Of a stretch of 44,369 nt of DNA, positions 1 to 44,369 are shown piece by piece. The notes beneath the pieces were generated by a model. That model ran no database searches and was not told the DNA's origin. It saw nothing but the letters and a program-made list of their open reading frames with translations. The stretch lies in NCBI GenBank assembly GCA_021836035.1, contig JAKBJL010000001.1:1-44369 (forward strand), written 5' to 3'. The stretch comes from a bacterium. GTDB lineage: Bacteria > Patescibacteriota > Microgenomatia > JAMCZE01. The position numbers and the translations under genes were made by a program. Every line of letters starts with the position of its first letter. Positions within the stretch are counted from its first letter, which is position 1.

Positions 1-396
1 AATGTCGGCATCGGCACTACCGCCCCTGCCTCTCTTTTACACGTTGTGGGTGCTCCTGTCGGCAAAGCTTTAACTACCCTGAACTATACCGGTACCGATC
101 AGAATATTTTTGTTGCTTCCCAATCGGGACTTTTGAAATTTGCCCTTAACGGTATCGGTACTAATCCTACCGCTTCCGTTTCCGGGACTACCTCCTTTGC
201 TTCACTTCTGGTGGATAACACCACCGGAGATTTAATTACCGCCTCTTCTTCGGGGTTAACCAGATTTACGGTAACGCAAAACGGTCTGGTAAATATACCC
301 GGTTTAACCGCTTCTTCGGGAGTCTATACCGATGCTTCCAACAACCTGACCACTACCGTTCCCACTTCGGGGACTCTGGGTTTCTGGCAACGAAAC
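1..396 (+). repeat. Direct repeat A, copy 1 (about 396 bp, in frame)
   Basis: Bases 1-396 read identically to 2704-3099; the first difference is at 397/3100. The unit encodes one fibre repeat plus the segment up to a G-F-W-Q-R-N motif. Because the match begins at base 1, the real repeat may extend further upstream outside the window. Confidence 0.9.
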
Positions 397-3300
397 AGCG
401 GGGTTCTTGCTCCGGGCAACATTGCCGATTCCCTAATCATCGGAGCCACGGGAACGGGATCGGGACAGATGCAGATCTACGGCCTGAATGCTCTTAATCC
501 GGTTGCTTCCATCTCCGCCCGATCCTCCCAGGCAGCCATGGTCATCGATAACACCGTCGGGGATCTCTTTACCGCATCCAGTAGCGGTACCACCAGATTC
601 GTCATTACCCAAAACGGCAATATCGGCGTCGGAACTGCTGCTCCCAGCGCGGTTTTCCAGATTTCTTCCTCCGTTACCAGCAGTTTGTTTGACATTACCA
701 GTGCCGGTTCTTCCGTCTTTAACGTTTCCGATACCGCCTTTACAACTTCTTTACCGACCAGCTTTACCGCTCCGGGAGATGTCAGCATGGCCTACGATCT
801 TAACTTCAGCAATACTACTAACAGCAATATCTTCAGCGCCGGGCCGCTTTCCCTCTTTGCCGGACGTAACTACAATTCCGACAATTTAACGCTCGGAACT
901 TATAACTCGGGCAATGTTGTCGTTGATTCCCAGGCTTTGTTAACTTTGTATTCAGCCACGGTTTCCGGTCAACTCTTAGTCGGTACTTCTTCCGCCACGC
1001 CGAATATCGGAAACTTTTACTTAACTAATTCCTCCACCTTCGGTAAAGCTTTAGCGATCCTTAATCAAACGGAATCTGCCGATGTCTTTACCGCTTCGAC
1101 CTCGGGGACCACCAGGTTTACCATTGACGGCAGCGGTAACGTCGGCATCGGTACTATTGCCCCCACTTCCCTTTTACAGGTTAACGGTGCTCCGGCAGGT
1201 AATGCATTGACCGCACTAAATTATACGGGCGCAGATCAAAATATCTTTGTCGCTTCCCAGTCGGGGTTAATAAAGTTTGCCCTTAACGGCCTAGGCACTA
1301 ACTTTACAGCCTCTGTCGCCGGTACTACTTCCCAAGCAGCTCTCTTAGTCGACAACACTATCGGTGACCTCTTTACCGCCAGTAGTAGCGGCTTACCTCG
1401 TTTCGTTATAACCCAGAACGGGAACGTAGGGATTGGAACAACGAGTCCGGTATTTAATCTTGAAGTAATTGGGACTGGTCGGTATTCGGGACAACTTTAT
1501 GCAAATGGTGGGCTTAGAGTTAGTAATAATCTTTTCCTTGATGACGGAGGTTCTAAAACTACAAGGATAATGGCCTCTGGAGATGAGGACATCTTCATTG
1601 GCCCATATCCAACTGCCGGATATGTTACCAATATTAGAATTGGGAATACAGAAACCTCACCGTTTGTGTTCGTTAATACCACTGGCTCCGTCGGTATCGG
1701 TACGACCGGACCGTTAGCTACCCTTGACGTCCGCGGCAATTCCGGGATTGCCCCCGTGGCTTCCGTTTCCGGGACTACCTCCTTTGCCGGGCTGGTGGTC
1801 GATAATTCCGGCCTGGGAGATCTCTTTACCGCCTCTTCTTCCGGGACGCCCCGCTTTGTGATTACCCAAAATGGCAATGTGGGCATCGGGACGACAAATC
1901 CTAGTAAGCGTTTATATGTAAACGGTGATGTCCAAGCTGATGGGAATGCAACTTTTTGGAATGTTAATGCGGGAACGGGTGTTTACTCACCAACTCTTGG
2001 AACTAACACCGCTTATAATTCCAATACAACCATCTCCACTCAAACTGGTTATGACATAATATTAGGGAGCGGTGCAACTACCTACGCAACTATCAAAAGT
2101 GGTGGTAATGTCGGCATCGGCACTACCGCCCCTGCCTCTCTTTTACACGTTGTGGGTGCTCCTGTCGGCAAAGCTTTAACTACCCTGAACTATACCGGTA
2201 CCGATCAGAATATTTTTGTTGCTTCCCAATCGGGACTTTTGAAATTTGCCCTTAACGGTATCGGTACTAATCCTACCGCTTCCGTTTCCGGGACTACCTC
2301 CTTTGCCGGGCTGGTGGTCGATAATTCCGGCCTGGGAGATCTCTTTACCGCCTCTTCTTCCGGGACGCCCCGCTTTGTGATTACCCAAAATGGCAATGTG
2401 GGGATTGGGACAACAAGCCCTGGAGCGATACTTGATGTTTATGGTACGGCGCCTCAATTTAGAAGTGATAACTATACCTTGAAGTTCAATATGACAAATG
2501 GTGGGTTCGGAGAAGTTCCGGGAGGGCCATTTATTAGCCCGTCTGGAACTACTTCAAATTTGACTTTGGCTCCAACTGAAACTAGTACTGCAGGTATCAA
2601 ATTGGAACTGGCTTACTACAACAGTACGCAAGCTTATTCTGCACTAGAGGTTACCAATGTTGCTAGCGGATACAGTAATTTGTTGTTAATGAAATCTGGT
2701 GGCAATGTCGGCATCGGCACTACCGCCCCTGCCTCTCTTTTACACGTTGTGGGTGCTCCTGTCGGCAAAGCTTTAACTACCCTGAACTATACCGGTACCG
2801 ATCAGAATATTTTTGTTGCTTCCCAATCGGGACTTTTGAAATTTGCCCTTAACGGTATCGGTACTAATCCTACCGCTTCCGTTTCCGGGACTACCTCCTT
2901 TGCTTCACTTCTGGTGGATAACACCACCGGAGATTTAATTACCGCCTCTTCTTCGGGGTTAACCAGATTTACGGTAACGCAAAACGGTCTGGTAAATATA
3001 CCCGGTTTAACCGCTTCTTCGGGAGTCTATACCGATGCTTCCAACAACCTGACCACTACCGTTCCCACTTCGGGGACTCTGGGTTTCTGGCAACGAAACT
3101 CGACCACTCTCTCTCCGGCTACCCTGGGTGATTATGTAGGCATCGGAACCATCTCGCCGTTAGCCACCTTGGATGTCCGGGGGAACTTAGGAACGATTCC
3201 TGCCGCCTCCATTTCCGCTACTTCCAGTTTTGCAGGTCTCGTCGTTGGCAACACGATCGGCGATTTAATTACCGCTTCCGCTTCCGGAGTAACCAAATTT

Positions 3301-4407
3301 ACCGTCGCCCAAAACGGCGACGTAACGATCGTCGGTTCCGGAACGACCTGTTCTATCGGCAACGGCACCAGCGCGACCAACTGTACTTCCGATATCCGTT
3401 TGAAAAAAGATATTACGCCCCTGGGCGATTCTTTGAATTTGATTCTGGGGTTGAATCCGGTCAATTTTGCCTGGAAAGATAACCGCGACGGCGGTGCAAC
3501 CCACTCCGGCTTTATTGCCCAGGAAGTGCAGAAAGTTTTCCCCAACGTGGTCCACGAAGTCGGCACCACCGGTTACCTGGGAATTGATTATGCCAACTTA
3601 ATTGTCCCGACAATTAAAGCCCTCCAGGAAGAAGATCTTAAGACCGCTTCCCTCTCGGCCGACCTTTCCCTGGTTTTAAATAAACTGCCGACCATCCAGG
3701 ACCAGATCGCCTCGATTGCCGCGGAAATGTCCTCGGTTTCGGCCAGGCTGGCAAAAGTGGAACAATCGTCTGCTTCCGGTTATCAGCAATTGACCCAAGC
3801 TCAGGCCGGAGATCTATCAGCTTCAGGTTCTTCGGTTCTCAGTTCTTCAGTTTCCGGCGTCCTGACAACCGACCAACTAGCCGCGCAAGGTCTCTCTTTG
3901 CTCATGCAGGGTGAAACCCTAAACATCGCCACGCTCTCCGCTGAATTTGGAACTTTTAGCGATTCGTTAAGGGTCGTCGGTACTACCCAGCTTGCTAATA
4001 CCACCATCGGCGGGACACTTAACGTCGGTCTCGTCCACATTGACGATTTAAACGCCGACATAAGTAGCTTAAACGGCCTCTTAACATTTCAAAACGGATC
4101 AGTAACCGTCGATGCCGCGGGCAACATCAAGACTTCCGGAACAGTGAAAGCCAAAGCGGTCGAAGTGGAAACGGTTAAAGTTTTGGGCAGCAAATCCGCC
4201 GGCTCGGCGACTCTTAGCTCCGGCAACAGCGTTATTACCGTTTACGCCGACTCGGTTACCCCGACCTCCCGGGTAATGCTGACCCCGACAACCTTAACCG
4301 ACCGCATACTTACGGTAACGGAAAAAGGCGGGGGGTATTTCAAGGTCAGCGTGAAATCCCCCGACAGCCAGAATATCAATTTTGACTGGTTTATTGTCCA
4401 AAATTAA
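1..4407 (+). CDS. Tail-fibre-like repeat protein with C-terminal S74 auto-processing domain (5' partial)
   Basis: The frame is open from base 1, so the N-terminus and any signal peptide lie outside the window; 1468 codons are visible. About ten beta-rich repeats each carry a G-N-V-G-I-G-T-T-x-P core followed by a short L-x-V-x-G strand, as in trimeric phage tail fibres and large Patescibacteria surface fibres. Near residue 1130 begins SDIRLKKDI, the start of the peptidase_S74 intramolecular chaperone domain. The Ser1130/Lys1135 pair matches the Ser-Lys dyad that cleaves endosialidase-type chaperones just before the serine. A coiled coil follows (about residues 1205-1260), then roughly 200 more beta-rich residues ending F-D-W-F-I-V-Q-N. 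A secreted trimeric fibre that trims its own C-terminus is inferred. The S74 call is strong; the ligand is unknown. Long exact internal duplications are described separately. Confidence 0.85.
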   Translation, partial: NVGIGTTAPASLLHVVGAPVGKALTTLNYTGTDQNIFVASQSGLLKFALNGIGTNPTASVSGTTSFASLLVDNTTGDLITASSSGLTRFTVTQNGLVNIPGLTASSGVYTDASNNLTTTVPTSGTLGFWQRNSGVLAPGNIADSLIIGATGTGSGQMQIYGLNALNPVASISARSSQAAMVIDNTVGDLFTASSSGTTRFVITQNGNIGVGTAAPSAVFQISSSVTSSLFDITSAGSSVFNVSDTAFTTSLPTSFTAPGDVSMAYDLNFSNTTNSNIFSAGPLSLFAGRNYNSDNLTLGTYNSGNVVVDSQALLTLYSATVSGQLLVGTSSATPNIGNFYLTNSSTFGKALAILNQTESADVFTASTSGTTRFTIDGSGNVGIGTIAPTSLLQVNGAPAGNALTALNYTGADQNIFVASQSGLIKFALNGLGTNFTASVAGTTSQAALLVDNTIGDLFTASSSGLPRFVITQNGNVGIGTTSPVFNLEVIGTGRYSGQLYANGGLRVSNNLFLDDGGSKTTRIMASGDEDIFIGPYPTAGYVTNIRIGNTETSPFVFVNTTGSVGIGTTGPLATLDVRGNSGIAPVASVSGTTSFAGLVVDNSGLGDLFTASSSGTPRFVITQNGNVGIGTTNPSKRLYVNGDVQADGNATFWNVNAGTGVYSPTLGTNTAYNSNTTISTQTGYDIILGSGATTYATIKSGGNVGIGTTAPASLLHVVGAPVGKALTTLNYTGTDQNIFVASQSGLLKFALNGIGTNPTASVSGTTSFAGLVVDNSGLGDLFTASSSGTPRFVITQNGNVGIGTTSPGAILDVYGTAPQFRSDNYTLKFNMTNGGFGEVPGGPFISPSGTTSNLTLAPTETSTAGIKLELAYYNSTQAYSALEVTNVASGYSNLLLMKSGGNVGIGTTAPASLLHVVGAPVGKALTTLNYTGTDQNIFVASQSGLLKFALNGIGTNPTASVSGTTSFASLLVDNTTGDLITASSSGLTRFTVTQNGLVNIPGLTASSGVYTDASNNLTTTVPTSGTLGFWQRNSTTLSPATLGDYVGIGTISPLATLDVRGNLGTIPAASISATSSFAGLVVGNTIGDLITASASGVTKFTVAQNGDVTIVGSGTTCSIGNGTSATNCTSDIRLKKDITPLGDSLNLILGLNPVNFAWKDNRDGGATHSGFIAQEVQKVFPNVVHEVGTTGYLGIDYANLIVPTIKALQEEDLKTASLSADLSLVLNKLPTIQDQIASIAAEMSSVSARLAKVEQSSASGYQQLTQAQAGDLSASGSSVLSSSVSGVLTTDQLAAQGLSLLMQGETLNIATLSAEFGTFSDSLRVVGTTQLANTTIGGTLNVGLVHIDDLNADISSLNGLLTFQNGSVTVDAAGNIKTSGTVKAKAVEVETVKVLGSKSAGSATLSSGNSVITVYADSVTPTSRVMLTPTTLTDRILTVTEKGGGYFKVSVKSPDSQNINFDWFIVQN
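2107..2402 (+). repeat. Mosaic repeat copy: first 200 bp of repeat A joined to repeat B
   Basis: Bases 2107-2306 equal 1-200 of repeat A, and bases 2278-2402 equal 1759-1883 (repeat B). The two matches overlap by about 29 bp, so this copy is a chimera with the crossover inside a shared stretch encoding S-V-S-G-T-T-S-F-A. It is in frame throughout. Confidence 0.85.
2704..3099 (+). repeat. Direct repeat A, copy 2
   Basis: Matches 1-396 base for base with an offset of 2703. It lies just upstream of the segment that leads into the S74 domain. Confidence 0.9.
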
Positions 4408-4432
4408 ATCAATTTACAATTATTTAACTTTC

Positions 4433-4863
4433 AATTTTCAATTAATTTACCATGACGAAACTAGCAAACAAATACGATTCAGAGGAAAGAGCGGCCAGAT
4501 TCGGTGAAGAAATAATTACCTTTTGTAAAACTTCCCGGGGGGATGTGACTATCGGCACGGTAATCAACCAAATCATCCGTTCCGCAACCGGTATCAGGGC
4601 GAATCGCTGTGAAACCGGCGGGGCCGGTTCCAAAACCACTCCCAGAAATAAAAATTTTCTCCGCCGGAAGGAAGCTCGGGAAACCAAACATTGGCTAAGA
4701 GTGTTTGCCGCCTGTTACCCCGGGAAAAACGTACCCCTAGGAAACTTCTGGCCGGAAACCCGGAAATTCGTATTAATATTTCAAAAATTTCCAGCTCCCT
4801 TAAGGTTTGAAAATTGAGAGGATGAAACATTCAGTAAAAATTGAAAATTGGAAATTGAAAATT
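4433..4863. repeat. AT-rich inverted repeats flanking the four-helix-bundle gene
   Basis: AATTTTCAATT at 4433-4443 is the exact reverse complement of AATTGAAAATT at 4839-4849, which recurs at 4853-4863. The repeats bracket the small gene 4452-4817. The right-hand copies lie inside the coding N-terminus of the following giant gene, where they encode K-I-E-N-W-K-L-K-I-I. From memory, four-helix-bundle genes in such genomes often sit in similar AT-rich flanks, which suggests a small mobile or formerly mobile cassette. Confidence 0.5.
4452..4817 (+). CDS. Four helix bundle protein (23S rRNA IVP family), diverged
   Basis: This 121-aa protein has the layout of the four-helix-bundle/S23 family, normally 115-130 aa. 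Recognisable pieces are an N-terminal Y-D-S-E-E-R-A-A-R-F-G-E-E-I, a middle Q-I-I-R-S-A-T-G-I and the signature KEARETKHWLR. Family function is unknown; relatives are encoded in rRNA intervening sequences, and Avd of diversity-generating retroelements shares the fold. Here the usual second-helix motif (S-I-G-A-N-Y-C-E) is altered to G-I-R-A-N-R-C-E, and the C-terminal third is poorly conserved, so the protein may be decaying. ATG at 4452 lacks a clear Shine-Dalgarno site. Its end lies 4 bp before the ATG of the giant gene. No reverse transcriptase is present in the window. Confidence 0.75.
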   Translation: MTKLANKYDSEERAARFGEEIITFCKTSRGDVTIGTVINQIIRSATGIRANRCETGGAGSKTTPRNKNFLRRKEARETKHWLRVFAACYPGKNVPLGNFWPETRKFVLIFQKFPAPLRFEN

Positions 4864-7800
4864 ATCAGGAGAATTACCCGCCGGTTACGGGTAATAATAC
4901 CGGCAATAGGAATGGCCGCTATCGCTGTGGCTATTCTCTGGTCCAAGTTAGCTTCCCCGGTCAAGGCTGTCCCCTGGCCAAGCCATATGAGCGATTGGGG
5001 TAAACGCAAACAAATTACCCTGGTAAACAACAGCGGCCAGACTTTAAATCCGAATACTACCTACCAGGTAAACATTGATACCAGGGGTCTTAGCAATATA
5101 CCTAATGATTTACAAAGAAACTGTGATGATTTAAGGGTAGTCTACCAGCCCTCTTCTACCCAGGCGGTAGAACTTTCCCGTTCTCTCGCCCTGGCTTCCG
5201 GAGCAAGCGACTGTTCCAACTCTTCCTCCACAATTGTTTCTTTTCCTTTACAGGCGGCGATAACCAACGGAAGCAGTGACGCTAACTATTATATCTACTA
5301 CTCCAACCACAACGCGGTTTCCCCTAACGGGACCAACGGTGAAGTAGGACCAGCCCTTTCAGCTTACGACACAACGCCCGGTGCGGCCAGTTTTGTCGCC
5401 CCCTTCAACGGCACAACCCAGGCTCTTGCCTCCGGCTCCGGTACCCCGACCACCGCCACCGGGGCGATCAGATACAGTGGAGGAAAGAGTGCGGTAAATT
5501 TTAGTACTAGTTTAATAGCTATTGGTATAAGAACAACCGGATTTAATGCTAATACCGGAACGCTTACAATTTGGGTCAACAATCGAGCAAACAATGAAGC
5601 TATATTAAGGGGATTATTTGGCCATACTAGTTCTAGTTCAAACAGAATTTATGTGTATAAGGATACGGACAACGTGCTCAAAGTAATATTAGGAGGAGGT
5701 AATATGATGACCACCTCCTGGGCTTTTGATACTAATACATGGCACCAGATTTCTCTAACTTGGAATAATGGCACCGCTTTCGCATATGTCGATGGGTCCC
5801 AGGTCGGTACCGTTTCATACTCCGACTTAACTGCTTTTGGTCCTACCGCCCAAATTGGTAATGACTTTTGTGGTCATGGATGGAACGGTCTAATTGCTGA
5901 AACGGCGATTTATAATAGAGCTCTTTCATCAACTGAAATTATATCTGCATATAATTCTTCTAAAAAGGGGACTCCGTTGGTTCGTAATTCTTCAATTGTT
6001 GGGCTTTATCATTTTGACGAAAATGGTAATGATCCTCGGTCAGCAAATACAGCTTATGATGATTCTGGTAACGGTAATAACGGCACTTGTTATAACGGTG
6101 GCTGGGTAGTTACTCCCTGTGTTTACATTTCCGGTTTAGTTGGCGTTGACGGAACAAAGGATAACGGTCTGGCCAATTCCCAAAGCTATGCTTCCCACCA
6201 GGGCGTCTTTATCGAAGAAGGCACGACCAACAAAATTACCAACCCTTCTTTTGAAAACTCCGCCTTTGATACCAATTGGTCTACTTCCTCGTCCACGATT
6301 GCCTCTGCCGGAACAATTGCCGATTCCACGGGCTTGGGTTTTCAAAACCATTTAATTTATGCCACCAATTCTGCCCAATGGTGGTTTTTCTATATTGATT
6401 CGGCCAGTCTTAATCAACTGAAAAGCAGGTATTCTACGGACTTGATTAACTGGAATTCAGGCACGACTTTGACTTTGGTTAACAACAGTGATGCAGATAA
6501 TCGGGATTTTTCCGTCGCCTATAAAAATATCAACAACACCGATGTTATTCAGGTTGGAACCTCCTATCGGCTCGCCAACGGGAATGTTCAACACTATCAT
6601 GTCCGCGGCACAATCAGCGGCCCAACTTTAACCTGGGGAACTGAATCTCAACTTTCACTGACTAACCCTGGAAGCTGGGGAAGTTATGTGGTACCTGACG
6701 GTCCGGCCACTATTTTTGATAGTAATAACTATATCTGGGACGCAACTGATTTCTGGTGCGAAAACGAAAGTAACTGCGCAGGCAGCAATACCGGAAATGC
6801 CTACATTGCCCGATCAACAAATGCCGACGCCGGTTCTTCCTGGACTGCCGGGTTTAACGCTAAAACTAGCTTAACCGGAGTAAATTATTTTATTCATAGT
6901 CGATTTTTAGCTTCCCTGGGCTCAGGCAACTTGATTCACCTTTTTGATAATGGTCAAAGCTCTAGCACTTTCACGAATATTGTTTCTTATAAATATACCG
7001 GAAGTTGGACAACCCCAGGAAATATTTTATTTGGAGATCTTTCTGTCGCCCAGGATACCCATGATTGGTCGGCAGTTGCCCGAACCGCTACCGATGTTCA
7101 CGTGGTTGTCCGGACCGGGGCCAACACCTTTTCCCACCGCCGCTATAACGGTAGCTCCTGGTCTGACGGGGCTTCGATTCCGGCTCAAAATACCAAAGCT
7201 GGCGCTGGCCTTTTTATGGCGACGGACGGAACTGACGTTTGGCTCTTCGCCATCGACTCAGACTCGGCCAACACCGTTCGTTATTCCCGCTGGTCTTCGG
7301 GATCAAATACCTGGAGTACCTGGTCGGCGCTGGAATCATCAACTCAAACACGAATTGCTCTGAGCGGTAACTCCCAAGTTACCAACAATACTATTGCGGT
7401 TATGTGGTCTCAGACCAACGGGTCGAATTATGATATCGTCTCGAAAGCGCTATCTACTTCTTCCGGTGAAACGGCAGTAAATACAACCTACCCTTACTAC
7501 AAATTCGGATCACAATCTGTTAAGATCGTGGCCCCTTCAGGTGCTGGCATAAATTACACCACCTCCATCAATCCCGGCGACACCAACACCCAGACTTTTT
7601 CCGCTTATGTTTATGACGGCACCACAGGAAACGTGGGCGGAACCGTTTCCTCCAGTATCGCTGAATTGATTTTCAACGACACGGCCGTTACCACAACCTA
7701 TGCCGACGCCGGAGGCGGCTGGTGGAGACTAACTTATTCTGCCGCCGGCGTCAATGCCGCCGGCAATTATGGCTTGGAGATCGAGGGCTCAAAAACTATC

Positions 7801-10800
7801 TACATCGACGGCGTCCAGCTGGAAGAAAAAGCCTACGCGACAACGTATGCCGACGGGAGTTTAGGAACAGGGTATGCCTGGACCGGAACGGCCAACAATT
7901 CCACAAGCACGAGAACAATGGCTACCCTGGAATATTCCTCGACAAGTAATATCAAAGATACCGTTGGCACAGTTAGCTTTTGGATAAAGCCAACTTATGC
8001 TTCTTCAAGTGAAATTATTGATAAGGTATTTTTAGCTCAGGGTAACGATAACTGGTTCGAAATTCAACTTAATACCGGTGCAAATGCCAACAGAATAGGC
8101 ATACAAGGACTTTCCTTTTCTTGGATGCAATTCAGTGCTACTTGGGCTGCAAATTCCTGGAACCATCTTGTATTAATATATACAAATGGATCAACTCCAC
8201 GGATCTATTTCAATGGCTCTGCACTGACCTGCACCTTAGATTGCTCTACGACCTATACTTCAACTGGCGTATTCGGCAATAGGATTGCTTTTCACGGATT
8301 TGATAATTCGGTGGTTTTGAGTAAAACCATGTCCGACCTTCGTATCTTTGATCGTGTTCTCACTGCCACCCAGGTTTCCCAACTCTACTATACCGGTCTT
8401 GGTAGTCACTCCGAAGCGGCCCCGGTTAACCGCTTTGCCAACGCCGAAGACCCGGTCGTCTACTATAAAATGGACGAAGGAACTGGAACGACTCTAAACA
8501 ACTCGGCACCCAATATTGAGACTAACGGGTCTAATTTGGCTAACTCCTCTTATACCGCCACCCTTTCCGGGACGGTTAACCTTCCCGCCTGGCAAACACC
8601 GGATATGTGCGTTTCCGGAGACTGTCTCTACTTTGAAGGCAGTAACGCCTATGCGGGTCTCAACAACTCGACTCCTTCTGCCATCCAATCCCTCTCCTTG
8701 TGGGCCAAACCGGCTTCCTCTTCCGGGACAATTCCTTTAATCTCCTTTTCCGGTTCCGCTAACGTTTCCCTCAGCGGGTCGACCTTACAGTCAACCGGCC
8801 TGAACTCCCCCACTTACTACGTTAACGGCAAGATCGGAACTACTTTGACCGCCAACCAATGGAACCATATCGAGATTACCCAGTCTTCTTCTATTACCCC
8901 TACCGCCCTTACTTTGGGAACTATCGATTCCGTCACCTTCTTTAAGGGATTTCTGGACGAAGTGAAGTTTTACAACTACGCCAGAAGTGCCGACCAGGTT
9001 AAAAACGACTACAACCGGGGAGCGACCAAGATCGGACAAACCTCCGCCGACCCCTTAAACAAGGGTTTAGTCGGTTACTGGAAGATGGACGAGGCTACCT
9101 GGAGCGGGCAGCTAAACGAAGTTAAAGACTCCTCCGGCAACGGCAACGACGGCACGGCCCAGGGAGCGACCGGAGGCAAAGCCTACCCCGGAGCAGGCAA
9201 ATTTGGCAACGGCGGGGTTTTTGACGGGGTGGATGATGGTGTTTTATTACCTAATGTGAAATATTCTACCTATGCTAATGATTTTTCAATTTGCATGTGG
9301 ATAAACCCAAAAAGTTACCCAGATCAAGCATTTCTACTTTCGTGGAACAATGGAAGCGTATCCCCTTATTACTCTTTATTGCTTCGATTAAGTTGGAATG
9401 GGACCATACAACTTCTCGCGTACGATGGAACCAATTATCGCTTTACGTCAGGTTCTGCCGTACCCCTGAACATATGGTCGCATGTCTGCACCACAGTTGC
9501 TCTCAATAAACAGGTGGCAATATATATAAATGCCGTAAGTAACACACCTCAATCAGCGGGAAACCATATAATAGCAGCTAATCCAAATGCTTATGACCAA
9601 ACTAATATTGGTTATTATCCTGGGCAGGGTGTAGGTGTAAAAACATCTCTTGACGAACTCCGTATCTATAACCGTGCCCTTTCCCCCGCCGAGGTCCGGC
9701 AACTCTACAACTTCGCCCCGGGGCCTGTGGGTTGGTGGAAGTTTGATGAAGGATCAGGAGTAACTGTTTCCGATTCTTCCGGCAACGGCAACACCGGAAC
9801 CTGGGCCGGAACCGGAAATCACTGGATAAATGGCAAATTCGGCAAAGCGGGAAGTTTTAATGGCGTAGATGATCAAGTTTCAATAACAGCTAACACTAAT
9901 AGCCCGTTTGATTTTACGACTGCTCTAACTTTTGAAGCTTGGGCAAATCCAAAAGCTGTCCCTTCAAACCGAAATACGATAATTAAAAAATATGGCTCAA
10001 ATGGTTATTCTTTAGATTCGTCCAGTTCTAACAATATCTTTAGATGTTATATGTCTGGTCTAACACCAACTGAATTAAGTGCCCCAAGTGCTATATCTCT
10101 TAATACCTGGACCCATATTACTTGTACTTATGATGGAGTGAGCCGGAAAATGTTTTTAAACGGTGTATTGGTTGCCAACGATTCCCCAACGGGAATCATG
10201 GATGTTAATAATACCCCCTTAGCTATTGGGAATAGTAGCGTTTACTCCGGACCAGGTTACGGATTTAATGGTTCCATTGACGACGTTAAAATCTATAACT
10301 ACGCCCGCACTCCTGACCAGATTGCCGAGGATATGGCCGGGCGGGCGGGATCGGTTTCTTTTGCTGGAGTTCAGGCCGGAAGCTCGGTAGAGATGGGCCA
10401 TTGGGCTTTCGACGAAGGTTACGGCACTGTCACCCATGACGCCAGCGGCCACGGAAATGACGGCACCATAACCGGCGCCGTCTGGAACCAGAACGGGAAA
10501 TTTGGGAAGGCATTGCAGTTTAACGGAAGCAGCAATTTTGTCAATATAGGTAACCAAACTAGTCTCCAATTAACTCATACTGGTACTGTTTCCGTTTGGT
10601 TAAATATTTCCGATAATCTCAATAATAGTCCGGCCTTTGTCTGCAAAGATAATTGGGACACTGACACAAACGGATATTGTCTAGCTTCGTGGGGCAATGG
10701 AGATATAATTGGCGAAATAGCCAATGGTAGCTTCTATAACCAAATTCACTCTACCAATAAAAATTATGCTGACCACAAATGGCACCATGTTGTTTTTACT

Positions 10801-12330
10801 TGGGATGGTTCCTTTTTAAACTTGTATATTGACAGTAAAGTAGCCGCCACGCCAGTAGCACAAACTATTGATGCAGTCTCGACAGTCTATAATCTACAAA
10901 TTGGCCGAGATCCGAATACCGGTAACTATCAATATAATGGTCTTATTGACGACGTCAAAATCTACAACTACGCCCTCACTTCCGACGAAGTGCTGGCGGA
11001 GTATAATCACGGGGGCGCCTTAGCCTTTGGTTCCCTGTCTGACACGTCTGGCTTGTCTGGTGGGTCTGTTGCGTCTAACAGCGCGAGCGCTGTTTATTGT
11101 GTCCCCGGCTCCTCCGATCCCTGCGCCCCGCCGGTCGGAGAGTGGAATTTTGAGGAAGGGCAAGGCGGGACGGTCAACGATTCGTCGGGAAACGGGAATA
11201 CGGGGACGTGGTATGGCAGCGGGACTCATTGGGGTACCGGGAAACAGGGTAAGGGAGGGGTGTTTAACGGAAGTAATGATTACGTACAATTTACCCGGTC
11301 TAGCGATATCCAAAATATTACTAATGACGGCACAATTGAAGGTTGGGTAAAAATGTCGACAGTGGGTCGAAACCAAACCTTTTTTGATCTTTCAGGGTCG
11401 GGGCCTAATGGGCTCATTGTTTTTTCAAATTATACGGCAGGTCTCTACAAGGTGGATTTTCAGCAAGGCTCACGCCATGCTTATTCAACAACGATCCCTC
11501 AATCTAACACTTGGTATTATTTATCTGCTACTTGGGATTCCAGTGGGCTAAAGCTGTTTGTAAATGGAATATTGCAAGGAACAAATGGTACGGTGCCATC
11601 AGTAATAGTTGGAGCCGGGACATCCAGAATTGGTCAATATGATTATTACGCTTTCTATAATGGTTCCATTGACGACGTCAAAATCTTTAACTACGCCCGC
11701 ACCCCCGCCCAGATTGCCTGGGACTATAACCGGGGCAAGCCGGCCGGTGTTTGGCACTTCGACGAGTGCTCCGGAACAACAATCCACGACGAAGGAACGG
11801 CGACCAACTCCGCAACTTTAACCGGGGCAACAGCGGGTACCTGCGATGACGGGACGAATACCACCTTCTGGAATAAGGGGAGATCGGGAAAATACGGAGC
11901 GTCGGGATATTTCGGGGGAACCGACGATGTGGCAACGGTCGCCGCTCCGATTAATAACGTATATGCCCTTTCTTTCTGGGCCAAACCTTCTACGGCAGCC
12001 CAGTCTTACCTGCAACTTAGCTCCGGGGTTTACGTTACTTCCGACGCTAACGGTACCGTTACCGCTACCGGCTTTGCCTCCCCTTCCGTTTACGTTAACG
12101 GGAAACTGAACGGGACAGTAACCGCCGGTTCCTGGAACCATATCCTGGTAACTTCCGCCACTTCCCTTTCCGCCGATTCCATAAAATTCGGCCAGCAAAA
12201 TTCAACCTACTATACCGGGCAACTGGATGAAGTAAAGATTTTCAATTACCCGTTAACTACTACGCAAATCAAGTTGGATTACAACCAAAATTCGGCGATC
12301 AGATTCGGACCGGATACCGGAAACCCCTAG
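4822..12330 (+). CDS. Giant secreted DUF2341/LamG multidomain protein
   Basis: This 2502-aa protein starts at ATG 4822, which sits directly after a GAGAGG; TTG 4807 is an alternative. Residues 1-50 form a basic, then hydrophobic signal ending V-K-A before V-P-W-P. A DUF2341 domain follows (about 57-163, W-G-K-R-K-Q-I-T-L). LamG/concanavalin-A-like units open with W-x-F/M-D-E-G and D-S-S-G-N-G-N near residues 215, 393, 1032, 1210, 1415, 1634, 1856, 2103 and 2307. Between about 510 and 880 is a stretch resembling a sialidase/BNR-type propeller, then a jelly-roll carbohydrate-binding-like segment to about 1015. Such proteins are secreted adhesins or glycan binders; host or polysaccharide attachment is inferred. 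The C-terminus N-S-A-I-R-F-G-P-D-T-G-N-P is shared with the paralogue downstream. Bases 4943-10322 recur in that paralogue. Confidence 0.85.
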   Translation: MKHSVKIENWKLKIIRRITRRLRVIIPAIGMAAIAVAILWSKLASPVKAVPWPSHMSDWGKRKQITLVNNSGQTLNPNTTYQVNIDTRGLSNIPNDLQRNCDDLRVVYQPSSTQAVELSRSLALASGASDCSNSSSTIVSFPLQAAITNGSSDANYYIYYSNHNAVSPNGTNGEVGPALSAYDTTPGAASFVAPFNGTTQALASGSGTPTTATGAIRYSGGKSAVNFSTSLIAIGIRTTGFNANTGTLTIWVNNRANNEAILRGLFGHTSSSSNRIYVYKDTDNVLKVILGGGNMMTTSWAFDTNTWHQISLTWNNGTAFAYVDGSQVGTVSYSDLTAFGPTAQIGNDFCGHGWNGLIAETAIYNRALSSTEIISAYNSSKKGTPLVRNSSIVGLYHFDENGNDPRSANTAYDDSGNGNNGTCYNGGWVVTPCVYISGLVGVDGTKDNGLANSQSYASHQGVFIEEGTTNKITNPSFENSAFDTNWSTSSSTIASAGTIADSTGLGFQNHLIYATNSAQWWFFYIDSASLNQLKSRYSTDLINWNSGTTLTLVNNSDADNRDFSVAYKNINNTDVIQVGTSYRLANGNVQHYHVRGTISGPTLTWGTESQLSLTNPGSWGSYVVPDGPATIFDSNNYIWDATDFWCENESNCAGSNTGNAYIARSTNADAGSSWTAGFNAKTSLTGVNYFIHSRFLASLGSGNLIHLFDNGQSSSTFTNIVSYKYTGSWTTPGNILFGDLSVAQDTHDWSAVARTATDVHVVVRTGANTFSHRRYNGSSWSDGASIPAQNTKAGAGLFMATDGTDVWLFAIDSDSANTVRYSRWSSGSNTWSTWSALESSTQTRIALSGNSQVTNNTIAVMWSQTNGSNYDIVSKALSTSSGETAVNTTYPYYKFGSQSVKIVAPSGAGINYTTSINPGDTNTQTFSAYVYDGTTGNVGGTVSSSIAELIFNDTAVTTTYADAGGGWWRLTYSAAGVNAAGNYGLEIEGSKTIYIDGVQLEEKAYATTYADGSLGTGYAWTGTANNSTSTRTMATLEYSSTSNIKDTVGTVSFWIKPTYASSSEIIDKVFLAQGNDNWFEIQLNTGANANRIGIQGLSFSWMQFSATWAANSWNHLVLIYTNGSTPRIYFNGSALTCTLDCSTTYTSTGVFGNRIAFHGFDNSVVLSKTMSDLRIFDRVLTATQVSQLYYTGLGSHSEAAPVNRFANAEDPVVYYKMDEGTGTTLNNSAPNIETNGSNLANSSYTATLSGTVNLPAWQTPDMCVSGDCLYFEGSNAYAGLNNSTPSAIQSLSLWAKPASSSGTIPLISFSGSANVSLSGSTLQSTGLNSPTYYVNGKIGTTLTANQWNHIEITQSSSITPTALTLGTIDSVTFFKGFLDEVKFYNYARSADQVKNDYNRGATKIGQTSADPLNKGLVGYWKMDEATWSGQLNEVKDSSGNGNDGTAQGATGGKAYPGAGKFGNGGVFDGVDDGVLLPNVKYSTYANDFSICMWINPKSYPDQAFLLSWNNGSVSPYYSLLLRLSWNGTIQLLAYDGTNYRFTSGSAVPLNIWSHVCTTVALNKQVAIYINAVSNTPQSAGNHIIAANPNAYDQTNIGYYPGQGVGVKTSLDELRIYNRALSPAEVRQLYNFAPGPVGWWKFDEGSGVTVSDSSGNGNTGTWAGTGNHWINGKFGKAGSFNGVDDQVSITANTNSPFDFTTALTFEAWANPKAVPSNRNTIIKKYGSNGYSLDSSSSNNIFRCYMSGLTPTELSAPSAISLNTWTHITCTYDGVSRKMFLNGVLVANDSPTGIMDVNNTPLAIGNSSVYSGPGYGFNGSIDDVKIYNYARTPDQIAEDMAGRAGSVSFAGVQAGSSVEMGHWAFDEGYGTVTHDASGHGNDGTITGAVWNQNGKFGKALQFNGSSNFVNIGNQTSLQLTHTGTVSVWLNISDNLNNSPAFVCKDNWDTDTNGYCLASWGNGDIIGEIANGSFYNQIHSTNKNYADHKWHHVVFTWDGSFLNLYIDSKVAATPVAQTIDAVSTVYNLQIGRDPNTGNYQYNGLIDDVKIYNYALTSDEVLAEYNHGGALAFGSLSDTSGLSGGSVASNSASAVYCVPGSSDPCAPPVGEWNFEEGQGGTVNDSSGNGNTGTWYGSGTHWGTGKQGKGGVFNGSNDYVQFTRSSDIQNITNDGTIEGWVKMSTVGRNQTFFDLSGSGPNGLIVFSNYTAGLYKVDFQQGSRHAYSTTIPQSNTWYYLSATWDSSGLKLFVNGILQGTNGTVPSVIVGAGTSRIGQYDYYAFYNGSIDDVKIFNYARTPAQIAWDYNRGKPAGVWHFDECSGTTIHDEGTATNSATLTGATAGTCDDGTNTTFWNKGRSGKYGASGYFGGTDDVATVAAPINNVYALSFWAKPSTAAQSYLQLSSGVYVTSDANGTVTATGFASPSVYVNGKLNGTVTAGSWNHILVTSATSLSADSIKFGQQNSTYYTGQLDEVKIFNYPLTTTQIKLDYNQNSAIRFGPDTGNP
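4943..10322 (+). repeat. 5380-bp direct repeat, copy 1
   Basis: Starting at CCAAGTTAGC and ending just after CTCCTGACCAGAT, this block matches 12826-18205 with a constant offset of 7883 bp. The encoded proteins read the same throughout, as do the sequence lines compared, so identity appears complete or nearly so. It covers the signal-peptide end, DUF2341 and the first LamG, propeller and LamG units. Confidence 0.92.
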
Positions 12331-12335
12331 ACTAT

Positions 12336-12662
12336 ATGGATAAGAACAATACCGATTATAAAGATCATTCGGGTTATAAAAGCCTGTCGTTTTATGTTCA
12401 ATCGGGAGTAATCCACGATTTTACCGTCGAATTCGCCAAGGTCTACATTGATAAAATTTATAAAGATTACAGCGATTATATAACTTGTCTTCGTTCTCCC
12501 GGGAAAGCGGAAAACACGACGGTTTGTCTTATTAACCAAACTAACCAGCTCCTCGACCAAAAACTCAGCCGGACGGAGGAAGAATTTAGCAAACCCGGTG
12601 GCTTGCGGAAAAATCTTTTTAAGAAAAGGGTTGCATATAAGAAAAAAAGTCAGCAAAATTAA
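12336..12662 (+). CDS. Four helix bundle suffix-domain protein, internally deleted
   Basis: This 108-aa protein lies between the two giant genes, 5 bp after one and 6 bp before the other. Its N-terminus (G-Y-K-S-L-S-F-Y, then V-I-H-D-F-T-V-E-F) matches helix 1 of four-helix-bundle suffix proteins. Its C-terminus (V-C-L-I-N-Q-T-N-Q-L-L-D-Q-K-L, then G-G-L-R-K-N-L-F-K-K-R) matches the suffix domain. The family is usually about 180 aa or more. The middle part (the D-Q-M-V-Q-A-A-R-S-G-K-Q-N-I-A-E-G core and the following helix) is missing, with the frame kept. Co-transcription with both giants is likely. Function is unknown, and the loss of two helices suggests a relic. Confidence 0.7.
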   Translation: MDKNNTDYKDHSGYKSLSFYVQSGVIHDFTVEFAKVYIDKIYKDYSDYITCLRSPGKAENTTVCLINQTNQLLDQKLSRTEEEFSKPGGLRKNLFKKRVAYKKKSQQN

Positions 12663-12668
12663 ATAATT

Positions 12669-15600
12669 ATGAAATCGACGTATTTTAAGTTGATTAAAAA
12701 TTTCAACCCATTCGATAAACTCAAGGTTATCTTGAGCCTGTCGAAGGACAAATCAAAAATTTCAAATTATCTAAAGGTCGGGTTAGCCCTGCTTTTGGTA
12801 GGCTTGGGAGTTTTTATTTATTGGACCAAGTTAGCTTCCCCGGTCAAGGCTGTCCCCTGGCCAAGCCATATGAGCGATTGGGGTAAACGCAAACAAATTA
12901 CCCTGGTAAACAACAGCGGCCAGACTTTAAATCCGAATACTACCTACCAGGTAAACATTGATACCAGGGGTCTTAGCAATATACCTAATGATTTACAAAG
13001 AAACTGTGATGATTTAAGGGTAGTCTACCAGCCCTCTTCTACCCAGGCGGTAGAACTTTCCCGTTCTCTCGCCCTGGCTTCCGGAGCAAGCGACTGTTCC
13101 AACTCTTCCTCCACAATTGTTTCTTTTCCTTTACAGGCGGCGATAACCAACGGAAGCAGTGACGCTAACTATTATATCTACTACTCCAACCACAACGCGG
13201 TTTCCCCTAACGGGACCAACGGTGAAGTAGGACCAGCCCTTTCAGCTTACGACACAACGCCCGGTGCGGCCAGTTTTGTCGCCCCCTTCAACGGCACAAC
13301 CCAGGCTCTTGCCTCCGGCTCCGGTACCCCGACCACCGCCACCGGGGCGATCAGATACAGTGGAGGAAAGAGTGCGGTAAATTTTAGTACTAGTTTAATA
13401 GCTATTGGTATAAGAACAACCGGATTTAATGCTAATACCGGAACGCTTACAATTTGGGTCAACAATCGAGCAAACAATGAAGCTATATTAAGGGGATTAT
13501 TTGGCCATACTAGTTCTAGTTCAAACAGAATTTATGTGTATAAGGATACGGACAACGTGCTCAAAGTAATATTAGGAGGAGGTAATATGATGACCACCTC
13601 CTGGGCTTTTGATACTAATACATGGCACCAGATTTCTCTAACTTGGAATAATGGCACCGCTTTCGCATATGTCGATGGGTCCCAGGTCGGTACCGTTTCA
13701 TACTCCGACTTAACTGCTTTTGGTCCTACCGCCCAAATTGGTAATGACTTTTGTGGTCATGGATGGAACGGTCTAATTGCTGAAACGGCGATTTATAATA
13801 GAGCTCTTTCATCAACTGAAATTATATCTGCATATAATTCTTCTAAAAAGGGGACTCCGTTGGTTCGTAATTCTTCAATTGTTGGGCTTTATCATTTTGA
13901 CGAAAATGGTAATGATCCTCGGTCAGCAAATACAGCTTATGATGATTCTGGTAACGGTAATAACGGCACTTGTTATAACGGTGGCTGGGTAGTTACTCCC
14001 TGTGTTTACATTTCCGGTTTAGTTGGCGTTGACGGAACAAAGGATAACGGTCTGGCCAATTCCCAAAGCTATGCTTCCCACCAGGGCGTCTTTATCGAAG
14101 AAGGCACGACCAACAAAATTACCAACCCTTCTTTTGAAAACTCCGCCTTTGATACCAATTGGTCTACTTCCTCGTCCACGATTGCCTCTGCCGGAACAAT
14201 TGCCGATTCCACGGGCTTGGGTTTTCAAAACCATTTAATTTATGCCACCAATTCTGCCCAATGGTGGTTTTTCTATATTGATTCGGCCAGTCTTAATCAA
14301 CTGAAAAGCAGGTATTCTACGGACTTGATTAACTGGAATTCAGGCACGACTTTGACTTTGGTTAACAACAGTGATGCAGATAATCGGGATTTTTCCGTCG
14401 CCTATAAAAATATCAACAACACCGATGTTATTCAGGTTGGAACCTCCTATCGGCTCGCCAACGGGAATGTTCAACACTATCATGTCCGCGGCACAATCAG
14501 CGGCCCAACTTTAACCTGGGGAACTGAATCTCAACTTTCACTGACTAACCCTGGAAGCTGGGGAAGTTATGTGGTACCTGACGGTCCGGCCACTATTTTT
14601 GATAGTAATAACTATATCTGGGACGCAACTGATTTCTGGTGCGAAAACGAAAGTAACTGCGCAGGCAGCAATACCGGAAATGCCTACATTGCCCGATCAA
14701 CAAATGCCGACGCCGGTTCTTCCTGGACTGCCGGGTTTAACGCTAAAACTAGCTTAACCGGAGTAAATTATTTTATTCATAGTCGATTTTTAGCTTCCCT
14801 GGGCTCAGGCAACTTGATTCACCTTTTTGATAATGGTCAAAGCTCTAGCACTTTCACGAATATTGTTTCTTATAAATATACCGGAAGTTGGACAACCCCA
14901 GGAAATATTTTATTTGGAGATCTTTCTGTCGCCCAGGATACCCATGATTGGTCGGCAGTTGCCCGAACCGCTACCGATGTTCACGTGGTTGTCCGGACCG
15001 GGGCCAACACCTTTTCCCACCGCCGCTATAACGGTAGCTCCTGGTCTGACGGGGCTTCGATTCCGGCTCAAAATACCAAAGCTGGCGCTGGCCTTTTTAT
15101 GGCGACGGACGGAACTGACGTTTGGCTCTTCGCCATCGACTCAGACTCGGCCAACACCGTTCGTTATTCCCGCTGGTCTTCGGGATCAAATACCTGGAGT
15201 ACCTGGTCGGCGCTGGAATCATCAACTCAAACACGAATTGCTCTGAGCGGTAACTCCCAAGTTACCAACAATACTATTGCGGTTATGTGGTCTCAGACCA
15301 ACGGGTCGAATTATGATATCGTCTCGAAAGCGCTATCTACTTCTTCCGGTGAAACGGCAGTAAATACAACCTACCCTTACTACAAATTCGGATCACAATC
15401 TGTTAAGATCGTGGCCCCTTCAGGTGCTGGCATAAATTACACCACCTCCATCAATCCCGGCGACACCAACACCCAGACTTTTTCCGCTTATGTTTATGAC
15501 GGCACCACAGGAAACGTGGGCGGAACCGTTTCCTCCAGTATCGCTGAATTGATTTTCAACGACACGGCCGTTACCACAACCTATGCCGACGCCGGAGGCG

Positions 15601-18600
15601 GCTGGTGGAGACTAACTTATTCTGCCGCCGGCGTCAATGCCGCCGGCAATTATGGCTTGGAGATCGAGGGCTCAAAAACTATCTACATCGACGGCGTCCA
15701 GCTGGAAGAAAAAGCCTACGCGACAACGTATGCCGACGGGAGTTTAGGAACAGGGTATGCCTGGACCGGAACGGCCAACAATTCCACAAGCACGAGAACA
15801 ATGGCTACCCTGGAATATTCCTCGACAAGTAATATCAAAGATACCGTTGGCACAGTTAGCTTTTGGATAAAGCCAACTTATGCTTCTTCAAGTGAAATTA
15901 TTGATAAGGTATTTTTAGCTCAGGGTAACGATAACTGGTTCGAAATTCAACTTAATACCGGTGCAAATGCCAACAGAATAGGCATACAAGGACTTTCCTT
16001 TTCTTGGATGCAATTCAGTGCTACTTGGGCTGCAAATTCCTGGAACCATCTTGTATTAATATATACAAATGGATCAACTCCACGGATCTATTTCAATGGC
16101 TCTGCACTGACCTGCACCTTAGATTGCTCTACGACCTATACTTCAACTGGCGTATTCGGCAATAGGATTGCTTTTCACGGATTTGATAATTCGGTGGTTT
16201 TGAGTAAAACCATGTCCGACCTTCGTATCTTTGATCGTGTTCTCACTGCCACCCAGGTTTCCCAACTCTACTATACCGGTCTTGGTAGTCACTCCGAAGC
16301 GGCCCCGGTTAACCGCTTTGCCAACGCCGAAGACCCGGTCGTCTACTATAAAATGGACGAAGGAACTGGAACGACTCTAAACAACTCGGCACCCAATATT
16401 GAGACTAACGGGTCTAATTTGGCTAACTCCTCTTATACCGCCACCCTTTCCGGGACGGTTAACCTTCCCGCCTGGCAAACACCGGATATGTGCGTTTCCG
16501 GAGACTGTCTCTACTTTGAAGGCAGTAACGCCTATGCGGGTCTCAACAACTCGACTCCTTCTGCCATCCAATCCCTCTCCTTGTGGGCCAAACCGGCTTC
16601 CTCTTCCGGGACAATTCCTTTAATCTCCTTTTCCGGTTCCGCTAACGTTTCCCTCAGCGGGTCGACCTTACAGTCAACCGGCCTGAACTCCCCCACTTAC
16701 TACGTTAACGGCAAGATCGGAACTACTTTGACCGCCAACCAATGGAACCATATCGAGATTACCCAGTCTTCTTCTATTACCCCTACCGCCCTTACTTTGG
16801 GAACTATCGATTCCGTCACCTTCTTTAAGGGATTTCTGGACGAAGTGAAGTTTTACAACTACGCCAGAAGTGCCGACCAGGTTAAAAACGACTACAACCG
16901 GGGAGCGACCAAGATCGGACAAACCTCCGCCGACCCCTTAAACAAGGGTTTAGTCGGTTACTGGAAGATGGACGAGGCTACCTGGAGCGGGCAGCTAAAC
17001 GAAGTTAAAGACTCCTCCGGCAACGGCAACGACGGCACGGCCCAGGGAGCGACCGGAGGCAAAGCCTACCCCGGAGCAGGCAAATTTGGCAACGGCGGGG
17101 TTTTTGACGGGGTGGATGATGGTGTTTTATTACCTAATGTGAAATATTCTACCTATGCTAATGATTTTTCAATTTGCATGTGGATAAACCCAAAAAGTTA
17201 CCCAGATCAAGCATTTCTACTTTCGTGGAACAATGGAAGCGTATCCCCTTATTACTCTTTATTGCTTCGATTAAGTTGGAATGGGACCATACAACTTCTC
17301 GCGTACGATGGAACCAATTATCGCTTTACGTCAGGTTCTGCCGTACCCCTGAACATATGGTCGCATGTCTGCACCACAGTTGCTCTCAATAAACAGGTGG
17401 CAATATATATAAATGCCGTAAGTAACACACCTCAATCAGCGGGAAACCATATAATAGCAGCTAATCCAAATGCTTATGACCAAACTAATATTGGTTATTA
17501 TCCTGGGCAGGGTGTAGGTGTAAAAACATCTCTTGACGAACTCCGTATCTATAACCGTGCCCTTTCCCCCGCCGAGGTCCGGCAACTCTACAACTTCGCC
17601 CCGGGGCCTGTGGGTTGGTGGAAGTTTGATGAAGGATCAGGAGTAACTGTTTCCGATTCTTCCGGCAACGGCAACACCGGAACCTGGGCCGGAACCGGAA
17701 ATCACTGGATAAATGGCAAATTCGGCAAAGCGGGAAGTTTTAATGGCGTAGATGATCAAGTTTCAATAACAGCTAACACTAATAGCCCGTTTGATTTTAC
17801 GACTGCTCTAACTTTTGAAGCTTGGGCAAATCCAAAAGCTGTCCCTTCAAACCGAAATACGATAATTAAAAAATATGGCTCAAATGGTTATTCTTTAGAT
17901 TCGTCCAGTTCTAACAATATCTTTAGATGTTATATGTCTGGTCTAACACCAACTGAATTAAGTGCCCCAAGTGCTATATCTCTTAATACCTGGACCCATA
18001 TTACTTGTACTTATGATGGAGTGAGCCGGAAAATGTTTTTAAACGGTGTATTGGTTGCCAACGATTCCCCAACGGGAATCATGGATGTTAATAATACCCC
18101 CTTAGCTATTGGGAATAGTAGCGTTTACTCCGGACCAGGTTACGGATTTAATGGTTCCATTGACGACGTTAAAATCTATAACTACGCCCGCACTCCTGAC
18201 CAGATCCTTGAGGATATGCAAGGCCGGGCCGCGGTAATCAGCTCCACAGCCGTCGGAATCAGGACTCCTGCTGACTATTGGAAATTTGATGAAGGCCAGG
18301 GAATAACCGCCCACTCCTCCGGCACTCAAAATACTAACGGGACTTTAACCAATATGGCCTCTCCGGCTACCGGAGTTTCCGGCTGGCAACAGACAGGCAA
18401 ATACGGTAAAGCGTTAGCCTTTAACGGCACCAACAATTATGTTGATTTCGGTGATATGACATACCTCGAAAATACCGGCACCATGTCCGCCTCACTCTGG
18501 GTGAAGCCTAATGCATTAGGGACGCAGCGATGTTTACTCTGCAAATACCAAAATAGTGCCGCCGCCGGCAAACGGTCCTTCGGGATTGAGACGGGGTCTT

Positions 18601-21389
18601 CCGATTCCTCGGCTATCCTTCTGGAGTGGTCCAATGACGGCAACACCACCCAAGCGACTGCCACTTCACCAACCGGGGCGCTAACTGCCGGCCAATGGAC
18701 CCATATTGTCGTCACCTACGACGCTTCCCGGTATTTAGACGGCAACAGCAACGTCTTAAAGCTTTATATCAACGGCGTTCAAAAAGCTCTGACCTTTACC
18801 GGCACGGTTCCCGCCTCTATCTATGCCACGACGGCCAACATGCGAGCCGGCGCCTCATCCGACAGTACCGCCGCCAGACTTTTTAACGGGATGATTGATG
18901 AACTTAAAATCTATACAGGAGCGTTAAATTCAGATGGGGTTAAGACGGAATACAACCACGGGGCAGCGATGGTGTTGGGGGCAAATACAACCGAGGGAAA
19001 TTATCTTGCCTATGATTCTTTTACCAGAAGTGACGGAGCTATCGGCCAAACAGAAAGCACAGACCCCAACGGCAAACCCCTTACTCCCCTAGCCTGGAGC
19101 TCTTCCGGCTCTACTTGGACAGTCTCTTCTAATGGAGCCATAAACACGCCAACCTTAGGAACGGATATTTTCCCCAACGGTAATATGGAATCCGGCAACC
19201 CCCCCACCGGTTGGACAGCATTAAACGGATGTACCTTAACTGCGGAAGCTGATAGAACTGGTTCCGGGACTCAATCCTTAGGGGTAGTGAGAGGAACTAG
19301 TAATTACTGTGCCAAACTTACTGCTACTCAAACAGTCGGTATTTGGTATCAGTTTTGGGGATGGGCTAAATCGGATTTAGCGGGACAATCTTTACTCCTT
19401 GAGACTGGCAGTGGCGTCCAGCCGCAGTATGGGTTTTATTCTCAATGTTGGCCTACTATAACTAGCTGGTATCGGTTTAAAGACGTTGTGGGCGTAGACA
19501 GTGTTCCAGCCATTGCCCGAGCTACAGGTACTACTCGAACATTCCAAATCGATTCTAACGATAGCTCAAAAAAGTACTTTGATGATTTGACTCTCCAACC
19601 GCTGGTAACTTCAGAGCTAATGACCAGTGTGTCTGCATCAAATACGGATGTCGATGCCAGCGCTAATGTAACGTTAAGTAATCGCAGCAGCGAGGTAGGT
19701 CTGGTTCTAAATTTAGATTCTGTAAGTAATCCTCAAAACTACGTCCTTGTTTACTTATCCTCAAATGCTGATAACACTATTAATGTAAACTTGGAAAAGG
19801 TAATCAATGGTATTTACACAACCGTTTGGAACGCCTACCCTTTACCTCTTAACGGTAATAATAACACTATCAACCATTCACTCTATCAAGCTGGATCGCC
19901 GCTCGAGGTCATTAAATCCGGTACCAACTATACTGTCTATTACAACAACAAATATATTGGAACAGCCACAATTTCCGATTCTCAAATAATTAATAATACC
20001 CGGTACGGCTTATTTAATACCTACTCTGGAAATAACTTAGATAATTTTTCTTTAATGACGGTTGGCAATGGCGGAGAAAATTCTTTACCGGGAAATTACT
20101 CTGGTAATCCAATTGCCCAATGGAAATTTGAGGAAGGTTCGGGAACAACCGTTAATGATTCAACCGGCAACAATAATACGGGGACAATTACACCGGGGAA
20201 CGGTTACTGGACACAGGGGAAAATAGGCAAGGGGTTCATGTTTGATGGTAGTACAAGCACAATAAATGCTGGCTCAGGGACGATTATCGATAATTTACCC
20301 TCTGGGGGTATGACTATCGAAGCGTGGATCTACCCACGCAGTATGGGGAAAAATAACGCTGGAGTAATTATGGCTAAAAATGTTGGGCCGACACCATCTT
20401 CCGGATGGCTTTTCCAGATGGCCGGAACAAATGCTCTAACTTTTAGAGTAAACGCTTACGATGGTTCTCCGAATACAGATATGATCCGAACCACAATTAA
20501 TGATGTTTTAACTCTTAATGCCTGGAACCATGTTGTTGTCACTTGGGCTAACCCTCATGGGATGTACGACGTGACGGTTTCCAATGTCCATATATATGTC
20601 AATGGTTTTGAGACATCTTATGCTACAAGCACCGATGGCAACCGCGTCAGAGCACCTGACGATTCATCAAATTTTTACATCGGTAATGATAGTACTTCAG
20701 CTAGCACCTTTGACGGCAAGATTGACCAGGTCACAATTTTTAACTACGCCCGGACTCCCGCCCAGATTGCCTGGGACTATAACCGCGGCGGGCCGGTTGG
20801 GTATTGGAAATTTAACGAATGTACGGGAACGACTCTGCACGACAGCGCTTCGGCTACCAATTCGGCCACTATTACCCCCGGCTCGGCCGGAGTCGGAACC
20901 TGTACCGACGGAACCGGTACGACCTTCTGGAATAAGGGAGCAACGGGAAAATACGGGGCTTCGGGATATTTTGATGGTTCGGCTACGCTTGCTACAGTCG
21001 CGGCACCTATCAATAATGTCTATGCCGTTTCTTTCTGGGCAAAAGCTACTACCGCCGCCCAGTCTTATCTGCAGTTAAATCCCGGGGTCTATATTACTTC
21101 CGACGCAAATGGCACCGTTAGCGCTACCGGTTTCTCCTCCCCATCCGTCTATGTCAACGGGAAACTGAACGGGACAGTAACCGCCGGTTCCTGGAACCAT
21201 ATCCTGGTAACTTCCGCTACTTCTCTTTCCGCTTCAGCTATTAAGTTTGGGATTCAAAATTCCATCTACTATACGGGCCAAATAGATGAAGTCAAAATCT
21301 GGAACTATGCCCTGACTTCGGTTCAAGTGAAACTGGATTACAACCAAGCATCGGCAATCAGGTTTGGACCATTAACCGGTGCACCATGA
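12669..21389 (+). CDS. Giant secreted DUF2341/LamG multidomain protein (paralogue 2)
   Basis: This 2906-aa protein starts at ATG 12669. The N-terminal region contains a palindromic-repeat-encoded segment (L-K-V-I-L-S-L-S-K-D), then a hydrophobic helix and the same V-K-A/V-P-W-P signal cleavage region as the upstream gene. Residues from about 53 to 1846 are the duplicated block: DUF2341, LamG units, propeller-like and jelly-roll regions. The unique part has a LamG near 1867, a concanavalin/carbohydrate-binding-like stretch around 2115-2470 (D-S-F-T-R-S-D-G, N-M-E-S-G-N-P-P-T-G-W), and LamG units near 2482 and 2708. The tail A-S-A-I-R-F-G-P-L-T-G-A-P resembles the other paralogue. It is a secreted surface adhesin or glycan binder by domain content; the ligand is unknown. 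TGA ends the gene and an IS3 element follows 66 bp later. Confidence 0.85.
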   Translation: MKSTYFKLIKNFNPFDKLKVILSLSKDKSKISNYLKVGLALLLVGLGVFIYWTKLASPVKAVPWPSHMSDWGKRKQITLVNNSGQTLNPNTTYQVNIDTRGLSNIPNDLQRNCDDLRVVYQPSSTQAVELSRSLALASGASDCSNSSSTIVSFPLQAAITNGSSDANYYIYYSNHNAVSPNGTNGEVGPALSAYDTTPGAASFVAPFNGTTQALASGSGTPTTATGAIRYSGGKSAVNFSTSLIAIGIRTTGFNANTGTLTIWVNNRANNEAILRGLFGHTSSSSNRIYVYKDTDNVLKVILGGGNMMTTSWAFDTNTWHQISLTWNNGTAFAYVDGSQVGTVSYSDLTAFGPTAQIGNDFCGHGWNGLIAETAIYNRALSSTEIISAYNSSKKGTPLVRNSSIVGLYHFDENGNDPRSANTAYDDSGNGNNGTCYNGGWVVTPCVYISGLVGVDGTKDNGLANSQSYASHQGVFIEEGTTNKITNPSFENSAFDTNWSTSSSTIASAGTIADSTGLGFQNHLIYATNSAQWWFFYIDSASLNQLKSRYSTDLINWNSGTTLTLVNNSDADNRDFSVAYKNINNTDVIQVGTSYRLANGNVQHYHVRGTISGPTLTWGTESQLSLTNPGSWGSYVVPDGPATIFDSNNYIWDATDFWCENESNCAGSNTGNAYIARSTNADAGSSWTAGFNAKTSLTGVNYFIHSRFLASLGSGNLIHLFDNGQSSSTFTNIVSYKYTGSWTTPGNILFGDLSVAQDTHDWSAVARTATDVHVVVRTGANTFSHRRYNGSSWSDGASIPAQNTKAGAGLFMATDGTDVWLFAIDSDSANTVRYSRWSSGSNTWSTWSALESSTQTRIALSGNSQVTNNTIAVMWSQTNGSNYDIVSKALSTSSGETAVNTTYPYYKFGSQSVKIVAPSGAGINYTTSINPGDTNTQTFSAYVYDGTTGNVGGTVSSSIAELIFNDTAVTTTYADAGGGWWRLTYSAAGVNAAGNYGLEIEGSKTIYIDGVQLEEKAYATTYADGSLGTGYAWTGTANNSTSTRTMATLEYSSTSNIKDTVGTVSFWIKPTYASSSEIIDKVFLAQGNDNWFEIQLNTGANANRIGIQGLSFSWMQFSATWAANSWNHLVLIYTNGSTPRIYFNGSALTCTLDCSTTYTSTGVFGNRIAFHGFDNSVVLSKTMSDLRIFDRVLTATQVSQLYYTGLGSHSEAAPVNRFANAEDPVVYYKMDEGTGTTLNNSAPNIETNGSNLANSSYTATLSGTVNLPAWQTPDMCVSGDCLYFEGSNAYAGLNNSTPSAIQSLSLWAKPASSSGTIPLISFSGSANVSLSGSTLQSTGLNSPTYYVNGKIGTTLTANQWNHIEITQSSSITPTALTLGTIDSVTFFKGFLDEVKFYNYARSADQVKNDYNRGATKIGQTSADPLNKGLVGYWKMDEATWSGQLNEVKDSSGNGNDGTAQGATGGKAYPGAGKFGNGGVFDGVDDGVLLPNVKYSTYANDFSICMWINPKSYPDQAFLLSWNNGSVSPYYSLLLRLSWNGTIQLLAYDGTNYRFTSGSAVPLNIWSHVCTTVALNKQVAIYINAVSNTPQSAGNHIIAANPNAYDQTNIGYYPGQGVGVKTSLDELRIYNRALSPAEVRQLYNFAPGPVGWWKFDEGSGVTVSDSSGNGNTGTWAGTGNHWINGKFGKAGSFNGVDDQVSITANTNSPFDFTTALTFEAWANPKAVPSNRNTIIKKYGSNGYSLDSSSSNNIFRCYMSGLTPTELSAPSAISLNTWTHITCTYDGVSRKMFLNGVLVANDSPTGIMDVNNTPLAIGNSSVYSGPGYGFNGSIDDVKIYNYARTPDQILEDMQGRAAVISSTAVGIRTPADYWKFDEGQGITAHSSGTQNTNGTLTNMASPATGVSGWQQTGKYGKALAFNGTNNYVDFGDMTYLENTGTMSASLWVKPNALGTQRCLLCKYQNSAAAGKRSFGIETGSSDSSAILLEWSNDGNTTQATATSPTGALTAGQWTHIVVTYDASRYLDGNSNVLKLYINGVQKALTFTGTVPASIYATTANMRAGASSDSTAARLFNGMIDELKIYTGALNSDGVKTEYNHGAAMVLGANTTEGNYLAYDSFTRSDGAIGQTESTDPNGKPLTPLAWSSSGSTWTVSSNGAINTPTLGTDIFPNGNMESGNPPTGWTALNGCTLTAEADRTGSGTQSLGVVRGTSNYCAKLTATQTVGIWYQFWGWAKSDLAGQSLLLETGSGVQPQYGFYSQCWPTITSWYRFKDVVGVDSVPAIARATGTTRTFQIDSNDSSKKYFDDLTLQPLVTSELMTSVSASNTDVDASANVTLSNRSSEVGLVLNLDSVSNPQNYVLVYLSSNADNTINVNLEKVINGIYTTVWNAYPLPLNGNNNTINHSLYQAGSPLEVIKSGTNYTVYYNNKYIGTATISDSQIINNTRYGLFNTYSGNNLDNFSLMTVGNGGENSLPGNYSGNPIAQWKFEEGSGTTVNDSTGNNNTGTITPGNGYWTQGKIGKGFMFDGSTSTINAGSGTIIDNLPSGGMTIEAWIYPRSMGKNNAGVIMAKNVGPTPSSGWLFQMAGTNALTFRVNAYDGSPNTDMIRTTINDVLTLNAWNHVVVTWANPHGMYDVTVSNVHIYVNGFETSYATSTDGNRVRAPDDSSNFYIGNDSTSASTFDGKIDQVTIFNYARTPAQIAWDYNRGGPVGYWKFNECTGTTLHDSASATNSATITPGSAGVGTCTDGTGTTFWNKGATGKYGASGYFDGSATLATVAAPINNVYAVSFWAKATTAAQSYLQLNPGVYITSDANGTVSATGFSSPSVYVNGKLNGTVTAGSWNHILVTSATSLSASAIKFGIQNSIYYTGQIDEVKIWNYALTSVQVKLDYNQASAIRFGPLTGAP
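12711..12745. repeat. Palindromic repeat element inside the coding region
   Basis: TTCGATAAACTCAAG (12711-12725) and CTTGAGCCTGTCGAA (12731-12745) pair at 12 of 15 positions around a 5-base loop. It resembles a widespread family of short palindromes that, when translated, give F-D-K-L-x-V-x-L-S-L-S-K-D/G. Here it lies in frame within the N-terminal cytoplasmic part of the signal region of the second giant protein. Confidence 0.7.
12826..18205 (+). repeat. 5380-bp direct repeat, copy 2
   Basis: Second copy of 4943-10322. The left edge is set by a mismatch at 4942/12825 and the right edge by a mismatch at 10323/18206. After the right edge the two genes continue with different LamG domains. Confidence 0.92.
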
Positions 21390-21455
21390 ACAAACTGATA
21401 TTTTTTCATCTATTCACTCCGATTTTATCGTGGTTTGCTATTTGCTATTTGCTAC

Positions 21456-22624
21456 TGTCAAGTACCCGGTTTGCTAGACAAACATTCAAGTTGTCTTTGT
21501 CCGTAACTTCGCCGGAACTTGGCTGGGGAAGTTTTTAGAGAGCGGTGAATCTTTCCTGGTTGTAGTAATTTATCGTTTGGTGAATGGCCTCAATGAGTTC
21601 TCCAACAGAGTTAAACCGGTCAAATTCCAAGCCTAAATCAGTTTTGAAATTATTAAAGAAAGATTCCTGGTAACCGTTTTCCCAGGGAGAACTCTTTTTA
21701 CTCATGGAGATTTGAATACCTAGAGACCCGGCTAGTTTTAGGTACCCCCGGCTGGCGTATTCTGCTCCCTGATCGGAGTGGATAATCTGGGGAGAATGGC
21801 CTGTATTTATCGCCGCGTCGATTAAAGCGTTACCAACTGGCTCTGTGGTGTGCTTTGCTGCTATGTCCCAACCGATAATTTCCCAGGTAAACAGATCCAT
21901 TAAAGTGGCCAGGTACCGATACTTATCTTTATATTTTGAGTAGGTAAAGTCCGAAACATACACCAGCCCCGGTCTTATCGGCCAACTATTTTTGATCAGA
22001 TTGGCAAACTTTTCCGGCGGCCGTCTTTCGTCCCGGCGTTTCCTCCATCGAGCCAGTCTTTTGTATGGTTTAACCCCGAACTTTTTCATCACCCGACGGA
22101 CAGACCGCTTTCCCACGCCTAAAGCAAGAGCGATTCGACGATGTCCATAGCTGGGATTAGCGGAAAGGACCTGGAGAATCTTTTCCCGAAGAATCTCGTC
22201 CCGGTCAAGGATCTTGTTATCCTGCCGGTACAAACCAGCCCGGGACAGACCTAAAACTGAAGCGACTAACGATCGGCTGATTCCGGCGACCTTTTCCAGG
22301 TTTAGCTCCTTAACGGCCGTTCTTTTTTTTGTTTTCTCTACCTCAAGGCTTAAAACCCCGATAATTTGTTTAAGCTGCTCGTTTTCCTTTTTTACCCGGT
22401 TATATTCCAAAAGAGAAACAGTTCCCAGAGCTTTACCTTTAAGCCAGGCATAAATTGACCGGTAGGAAACCCCATACTGTTTGGCAAGAACGATGACCGG
22501 TGTTCCGGATTTAACTTTTGCCAGAATTTCTGCCTTAACTTCTGAGGCAACATTGGTGTATTGGTCTCCTTCTAAAGATTCGTTAATTACTTGAATCTTT
22601 GTCTATTTTACCGGAGACCTGTCA
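21456..22624 (-). mobile_element. IS3-family insertion sequence (about 1169 bp)
   Basis: The ends are imperfect 35-bp inverted repeats, 21456-21490 and 22590-22624. Read inward, both start TG, share a CCGGT block and a TAGACAAA-x-ATTCAAG block, and agree at 26 of 35 positions. The transposase frame lies between them on the minus strand. No clear target duplication is visible (left flank GCTAC, right flank CTTCG). The element sits downstream of the second giant gene, next to a GCTATTT direct-repeat tract. Confidence 0.8.
21458..22596 (-). pseudogene. IS3-family transposase (fused OrfA/OrfB), C-terminus frameshifted
   Basis: The frame opens after a TAG at 22603-22605. It reads an N-terminal HTH (V-L-A-K-Q-Y-G-V-S-Y-R-S-I-Y-A-W-L), a coiled coil, an HTH_21 region (P-S-Y-G-H-R-R-I) and an rve integrase core. 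Catalytic residues, numbered from the TTG at 22410, are D154 (S-D-F-T-Y), D213 (H-S-D-Q-G) and E249, i.e. DD35E. No ATG, GTG or TTG precedes the HTH, so translation may begin at an ATT (22596 or 22587); TTG 22410 would lose the HTH. The frame stops at 21535 after E-R-F-T-A-L, but the adjacent frame continues K-T-S-P-A-K-F-R-R and stops inside the left inverted repeat at 21458, as is usual for IS3. A one-base frameshift near 21536 is therefore likely and activity is doubtful. Confidence 0.75.
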
Positions 22625-22727
22625 CTTCGTAGTCCCTGCCAGTTAACAAGCCAGAATGGGACGGATCCACTGATATCTGACGAATTGTTTGGATTCCGGC
22701 ATAAGTTTTGACATATGCCCGAATCAT
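22608..22727 (-). other. Short open frame entering the IS end (possible gene remnant)
   Basis: A 39-aa minus-strand frame starts at ATG 22727 (M-I-R-A-Y-V-K-T-Y-A-G-I-Q-T-I-R) and runs to a TAA inside the IS inverted repeat. Its composition is protein-like (D-P-S-H-S-G-L-L-T-G-R-D-Y-E-V) but I recognise no family. It could be a gene cut by the IS insertion or chance. Confidence 0.25.
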
Positions 22728-22777
22728 ATTCCTTAGAAGAAAAGTGCAAAATGCCCTTGCACATTATATTCTCCCTC

Positions 22778-22806
22778 TTGACAACCGTTTAATTTCCTTC
22801 TAATTT
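22778..22806 (+). promoter_or_regulatory. Possible sigma-70-type promoter for the MerR-like gene
   Basis: TTGACA at 22778-22783 is followed after 17 bp by a weak TAATTT; a better TATAGT lies at 22811-22816 but has a poor -35. The ATG of the MerR-like gene is about 30 bp further on. The perfect -35 with CTC in front recurs at other gene starts in the window. Confidence 0.4.
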
Positions 22807-22844
22807 AGAGTATAGTAATTTCTCTTGATAAGAAAATCAGGCTA

Positions 22845-23408
22845 ATGGGTAAGTTACTTGCGATCAGCGAACTCATCGAATTAGCAAAATTGCGCGGCAT
22901 CGACTTCGGCCCCGGCAATCCCCGAACCCATTTGGCTTATTTAACGGAAATCGGCCTGCTCCCCCCTGCTATCCGGCGCAAATCCGCCCAGGGCGGGCTA
23001 GAAGGACATTATACTGACGAAACTTTAGGAACTCTCGAGAAAATCGAAACCCTCAAAAAACAAGGACTTAGTTACGCGGATATAACGAAGCGTCTGGGGG
23101 CTAGCGACGAGCGGCTAAAAAAAACATTTTCGCCTACTTACTCTGCTAGCCCCTTGCCCTTGACTGCCAGTCCCTATATATTCTTAATCATTGGCCTGCT
23201 CCTCGGTTTTTTACTGGGTAAAGGCGACTTTAACACTCCCGGGGTTTCTCAGGCGACGGTAACTGACAGCAAGGCCGGCGGCCTAACAGCCATTGTCGTT
23301 CCCCAGGAAGCGATCACCCCTTCCGGCGGAAGTTACCTTATTTCCCTCCCCGACGATAATTTGAAGGTTAAAAATTTATATAAAATAGAAGGAATACAAA
23401 TAAAATAA
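22845..23408 (+). CDS. MerR-like HTH protein with one transmembrane segment
   Basis: This 187-aa protein combines an N-terminal MerR-type winged helix (about residues 5-85: P-R-T-H-L-A-Y-L-T-E-I-G-L-L-P, H-Y-T-D-E-T-L-G-T-L-E-K-I) with a single hydrophobic helix (about 110-126, Y-I-F-L-I-I-G-L-L-L-G-F-L-L-G). A roughly 60-residue beta-rich tail would lie outside the cell. Ordinary MerR regulators are soluble and sense ligands through a C-terminal cytoplasmic domain; tethering to the membrane with an external tail suggests surface or envelope sensing, which is inference. It stands between the surface-protein genes and an O-antigen-ligase-like gene on the same strand and may control either. ATG 22845 has no strong Shine-Dalgarno site. 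Confidence 0.7.
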   Translation: MGKLLAISELIELAKLRGIDFGPGNPRTHLAYLTEIGLLPPAIRRKSAQGGLEGHYTDETLGTLEKIETLKKQGLSYADITKRLGASDERLKKTFSPTYSASPLPLTASPYIFLIIGLLLGFLLGKGDFNTPGVSQATVTDSKAGGLTAIVVPQEAITPSGGSYLISLPDDNLKVKNLYKIEGIQIK

Positions 23409-23474
23409 GCGGATAGCGGAAAGCGTATAGCGTATAGACCGCGAAAGGAAGGAAACTTTCTTTACGCTATCCGC
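23409..23474. repeat. Intergenic inverted repeat
   Basis: GCGGATAGCGGAAAG (23409-23423) pairs with CTTTACGCTATCCGC (23460-23474) with one mismatch. The loop holds AAAGCGTATAGCGTATA (23420-23436), which recurs with one change at 25626-25642. It begins directly after the stop of the MerR-like gene and may act as a terminator or be a dispersed palindromic element. Confidence 0.6.
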
Positions 23475-23495
23475 TAAACGCGTTACACTAAAAAA

Positions 23496-25619
23496 ATGGA
23501 CGAACCAACTATTACTATCAGCCAGGAGAAAGTAAACACCGTTTTAGACAAGGTTTTGCGCTTCGGCCTACTGGCCGTCGTTTTCCTCCTGCCTCTGGTT
23601 ATGGCTCCGGTAACCAGCGATTGGTTTGAGATGAATAAGCAGCTCTTTTTAACCGTTTCTGTTTCACTTTTGTCTGCAATATATGTTTTACGCGCTCTGA
23701 TAACCCGCCGCTTTTCTCTTAGCAGGTCAATCTTTGATCTGCCAATCGTTCTTCTGACTCTTGTCACTCTTATCTCTAATCTGCTAACACCAAATAGATT
23801 GCTTGACCTGACAACCCAGGCAGTTCCGGCGCTAACCCTTTTCCTCCTCTTCTTCTTAATTGCTAATAATTTCTCTACAGAAGATGATGTCCGCAGCCTG
23901 TTAATAACCCTGGTAGCAGCGGCCGCCCTGGTATCCGTCTTTCCTATTCTCCAGTTTTTCGTATACTTGGCCGGCCGGCTGCCCTCGCCTTCCTTAAACC
24001 AGGCAATCAGCGGCTTAACCACCCAATTTCCCTTCTTTTTGCCGACGTTTTCTCTGACAGGAACCCTTTTTACCCAGGCTTTCTTCCTGGTGATTCTCCT
24101 TCCCCTGGTTCTCGGTCTTATTTATCAAGCCAGAAAAAATAACAGCGCTGCTGCGGTCGCCAATTATTCCGTTCTCCTCGCCCTGCTCTCTGTAGCCCTG
24201 CTCTCGACCCTCTACCAACTGTTTATTAACCGTCCGGTTTTCCTGGACCTCGAGAGCAGTTGGAAAATTGCCACCGGCAGCATCGGCCAAAGCCTTCTGA
24301 CAGCCTTCTTCGGTATGGGACCCGGTAATTACGTGGACGCTTTTTCCGCCTACCGGCCGGTTAATTTAAATATGACGCCTTTTTGGAGTTTGCGCTTCGG
24401 CGCCGCCGCCGATTACTATTTGTTTTTATTAACCGGCCTGGGAATTGCCGGTCTGGCCGCCTTTTTGCTTTTGGTCCAAAAGGTTTTCCGAGCGGTCAAA
24501 ATCCGCGCCTTGGGCGGCTCCGCTTCTCCGGAGGAAACCGGCCTTCTCGCTTCTCTTTCTCTTGTTCTGGTACTTATGCTCGTCTTTCCCGCCCCCTCCC
24601 TTATCCTATTTATGCTCTTCGTTCTTTTGGCAGCTCTCGCGGTTTACTATAAAAGCCGGGGGGCTGGCGCTTTTGCCGGAGATTACGACTGGCTTACAAA
24701 AGTTCCGGCCCCGGCCACCTACCTTGCCGCACTCATCCTCTTGGCTCTGGCCGGTGCCCTAATCTACGCGGGCGGCCGGGTTTATCTTGCCGACTATTAT
24801 TTTGCGCAAGCTGCCAAAGCGGCCCAAAACAACCAGGGTACCCAAACTTACAATCTCCAAATTAAAGCCTTGGAGCTTAATCCCTGGAACGACGCTTACC
24901 GGGTCGCCTATTCCCAAACCAATCTGGCCCTGGCCGATTCCCTGGCGGGGCAAATAGCGAGCCCCAGCAGCGGTACCGACCAGCAAAAAGCTACCATTAT
25001 TCAATTGGTCCAGCAAGCGATCCGCGAAGGGCGCAACGCCGTAGCTTTAAATCCCCGCCGCTCCACCAACTGGGAAAATCTGGGAGCGATTTACCGTAAC
25101 CTGATTAATTTTGCCCAGGGCGCCGACCAATGGGCCATTGCTTCCCTAAATCAGGCGATTGTTGCCGATCCCAATAACCCCCGATTGCGTTTGGAATTAG
25201 GCAACATATATTTTGCTTTGGGCAATTATCAGGGCGCAGCCCAGGCTTTTGCCGCCGCCGTCAATCTCAAACCGGATTATGTCGCCGCCCATTACAGCCT
25301 GGCCCAGGCGGCGAAACTCGCCAATGATAATAATTTGGCGGTTCAGGAGCTGACCACAATAACCAGTTTGATTTGTAACACCGGTGCGCCTACGGCAGAC
25401 TGCCAAAAGGTCCGGGGGGAATTGGCCGATTTACAAAAACCCGCCGCAGCCGCCCCGGCACCAACTCCGACCCCCGCTGCTCCGCCCACCGAACAGGTCG
25501 CTACTCCCGGCGGCGCGCCCAGTAATTTGCCTAAGGCGAAAACCCAACCCCCGGCCGTGATCTCTTCCCCTTCCGGGGAGCTAAGACAGCTAGCGCCGAC
25601 AGTAACACCGGCTCCATAA
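23496..25619 (+). CDS. O-antigen ligase/polymerase-like membrane protein with TPR tail
   Basis: This 707-aa protein has about a dozen hydrophobic helices over residues 20-430. The Wzy/WaaL-type motif G-M-G-P-G-N-Y-V-D-A-F lies in an external loop near 270, followed by D-Y-Y-L-F-L-L-T-G-L-G. Residues about 430-640 are TPR-like (A-L-x-L-N-P repeats, A-I-V-A-D-P-N-N-P-R-L, L-G-N-I-Y-F-A-L-G-N-Y), and 646-707 form a Pro/Ala-rich tail. Family members join or transfer undecaprenyl-linked glycans to acceptors outside the membrane; the TPR part probably mediates protein contacts. It lies 87 bp after the MerR-like gene, separated by a palindrome. ATG 23496 has no Shine-Dalgarno site. Ligase versus polymerase cannot be told from sequence. 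Confidence 0.75.
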   Translation: MDEPTITISQEKVNTVLDKVLRFGLLAVVFLLPLVMAPVTSDWFEMNKQLFLTVSVSLLSAIYVLRALITRRFSLSRSIFDLPIVLLTLVTLISNLLTPNRLLDLTTQAVPALTLFLLFFLIANNFSTEDDVRSLLITLVAAAALVSVFPILQFFVYLAGRLPSPSLNQAISGLTTQFPFFLPTFSLTGTLFTQAFFLVILLPLVLGLIYQARKNNSAAAVANYSVLLALLSVALLSTLYQLFINRPVFLDLESSWKIATGSIGQSLLTAFFGMGPGNYVDAFSAYRPVNLNMTPFWSLRFGAAADYYLFLLTGLGIAGLAAFLLLVQKVFRAVKIRALGGSASPEETGLLASLSLVLVLMLVFPAPSLILFMLFVLLAALAVYYKSRGAGAFAGDYDWLTKVPAPATYLAALILLALAGALIYAGGRVYLADYYFAQAAKAAQNNQGTQTYNLQIKALELNPWNDAYRVAYSQTNLALADSLAGQIASPSSGTDQQKATIIQLVQQAIREGRNAVALNPRRSTNWENLGAIYRNLINFAQGADQWAIASLNQAIVADPNNPRLRLELGNIYFALGNYQGAAQAFAAAVNLKPDYVAAHYSLAQAAKLANDNNLAVQELTTITSLICNTGAPTADCQKVRGELADLQKPAAAAPAPTPTPAAPPTEQVATPGGAPSNLPKAKTQPPAVISSPSGELRQLAPTVTPAP

Positions 25620-25625
25620 AAGTGA

Positions 25626-25697
25626 AAAGCGCATAGCGTATATAAGATTCTTTTCTAATTCTTATTTCTTTCTAAACGCTAACCGCGATACGCTCTT
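25626..25697. repeat. Degenerate intergenic palindromic repeat
   Basis: AAAGCGCATAGCGTATA at 25626-25642 matches the 23420-23436 element at 16 of 17 bases. A loosely complementary segment with CGCTAACCGCGATACGCT follows near 25676-25694. It lies just downstream of the O-antigen-ligase-like gene. Confidence 0.4.
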
Positions 25698-25708
25698 TAT
25701 TTATTTTA

Positions 25709-25737
25709 TTGATTTTATTAACTTTATTAGATATAAT
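25709..25737 (+). promoter_or_regulatory. Promoter of the zinc-ribbon gene
   Basis: TTGATT (25709-25714), a 17-bp spacer and a perfect TATAAT (25732-25737) lie in an AT-rich stretch. They predict a transcript start near 25744 and a leader of about 90 nt. Confidence 0.6.
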
Positions 25738-25778
25738 GTCTTCGGTTTACAGGGTCCCTTGGTTTGCTTCATTTCTAG

Positions 25779-25842
25779 CATCCATTTGGAAGTCCCGAGG
25801 AACTAATCAAAAAAGAGCGGAGGTGAAATTTCCGAATGGATG
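25779..25842 (+). promoter_or_regulatory. Leader hairpin able to sequester the start codon
   Basis: CATCCATTTGGAA (25779-25791) can pair with TTCCGAATGGATG (25830-25842) along 13 bp, with one G-U wobble. The right arm contains the ATG at 25836. The 38-nt loop carries the Shine-Dalgarno GGAGGTGA (25819-25826). A translational switch is inferred. Confidence 0.5.
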
Positions 25843-26165
25843 ACAATTCCCAATTCAGCGATCAGACGTTAACTTGTCGTGATTGCGGCAACAGCTTCGT
25901 CTGGACCGCTTCCGAACAAAAGTTTTACGCCGATAAAGGCTTTCAAAACTCTCCGGTTCGTTGCCCTTCCTGCCGCGCTTTAAAAAAGCAGCAAACAGGT
26001 AATGGCGGCGGGTACAGTCGCGGCGGAGGCTATGCCAATGCCGGTCCCCGGCAGATGTTTGACGTAACTTGCAGCAAATGCGGCAAGCCGGCACAGGTCC
26101 CCTTTCAACCGAGAGGTGACCGCCCGGTCTATTGCAACGATTGCTACAAAAGCATGAGAGCGTAA
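25836..26165 (+). CDS. CxxC-x17-CxxC zinc-ribbon protein
   Basis: This 109-aa protein has two four-cysteine zinc ribbons: C14/C17/C43/C46 and C79/C82/C100/C103. The second matches the CxxC-x17-CxxC domain (TIGR04272 type), common in Patescibacteria and often cold-shock- or nucleic-acid-associated. A Gly/Tyr-rich linker (about 55-72, G-G-G-Y-S-R-G-G-G-Y) joins them, as in RNA-binding proteins. Nucleic-acid binding is inferred. A strong Shine-Dalgarno (GGAGGTGA) lies 9-12 nt upstream of ATG 25836, and the gene has its own promoter and a long leader with a start-codon hairpin, consistent with regulated, probably high expression. Confidence 0.8.
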   Translation: MDDNSQFSDQTLTCRDCGNSFVWTASEQKFYADKGFQNSPVRCPSCRALKKQQTGNGGGYSRGGGYANAGPRQMFDVTCSKCGKPAQVPFQPRGDRPVYCNDCYKSMRA

Positions 26166-26184
26166 ACCGAAACGACTAAGCTTA

Positions 26185-26241
26185 TAGCTAATAGCAAATG
26201 ACTCGGGGCTTCTAAGGCTTCGAGTTTGAAGCTATTAGCTA
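26185..26241. terminator. Inverted repeat between convergent genes, possible bidirectional terminator
   Basis: TAGCTAATAGC (26185-26195) is the exact reverse complement of GCTATTAGCTA (26231-26241). It lies between the convergent zinc-ribbon and methyltransferase genes. A second small hairpin (ACCCCGA/TCGGGGT, 26252-26270) lies in the 3' end of the methyltransferase gene. There is no long T-run, so terminator function is tentative. Confidence 0.45.
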
Positions 26242-26245
26242 TTTG

Positions 26246-26929
26246 CTATTTACCCCGATAAAGTCGGGGTTTACCGAAGTTTAAAAAATAAACCTCCACG
26301 GGAGAAAGGGCTGCCGGGATCTTCAGGCCAAATTGGCTGACAAATCTCCCTTTGTCTAGTATTTTCCTTCCCCGGCATTTCAAGCCGGCTACTTCAGTCA
26401 GTTTCAGGAATTTACTCAGAGAGTATTGCCGGACCTGGGGAAAATTGATCATTCGACAAGCTGCCATTAACAAAGGATATCCGGTTTCTTCGACTATCTC
26501 CAGATATCGGGGCAAAAAGGATTCCACGACAAGAATTTCCCCTCCGGGCTTGAGAACTCTTTTAATTTCCGCTAATCCCCCTATTACTGAACGGTCAGTC
26601 TCGTCCAGCGTTTTCTCCGCCAGATGGTGAAATAGAAACTGCGCCAGAACGGTGTCAAAACGGCCGGCAGGCAGCGATAAATACCGTACGTCGGAAACCA
26701 AATGTCGGTGTTTAACTGGAAGCTTTATCCTGACCGAAAATAAATCTACGGTAGTCAGACTATCTACCCTGGCCAAATCATAATTAACCACCCCTGCAGA
26801 ACCGACATCCAGAACTTCGCCTTTAACCGCGGGACTTATTACCCGGCTGATATTTTTATAGAGATCTCCCAGACCCGTTTCCGTTTGCCGGGCATAATTG
26901 CGCCAGAACCGAGCGTAATTTCTCTTCAT
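26246..26929 (-). CDS. Class I SAM-dependent methyltransferase
   Basis: This 227-aa protein has a Rossmann methyltransferase core. Motif I is V-L-D-V-G-S-A-G-V-V-N-Y-D (about residues 39-51), an acidic strand end is V-D-L-F, and motif IV is F-D-T-V-L-A-Q-F-L-F-H-H-L. It ends with the post-motif region R-V-L-K-P-G-G-E-I-L-V-V-E-S typical of UbiE-like enzymes. The substrate is unknown. Its ATG overlaps the stop of the preceding methyltransferase in an ATGA junction, so the two are translationally coupled. Both lie at the distal end of the minus-strand glycan locus, so methylation of a lipid, sugar or isoprenoid carrier is possible but not shown. Confidence 0.8.
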   Translation of the reverse strand: MKRNYARFWRNYARQTETGLGDLYKNISRVISPAVKGEVLDVGSAGVVNYDLARVDSLTTVDLFSVRIKLPVKHRHLVSDVRYLSLPAGRFDTVLAQFLFHHLAEKTLDETDRSVIGGLAEIKRVLKPGGEILVVESFLPRYLEIVEETGYPLLMAACRMINFPQVRQYSLSKFLKLTEVAGLKCRGRKILDKGRFVSQFGLKIPAALSPVEVYFLNFGKPRLYRGK

Positions 26930-27675
26930 CTTTTTTGCACCAGAACCAATAGCGAAACTCCAAAAGGCAAGTCAAAATATTTTAATAGCTCATTTTCGGT
27001 TCGCAAAATCCACAGCAAAACGCTATTCAAGACGCCGGGTACTAACAGCAAATCGGTCTTAATCCGGGCCTTATCCCCTGCCAAGCGCTCCAAACTTGTT
27101 CTTAAAAGCCACCAGGGAAAAAAGAAGGAAATAAAATAGCTGCTTTTTTTTATTTTAAAACCCCTGTCCTCCAATGGCCGTTGCAAATCTTCCCGCCGGT
27201 AGCGCCGGAAATGCCCCAGCCTTTTATCCCGGCTGCTCCAAAGCGAAGGAAAGGCCGGCACAGTAACCAAAAAATAACCCCCGTTTTTTAAGACTCTATT
27301 TATTTGGTCCAGTACTTTCTCTTCGCTATTAATATGCTCTAATAAATCCAAGGCGATCACAACATCAAAAAAGCGATCAGAATAAGGCAAATGGTTTGCC
27401 ACTCCCCTCTTGATTTTTAATTTTTGCTGCCGGCAAGCAGCAACCGCCCGAGCGGACTTATCGATACCAAATCCTCCGGCGCCTTTTTTTTGTAATTCCG
27501 CGAGCAGCAACCCCGAACCGCAGCCAAGATCCAGAATTTTTTTCCCCCGTAAACTTCCGCTGAAACGAACCAGTAATTCCCCAACCAATTCCCTACGCCC
27601 CCGCGACCACCAATAATCCCGGTCCGCTTGATAATGCAGGTTCCAGTCGTAGTTGGTTATAGCTATTCTAGCCAT
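26926..27675 (-). CDS. Class I SAM-dependent methyltransferase (UbiE/UbiG-like)
   Basis: This 249-aa protein has motif I K-I-L-D-L-G-C-G-S-G-L-L-L (about residues 45-57), the acidic G-F-G-I-D-K-S, motif IV F-D-V-V-I-A-L-D-L-L-E-H-I and post-motif V-L-K-N-G-G-Y-F-L-V-T-V-P. The insertion L-G-H-F-R-R-Y-R-R-E-D-L is common in methyltransferases of glycan and lipid gene clusters. Two hydrophobic stretches near 180-190 and at the C-terminus suggest membrane association. ATG 27675 has an A-A-G-A-G-G-T element about 12 nt upstream. It overlaps the next gene by 4 bp. The substrate is unknown. Confidence 0.82.
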   Translation of the reverse strand: MARIAITNYDWNLHYQADRDYWWSRGRRELVGELLVRFSGSLRGKKILDLGCGSGLLLAELQKKGAGGFGIDKSARAVAACRQQKLKIKRGVANHLPYSDRFFDVVIALDLLEHINSEEKVLDQINRVLKNGGYFLVTVPAFPSLWSSRDKRLGHFRRYRREDLQRPLEDRGFKIKKSSYFISFFFPWWLLRTSLERLAGDKARIKTDLLLVPGVLNSVLLWILRTENELLKYFDLPFGVSLLVLVQKR

Positions 27676-27751
27676 AAAATCCGATGTACCTCTTGATTTT
27701 TAACAATTCCCAAAATATCCCGGCAGACTTTTTCAAGCAGAAAATCGATAT

Positions 27752-27776
27752 CGAAAAGCATTATATAGGCTTTTCG
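27752..27776 (-). promoter_or_regulatory. Hairpin with embedded TATAAT upstream of the methyltransferase pair
   Basis: CGAAAAGC (27752-27759) and GCTTTTCG (27769-27776) form a perfect 8-bp inverted repeat just after the pseudogene. On the minus strand its loop carries TATAAT (27765-27760), with no good -35. It could be a weak terminator for the pseudogene, a -10 element for the methyltransferases, or both. Confidence 0.35.
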
Positions 27777-27777
27777 T

Positions 27778-28470
27778 CTATTGAGAAAGAGAGGCTATTA
27801 TTTAGTTTGCAGCCGCTACCAGAATGGAAGCTTGAGCGTCGGTAATTTCCTTGCCTCTCTGGGCTTCTACTACTTGGATAAAAAGATTGAAGTTTATTTA
27901 TCGCGTCTTGACGGTTATCGGTATTAATTGCGGTAAGAGAATCGAAGGCATTTTGTAGTTTTGAACCCAAGCTGTTTTCGATCCCCTGCTGTAAACTAAA
28001 GTTTTCGAAAACATTTATCAAATTTACCCCTGGGTTATCAGCAGGGTAGAGATTCAATCCGTCAAAAGCTACCGCCCCGTTAGCCCATTCAAGATGGGGC
28101 ATAATCTCGATTTGATTATCGCTGCCGAAATTGAATATATATGTGAGATAGACCCAACCGGTTATCATTTTATGTGCACAGAAGAACGCTTGCCCGTCCG
28201 GATATAAGTAGGAGGTTTTAAGGTACACTCCGAAAATATAATTTGTATTTGGGGTAACATTAATTGGCTGACTAGCCCAAGAGTTGTTATTTATATCTGT
28301 GCTTGGTAAGCGCGTGCTTTTCCCCCTGGTAAAAGTTGTCGTATCTGCCGTCATATTGAAAGTCCCGGGGGAATACCCCCAAACTAAATCCCAATTGGCT
28401 AAGAATTTGCCGGAAAGAAAAAATGTACTGCCAGGAGGAGAGCAATTAAGGCACCAAAAATTCTCTTCAC
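27778..28470 (-). pseudogene. Secreted protein with C-terminal FIMAH domain, broken
   Basis: GTG 28470 begins a signal peptide (V-K-R-I-F-G-A-L-I-A-L-L-L-A-V-H-F-F-F-P-A-N-S) that hits TAG at 28401-28399. One base added near there restores A-N-W-D-L-V-W-G-Y-S-P-G-T-F-N, leading into a 190-aa carbohydrate-binding-like beta domain. At a T-run (27884-27880) an extra T throws the frame; the other frame carries the expected FIMAH end S-F-I-Q-V-V-E-A-Q-R-G-K-E-I-T-D-A-Q-A. That frame in turn stops at TAA 27804-27802, where family members usually have a Gln or Lys codon, before I-I-A-S-L-S-Q and a natural TAG at 27780-27778. Two frameshifts plus a nonsense codon point to a decaying gene. Sequencing error at the T-runs could explain the frameshifts but not the nonsense. 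Confidence 0.75.
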
Positions 28471-28477
28471 GATTTAG

Positions 28478-28505
28478 ATATTACATAGTAATATCGAGGA
28501 GTCAA
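28478..28505 (-). promoter_or_regulatory. Promoter-like element before the FIMAH pseudogene
   Basis: Minus strand: TTGACT (28505-28500), 16-bp spacer, TAATAT (28483-28478). The predicted transcript start falls on or next to GTG 28470, and no Shine-Dalgarno site is present, so a leaderless mRNA is possible. Confidence 0.4.
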
Positions 28506-28521
28506 GAGAAAGGTACTAAAA

Positions 28522-31113
28522 TTACTCGCCTTCTTTATCCCACCATTGGCTGATCCCCTTTAGAGGGTGCATCTTTAGGTGTATTTGACGTTTACCGAGA
28601 AACCAGAAAAGAAGAGCTAAAAAAGTAGCTATCGAAACCAAATAGCCCAACTTTTCGACAGGGCCTAAGGAGTATTGAAAAGTAATTTTATCGCCCGCCT
28701 GCGCTTTTGCCAAAGGAACGTACATAAAACCTGGTCCCGCCCGGTAAATCCTTGCAGTTCGGCCATTTATCAAAGCCCCCCAATTACCGTTAGTAAGCTC
28801 CCTCAATAATACCCCGCCTCCCCGGCTGCTATCTGCCTTAATCTCGATCTCCCGGCTCTCCGGGTTTGGGAACCTGGCTTCATAATTAATCTCCCTGCCG
28901 GGCTCTCCAGTTAAAGCCAAATATATATCCGTCAATAACTCAGTTTCCTGAAGATTCTTCCGCTGGTCGAGGTAATAAGGCAAATTCATCCCTGACCAGA
29001 CAACTTTCCCTCGCTGCCAATTGCCTGCGACAACTAGTGGCCGATCTTTGCTAGTTAAAAGAATCCGGCTGTTTTTCACTAAATCGCTGCCGAGTTGCAC
29101 CTTCCAGGGGCTTTCGCCTGAAGTAGTAGACCCGAAAGGGGCGCTCAGTCCCCAATCCCCTTTCAATTCTCCTGCCGTCAGTTTTTTCACCGGAAGAAAT
29201 ACCGGCAAAGGCCTATCTCCCCAAGGATTCCCCTCAATATAAACATTGCCTCCAGCAGCAAGGTATTGTTCTATAAGTTTACTTTCCGCCATCTGATCCT
29301 TAAATTTCGCTTCATATAAAATAATGAGATTAAACTTTTTCAACTCTTCTAGATTATATCCGGATAAATTCGTGCCGCCCTGTAAAGGTAACAGCTTGGA
29401 AGAATTCACATTAGCCCGCGCTAAAGCACGAAAAATAATATCAAACTGCGCTCGCCCGCCGGTAATTACGAGGGCCGTAGGAACGGTAACTACGGAAAGA
29501 ATGGGTTCGGGTTTTAAATATTCGAAAGCTTTAAAATCCCGGTTTTCTCCCAAAGATTTAATGGGGATATTCTCTGCTGAAAACTTCTGATAATCATCAG
29601 TCTGGGAAACTAAAAATTTATCCACCGCCCACCAATCAAGTAAAAAAAGAGCCTCGTTAAGGTTATTCTTTTGGTGCCAAATAGTTTGCTGAAAATAGAA
29701 ATATGCGTTGGGGTCAGTGATGCAATTGGCGCAATAGTCCCTGGTTTGCGGTAAGTGCGGGTAAAGAATATTAAACCAAACGGCAAGACGCCCATAATCG
29801 CCAGTTCCAAAGCGATACCGCGGTGTATCTTGAAGTTGCATATTCTGGAAAAGCTCACTCCTAGATAGCGGCCGTTCAAACGGGGCGCGCGACATGGGAC
29901 TGCTTAACGGAAATTGTAAAAAAAGCCAGAGCAATAAAAGTCCCATTCCCAATAGGGAGATAACATTAAGAACCAACCGCCTACTTTCTAAAATTGTGGC
30001 ATTGATAACGCCAGCCAAAATGAGAGCAAAAAAGGCTAGGAAGGGTAAAAGCCATTTCGGAAGCCAAATCCCGCCATATATCAAACCTAAAAAGGGAAAA
30101 AGCACCATAGTGTACACCGTTAATCCCCCAACCAACATTAAGATGCCTAGAATAAACTTACCCGACAGATCCTGAGGAATCTTTCTCCGCACAAAACAAA
30201 AAGCCAACAAGATCATACTAAGCAAAAAAACAGAAACCAAGACCGGCTGTAAGGTCCAGAGGTAGGGAATCTGAAAACTATAATGATCAACAATCTGATT
30301 GCCGGGTCGAATAAGGAAAAGAAGATCTCTTAAATATGCTACGTTTCCCTGCGGGGCTAGCTTTGCTGGAGCAGAAAACGGGAAACCGGGAAATCCCAGT
30401 ATTACCGGCGGTAACATTTCAAAAGCGCTTAAGAGAAAACCGGGTATTGCTACTTTGACAAAACTGCCGATAGCGTCCCACAAATTACGATCATAGATCA
30501 GGCCCCAATAGAGCAAAACCAGCAGTAAAACAAATCCCGTTAGCCCTTGGATCGCAAAAGTCAGACCGATAAAAAACACGGTAAAAAGAAAATTGTGCCG
30601 GTTATTCTTTTCTTGTAAATAACTGATAAAGGCCCAGAGCGCCAAGGAAAAGGGCGCTAGGGCAAAAAAACGTTCATAAAGTCCGCTTTCAAAACTCCAT
30701 CCCCACAAGGCCGGAGTTGCAACCAGGCACATCGCCAGAAATAACGGCAGCAGAAATTTACCGGTCAGGCGATTAATAATCAGATACAAACCGAAAGCCA
30801 GAATCCCGGCAGAAAAAACCGTCATAAAGTTAAGGGTAAATTCTGCACTTACATGAAAAAGATTAGCGAAGGAGGCCATTACGGCGTATGGAAAAACGAC
30901 GGGATACCAGGTAAAAAATGCCATGCCCCCCGCCCAAACCGGTAACCACCAGATATGCGGCCAAAACTGCTGGATTAACTTAAGTTGGAAAATGTGGACA
31001 TTAGCATCCCAACCGCGGGGATATCCCGCCCAGCCATAAATCAGATAACTAACCAGAAAGGCAAAACCAAGGAGAAGAACCAGAGAGAAAAGGTGGGAAA
31101 AAATATTTTTCAT
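28522..31113 (-). CDS. Large polytopic membrane protein, PTPS_related/GT-C-like, with extracytoplasmic domain
   Basis: This 863-aa protein has about ten hydrophobic helices in the first 400 residues, an extracytoplasmic region of about 420 residues and a last helix near 825-845. The N-terminal loop W-P-H-I-W-W-L-P-V-W-A-G-G and F-T-W-Y-P-V-V-F-P-Y resembles the '6-pyruvoyl-tetrahydropterin synthase related' membrane family (PF10131), a GT-C-like fold despite its name. Part of the soluble region (about 590-640: L-K-K-F-N-L-I-I-L-Y-E, Y-L-A-A-G-G-N-V-Y-I-E-G) looks like a class I glutamine-amidotransferase/trimerisation fold. A lipid-linked-sugar glycosyltransferase or glycan-assembly role is inferred. 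Its ATG overlaps the upstream GT2 stop by 4 bp. It is the last gene of the overlapping operon. Confidence 0.65.
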   Translation of the reverse strand: MKNIFSHLFSLVLLLGFAFLVSYLIYGWAGYPRGWDANVHIFQLKLIQQFWPHIWWLPVWAGGMAFFTWYPVVFPYAVMASFANLFHVSAEFTLNFMTVFSAGILAFGLYLIINRLTGKFLLPLFLAMCLVATPALWGWSFESGLYERFFALAPFSLALWAFISYLQEKNNRHNFLFTVFFIGLTFAIQGLTGFVLLLVLLYWGLIYDRNLWDAIGSFVKVAIPGFLLSAFEMLPPVILGFPGFPFSAPAKLAPQGNVAYLRDLLFLIRPGNQIVDHYSFQIPYLWTLQPVLVSVFLLSMILLAFCFVRRKIPQDLSGKFILGILMLVGGLTVYTMVLFPFLGLIYGGIWLPKWLLPFLAFFALILAGVINATILESRRLVLNVISLLGMGLLLLWLFLQFPLSSPMSRAPFERPLSRSELFQNMQLQDTPRYRFGTGDYGRLAVWFNILYPHLPQTRDYCANCITDPNAYFYFQQTIWHQKNNLNEALFLLDWWAVDKFLVSQTDDYQKFSAENIPIKSLGENRDFKAFEYLKPEPILSVVTVPTALVITGGRAQFDIIFRALARANVNSSKLLPLQGGTNLSGYNLEELKKFNLIILYEAKFKDQMAESKLIEQYLAAGGNVYIEGNPWGDRPLPVFLPVKKLTAGELKGDWGLSAPFGSTTSGESPWKVQLGSDLVKNSRILLTSKDRPLVVAGNWQRGKVVWSGMNLPYYLDQRKNLQETELLTDIYLALTGEPGREINYEARFPNPESREIEIKADSSRGGGVLLRELTNGNWGALINGRTARIYRAGPGFMYVPLAKAQAGDKITFQYSLGPVEKLGYLVSIATFLALLFWFLGKRQIHLKMHPLKGISQWWDKEGE

Positions 31114-31865
31114 TCTCTATTAGTTTTACCATTAGTTGTTATATGTTCCGGTAAGATAATGTGGTAAAGCCTGCGGATACGGAGAAGCTCCCGAAAAATC
31201 GCCAGCGACTTAGAAAGATTGTATTTTATCCGTGTATCGGGATTATGGGTCCAATCGGCCGGGACCTCCGCAATTTTGGCCCCCGCCCGGTGCGCCAGAA
31301 GCAAAAATTCCAAGTCAAAAAGAACGCTGTTGGTTTTTACCTTAGCAAAGGCTTTTTTCCCGATACTCGTTTTGAAAAGTTTAAAACCGCATTGGGGATC
31401 AGCTACTCCGTACGCCAGGAGAAATTTGGAAAGGGTTCCGAAAGATTTTCCCAGAAGCTCCCGGGGAAATCCCTGGCTTTGCAGGACTTTTGCTCCGTGC
31501 TTTTCCCGGGAAGCGACGCTTATATCATGGCCTTCCGTAATCGGTCCCCACAATTGATCAAAGTACCTTATGGGAACAGAAAGATCGGCATCCGTAAATA
31601 AAATATAATCCCCTTTGGCAGCTTTGACTCCGGTCCGCACCGCTGCCCCCTTACCGAGATTACAATGATGGCTAATAAGCTTAATATTCGGAGATTTTTC
31701 GGCTAACTGCCTAACCACAGCCGCGGTTTTATCTATGGAACCGTCATCAATAACTAGTATTTCATAGTTAATCTTGGCCGCTCTAAAAAATCTTCTGATT
31801 TGTTCTATCGTTCCCCCAATTCTCTCCGCTTCGTTAAATGCCGGAATGATTATAGTTAAAAGCAT
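31110..31865 (-). CDS. GT2 glycosyltransferase, polyprenyl-phosphate (DPM1/ALG5-like)
   Basis: This is a 251-aa protein if begun at ATG 31865, six codons inside the longest frame, where M-L-L-T-I-I-I-P-A-F-N-E starts the domain. It has the nucleotide-sugar motif V-I-D-D-G-S-I-D-K-T, the DXD-type T-D-A-D-L-S-V-P, and Q-C-G-F-K-L-F typical of dolichyl/undecaprenyl-phosphate glucosyl- or mannosyltransferases. No C-terminal transmembrane helices are present. It probably makes the polyprenyl-P-sugar donor used outside the membrane by the neighbouring GT-C-like proteins. It overlaps the upstream gene by 32 bp and the downstream one by 4 bp. Confidence 0.85.
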   Translation of the reverse strand: MLLTIIIPAFNEAERIGGTIEQIRRFFRAAKINYEILVIDDGSIDKTAAVVRQLAEKSPNIKLISHHCNLGKGAAVRTGVKAAKGDYILFTDADLSVPIRYFDQLWGPITEGHDISVASREKHGAKVLQSQGFPRELLGKSFGTLSKFLLAYGVADPQCGFKLFKTSIGKKAFAKVKTNSVLFDLEFLLLAHRAGAKIAEVPADWTHNPDTRIKYNLSKSLAIFRELLRIRRLYHIILPEHITTNGKTNRE

Positions 31866-33885
31866 GCCGTAGATAATATACAAAAAATATCGCAGAAAGA
31901 ATACTGACGAGAAAACTTATTAAAACATCCGTGGTGGGAGAAAAAGAAAGCTTTATTTCTGCCGCAGCGTTATGAATATTTATAAACCCGATCGGGTCCG
32001 ACTCAATCTCCAGCTGCTTTCCACTTTTATCAAAAGCCGACCAGCCCGGCTGATACGAGATTCTAACCAGGAGATCGTGGGGGTTATCCGGAGCAAAAAC
32101 CGTCATCTGCGACCAATTATTCCCCAAGGGGTAGTTGATTCTCAAAGATTCGGCACTCTCTACCCGTCCTAAATATTTTTCCAGTCTTTCTTTATCTAAA
32201 ACAATTTTACCGGATTTTAAGTTATCTGGCTGGCTAAACGTTTTAGCCCAACCCGGTTCCAAGGCCAAAGCTAAAGAGGTATTTGTTGACGGAACTTCAT
32301 AGATAATATCGCCTTCGTATTCATAAACATTTCGAAGCCAGCTGTATTTTCCCGGGTAAGTGTAATCTTTGAAGTAAACCCGGGAATCAGCGGTATTCAC
32401 GACAATATACTTAATACCCAAAGCCTGTAACCAATTAAGAGCAAGCTTCCCATCCGCTCCCTTAAGCAACTGATAGCTTATATGGGCCCACCAGGGATTT
32501 AAGCCTCCGAAATCACCGCCCTTGACCCCCCGCAGTTGGGGAACATTAGTAAAAACATTCAACCATTGCGAGTGGGTTCCCGTAGCATAGACGCGCGTCC
32601 TCGCACTATGTTCCTCTAACCAACGGGCTACCCGATACTCGCTGCTTTGAGAAATATCACTATTGGGTTTTGCCAGATTCGAGAAATTATCAATTCGGGG
32701 AAGGATAAAAATTCCGACCAGAAAAAATAATACGCCCCAGAACGCGATTCGAAGATATTTATTAATTCCCAAATCGCATTCTGTTGCTAAAAGACTGGCT
32801 AGGAAAAGCGCTGAGGAGAGATCTAGCTCGGGCCCGAAACGTTGTAGATAATCATGAGGAAGCGGAAGTAAGGAAAAATCGTAACGGTATTGTAAAAAAA
32901 TCAGGAAAAAGAAAAGCAGAGACCAAATTGCCGTGAGAACGAACGGGAAACTACGAACATTTTTTTGGATTAGATATTTAAGGGAAAAATATATGGTAAC
33001 CAAAGCCGGAAATATCACGAAAATGATAAAGACCGGGTTGCGATACATTCCCCTAACAATTCCCCCCTCCTGAGCAAAACCAATCGCCGCCTCAAGGAAA
33101 GAAGGGTTATACCAAAATAATCCCAGTCCCAAGACAAATAGGGCAACTGCGAAAGCCTGTTTGAGCGTATGGCTACCTGCTCCTCTGGCCATCTCCAGCA
33201 TCAATAAAACTAACACCATAATAACCAGCGGCATAAAAGCCGTAGAAGAAGTTAATAAAATAAACAGAAATGTCATGACACTTGAGAAAAACCAATTTTT
33301 TTGTCCCGTCTCCAGCAGCTTTTTGAAACAAAGCAAAGCTATGGGTAAAACCGCTATACCCCAGGTATGTGCCCCTTCCCCGAAGTAAATCAGAACCAGC
33401 AAGCGCCAGGGTAAAAAATTAAAACCCTGCATAAATTGGGCAATTGGAGAAATTAACAGCGTTCCTAGTGGTATAGCAGAATAAAGCAGGGCGGCAAAAA
33501 ACGCCGGTAGGTTCTTCTTGATCAGCTCTTTGGCTAAGAAGAAACAGGAAATGCTTCCCAAAGTGTAAGCTATACCTATACTTATCCGGTAAATCCCGCC
33601 GGGGTTCACCCCGGAAACAAAACTTGCCAACGCTATAGAAAACGGCACAATCGGTTGGTAGACAAGATAAAATGGAAAGCCAAAATACCAAAACGGATGC
33701 CAGATAATATGTGGGAAACTTTCTAAAATGAATTTCACGTAGGCCAAATATTGGCTTTCAATAGAAGGCATGACCGCGGTATATTCCCCCGTAAACAGCA
33801 AGCGGGTAAAAATTAGGTTCAAAACGGCAAGCAACAATACCGGCAAGCCTCCCGCTAAAATGGCTTTTATCCTGTTATTCTTCAT
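31834..33885 (-). CDS. Polytopic membrane protein, PTPS_related/GT-C-like
   Basis: This 683-aa protein has an N-terminal helix (about 10-30), a first external loop with F-P-H-I-I-W-H-P-F-W-Y-F-G-F-P-F-Y, then about ten further helices to residue 415. A soluble region of about 230 residues (N-W-L-Q-A-L-G-I-K-Y-I-V-V-N) and a final helix near 655-675 follow. The loop pattern and size match the neighbour at 28522-31113, so the two are probably distant paralogues. The likely role is sugar transfer from a polyprenyl-phosphate donor or assembly of a surface glycan, inferred from fold class and context. Its ATG overlaps the stop of the previous gene (ATGA, 33882-33885). Confidence 0.65.
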   Translation of the reverse strand: MKNNRIKAILAGGLPVLLLAVLNLIFTRLLFTGEYTAVMPSIESQYLAYVKFILESFPHIIWHPFWYFGFPFYLVYQPIVPFSIALASFVSGVNPGGIYRISIGIAYTLGSISCFFLAKELIKKNLPAFFAALLYSAIPLGTLLISPIAQFMQGFNFLPWRLLVLIYFGEGAHTWGIAVLPIALLCFKKLLETGQKNWFFSSVMTFLFILLTSSTAFMPLVIMVLVLLMLEMARGAGSHTLKQAFAVALFVLGLGLFWYNPSFLEAAIGFAQEGGIVRGMYRNPVFIIFVIFPALVTIYFSLKYLIQKNVRSFPFVLTAIWSLLFFFLIFLQYRYDFSLLPLPHDYLQRFGPELDLSSALFLASLLATECDLGINKYLRIAFWGVLFFLVGIFILPRIDNFSNLAKPNSDISQSSEYRVARWLEEHSARTRVYATGTHSQWLNVFTNVPQLRGVKGGDFGGLNPWWAHISYQLLKGADGKLALNWLQALGIKYIVVNTADSRVYFKDYTYPGKYSWLRNVYEYEGDIIYEVPSTNTSLALALEPGWAKTFSQPDNLKSGKIVLDKERLEKYLGRVESAESLRINYPLGNNWSQMTVFAPDNPHDLLVRISYQPGWSAFDKSGKQLEIESDPIGFINIHNAAAEIKLSFSPTTDVLISFLVSILSAIFFVYYLRHAFNYNHSGI

Positions 33886-35189
33886 GAGCGTAAAGATTTT
33901 CCGGTTCGGGGATAAATTTCCAGTAAAACTAACGCCGCAAGCGTTACGAAGGTCAGCAGGTCTCCGATTACGCGGGACCAGCCGTCAAAGCCGTCTTTGG
34001 CGAGCCACAAATGGCTTTTGGCGGTTTGGTCTAAACCTTGCGCCAATTCTTCTCCGGCCGGCAGCGCCGTCTTCCCGCCCATCCAGATAATCAGGGTAAT
34101 TAATACTACGGCGATAAGGAGTCCCGCCATGTTCGGCCAGGGGAAGCGGTTTTGCAGAGTATCGTTAATTTTTACCGTGGCCATCCCCGCCAAAAGCGCT
34201 AAAGCGATGCCCAGCTCCGGGTAGTAGCGCGAGGAACTGGACGAGAGAAAGCCGTGCAGGCCGGCCATGGCGATTAGAACAAAAACAATCGTCCAAAAGC
34301 TTGCCAGAAATACCGGCTGGAGGTTGGCCTTGCGGTCAAAAAGCAGGAAACCGAAAGCCCCCAGGACGGGAACGATAAAAAGCGACAGCGGAATCAGGTT
34401 CGCTAAAACCTGGCGCATTTCGCGGCCCAGCGGCCCGGAGACCATCCACCAGGCAAAGACCGGGTTATACCAAAATGCGGCCAGGGCCCCGGCGATCAGA
34501 AAAACTATCAGGAAGCGTAATAGTTTCAACCGACCGTGTCCTAAAAGCATTTCCGAAAAAGCGGCCAGCACCGCGAAAATCAAATAGGTCAGAAAGCCGA
34601 AGGGTGAAATTAAAACTATCGCCGTGCTCAAGAAGGCCGCGATTAATAAATTGTGGCGGCCGCCGAATCTTAAAAAAGCCATCAGGCTGTAAATCGCCAG
34701 GGGCATTATCCCAAGGCTTGCTATATGCGGCCCGTCATTGCCGGTAAATCCGGCTGACAACCGGCTCTTGGCAAAAAAGTATTCGGGAACAGTGGCCGTT
34801 AAAACCGCAATAATTGCCGCCAGTTTCCGGCCGGTCAAAAAGGAGATCAGGAAGTAAAAGGTTACCGGGAAAAACAGAAAGAAGAGAATCTGCACCAGCT
34901 GTACCGCATAAATAAAGGGCAGGCTGACAATGCGGGAGAGTAAGTTGGCCAGATACGGAATTGCCGGCCCGGAAAAGGGGGCAATCACCGCGGCTGTTCC
35001 CATCAGGGGAGCAGTCAGATAATAATTCAGGGCGACCAGAACAATTAGCGCAGTAAATTCGACCAGTCTCCCTCCCCATTTCCCGGGAGTAACGAGCCCC
35101 GGCAGCCTGCTTTCCCGCAGCCGCTCGCTGATCCGCCGGGCCCGTTTCGCGGCAATGGTTTCCTGAGTTTGCGGAACTATATTTTCCAT
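33882..35189 (-). CDS. Polytopic membrane protein of the glycan operon
   Basis: This is a 435-aa protein when begun at ATG 35189, which has GGAG 8 nt upstream; a longer frame to 35237 has no such signal. A basic cytoplasmic N-terminus (about 45 residues, I-A-A-K-R-A-R-R-I-S-E-R-L-R) precedes 10-11 hydrophobic helices. The external loop F-S-G-P-A-I-P-Y-L-A-N and T-G-N-D-G-P-H-I-A-S-L-G resembles GT-C/PTPS_related proteins. Unlike its neighbours it has no large soluble C-terminal domain and ends in R-T-G-K-S-L-R-S. It overlaps the genes on both sides (13 bp and 4 bp). Function is inferred from context only. Confidence 0.6.
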   Translation of the reverse strand: MENIVPQTQETIAAKRARRISERLRESRLPGLVTPGKWGGRLVEFTALIVLVALNYYLTAPLMGTAAVIAPFSGPAIPYLANLLSRIVSLPFIYAVQLVQILFFLFFPVTFYFLISFLTGRKLAAIIAVLTATVPEYFFAKSRLSAGFTGNDGPHIASLGIMPLAIYSLMAFLRFGGRHNLLIAAFLSTAIVLISPFGFLTYLIFAVLAAFSEMLLGHGRLKLLRFLIVFLIAGALAAFWYNPVFAWWMVSGPLGREMRQVLANLIPLSLFIVPVLGAFGFLLFDRKANLQPVFLASFWTIVFVLIAMAGLHGFLSSSSSRYYPELGIALALLAGMATVKINDTLQNRFPWPNMAGLLIAVVLITLIIWMGGKTALPAGEELAQGLDQTAKSHLWLAKDGFDGWSRVIGDLLTFVTLAALVLLEIYPRTGKSLRS

Positions 35190-36559
35190 AAAATATCTCC
35201 GTTTCCTTCCCAGACTTTTTGCCCGATATCCTCCCATTTTCGCAAATTTTTAAAGTCATGATAATACTCAAATGAGTCCGGGCCGCTGACGAGTACATAT
35301 GACACGCCAAGTTCCCGTAATGCTGCCAGGGTTTCTTCCGGGCCGCTTCCCTCGCGGATAAGATAAGCCGCCCGTGCCCAGCTTTTTTCTACCGCTGCCT
35401 CGTCCCTTCCTCCCCGGACCTGGTAAAAATCCGCCAGGGCGTTGGACCAAAAAACCGGCGTCCCCGAGAAAAATACCCGCCGGTCCCCGACAATTTCCTT
35501 GATCTCTCCCATTTCCGCTACCAGCTTAGTGGTTTCCCCTAAGTTCCTTATAACCCCCAACTCCCTTGTTGTAAAAGCGGATACAGCCACGGCCATAATT
35601 ATGGGGGCCAAAGCTAGCCGCCGCTTACCGATTGTTATGATCGCTAACCACACTCCGATCTCCAATTCTCCAAACCAGGCAATCCAATCCAGCCAAAAAT
35701 CCGGATCGGCCAAAAGGCGGAAAAGCGTCAGGGCGAGAAAACTAACCAGCCAAATCAGGGCAAACCTTCTTAGCCGGTCAGCTTTCTTATCCAAAAAAGC
35801 TGCTGCGGCAACCGCCAGTCCCACCGGAAGGATAGTCCGCAACCAGTTAAGCAGTTTCCCTGCCAGCACGATCATTCCTTCCCCGCCCAACGAGGAATTG
35901 CCTAAAATGGTCAGCCAAAAACCGGGGGTATACCAAACAGTAGATAGTGCAAGGGCAAGAGCAAAGACAACAAGCAAATGACGGACTGAAACAAAAGGTT
36001 CCCCGGTGGTTGCCAGAAGGGCGATTACTCCTATGAGCATTGTCGGCAGGATGCCCGTATTCGTCAGGAGCAAAAAAGTCAGAGCAACTACCGCGAGGAG
36101 CAAATTCCTTACCGAACGCCTGGCCAGGTAAAAATCCAGAGCGATTAGCCCCCAAGGAAAGAGAGCCAAGGCAAGCGCCGCCGACACCTCGTTTAAAGCA
36201 TACGCCGAGAGGTATTTCCAGGGCAGTACGAGGAAGATTACTATATAAAATAGTATCTTTCTGTCTCTGACTAGCTTCGGGTTTTGGTCAGCCAGCTTCG
36301 AAACCAAAATGCTCCAACCGATAGCAGAAAGAATAAAGCTTAAAGCTATTAGCCAATAGCTTAAAGCTAGGAACGCTTGCCCGGGAAATAACTTATGCAG
36401 TAAAACCAGAAGTATCGGCACCACCGGACCAATGAGATACTTAACCGGCGTCGTCCCCAGGTACCAGTAGGGATACAGGCCGGAGAAGCCATGGGCCGCA
36501 ATGAACCTGGTAAGCGCCAGCGTTACCGGTATTAATGATGTCGTCGGCGGATAAAACAT
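35177..36559 (-). CDS. Polytopic membrane protein, PTPS_related/GT-C-like, possibly missing the first helix
   Basis: This 460-aa protein starts at ATG 36559, 4 bp after the exosortase stop. It opens directly with the external-loop motif usually found after the first helix (P-V-T-L-A-L-T-R-F-I-A-A-H-G-F-S-G, Y-P-Y-W-Y-L-G-T-T-P-V-K-Y-L-I-G-P), so the expected N-terminal anchor is absent. About nine helices follow, and from residue 340 a soluble segment (E-E-T-L-A-A-L-R-E-L-G-V-S-Y-V-L-V-S-G). A GT-C-like glycan role is inferred from family resemblance. The start is supported by GAGGAAAAGG upstream. Confidence 0.6.
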   Translation of the reverse strand: MFYPPTTSLIPVTLALTRFIAAHGFSGLYPYWYLGTTPVKYLIGPVVPILLVLLHKLFPGQAFLALSYWLIALSFILSAIGWSILVSKLADQNPKLVRDRKILFYIVIFLVLPWKYLSAYALNEVSAALALALFPWGLIALDFYLARRSVRNLLLAVVALTFLLLTNTGILPTMLIGVIALLATTGEPFVSVRHLLVVFALALALSTVWYTPGFWLTILGNSSLGGEGMIVLAGKLLNWLRTILPVGLAVAAAAFLDKKADRLRRFALIWLVSFLALTLFRLLADPDFWLDWIAWFGELEIGVWLAIITIGKRRLALAPIIMAVAVSAFTTRELGVIRNLGETTKLVAEMGEIKEIVGDRRVFFSGTPVFWSNALADFYQVRGGRDEAAVEKSWARAAYLIREGSGPEETLAALRELGVSYVLVSGPDSFEYYHDFKNLRKWEDIGQKVWEGNGDILWKI

Positions 36560-36563
36560 CGGC

Positions 36564-37109
36564 TTATGTTCCCTTTTCCTCTAATACGTACCTATAGGCA
36601 AACCACCAAAAGCCAAAGAGCCAGATAATCGTCAGAAAAGCCGCGAGGTAGTCGTGGTAAATATAGCCGTAAATCGGGCGCAGATAAGCAAAAATCAAAA
36701 CGATCACCGAAAGCCGCGAGAGGTTGATCAGGAAGGTCCCCAGAAGCCCGATTAAAAAAACTTCCAGGACAGAGCCGATAGTATAGCGGCTGTCCCGCAA
36801 CCCGGCCAGAAGGGTAATAAAAAAAAGCAGGAGGCTCTGCCACCCTAAACAATTCCAGGTCATTTCCAGAAAAGTAGCGTTGACCATAAATCCGTTAGTG
36901 TAAGTAACAATTTTCAAAGGAAAAGGCGACAGCAGCAGGGCGACCATGCCTACTTCTATCGGGACGAGATATTTTTGCAGAGCATGGTAAAGAATAAACC
37001 GTTCCGCTAATTTTGTCAGAGCCTCGTTAAAAGTTAGCATCAACGGCAGCAAGGCCAAAAATATAGCCAGGAGCGCAAAGATTACGCTAAAAGTCTTTTT
37101 AGGCCGCAA
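36564..37109 (-). CDS. Exosortase/archaeosortase-family protein
   Basis: This 181-aa protein has five to six hydrophobic helices, matching the exosortase/archaeosortase core. The catalytic triad is visible: C87 in T-W-N-C-L-G-W, R132 in I-N-L-S-R-L-S and H152 in Y-I-Y-H-D-Y. These are membrane transpeptidase-like enzymes that process PEP-CTERM-type proteins. The start is a TTG at 37109, with GAGGAGG 10 nt upstream. It overlaps the end of the upstream gene by 11 bp, and that gene's product ends in a VPEN-TM-RRR tail that looks like its cognate substrate. Coupled translation of enzyme and substrate is likely. Family assignment is solid; the exact subtype is not known. Confidence 0.85.
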   Translation of the reverse strand: MRPKKTFSVIFALLAIFLALLPLMLTFNEALTKLAERFILYHALQKYLVPIEVGMVALLLSPFPLKIVTYTNGFMVNATFLEMTWNCLGWQSLLLFFITLLAGLRDSRYTIGSVLEVFLIGLLGTFLINLSRLSVIVLIFAYLRPIYGYIYHDYLAAFLTIIWLFGFWWFAYRYVLEEKGT

Positions 37110-40100
37110 GGGGGGTTCGCCTCCTCTCTTTCAGCCAAAGAATTGTGCCGATAAGAACCGGAGCGGCTGCCAGGAGAATGAAGCTATTTTCCGGGACGGT
37201 GATAGCCGAAGGAGGCTGAATATTACTGATATAGTTGGCAGCGGAGCCATCGTAGCCTAAATTATAGCTCCCGCCGGCACCGGCGGCGGTTCCGATGATC
37301 TCAAAATACAGACGGCAGGGCGAAGCTTCGGTACAAGTGTAGCCGGAAGTAACGCTGGCAGTCTGGGCGTGCAAACCGAGAGCAGTCGAAGGAGTATATT
37401 GGATATTACTGCTGGTTCCCAAAACCGTGTAAGTAGCTCCGGTCCCGCAAGGGTCCCCCGTCCCGCCGCTGCAATAGCCCACCACAAAATTCCAGGTAAT
37501 AGTTTTACTGCCGGTGGGTTGGAGGGCAACATAATCGTTATATGTCCAGGTCCCGGACGGAAGGGGAACCGTTCCTGTCCCGGTCGGCAGTTTTTGGGAG
37601 TACCAGTAAGCCGTTGTAGTTTTGGTTACTGTCAAGGTAGCGTTGCTTGCTCCCGACGTAGCCCCCCGCATACTTTTCCCGACATTGACCACACCGGTTG
37701 ACAAATCAAAGCCGATTTCGTCAGTAGCGCTGTTCCAGAAATAAAAATTCGTCACGGTGGAAGCATAAGTGCTGGGAGCTCCGCGGGTTAGGGAAAAAAG
37801 CGTCACCGTCAAAATAAGAACCAGGGCTAATACTGCCCTGCCTATAAAACGCCGGCCCCGGTACCTTATGGTAAAGCGGTTAAAACGGTTGTTCGCCGAA
37901 GCAAGTGCCAGATAGGAATTAACTTCATATGCCGCCGCGGGTAAAGCCGGGGTAGGGGTAGATACCCCCCGCCCGCCGAAGATCCCGGAAATCAGCCGGT
38001 AGAAACGCCCGCGGGTAAAGACGTCCGTAATCCGCCCCGTTTTCGGCGTCCGGAACCAGGGCCCTTCCCGGCTTTCCAGAAAACCTTTTACCGAAGCGTA
38101 CGCCTGAAACGGCACGACCAAATAGGAAAGGGCTATAAAGCTGGCGATACCCAGATAATCCTTTTCTTCCGATTCTTCTAGAAATAATCCCACCACATTT
38201 ACCAAGGGCAGGGAAAGCATGTTGGTTAAAACCAGGGACCATCCCCAAAGCGCCGTCCAGAAAGGCAGGCGGGCGCCGAAAACTACTTCCGAAAAAAGCC
38301 AGGATAAAGTTCCGGCCAAAAAGAAGGCCGCCTGGAGGTAGTAAGGCGCAAGATAAAAAACTTCGACCTTCTCCGGAGCCGTCAGCCTATTAGAGGCCAA
38401 AAGTTTCGCCACCATTTTGCGGATATTGTTGCTGTGCCCCTCCGCCCAGCGCATTCTTTGCCTCACCAGTCTTTGCAGGGTGGAAACGCATTCGGCCGGA
38501 GCCTGGATGTAGGGGGTATAGACCACTTTGTATCCTTTCTCATAAAGCTTCAGCGTTAACTCAAAGTCCTCGGTAATAGAGGTCCCCCAGCCGACTTCTT
38601 CGAGAGGTGCCCGCCGGATCATATAGACCGATCCGGAAATCATTTTTAGTCCGCCGTAAAGCTCGGTCCCCGCCCTTTCAATGACATAGCTGCCGGCGTA
38701 TTCGCTCCTGACCCCCCGGGTTATCCAATTCTCCGATTTGTTTAAAACGTGCCATTGATAGCCCTGGACCGCCGCTACATTAGAGCGTTGGTAATCCTCG
38801 CGCATGTTGTTTTGGACCTTAAAATACTTCAAAAAGAGGGTTAGGGTGTCCGGATACGGGACAAAATCGGCATCAAAAACGGCGATAAACTCCGTGCGCG
38901 GGTCGGTATTTTTTAAAGCCAAGCCCAAGGCGGCCCCCTTATAGCCGCTTCGGCTGGTGCGATGCAGGTGTTTAAGAACCAGACCGGGACGAACTTCTAC
39001 GCTGGACAGAGTAAAGCCGCTGCCCTCCAGGATTTGGACCCGCCCGTATTTTTCCTGGAAACGGCGGATCAGCTGCGGCGTCTCGTCGGTGGAATCATCG
39101 GCGAGCATTACTTCCAAATCCGGGTAATCTAAATTACAGGCCGCTGTGATTGCCCTTTCCACCACATTCTTTTCGTTATAAAAAGGGACCTGCACGGAAA
39201 TTTTGGGGTACTTTTCCAGGCGGACGTGTTCCAGGTTGGGCTCCAACCCCACCGGGTTCCGGCGCAGTCCTCCGTTTTGTCCCCTGTTTCTGATACCCAA
39301 GATCCAGGACAGAAAGCCGCCTCGGCCGATTAACTCATCTTCCCCCTCCGGTGCAAATCCTCCCAGGGTTTTTTGGGAAAAGGAAAGGACAATGGCTAAT
39401 GTTAAATAGTATTTAAGCGAATAGAGGAAAAAGAGGCTGCCGGTAAAAAGCGAAACAGAAGCTAAAACAAGTCCCAGGCCGGAAACAAAAGTGGCGCTTT
39501 CTAGCAGTTTGACCCAATAAATAATAGAAGCGCCGGAAGCTATAGCTATAACCAAAACCCAAATGAGGCTCCTGGTTTGCCTGCCTAGAAGAGAAATTAA
39601 AGCTTGCGGAGGGGGTGCGGGAGCGAAATTGGGAATAAACCGCTGCCAAATTTGTCCGACTTTTTCCCTGAAGGCGGGAAAGATAACCGGCTTTGGAGCT
39701 CTGCTTCCCGCTTTCTCGGCATATTGCCGGCGGTCTTCCTCCCGAGAGAGATTAGCCCGTTCCAGGGCCAGCTGCACGCCGTGATTACCGACATATCCCA
39801 GCCTGGCGGCAATTTGATGGGAAGAGAGTTCCGGCGCAGTAGCTGCCAAACCCAGGATGGCTTTGACGGCGCTTTCCCGCAATCCGCGCGGGTGCATAAC
39901 TCCCAGCGGATGTTGGTCCCCCATCGCCGGAGCCAAAGCCAAATCCTCCTGTTGGGCCGATAGGTAGCGCTTCTTCCACTTGGCAAAAGTTTTCCGCGAA
40001 ACCTTAAATTCCCGGCAAACGGCTCCGGCTTTTTTCCCGAGGATCAGCACGTCTTCGACCATCCGCTTTCGGGCATAAGCGGAAAGGCGGAGATACCCCG

Positions 40101-40512
40101 GGCACTGCCCTTCCCCCAACCCGGGGTTAATCCGGAAATTGCCGGCATAAGTGCGCCTGGCGGAAGCTAAAGTTAAGTTGCGTTTTTTTAACAACAACCA
40201 TATGCTCCGGCAGCTGAATTTTATCCCCTCTTCTTTTAGTTTGTATTCAATTTTTTGCGGACCGAATTCGGGATGGCCTACGACGATTTTTAGTATTTCA
40301 CGCTCGATATCTGCGGGCTGGCGGTATTTTATAAAATTGATCTTATCCTGTCTTTTCTGACTCTCCTCTGCCTGATTTCGGCGGTAGCTGGCGAGCCACA
40401 GGTAGAGCGTTTTCCGGGATATTCCTAATTTCGCGGCTGCCTTAGTCTTTTGTAGCTTTCCGATTGCGACCCTTTTTAATATTCCCCGTTGGCTGGAAGA
40501 AAAGGCTGGCAC
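37099..40512 (-). CDS. Fusion: tandem HTH modules + GT2 (cellulose-synthase-like) + secreted domain with VPEN sorting tail
   Basis: This 1137-aa protein starts at GTG 40512. Residues 1-115 and 140-260 are two transposase-like HTH modules (I-S-R-K-T-L-Y-L-W; F-G-P-Q-K-I-E-Y-K-L; V-S-R-K-T-F-A-K-W; L-S-S-H-Q-I-A-A-R-L). Helices at about 315-372 lead to a processive GT2 with D-D-S (472-474), D-A-D-F (547-550), T-E-D (647-649) and Q-R-M-R-W (685-689), then helices at about 718-807. R-Y-R-G-R-R-F-I-G-R and a hydrophobic stretch (884-918) resemble an internal signal peptide before S-T-Y-A-S. About 190 beta-rich residues follow, then V-P-E-N (1106-1109), a helix and K-E-R-R-R: an exosortase-type sorting signal. 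It heads the glycan operon and overlaps the exosortase. Polysaccharide synthesis plus release of a sorted surface domain is inferred. The frame is intact throughout. Confidence 0.8.
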   Translation of the reverse strand: MPAFSSSQRGILKRVAIGKLQKTKAAAKLGISRKTLYLWLASYRRNQAEESQKRQDKINFIKYRQPADIEREILKIVVGHPEFGPQKIEYKLKEEGIKFSCRSIWLLLKKRNLTLASARRTYAGNFRINPGLGEGQCPGYLRLSAYARKRMVEDVLILGKKAGAVCREFKVSRKTFAKWKKRYLSAQQEDLALAPAMGDQHPLGVMHPRGLRESAVKAILGLAATAPELSSHQIAARLGYVGNHGVQLALERANLSREEDRRQYAEKAGSRAPKPVIFPAFREKVGQIWQRFIPNFAPAPPPQALISLLGRQTRSLIWVLVIAIASGASIIYWVKLLESATFVSGLGLVLASVSLFTGSLFFLYSLKYYLTLAIVLSFSQKTLGGFAPEGEDELIGRGGFLSWILGIRNRGQNGGLRRNPVGLEPNLEHVRLEKYPKISVQVPFYNEKNVVERAITAACNLDYPDLEVMLADDSTDETPQLIRRFQEKYGRVQILEGSGFTLSSVEVRPGLVLKHLHRTSRSGYKGAALGLALKNTDPRTEFIAVFDADFVPYPDTLTLFLKYFKVQNNMREDYQRSNVAAVQGYQWHVLNKSENWITRGVRSEYAGSYVIERAGTELYGGLKMISGSVYMIRRAPLEEVGWGTSITEDFELTLKLYEKGYKVVYTPYIQAPAECVSTLQRLVRQRMRWAEGHSNNIRKMVAKLLASNRLTAPEKVEVFYLAPYYLQAAFFLAGTLSWLFSEVVFGARLPFWTALWGWSLVLTNMLSLPLVNVVGLFLEESEEKDYLGIASFIALSYLVVPFQAYASVKGFLESREGPWFRTPKTGRITDVFTRGRFYRLISGIFGGRGVSTPTPALPAAAYEVNSYLALASANNRFNRFTIRYRGRRFIGRAVLALVLILTVTLFSLTRGAPSTYASTVTNFYFWNSATDEIGFDLSTGVVNVGKSMRGATSGASNATLTVTKTTTAYWYSQKLPTGTGTVPLPSGTWTYNDYVALQPTGSKTITWNFVVGYCSGGTGDPCGTGATYTVLGTSSNIQYTPSTALGLHAQTASVTSGYTCTEASPCRLYFEIIGTAAGAGGSYNLGYDGSAANYISNIQPPSAITVPENSFILLAAAPVLIGTILWLKERRRTPLAA

Positions 40513-40519
40513 ATATTTA

Positions 40520-40547
40520 GTGTTACTTATTATGGGTACTCTGTCAA
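40520..40547 (-). promoter_or_regulatory. Promoter-like element of the fusion gene/glycan operon
   Basis: Minus strand: CTC-TTGACA (-35 at 40547-40542), then a weak TAACAC (40525-40520) after 16 bp, only 8 bp before GTG 40512. No Shine-Dalgarno site is seen, so a leaderless transcript is possible. The same element recurs at 41444-41470. Confidence 0.45.
40521..40547. repeat. 27-bp repeat, gene-proximal copy
   Basis: It begins TGTTACTTATTATGG and ends CTGTCAA (plus strand). It matches 41444-41470 at 24 of 27 positions, same orientation, 923 bp away, and overlaps the putative -35 of the fusion gene. Confidence 0.75.
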
Positions 40548-41118
40548 GAGGATTTTTTATCCGAAGATATATTAGTTGTCTTTATTATCTATATCGGTTT
40601 TTGCCGTTAATTGTTTTTGATAATATCTGTGTATATTTTATATTTACCTTAAATTGTGTAACCATTTTAGAATATTGGCTTTATTTTACGGTAATATTGA
40701 TTATCTACTTGAGAAATATCGTTAATTTTCACCTTTTAGAATAACTTTATAGACCCCCGTTTATTATTTATCGCTTATATATCGGCCGTCATCACAATAT
40801 TTCTTCTTTTTCCCCCCTTCTCTTTTCCTTTAAGGCACGATTGAATCGCCTTATGGGAATAATTCTTTTTATTGCGCATATATATCTTCTAAAATATTTA
40901 TTAACCATAATTCATCATGAATGATTCTTACAATTTTTGATTATCCTTAATTTATTCTTAAATAAACTATAATATCTACTTCCCCTAATTCTTACTTTTT
41001 ATGGTTTTGCCAAAAATAGCCGCCTTTTAACGGTTAATCTTACGATTTGGATCTCTAAATAAAGCTATATTATTAAACGCTGGATAATTTTCTCCTAAAT
41101 ATTCTAATTTCCCCTGTT

Positions 41119-41155
41119 ACCTCTGATTTTTGACCATTTTGGACCCTTCAGAGGT
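41119..41155. repeat. Inverted repeat (8-bp arms)
   Basis: ACCTCTGA (41119-41126) and TCAGAGGT (41148-41155) pair perfectly around 21 bases. No T-run follows. Confidence 0.5.
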
Positions 41156-41279
41156 CAGAAAAATGCCAATTTATATAGGTTGTCGCTTTATGAACGTCTT
41201 AGCTATTTTTATTAACCGCGATATTTTGGTTATTAGCTCAAAAAGCGCTTTATGTCGATTCTTAATATTCCATTAATCA

Positions 41280-41356
41280 CGGGTATTTTCTGATTTAGGC
41301 TTCTGCTGGTTCCTTTTGCTAAAGATAACTTAAAAGTTATTTATCAAAAATACCCG
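41280..41356. repeat. Nested inverted repeats
   Basis: CGGGTATTTT (41280-41289) pairs exactly with AAAATACCCG (41347-41356). Inside the loop is a perfect 16-bp palindrome, ATAACTTAAAAGTTAT (41325-41340). Confidence 0.6.
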
Positions 41357-41443
41357 GCTAAATATGGGAACCTGGCCGCTCCCCTCCACCGCGAGAATAT
41401 ATATTCTTTTGAAACATTGTGAGATATTACCTGTTAATTATTA

Positions 41444-41470
41444 TGTTACCTATTATGGATACTATGTCAA
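41444..41470. repeat. 27-bp repeat, distal copy
   Basis: It begins TGTTACCTATTATGG and ends TATGTCAA. Compared with 40521-40547, three bases differ. On the minus strand it also contains TTGACA followed eight bases later by CATAAT, but no gene starts just downstream of it. Confidence 0.7.
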
Positions 41471-41823
41471 TTAGCAAATATAGCTACAAAAATGTGTACC
41501 TATCAACAATAAAACAAAAACGAGAATATAAATATTAGATAATCCATAAAACAAGCACAATTATGTAACCATAATTTACCTGGTAAATCCGGAGAAATAC
41601 TTACAGGATTTTCCATTCCACCCCCGATTATCCTTCTCAACACCTGGCGTTCAGGAAACAGCTAAAATATGAATAAAAAATATAATCAAAATAAATCACG
41701 GCAAATATGTAAAATATTGAAAATTACCATAAAATATATAACCTGAAGACAAAAAAACCAGAAAAAAACCGCCGGAATAAATATCAACTATAAGCTGGCC
41801 AAAATAACTTCCAAGGAAAAGGT

Positions 41824-42024
41824 TTACGGATCCCGGGGATAGTTAACCGCCGTCAGGCGGGAAAAGGTTTGCCAGCAACTCCTACCCAGAGCTATTCCGG
41901 GAGTGTAGGCACGGTGCTTCTTAAGCTTTCTTTCCTCTTGCCGATCATCCCCGCGGGTAAGAAGCGTCAAGGAAAAGACTACGCCAAAGAGATAACCTAA
42001 CGAAAATACCGACCAAATTAACAT
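41824..42024 (-). CDS. Possible small single-pass membrane protein
   Basis: A 66-aa frame starts at ATG 42024. An N-terminal hydrophobic helix (L-I-W-S-V-F-S-L-G-Y-L-F-G-V-V-F-S-L-T-L-L) is followed by a charged tail (R-G-D-D-R-Q-E-E-R-K-L-K-K-H). No Shine-Dalgarno site is visible, but a promoter-like TTGACA/TAAAAG pair lies about 75 bp upstream on the same strand. I recognise no family; the last 25 residues look less protein-like. It lies in higher-GC sequence than the AT-rich stretch it faces. Confidence 0.35.
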   Translation of the reverse strand: MLIWSVFSLGYLFGVVFSLTLLTRGDDRQEERKLKKHRAYTPGIALGRSCWQTFSRLTAVNYPRDP

Positions 42025-42098
42025 AATAAAACGGGCAAGCGATTAAAGACGTCCGCCGGAAGGATTAACCTTTGAAGCAGCCTGAGAACGTTAAGGAG

Positions 42099-42127
42099 CT
42101 TTTACTGCGTGAAAATAGGCTTGTCAA
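42099..42127 (-). promoter_or_regulatory. Minus-strand promoter candidate
   Basis: CTC-TTGACA (-35 at 42127-42122), 17-bp spacer, TAAAAG (42104-42099). It would transcribe toward the small membrane frame ending at 41824. Confidence 0.4.
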
Positions 42128-42178
42128 GAGGCGCTAAGGGCAATTATGTAGCCCGAACACGTAAGGAGGCGATTTGAA

Positions 42179-42466
42179 TTGAAAAAATCCACTAGAAAAA
42201 TGCAAAAAAAACATAGTAGAATAAGGGGTATGCCCGAACGCTATACATTCGCAAGTGTTTTTAATTACGATGCTACACTTGGAACGATAACACTAAACTT
42301 CCCCATTATCATAAATGGTCTGAGATACAATCAAGGGGCCGTGGTTACTAGATATACCCCATTTATAGGTGGCCTTAACCTTTTTAATTATTTAGGCCGA
42401 GATATTAAAGGAACTTTTAATTCTCTAACAAGAGAAGTTACGATTCTAGGATTCTACTATGCCTAA
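42179..42466 (+). CDS. Small protein of unknown function (first of three-gene cluster)
   Basis: This 95-aa protein starts at TTG 42179, chosen because AAGGAGG (42163-42169) lies 9 nt upstream. A very basic N-terminus (K-K-S-T-R-K-M-Q-K-K-H-S-R-I-R) is followed by a beta-rich body (T-L-G-T-I-T-L-N-F-P-I-I-I-N-G, V-T-I-L-G-F-Y-Y-A). I recognise no family. The last eight bases overlap the start of the next gene, so the two are translationally coupled. Confidence 0.55.
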   Translation: MKKSTRKMQKKHSRIRGMPERYTFASVFNYDATLGTITLNFPIIINGLRYNQGAVVTRYTPFIGGLNLFNYLGRDIKGTFNSLTREVTILGFYYA

Positions 42467-42782
42467 AGAAAAGAAGGACAGTATAAGCGCTGAGGAACAG
42501 CCTAAAAAAGGAACTGGCAGTCCAAAAGCTGATGCTGAAAATGTCGAACTAGGTGGGCGGATAGATACTCTTGAGGCAACAATCAATGTAATAAAACAAA
42601 ATTTATCCGTTGTTAGTGATACAAATAGGTTCATTCTAGTAATTTTATTTGTTGGATTTATTGCCTTACTTTTTTCAGTAATAACAGCAAACATACAAGC
42701 TATAAATGCCAGTACCAATGCTCAAATAGAGTTTACGAGAGCTCTACAGCAAATAATAGACGCCTTACCAAAAAAACAATAA
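42459..42782 (+). CDS. Small membrane protein with coiled-coil segment
   Basis: This 107-aa protein has a charged Lys/Glu/Pro-rich N-terminus (about 1-30), a helical coiled-coil-like part (about 31-55, L-G-G-R-I-D-T-L-E-A-T-I-N-V-I-K-Q) and one transmembrane helix (about 58-80, F-I-L-V-I-L-F-V-G-F-I-A-L-L-F). A short external helix ends P-K-K-Q. The layout recalls small phage or cell-surface membrane proteins, but I recognise no family. It starts inside the preceding gene and ends in TAATG overlapping the next start. Confidence 0.55.
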   Translation: MPKEKKDSISAEEQPKKGTGSPKADAENVELGGRIDTLEATINVIKQNLSVVSDTNRFILVILFVGFIALLFSVITANIQAINASTNAQIEFTRALQQIIDALPKKQ

Positions 42783-42925
42783 TGAAAAAAACTAAACTCA
42801 ACACCAAAAGAGCAGAATTTGTTAAAAAGATTAGAGAAAATCCGCTAATAAAGCAAAGCAATTTTCAGGAGCTTCTTAGACGAGCTGTCCAACCTTCAAG
42901 ACCTTCACCTGTGCGACTTGGCTAA
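42782..42925 (+). CDS. Small basic protein, 3' end replaced by IS insertion
   Basis: A 47-aa frame begins at ATG 42782, overlapping the preceding stop by one base. The sequence is basic and helical (K-K-T-K-L-N-T-K-R-A-E-F-V-K-K-I-R) then F-Q-E-L-L-R-R-A-V-Q-P. Its last codons and stop lie in the end of the ISXO2-like element, so the original protein was probably longer. Family unknown. Confidence 0.5.
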   Translation: MKKTKLNTKRAEFVKKIRENPLIKQSNFQELLRRAVQPSRPSPVRLG

Positions 42926-43814
42926 GTAAGTTGTTCGAACATGTCAGGTTCAAGTCGGTGGTTGTATCTCCAAGCAAACTCATCAACGTAGGATTGTAGA
43001 TACCTCTTTGAAACGTGCCTATAAACTCCATAAATGCCTCTTTTAAGGTTTGACCAGACATTCTCGGCGTTTTGGGTATGAATATCACCTACCACATAGG
43101 TTTCTTTATGGTTAACAAATTCGTGCTGATAACCATATTGGGGAAGCTGAATATACCCAGGCCATTCGTCAGTTATTACTCTGGCCTTGGGCGAGATATT
43201 TTCTTGAATCTGTTTTAAGAGTGTCCACTTGCCAACATTGGGGATATGTTTGAGATAAGCCTTGCCATTTCTTTGGATCATCCCCATAACTACCTGCTTC
43301 TCTTTTTCGTTGCCGTTCCAAACATAACGTCTGTTTTGTCCCTTACCGCCGATAAAGGTTTCGTCAACTTCTACATCACCAGTTAGCAGGTCTCCATTAT
43401 TTTCTTCCATTAAAGCTCTTATCTGTCTGAACATTCTGAGAGCGGTTTTGTAGCACACACCTAGTTCTCGCTCTAACTGCTTGGCTGATATGCCTGAGCG
43501 TGTCTTAATCATCAAGAACATGGCGTAGAACCATAAACGAAGGTCTGTAGAGCTTTTTTCAAAGATAGTACCAGATAGGGGATAAATTTGGGTTCGGCAA
43601 AACTCGCAAGAGTAAGCCGTTCTACCTTCAATCTTGTAATACTTCGTTACTTTATGGCACTTTATGCAGTCAACGCCGCCAGGATAACGCTTATTGAAAA
43701 TTTCCTCTAGGCAAGCGTCAGAGTTGGGGTATTTTCGCAAAAATGTTTTGAGGCTGATTTTATTCATAGCAGCATCATATTAGCACTAAATATACGTGTT
43801 GTCACTACCCAAGT
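42916..43814 (-). mobile_element. ISXO2-like (IS1595-family) insertion element
   Basis: The transposase gene is flanked by short inverted ends: ACTTGG-C-TA at 42916-42924 and its counterpart TA-C-CCAAGT at 43806-43814, eight of nine matching. The true ends may extend a few bases further. No clear 8-bp target duplication was found by eye. It separates a three-gene cluster of small proteins from the terminase-like remnant. Confidence 0.65.
42922..43767 (-). CDS. ISXO2-like transposase
   Basis: This 281-aa protein has an N-terminal zinc ribbon (C34-x2-C37 and C54-x2-C57), an HTH segment (G-I-S-A-K-Q-L-E-R-E-L-G-V-C-Y-K-T-A) and the DDE_Tnp_IS1595 catalytic domain. Probable catalytic residues are D135 (E-V-D-E-T-F-I-G-G), D200 (I-T-D-E-W-P-G-Y) and E235 (N-A-E-N-V-W-S). 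The C-terminal F-A-W-R-Y-N-H-R is the family hallmark. Length is normal for the family and the frame is intact, so the element could be active. ATG 43767 was chosen as it opens M-N-K-I-S-L-K-T-F-L. The gene stops inside the element end. Confidence 0.9.
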   Translation of the reverse strand: MNKISLKTFLRKYPNSDACLEEIFNKRYPGGVDCIKCHKVTKYYKIEGRTAYSCEFCRTQIYPLSGTIFEKSSTDLRLWFYAMFLMIKTRSGISAKQLERELGVCYKTALRMFRQIRALMEENNGDLLTGDVEVDETFIGGKGQNRRYVWNGNEKEKQVVMGMIQRNGKAYLKHIPNVGKWTLLKQIQENISPKARVITDEWPGYIQLPQYGYQHEFVNHKETYVVGDIHTQNAENVWSNLKRGIYGVYRHVSKRYLQSYVDEFAWRYNHRLEPDMFEQLT

Positions 43815-43993
43815 GCCGCGCTAAGGAGCAAAGGAACTAAAAACCGACGTAAAAGAGAAGCAACCCCGATGGTGGACCGTGGATTCCGGTTTTGGTACCA
43901 ATACCCCCTGGAACCTAAACAACTTCGCGCCATTATAGCTCCCCGGCCAGAATTCACGCAGGGTTATAGCACCGTAGGAAGACAGAACAGCTT

Positions 43994-44369
43994 ATGTTCC
44001 CTGAAATTACGCTCTTAAACGAAGTTAATAACGAACCTGACACTAACCTCGATAATCTGCTAAATGTCATTGACCAGGACGATCGGGAATGGCTTTCTAA
44101 TGGTTTTAATGCGGCGGCCGCTTACAAAACCCTCCATCCCGGTGTCAGCAATGATTCCGCTCGTGTTTTAGGTACAAAAGTTAGCAAAAGTTAACATCTC
44201 AGACCTTTTAGGAGCGTTTGACATTACTCTAGGTGATCTTTTTCAGGGTTTAAAAGACGGTCTCCGTGCTTGCAAGGTTACAAACGATGGCAAAGAGGTC
44301 TCCGATTAGCAAATCCGCCTCGAATATTTAAAGGTTCTAGCTAAAATCTCCGGTGTTTGGGGGAAAATT
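43994..44369 (+). pseudogene. Phage terminase small subunit-like gene, broken and running off the window
   Basis: ATG 43994 opens a frame with an acidic N-terminus, then W-L-S-N-G-F-N-A-A-A-A-Y-K-T-L-H-P-G-V and S-A-R-V-L-G-T-K-V, the layout of the HTH in terminase small subunits. That frame stops at 44192-44194. In the neighbouring frame the protein goes on A-K-V-N-I-S-D-L-L-G-A-F-D-I-T-L-G, so about two bases appear lost near 44182. This second frame meets TAG at 44307-44309 and then continues Q-I-R-L-E-Y-L-K-V-L-A-K-I to the window end. One frameshift and one nonsense codon indicate decay. The family call rests on layout only; other HTH proteins are possible. Confidence 0.45.

Follow-up and report, generated by a model that had tools for sequence, protein, structure and literature searches.

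Membrane-integrated transcription regulators of the ToxR/CadC type combine a cytoplasmic DNA-binding head, a transmembrane (TM) segment and an extracytoplasmic domain in one chain and act from the membrane (PMC5430869, PMC7888679). Their heads are winged helices of the OmpR type. PutA is both an enzyme, proline dehydrogenase, and, through a DNA-binding head of the RHH type, the repressor that acts on its own gene; it sits peripherally at the membrane, is redox-responsive and lacks both a GT2 and a surface domain. The PEP-CTERM/exosortase (EpsH) system is defined by a motif-TM-basic sorting signal, an exosortase, nearby polysaccharide genes and a conserved upstream DNA motif; in its classic form, the regulator is a two-component pair of its own (PrsK/PrsR) and the promoters are of the sigma-54 type (Haft 2006, PMC1569441). 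Patescibacteria have tiny genomes and are mostly uncultured; little has been charted of how they regulate their genes, and a role in host contact is proposed for their surface proteins.

The locus described here lies in a 44,369-nucleotide window (contig JAKBJL010000001.1 of assembly GCA_021836035.1), the whole stretch of patescibacterial DNA that was analysed. An earlier note, made from sequence alone, had proposed that a single intact 1137-aa frame joins transposase-like DNA-binding modules, a glycan synthase and a sorted surface domain. This held, with the gene placed on the minus strand: the frame runs uninterrupted from a GTG start through 1137 codons without a frameshift, while the plus-strand reading of the same interval is stop-rich. 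The domains of the encoded protein are established computationally (Table 1).

Table 1. Features of the fusion locus, in window coordinates
Feature	Position	Strand	Details
Second copy of 27-bp motif	41444..41470	-	923 bp further upstream
Promoter/operator	40520..40547	-	-35 TTGACA (40547-40542), -10 TAACAC (40525-40520); boxes inferred from conservation
Whole fusion gene	37099..40512	-	HTH-HTH-TM-GT2-TM-signal-like segment-surface domain-sorting signal
HTH module 1	40135..40497	-	residues 6-126; bipartite, IS481-type
HTH module 2	39700..40080	-	residues 145-271; bipartite
Two predicted TM helices ahead of GT2	39367..39606	-	residues 303-382
GT2 catalytic domain	38413..39219	-	residues 432-700; DDS, DAD, TED, QRMRW
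Membrane/interface helices and PWFRTPKTG at BcsA gating-loop position	38023..38379	-	residues 712-830; gating-loop role inferred
Signal-peptide-like segment	37762..37866	-	residues 883-917; basic n-region, hydrophobic helix, T-Y-A end; cleavage inferred
Surface domain	37198..37761	-	residues 918-1105; varies among relatives
VPEN-TM-RRR sorting signal	37102..37197	-	residues 1106-1137; VPEN = 1106-1109
Exosortase/archaeosortase family protein	36564..37109	-	overlaps fusion-gene stop
Downstream same-strand genes	31110..36559	-	three polytopic membrane proteins (460, 451, 683 aa) and a second GT2 (257 aa)

The head consists of two bipartite modules of the IS481-transposase type. Residues 10-115 match the N-terminal part of the NCBIfam IS481 model (NF033577, E 1e-22), scoring 81 bits where the cut-off for the whole protein is 224, and Pfam HTH_23, HTH_28 and HTH_Tnp_1 match around residues 144-190 (E down to 1e-8); all three Pfam families are matched by 30/30 heads. 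AlphaFold predicts small HTH-like helical units across residues 6-271 (mean pLDDT 89), and the head is basic (56 K+R versus 25 D+E). Foldseek of the head alone against the PDB gave no significant match, the best non-significant ones being paired-domain/DNA and Tc3/DNA complexes (E 0.4-0.9). No Pfam rve match was found in the protein: the IS481 DDE/rve catalytic domain is missing, the remainder being GT2 and surface domain. The homeodomain/transposase-like head differs in kind from that of ToxR/CadC, and DNA binding itself is inferred, there being no binding data.

Pfam GT2 matches residues 436-757 (E 4e-19), and the fold resembles BcsA (Foldseek E 2e-12), with hyaluronan synthase also matched. 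The protein satisfies the criteria for a processive GT2, namely D, DxD, TED and QxxRW motifs, a GT-A fold and TM helices; the DDS, DAD, TED and QRMRW motifs are conserved among relatives. These motifs, the flanking TM helices and the gating-loop-like PWFRTPKTG are shared with BcsA/CelA, PgaC and hyaluronan synthase, from which the protein differs in its extra head and exported tail and in falling far below every named equivalog cut-off (for UDP-forming cellulose synthase CelA in NCBIfam, 81.8 versus 699 bits). No Pfam PilZ match was found in it. We describe it as a cellulose/hyaluronan-synthase-like GT2; glycan synthesis is inferred and the product is unknown.

The exported tail is rich in S, T, N and G (46% of the surface domain), has no Pfam match in its surface domain and is not confidently modelled there by AlphaFold. 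It meets the criteria for an exosortase target: a C-terminal motif, a TM helix, a basic cluster and an overlapping cognate exosortase gene. The product of this gene scores 29.3 bits against TIGR04178, above the curated cut-off of 23, and its catalytic Cys-Arg-His residues (C87, R132, H152) are invariant in six relatives. No curated PEP-CTERM model matched the tail in the Pfam or NCBIfam hits shown, its motif being PE-x and not PEP. Otherwise the locus shares with the PEP-CTERM/EpsH system the motif-TM-basic signal, the exosortase, nearby polysaccharide genes and an upstream DNA motif, although its regulator is seemingly built into the target and its promoter is sigma-70-like. The proposed signal-like segment and sorting signal were confirmed; the suggested signal peptidase cut after S-T-Y-A-S needs a small correction, a cut after T-Y-A (residue 917) being the more likely inference and consistent with LALA/S, TAQA/N and SYA/S in relatives. 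Double cleavage into a synthase and an anchored surface domain remains inference.

The same fusion was found in Woese-, Curtiss-, Gottesman-, Chisholm-, Davies- and Levybacteria. Its carriers span many genera and mostly have an exosortase gene alongside; identity to this protein is 41-53% over the aligned core, and one fusion-bearing assembly is a complete chromosome (L067, CP011214.1). A single-protein scan of genome contigs yielded no relatives; an alignment-based scan did. GT2-surface fusions beside an exosortase gene but without the head occur in Chloroflexota and some archaea. Those of Chloroflexota and Terraquivivens-type archaea (L092, L099, L102) are 42-46% identical in the GT2 core (best segments) and share the exported C-terminal domain, the VPEN/IPEN-TM-basic tail and the neighbouring exosortase gene, but have neither head nor operator. 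Given these headless versions, the head looks like a patescibacterial addition, and the combination of GT2, surface domain and sorting signal is not in itself unique. Six Patescibacteria-side GT2s were counted as HTH-less in the tree; four are cut at a contig 5' end (L085, L081, L089, L077) and two are split into adjacent frames (L088, L090), so that no clear secondary loss of the head is seen there. A frameshift, the lack of a DNA-binding-type domain in residues 1-270 or homologues with the parts always in separate genes would have refuted the fusion; none of these was met, and homologues mostly keep the parts in one frame.

New in this analysis is a promoter/operator common to the head genes, TTGACA-N3-4-GTTnCCATnAATGGTAACA, in which a dyad fills the -35/-10 spacer. 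A pattern match picked it up in 25 of 38 head genes and inspection by eye in another 6, 31/38 in all, with a -35/-10 spacing of 16-19 nt; it is missing from a few, and the subclade of L033 and L072 carries a different upstream block. The spacer itself is conserved, unlike the remaining upstream sequence, and the averaged dyad is only moderately palindromic (p = 0.004). At the present gene, the 16-nt spacer sits within the degenerate dyad GTACCCATAATAAGTAAC, and 7 nt separate the -10 box from the start codon, a leaderless arrangement; the gap is 6-7 nt in eight motif-bearing head genes, this one included. The 27-bp motif has only two copies in the 1.06-Mb genome (<=3 mismatches), both upstream of the fusion gene. 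A brute-force search for best palindromes returned mostly A/T noise, and direct repeats were rejected as a general upstream feature, strong ones occurring in few members only; the general feature is the promoter-spacer dyad.

A profile trained on 16 other instances, with this locus left out, was scanned over 583 kb of 50 loci and gave 33 matches. Twenty-nine immediately precede a head gene, and 13 of these were held out from training, including the match at this locus (whose own two sites score low, at 12.3 and 14.0 bits); three are second sites further upstream and one is an opposite-strand reading of a known site. None was found in 11 HTH-less loci from Chloroflexota, archaea and L094. Across 374 whole genomes (E<=0.01), 22/23 matches are upstream of head genes, 10 of the 22 held out; the lone remaining match (G359, L126) is not close to any head gene and was taken as chance. 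The motif also precedes GT2-less head genes (L143, 493 aa; L142, 2504 aa) and, in L202, a separate 160-aa head gene overlapping a surface-protein gene. The motif and its link to the head are thus established computationally, and it tracks the head, not the GT2. Operator and head also diverge together (Mantel r 0.50, 0/5000 permutations as high), a correlation confounded by phylogeny.

Our best reading, which we consider likely, is a membrane-tethered transposase-derived regulator, probably an autorepressor, inside the surface protein that it controls. The head would stay cytoplasmic and bind the dyad between -35 and -10 of its own gene's promoter; with enough synthase in the membrane, the gene would be turned down, repression being judged most likely from the position of the dyad, which occupies the spacer and runs into the -10 box. 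The GT2 would polymerise and extrude a glycan, and the C-terminal domain would be exported; a signal peptidase cut behind residue 917 would probably free it and the adjacent exosortase process it at VPEN. DNA binding, autoregulation and its sign, glycan synthesis and both cleavages are all inferred, without binding or expression data. The action from the membrane that is known for ToxR/CadC is likewise inferred here; unlike those regulators, the protein would double as a GT2 synthase and as a surface protein subject to sorting, and this genome yielded no sites for it other than those at its own gene. Like PutA, it would join an enzyme and the repressor of its own gene. The earlier note had left open whether the head regulates from the membrane or is a domesticated scaffold; regulation is now favoured because the conserved operator accompanies the head, not the GT2. 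Nevertheless, the shared promoter may reflect common descent among homologous genes, and another regulator could bind the site.

It remains possible that operator binding by the head serves not to repress but to activate transcription, or to hold the gene at the membrane, where the long membrane/surface protein would be inserted during transcription (transertion). Activation is how known membrane-integrated regulators of the CadC kind work (PMC5430869), and looping or tethering could make use of the two sites 923 bp apart here and of the additional upstream ones in L065 and L080. However, most members have a single site only, and a dyad filling a normally spaced (16-19 nt) promoter and reaching into the -10 box is in a usual place for a repressor site. 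We regard as unlikely that the motif is merely an inherited family promoter, unbound by a head serving as a scaffold for protein contacts. Its good -35 and plausible -10 fit this, and a shared promoter is expected of homologous genes; yet conservation includes the spacer itself and not the remaining upstream sequence, the profile matches almost nowhere else in 374 genomes, and the motif accompanies GT2-less and stand-alone heads while missing at HTH-less GT2 loci.

An assembly or annotation artefact joining a transposase fragment to a GT2 gene is all but ruled out. Draft metagenome assemblies, and parts in different frames in L025, L088 and L090, speak for it; the same uninterrupted order in many independent assemblies, the complete chromosome included, and the 41-53% core identity of the relatives speak against it, and it was rejected on recurrence.

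In the open-licence literature searched, no described protein with all three parts was found, nor any paper combining exosortase, glycosyltransferase and Patescibacteria, and exosortase was not found together with Woesebacteria or Microgenomates. A bolder reading, towards which we lean only slightly, is that these proteins form a new patescibacterial surface-protein class carrying its own transcription regulator. In such a class, a transposase-derived DNA-binding head would be joined across the membrane to a glycan synthase, a giant exported domain or both; every gene would have a dedicated operator, and the surface protein would report its own membrane amount to its own gene. The family supplies a short, defined DNA site that is testable at once in vitro, with naturally split versions as controls. 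Its heads would be transposase DNA-binding modules exapted as membrane-protein heads, and a single polypeptide of the family would tie together how a surface structure is regulated, made and anchored.

A minus-strand gene of 1137 codons occupies 37099-40512 of the window, and its frame is unbroken from the GTG start codon at 40512. The earlier note's claim of an intact 1137-aa frame joining HTH modules, a GT2 synthase and a sorting-signal domain held, the strand being minus. In the AlphaFold prediction, the N-terminal pair of HTH modules (the head) consists of small helical HTH-like units (mean pLDDT 89), and the same HTH families were matched by 30 of the 30 heads scanned. Membrane helices and a PWFRTPKTG sequence are found C-terminal to the GT2 motifs, and the GT2 region resembles BcsA and hyaluronan synthase in fold. 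A Pfam search with the surface domain returned no match.

Parts of the fusion protein (residue numbering)
Part	Residues	Character	Matches or motifs
HTH module 1	6-126	bipartite	NCBIfam IS481 transposase N-terminus at 10-115, E 1e-22
HTH module 2	145-271	bipartite	Pfam HTH_23, HTH_28, HTH_Tnp_1 around 144-190
GT2 domain	432-700		DDS, DAD, TED, QRMRW
Signal-peptide-like segment	883-917		
Surface domain	918-1105	Ser/Thr/Asn/Gly-rich	
Sorting signal	1106-1137		VPEN-TM-RRR

Directly downstream, and overlapping the stop codon of the fusion gene, is a gene of the exosortase/archaeosortase family (TIGR04178, 29.3 bits versus a cut-off of 23), whose Cys, Arg and His are invariant in six relatives; three polytopic membrane proteins and a second GT2 follow farther downstream on the same strand. 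Elsewhere in the window, two giant tandem paralogues of 2507 and 2906 aa (4807-12327 and 12669-21386, plus strand) each carry seven Laminin_G_3 stretches and share a near-identical N-terminal exported part. Adjoining these surface proteins is a frame of 1453 aa that includes a Peptidase_S74 (endosialidase chaperone) domain (46-4404, plus strand). Transposases of the rve type (IS3/IS481-like) and the IS1595 type flank the region, at 21538-22410 and 42922-43767 in that order, both on the minus strand.

The HTH-GT2 fusion is real, because many other genera of the same class have its core in a single frame as well, and so does a complete chromosome (locus L067). The core profile was matched in 22 of 279 sampled genera at E≤1e-30, some matches being contig-end fragments only, and the named assemblies that carry the core belong to Woesebacteria, Curtissbacteria, Gottesmanbacteria, Chisholmbacteria, Daviesbacteria, Levybacteria and one Nealsonbacteria bin. 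It is also present outside the class, within the phylum (genomes G385, G438 and G463). Where the contig extends far enough, an exosortase gene usually adjoins the fusion gene. Exported tails range in length from about 190 aa in the window to more than 2,600 aa in relatives, and complete tails usually terminate in a PE-x/TM/basic signal, for example VPEN, VPEI, VPEK, IPER, TPEN or VPES.

Several head genes, often at contig ends, were seen in each of the genomes G049 (loci L028, L030 and L033), G179, G323 and G369; these paralogues seem to vary in the exported part, suggesting a multi-copy surface repertoire. At L025:8106-8154 (G024), a frame shift inside the signal-like segment leaves the synthase and the surface part in two overlapping frames, through either an error or a real fission. 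At L034:1958-1960, an in-frame TAG interrupts an exported domain whose reading frame otherwise continues.

Comparison of the upstream sequences (75 bases each) of 38 head genes brought out one shared block: TTGACA and, after a gap of 3-4 bases, a degenerate dyad resembling GTTnCCATnAATGGTAAC, which merges at its right end with TAACAN. If the block is taken as a promoter, with its boxes inferred from conservation, 31 of the 38 genes (25 recognized by pattern, 6 by eye) have a -35/-10 spacer of 16-19 nt, most often 17. In eight of the 31, the window among them, 6-7 nt separate the -10 box and the start codon, an arrangement that leaderless transcripts would be expected to show. The averaged motif exceeds its column-permuted versions in palindromic character (p = 0.004).

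Sixteen instances, the window not among them, were used to build a profile from sequence alone. Run against 50 loci (583 kb), this profile returned 33 matches with E no higher than 5, of which 29 lie immediately upstream of a head gene (13 held out from training); the rest are three second sites farther upstream (L065, L080 and the window) and one known site read on the opposite strand. No match was obtained in the 11 HTH-less loci of this set at that threshold. Across the class (374 whole genomes), 23 matches reached E≤0.01: 22 sit upstream of head genes (10 held out), and the other is in G359, with no head gene nearby. The genome that the window comes from has the pattern, at up to 3 mismatches, only at 40521-40547 and 41444-41470, both upstream of the fusion gene, and the profile scores of these two sites are modest (12.3 and 14.0 bits).

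Three natural variants have the head apart from GT2. L143 (G174) encodes a 493-aa head-TM-exported protein; L142 (G099) encodes one of 2504 aa, which carries a pair of HTH modules, TM helices and a giant exported region. Neither has GT2, and each has the motif upstream. In L202 (G179), a 160-aa gene of its own encodes the head; this gene overlaps the beginning of a surface-protein gene and is preceded by TTGACACCTGTCGTCCATGTGATGTTAACA. Since the motif is present although the head gene lacks GT2, we conclude from this co-occurrence, without binding data, that it accompanies the head rather than the synthase. Divergence of operator and head is correlated (Mantel r 0.50), and a head subclade (head genes at L033:4105 and L072:5438) has a different conserved upstream block, TCTGGGTCCCGGGTTTTRTTTACA, possibly a second operator type. 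Both observations fit co-evolution of head and operator, although common descent could also yield them. Small HTH-TM proteins were also noted: one beside a head gene at L033 (3483-3974), and a 187-aa protein in the window (22845-23405, plus strand) that combines a MerR-type HTH with a single TM helix and an exported stretch, a second membrane-tethered HTH there, unrelated to the fusion head.

GT2 relatives with 42-57% identity over their best segments occur in Chloroflexota (L092, L093, L095-L098, L103) and Terraquivivens-type archaea (L099, L100, L102). None of them has an HTH head; an exosortase gene is near most, and in L092, L099 and L102 the protein terminates with an exported domain bearing a VPEN or IPEN tail. 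On a contig labelled Terriglobia (L094:641-3697), the head's N-terminal place in a GT2 of this family is taken by a response-regulator receiver domain. In a GT2-domain tree, the Patescibacteria sequences cluster (95/79) separately from these; headless rows on their side are cut at the contig 5′ end or split into adjacent frames. Given the headless relatives and this separate cluster, the head appears to have been added in Patescibacteria to a GT2-surface-sorting protein of older origin, although the order of events is inferred from a tree without an outgroup.

Every part of the fusion has precedent. The fusion protein would act in the manner of ToxR/CadC-type membrane-integrated regulators (PMC5430869, PMC7888679), but it is not one of them, because its head is of another family. 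PutA is an enzyme that regulates its own gene, and the fusion protein would likewise be an enzyme controlling its own. The fusion protein fits the exosortase system of Haft and colleagues (PMC1569441), whose target genes likewise have a conserved upstream motif; that system differs in its regulator, a separate two-component system, and in its sigma-54-type promoters. No published account of the combination was found in the open-licence literature searched, and within that literature the combination, and a surface protein carrying its own regulator, appear undescribed.

In the reading we consider most likely, the head is a membrane-tethered regulator that would bind the dyad of its own promoter, DNA binding being inferred. 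The GT2 domain would synthesize and extrude a glycan, a product that is likewise inferred. Putative cleavages by signal peptidase after residue 917 and by exosortase at VPEN would leave the head and synthase in the membrane and the processed surface domain outside. Because the dyad fills the spacer and overlaps the -10 box, repression is suggested, the sign of regulation being inferred; if so, transcription of the gene would be set by how much of its synthase is in the membrane.
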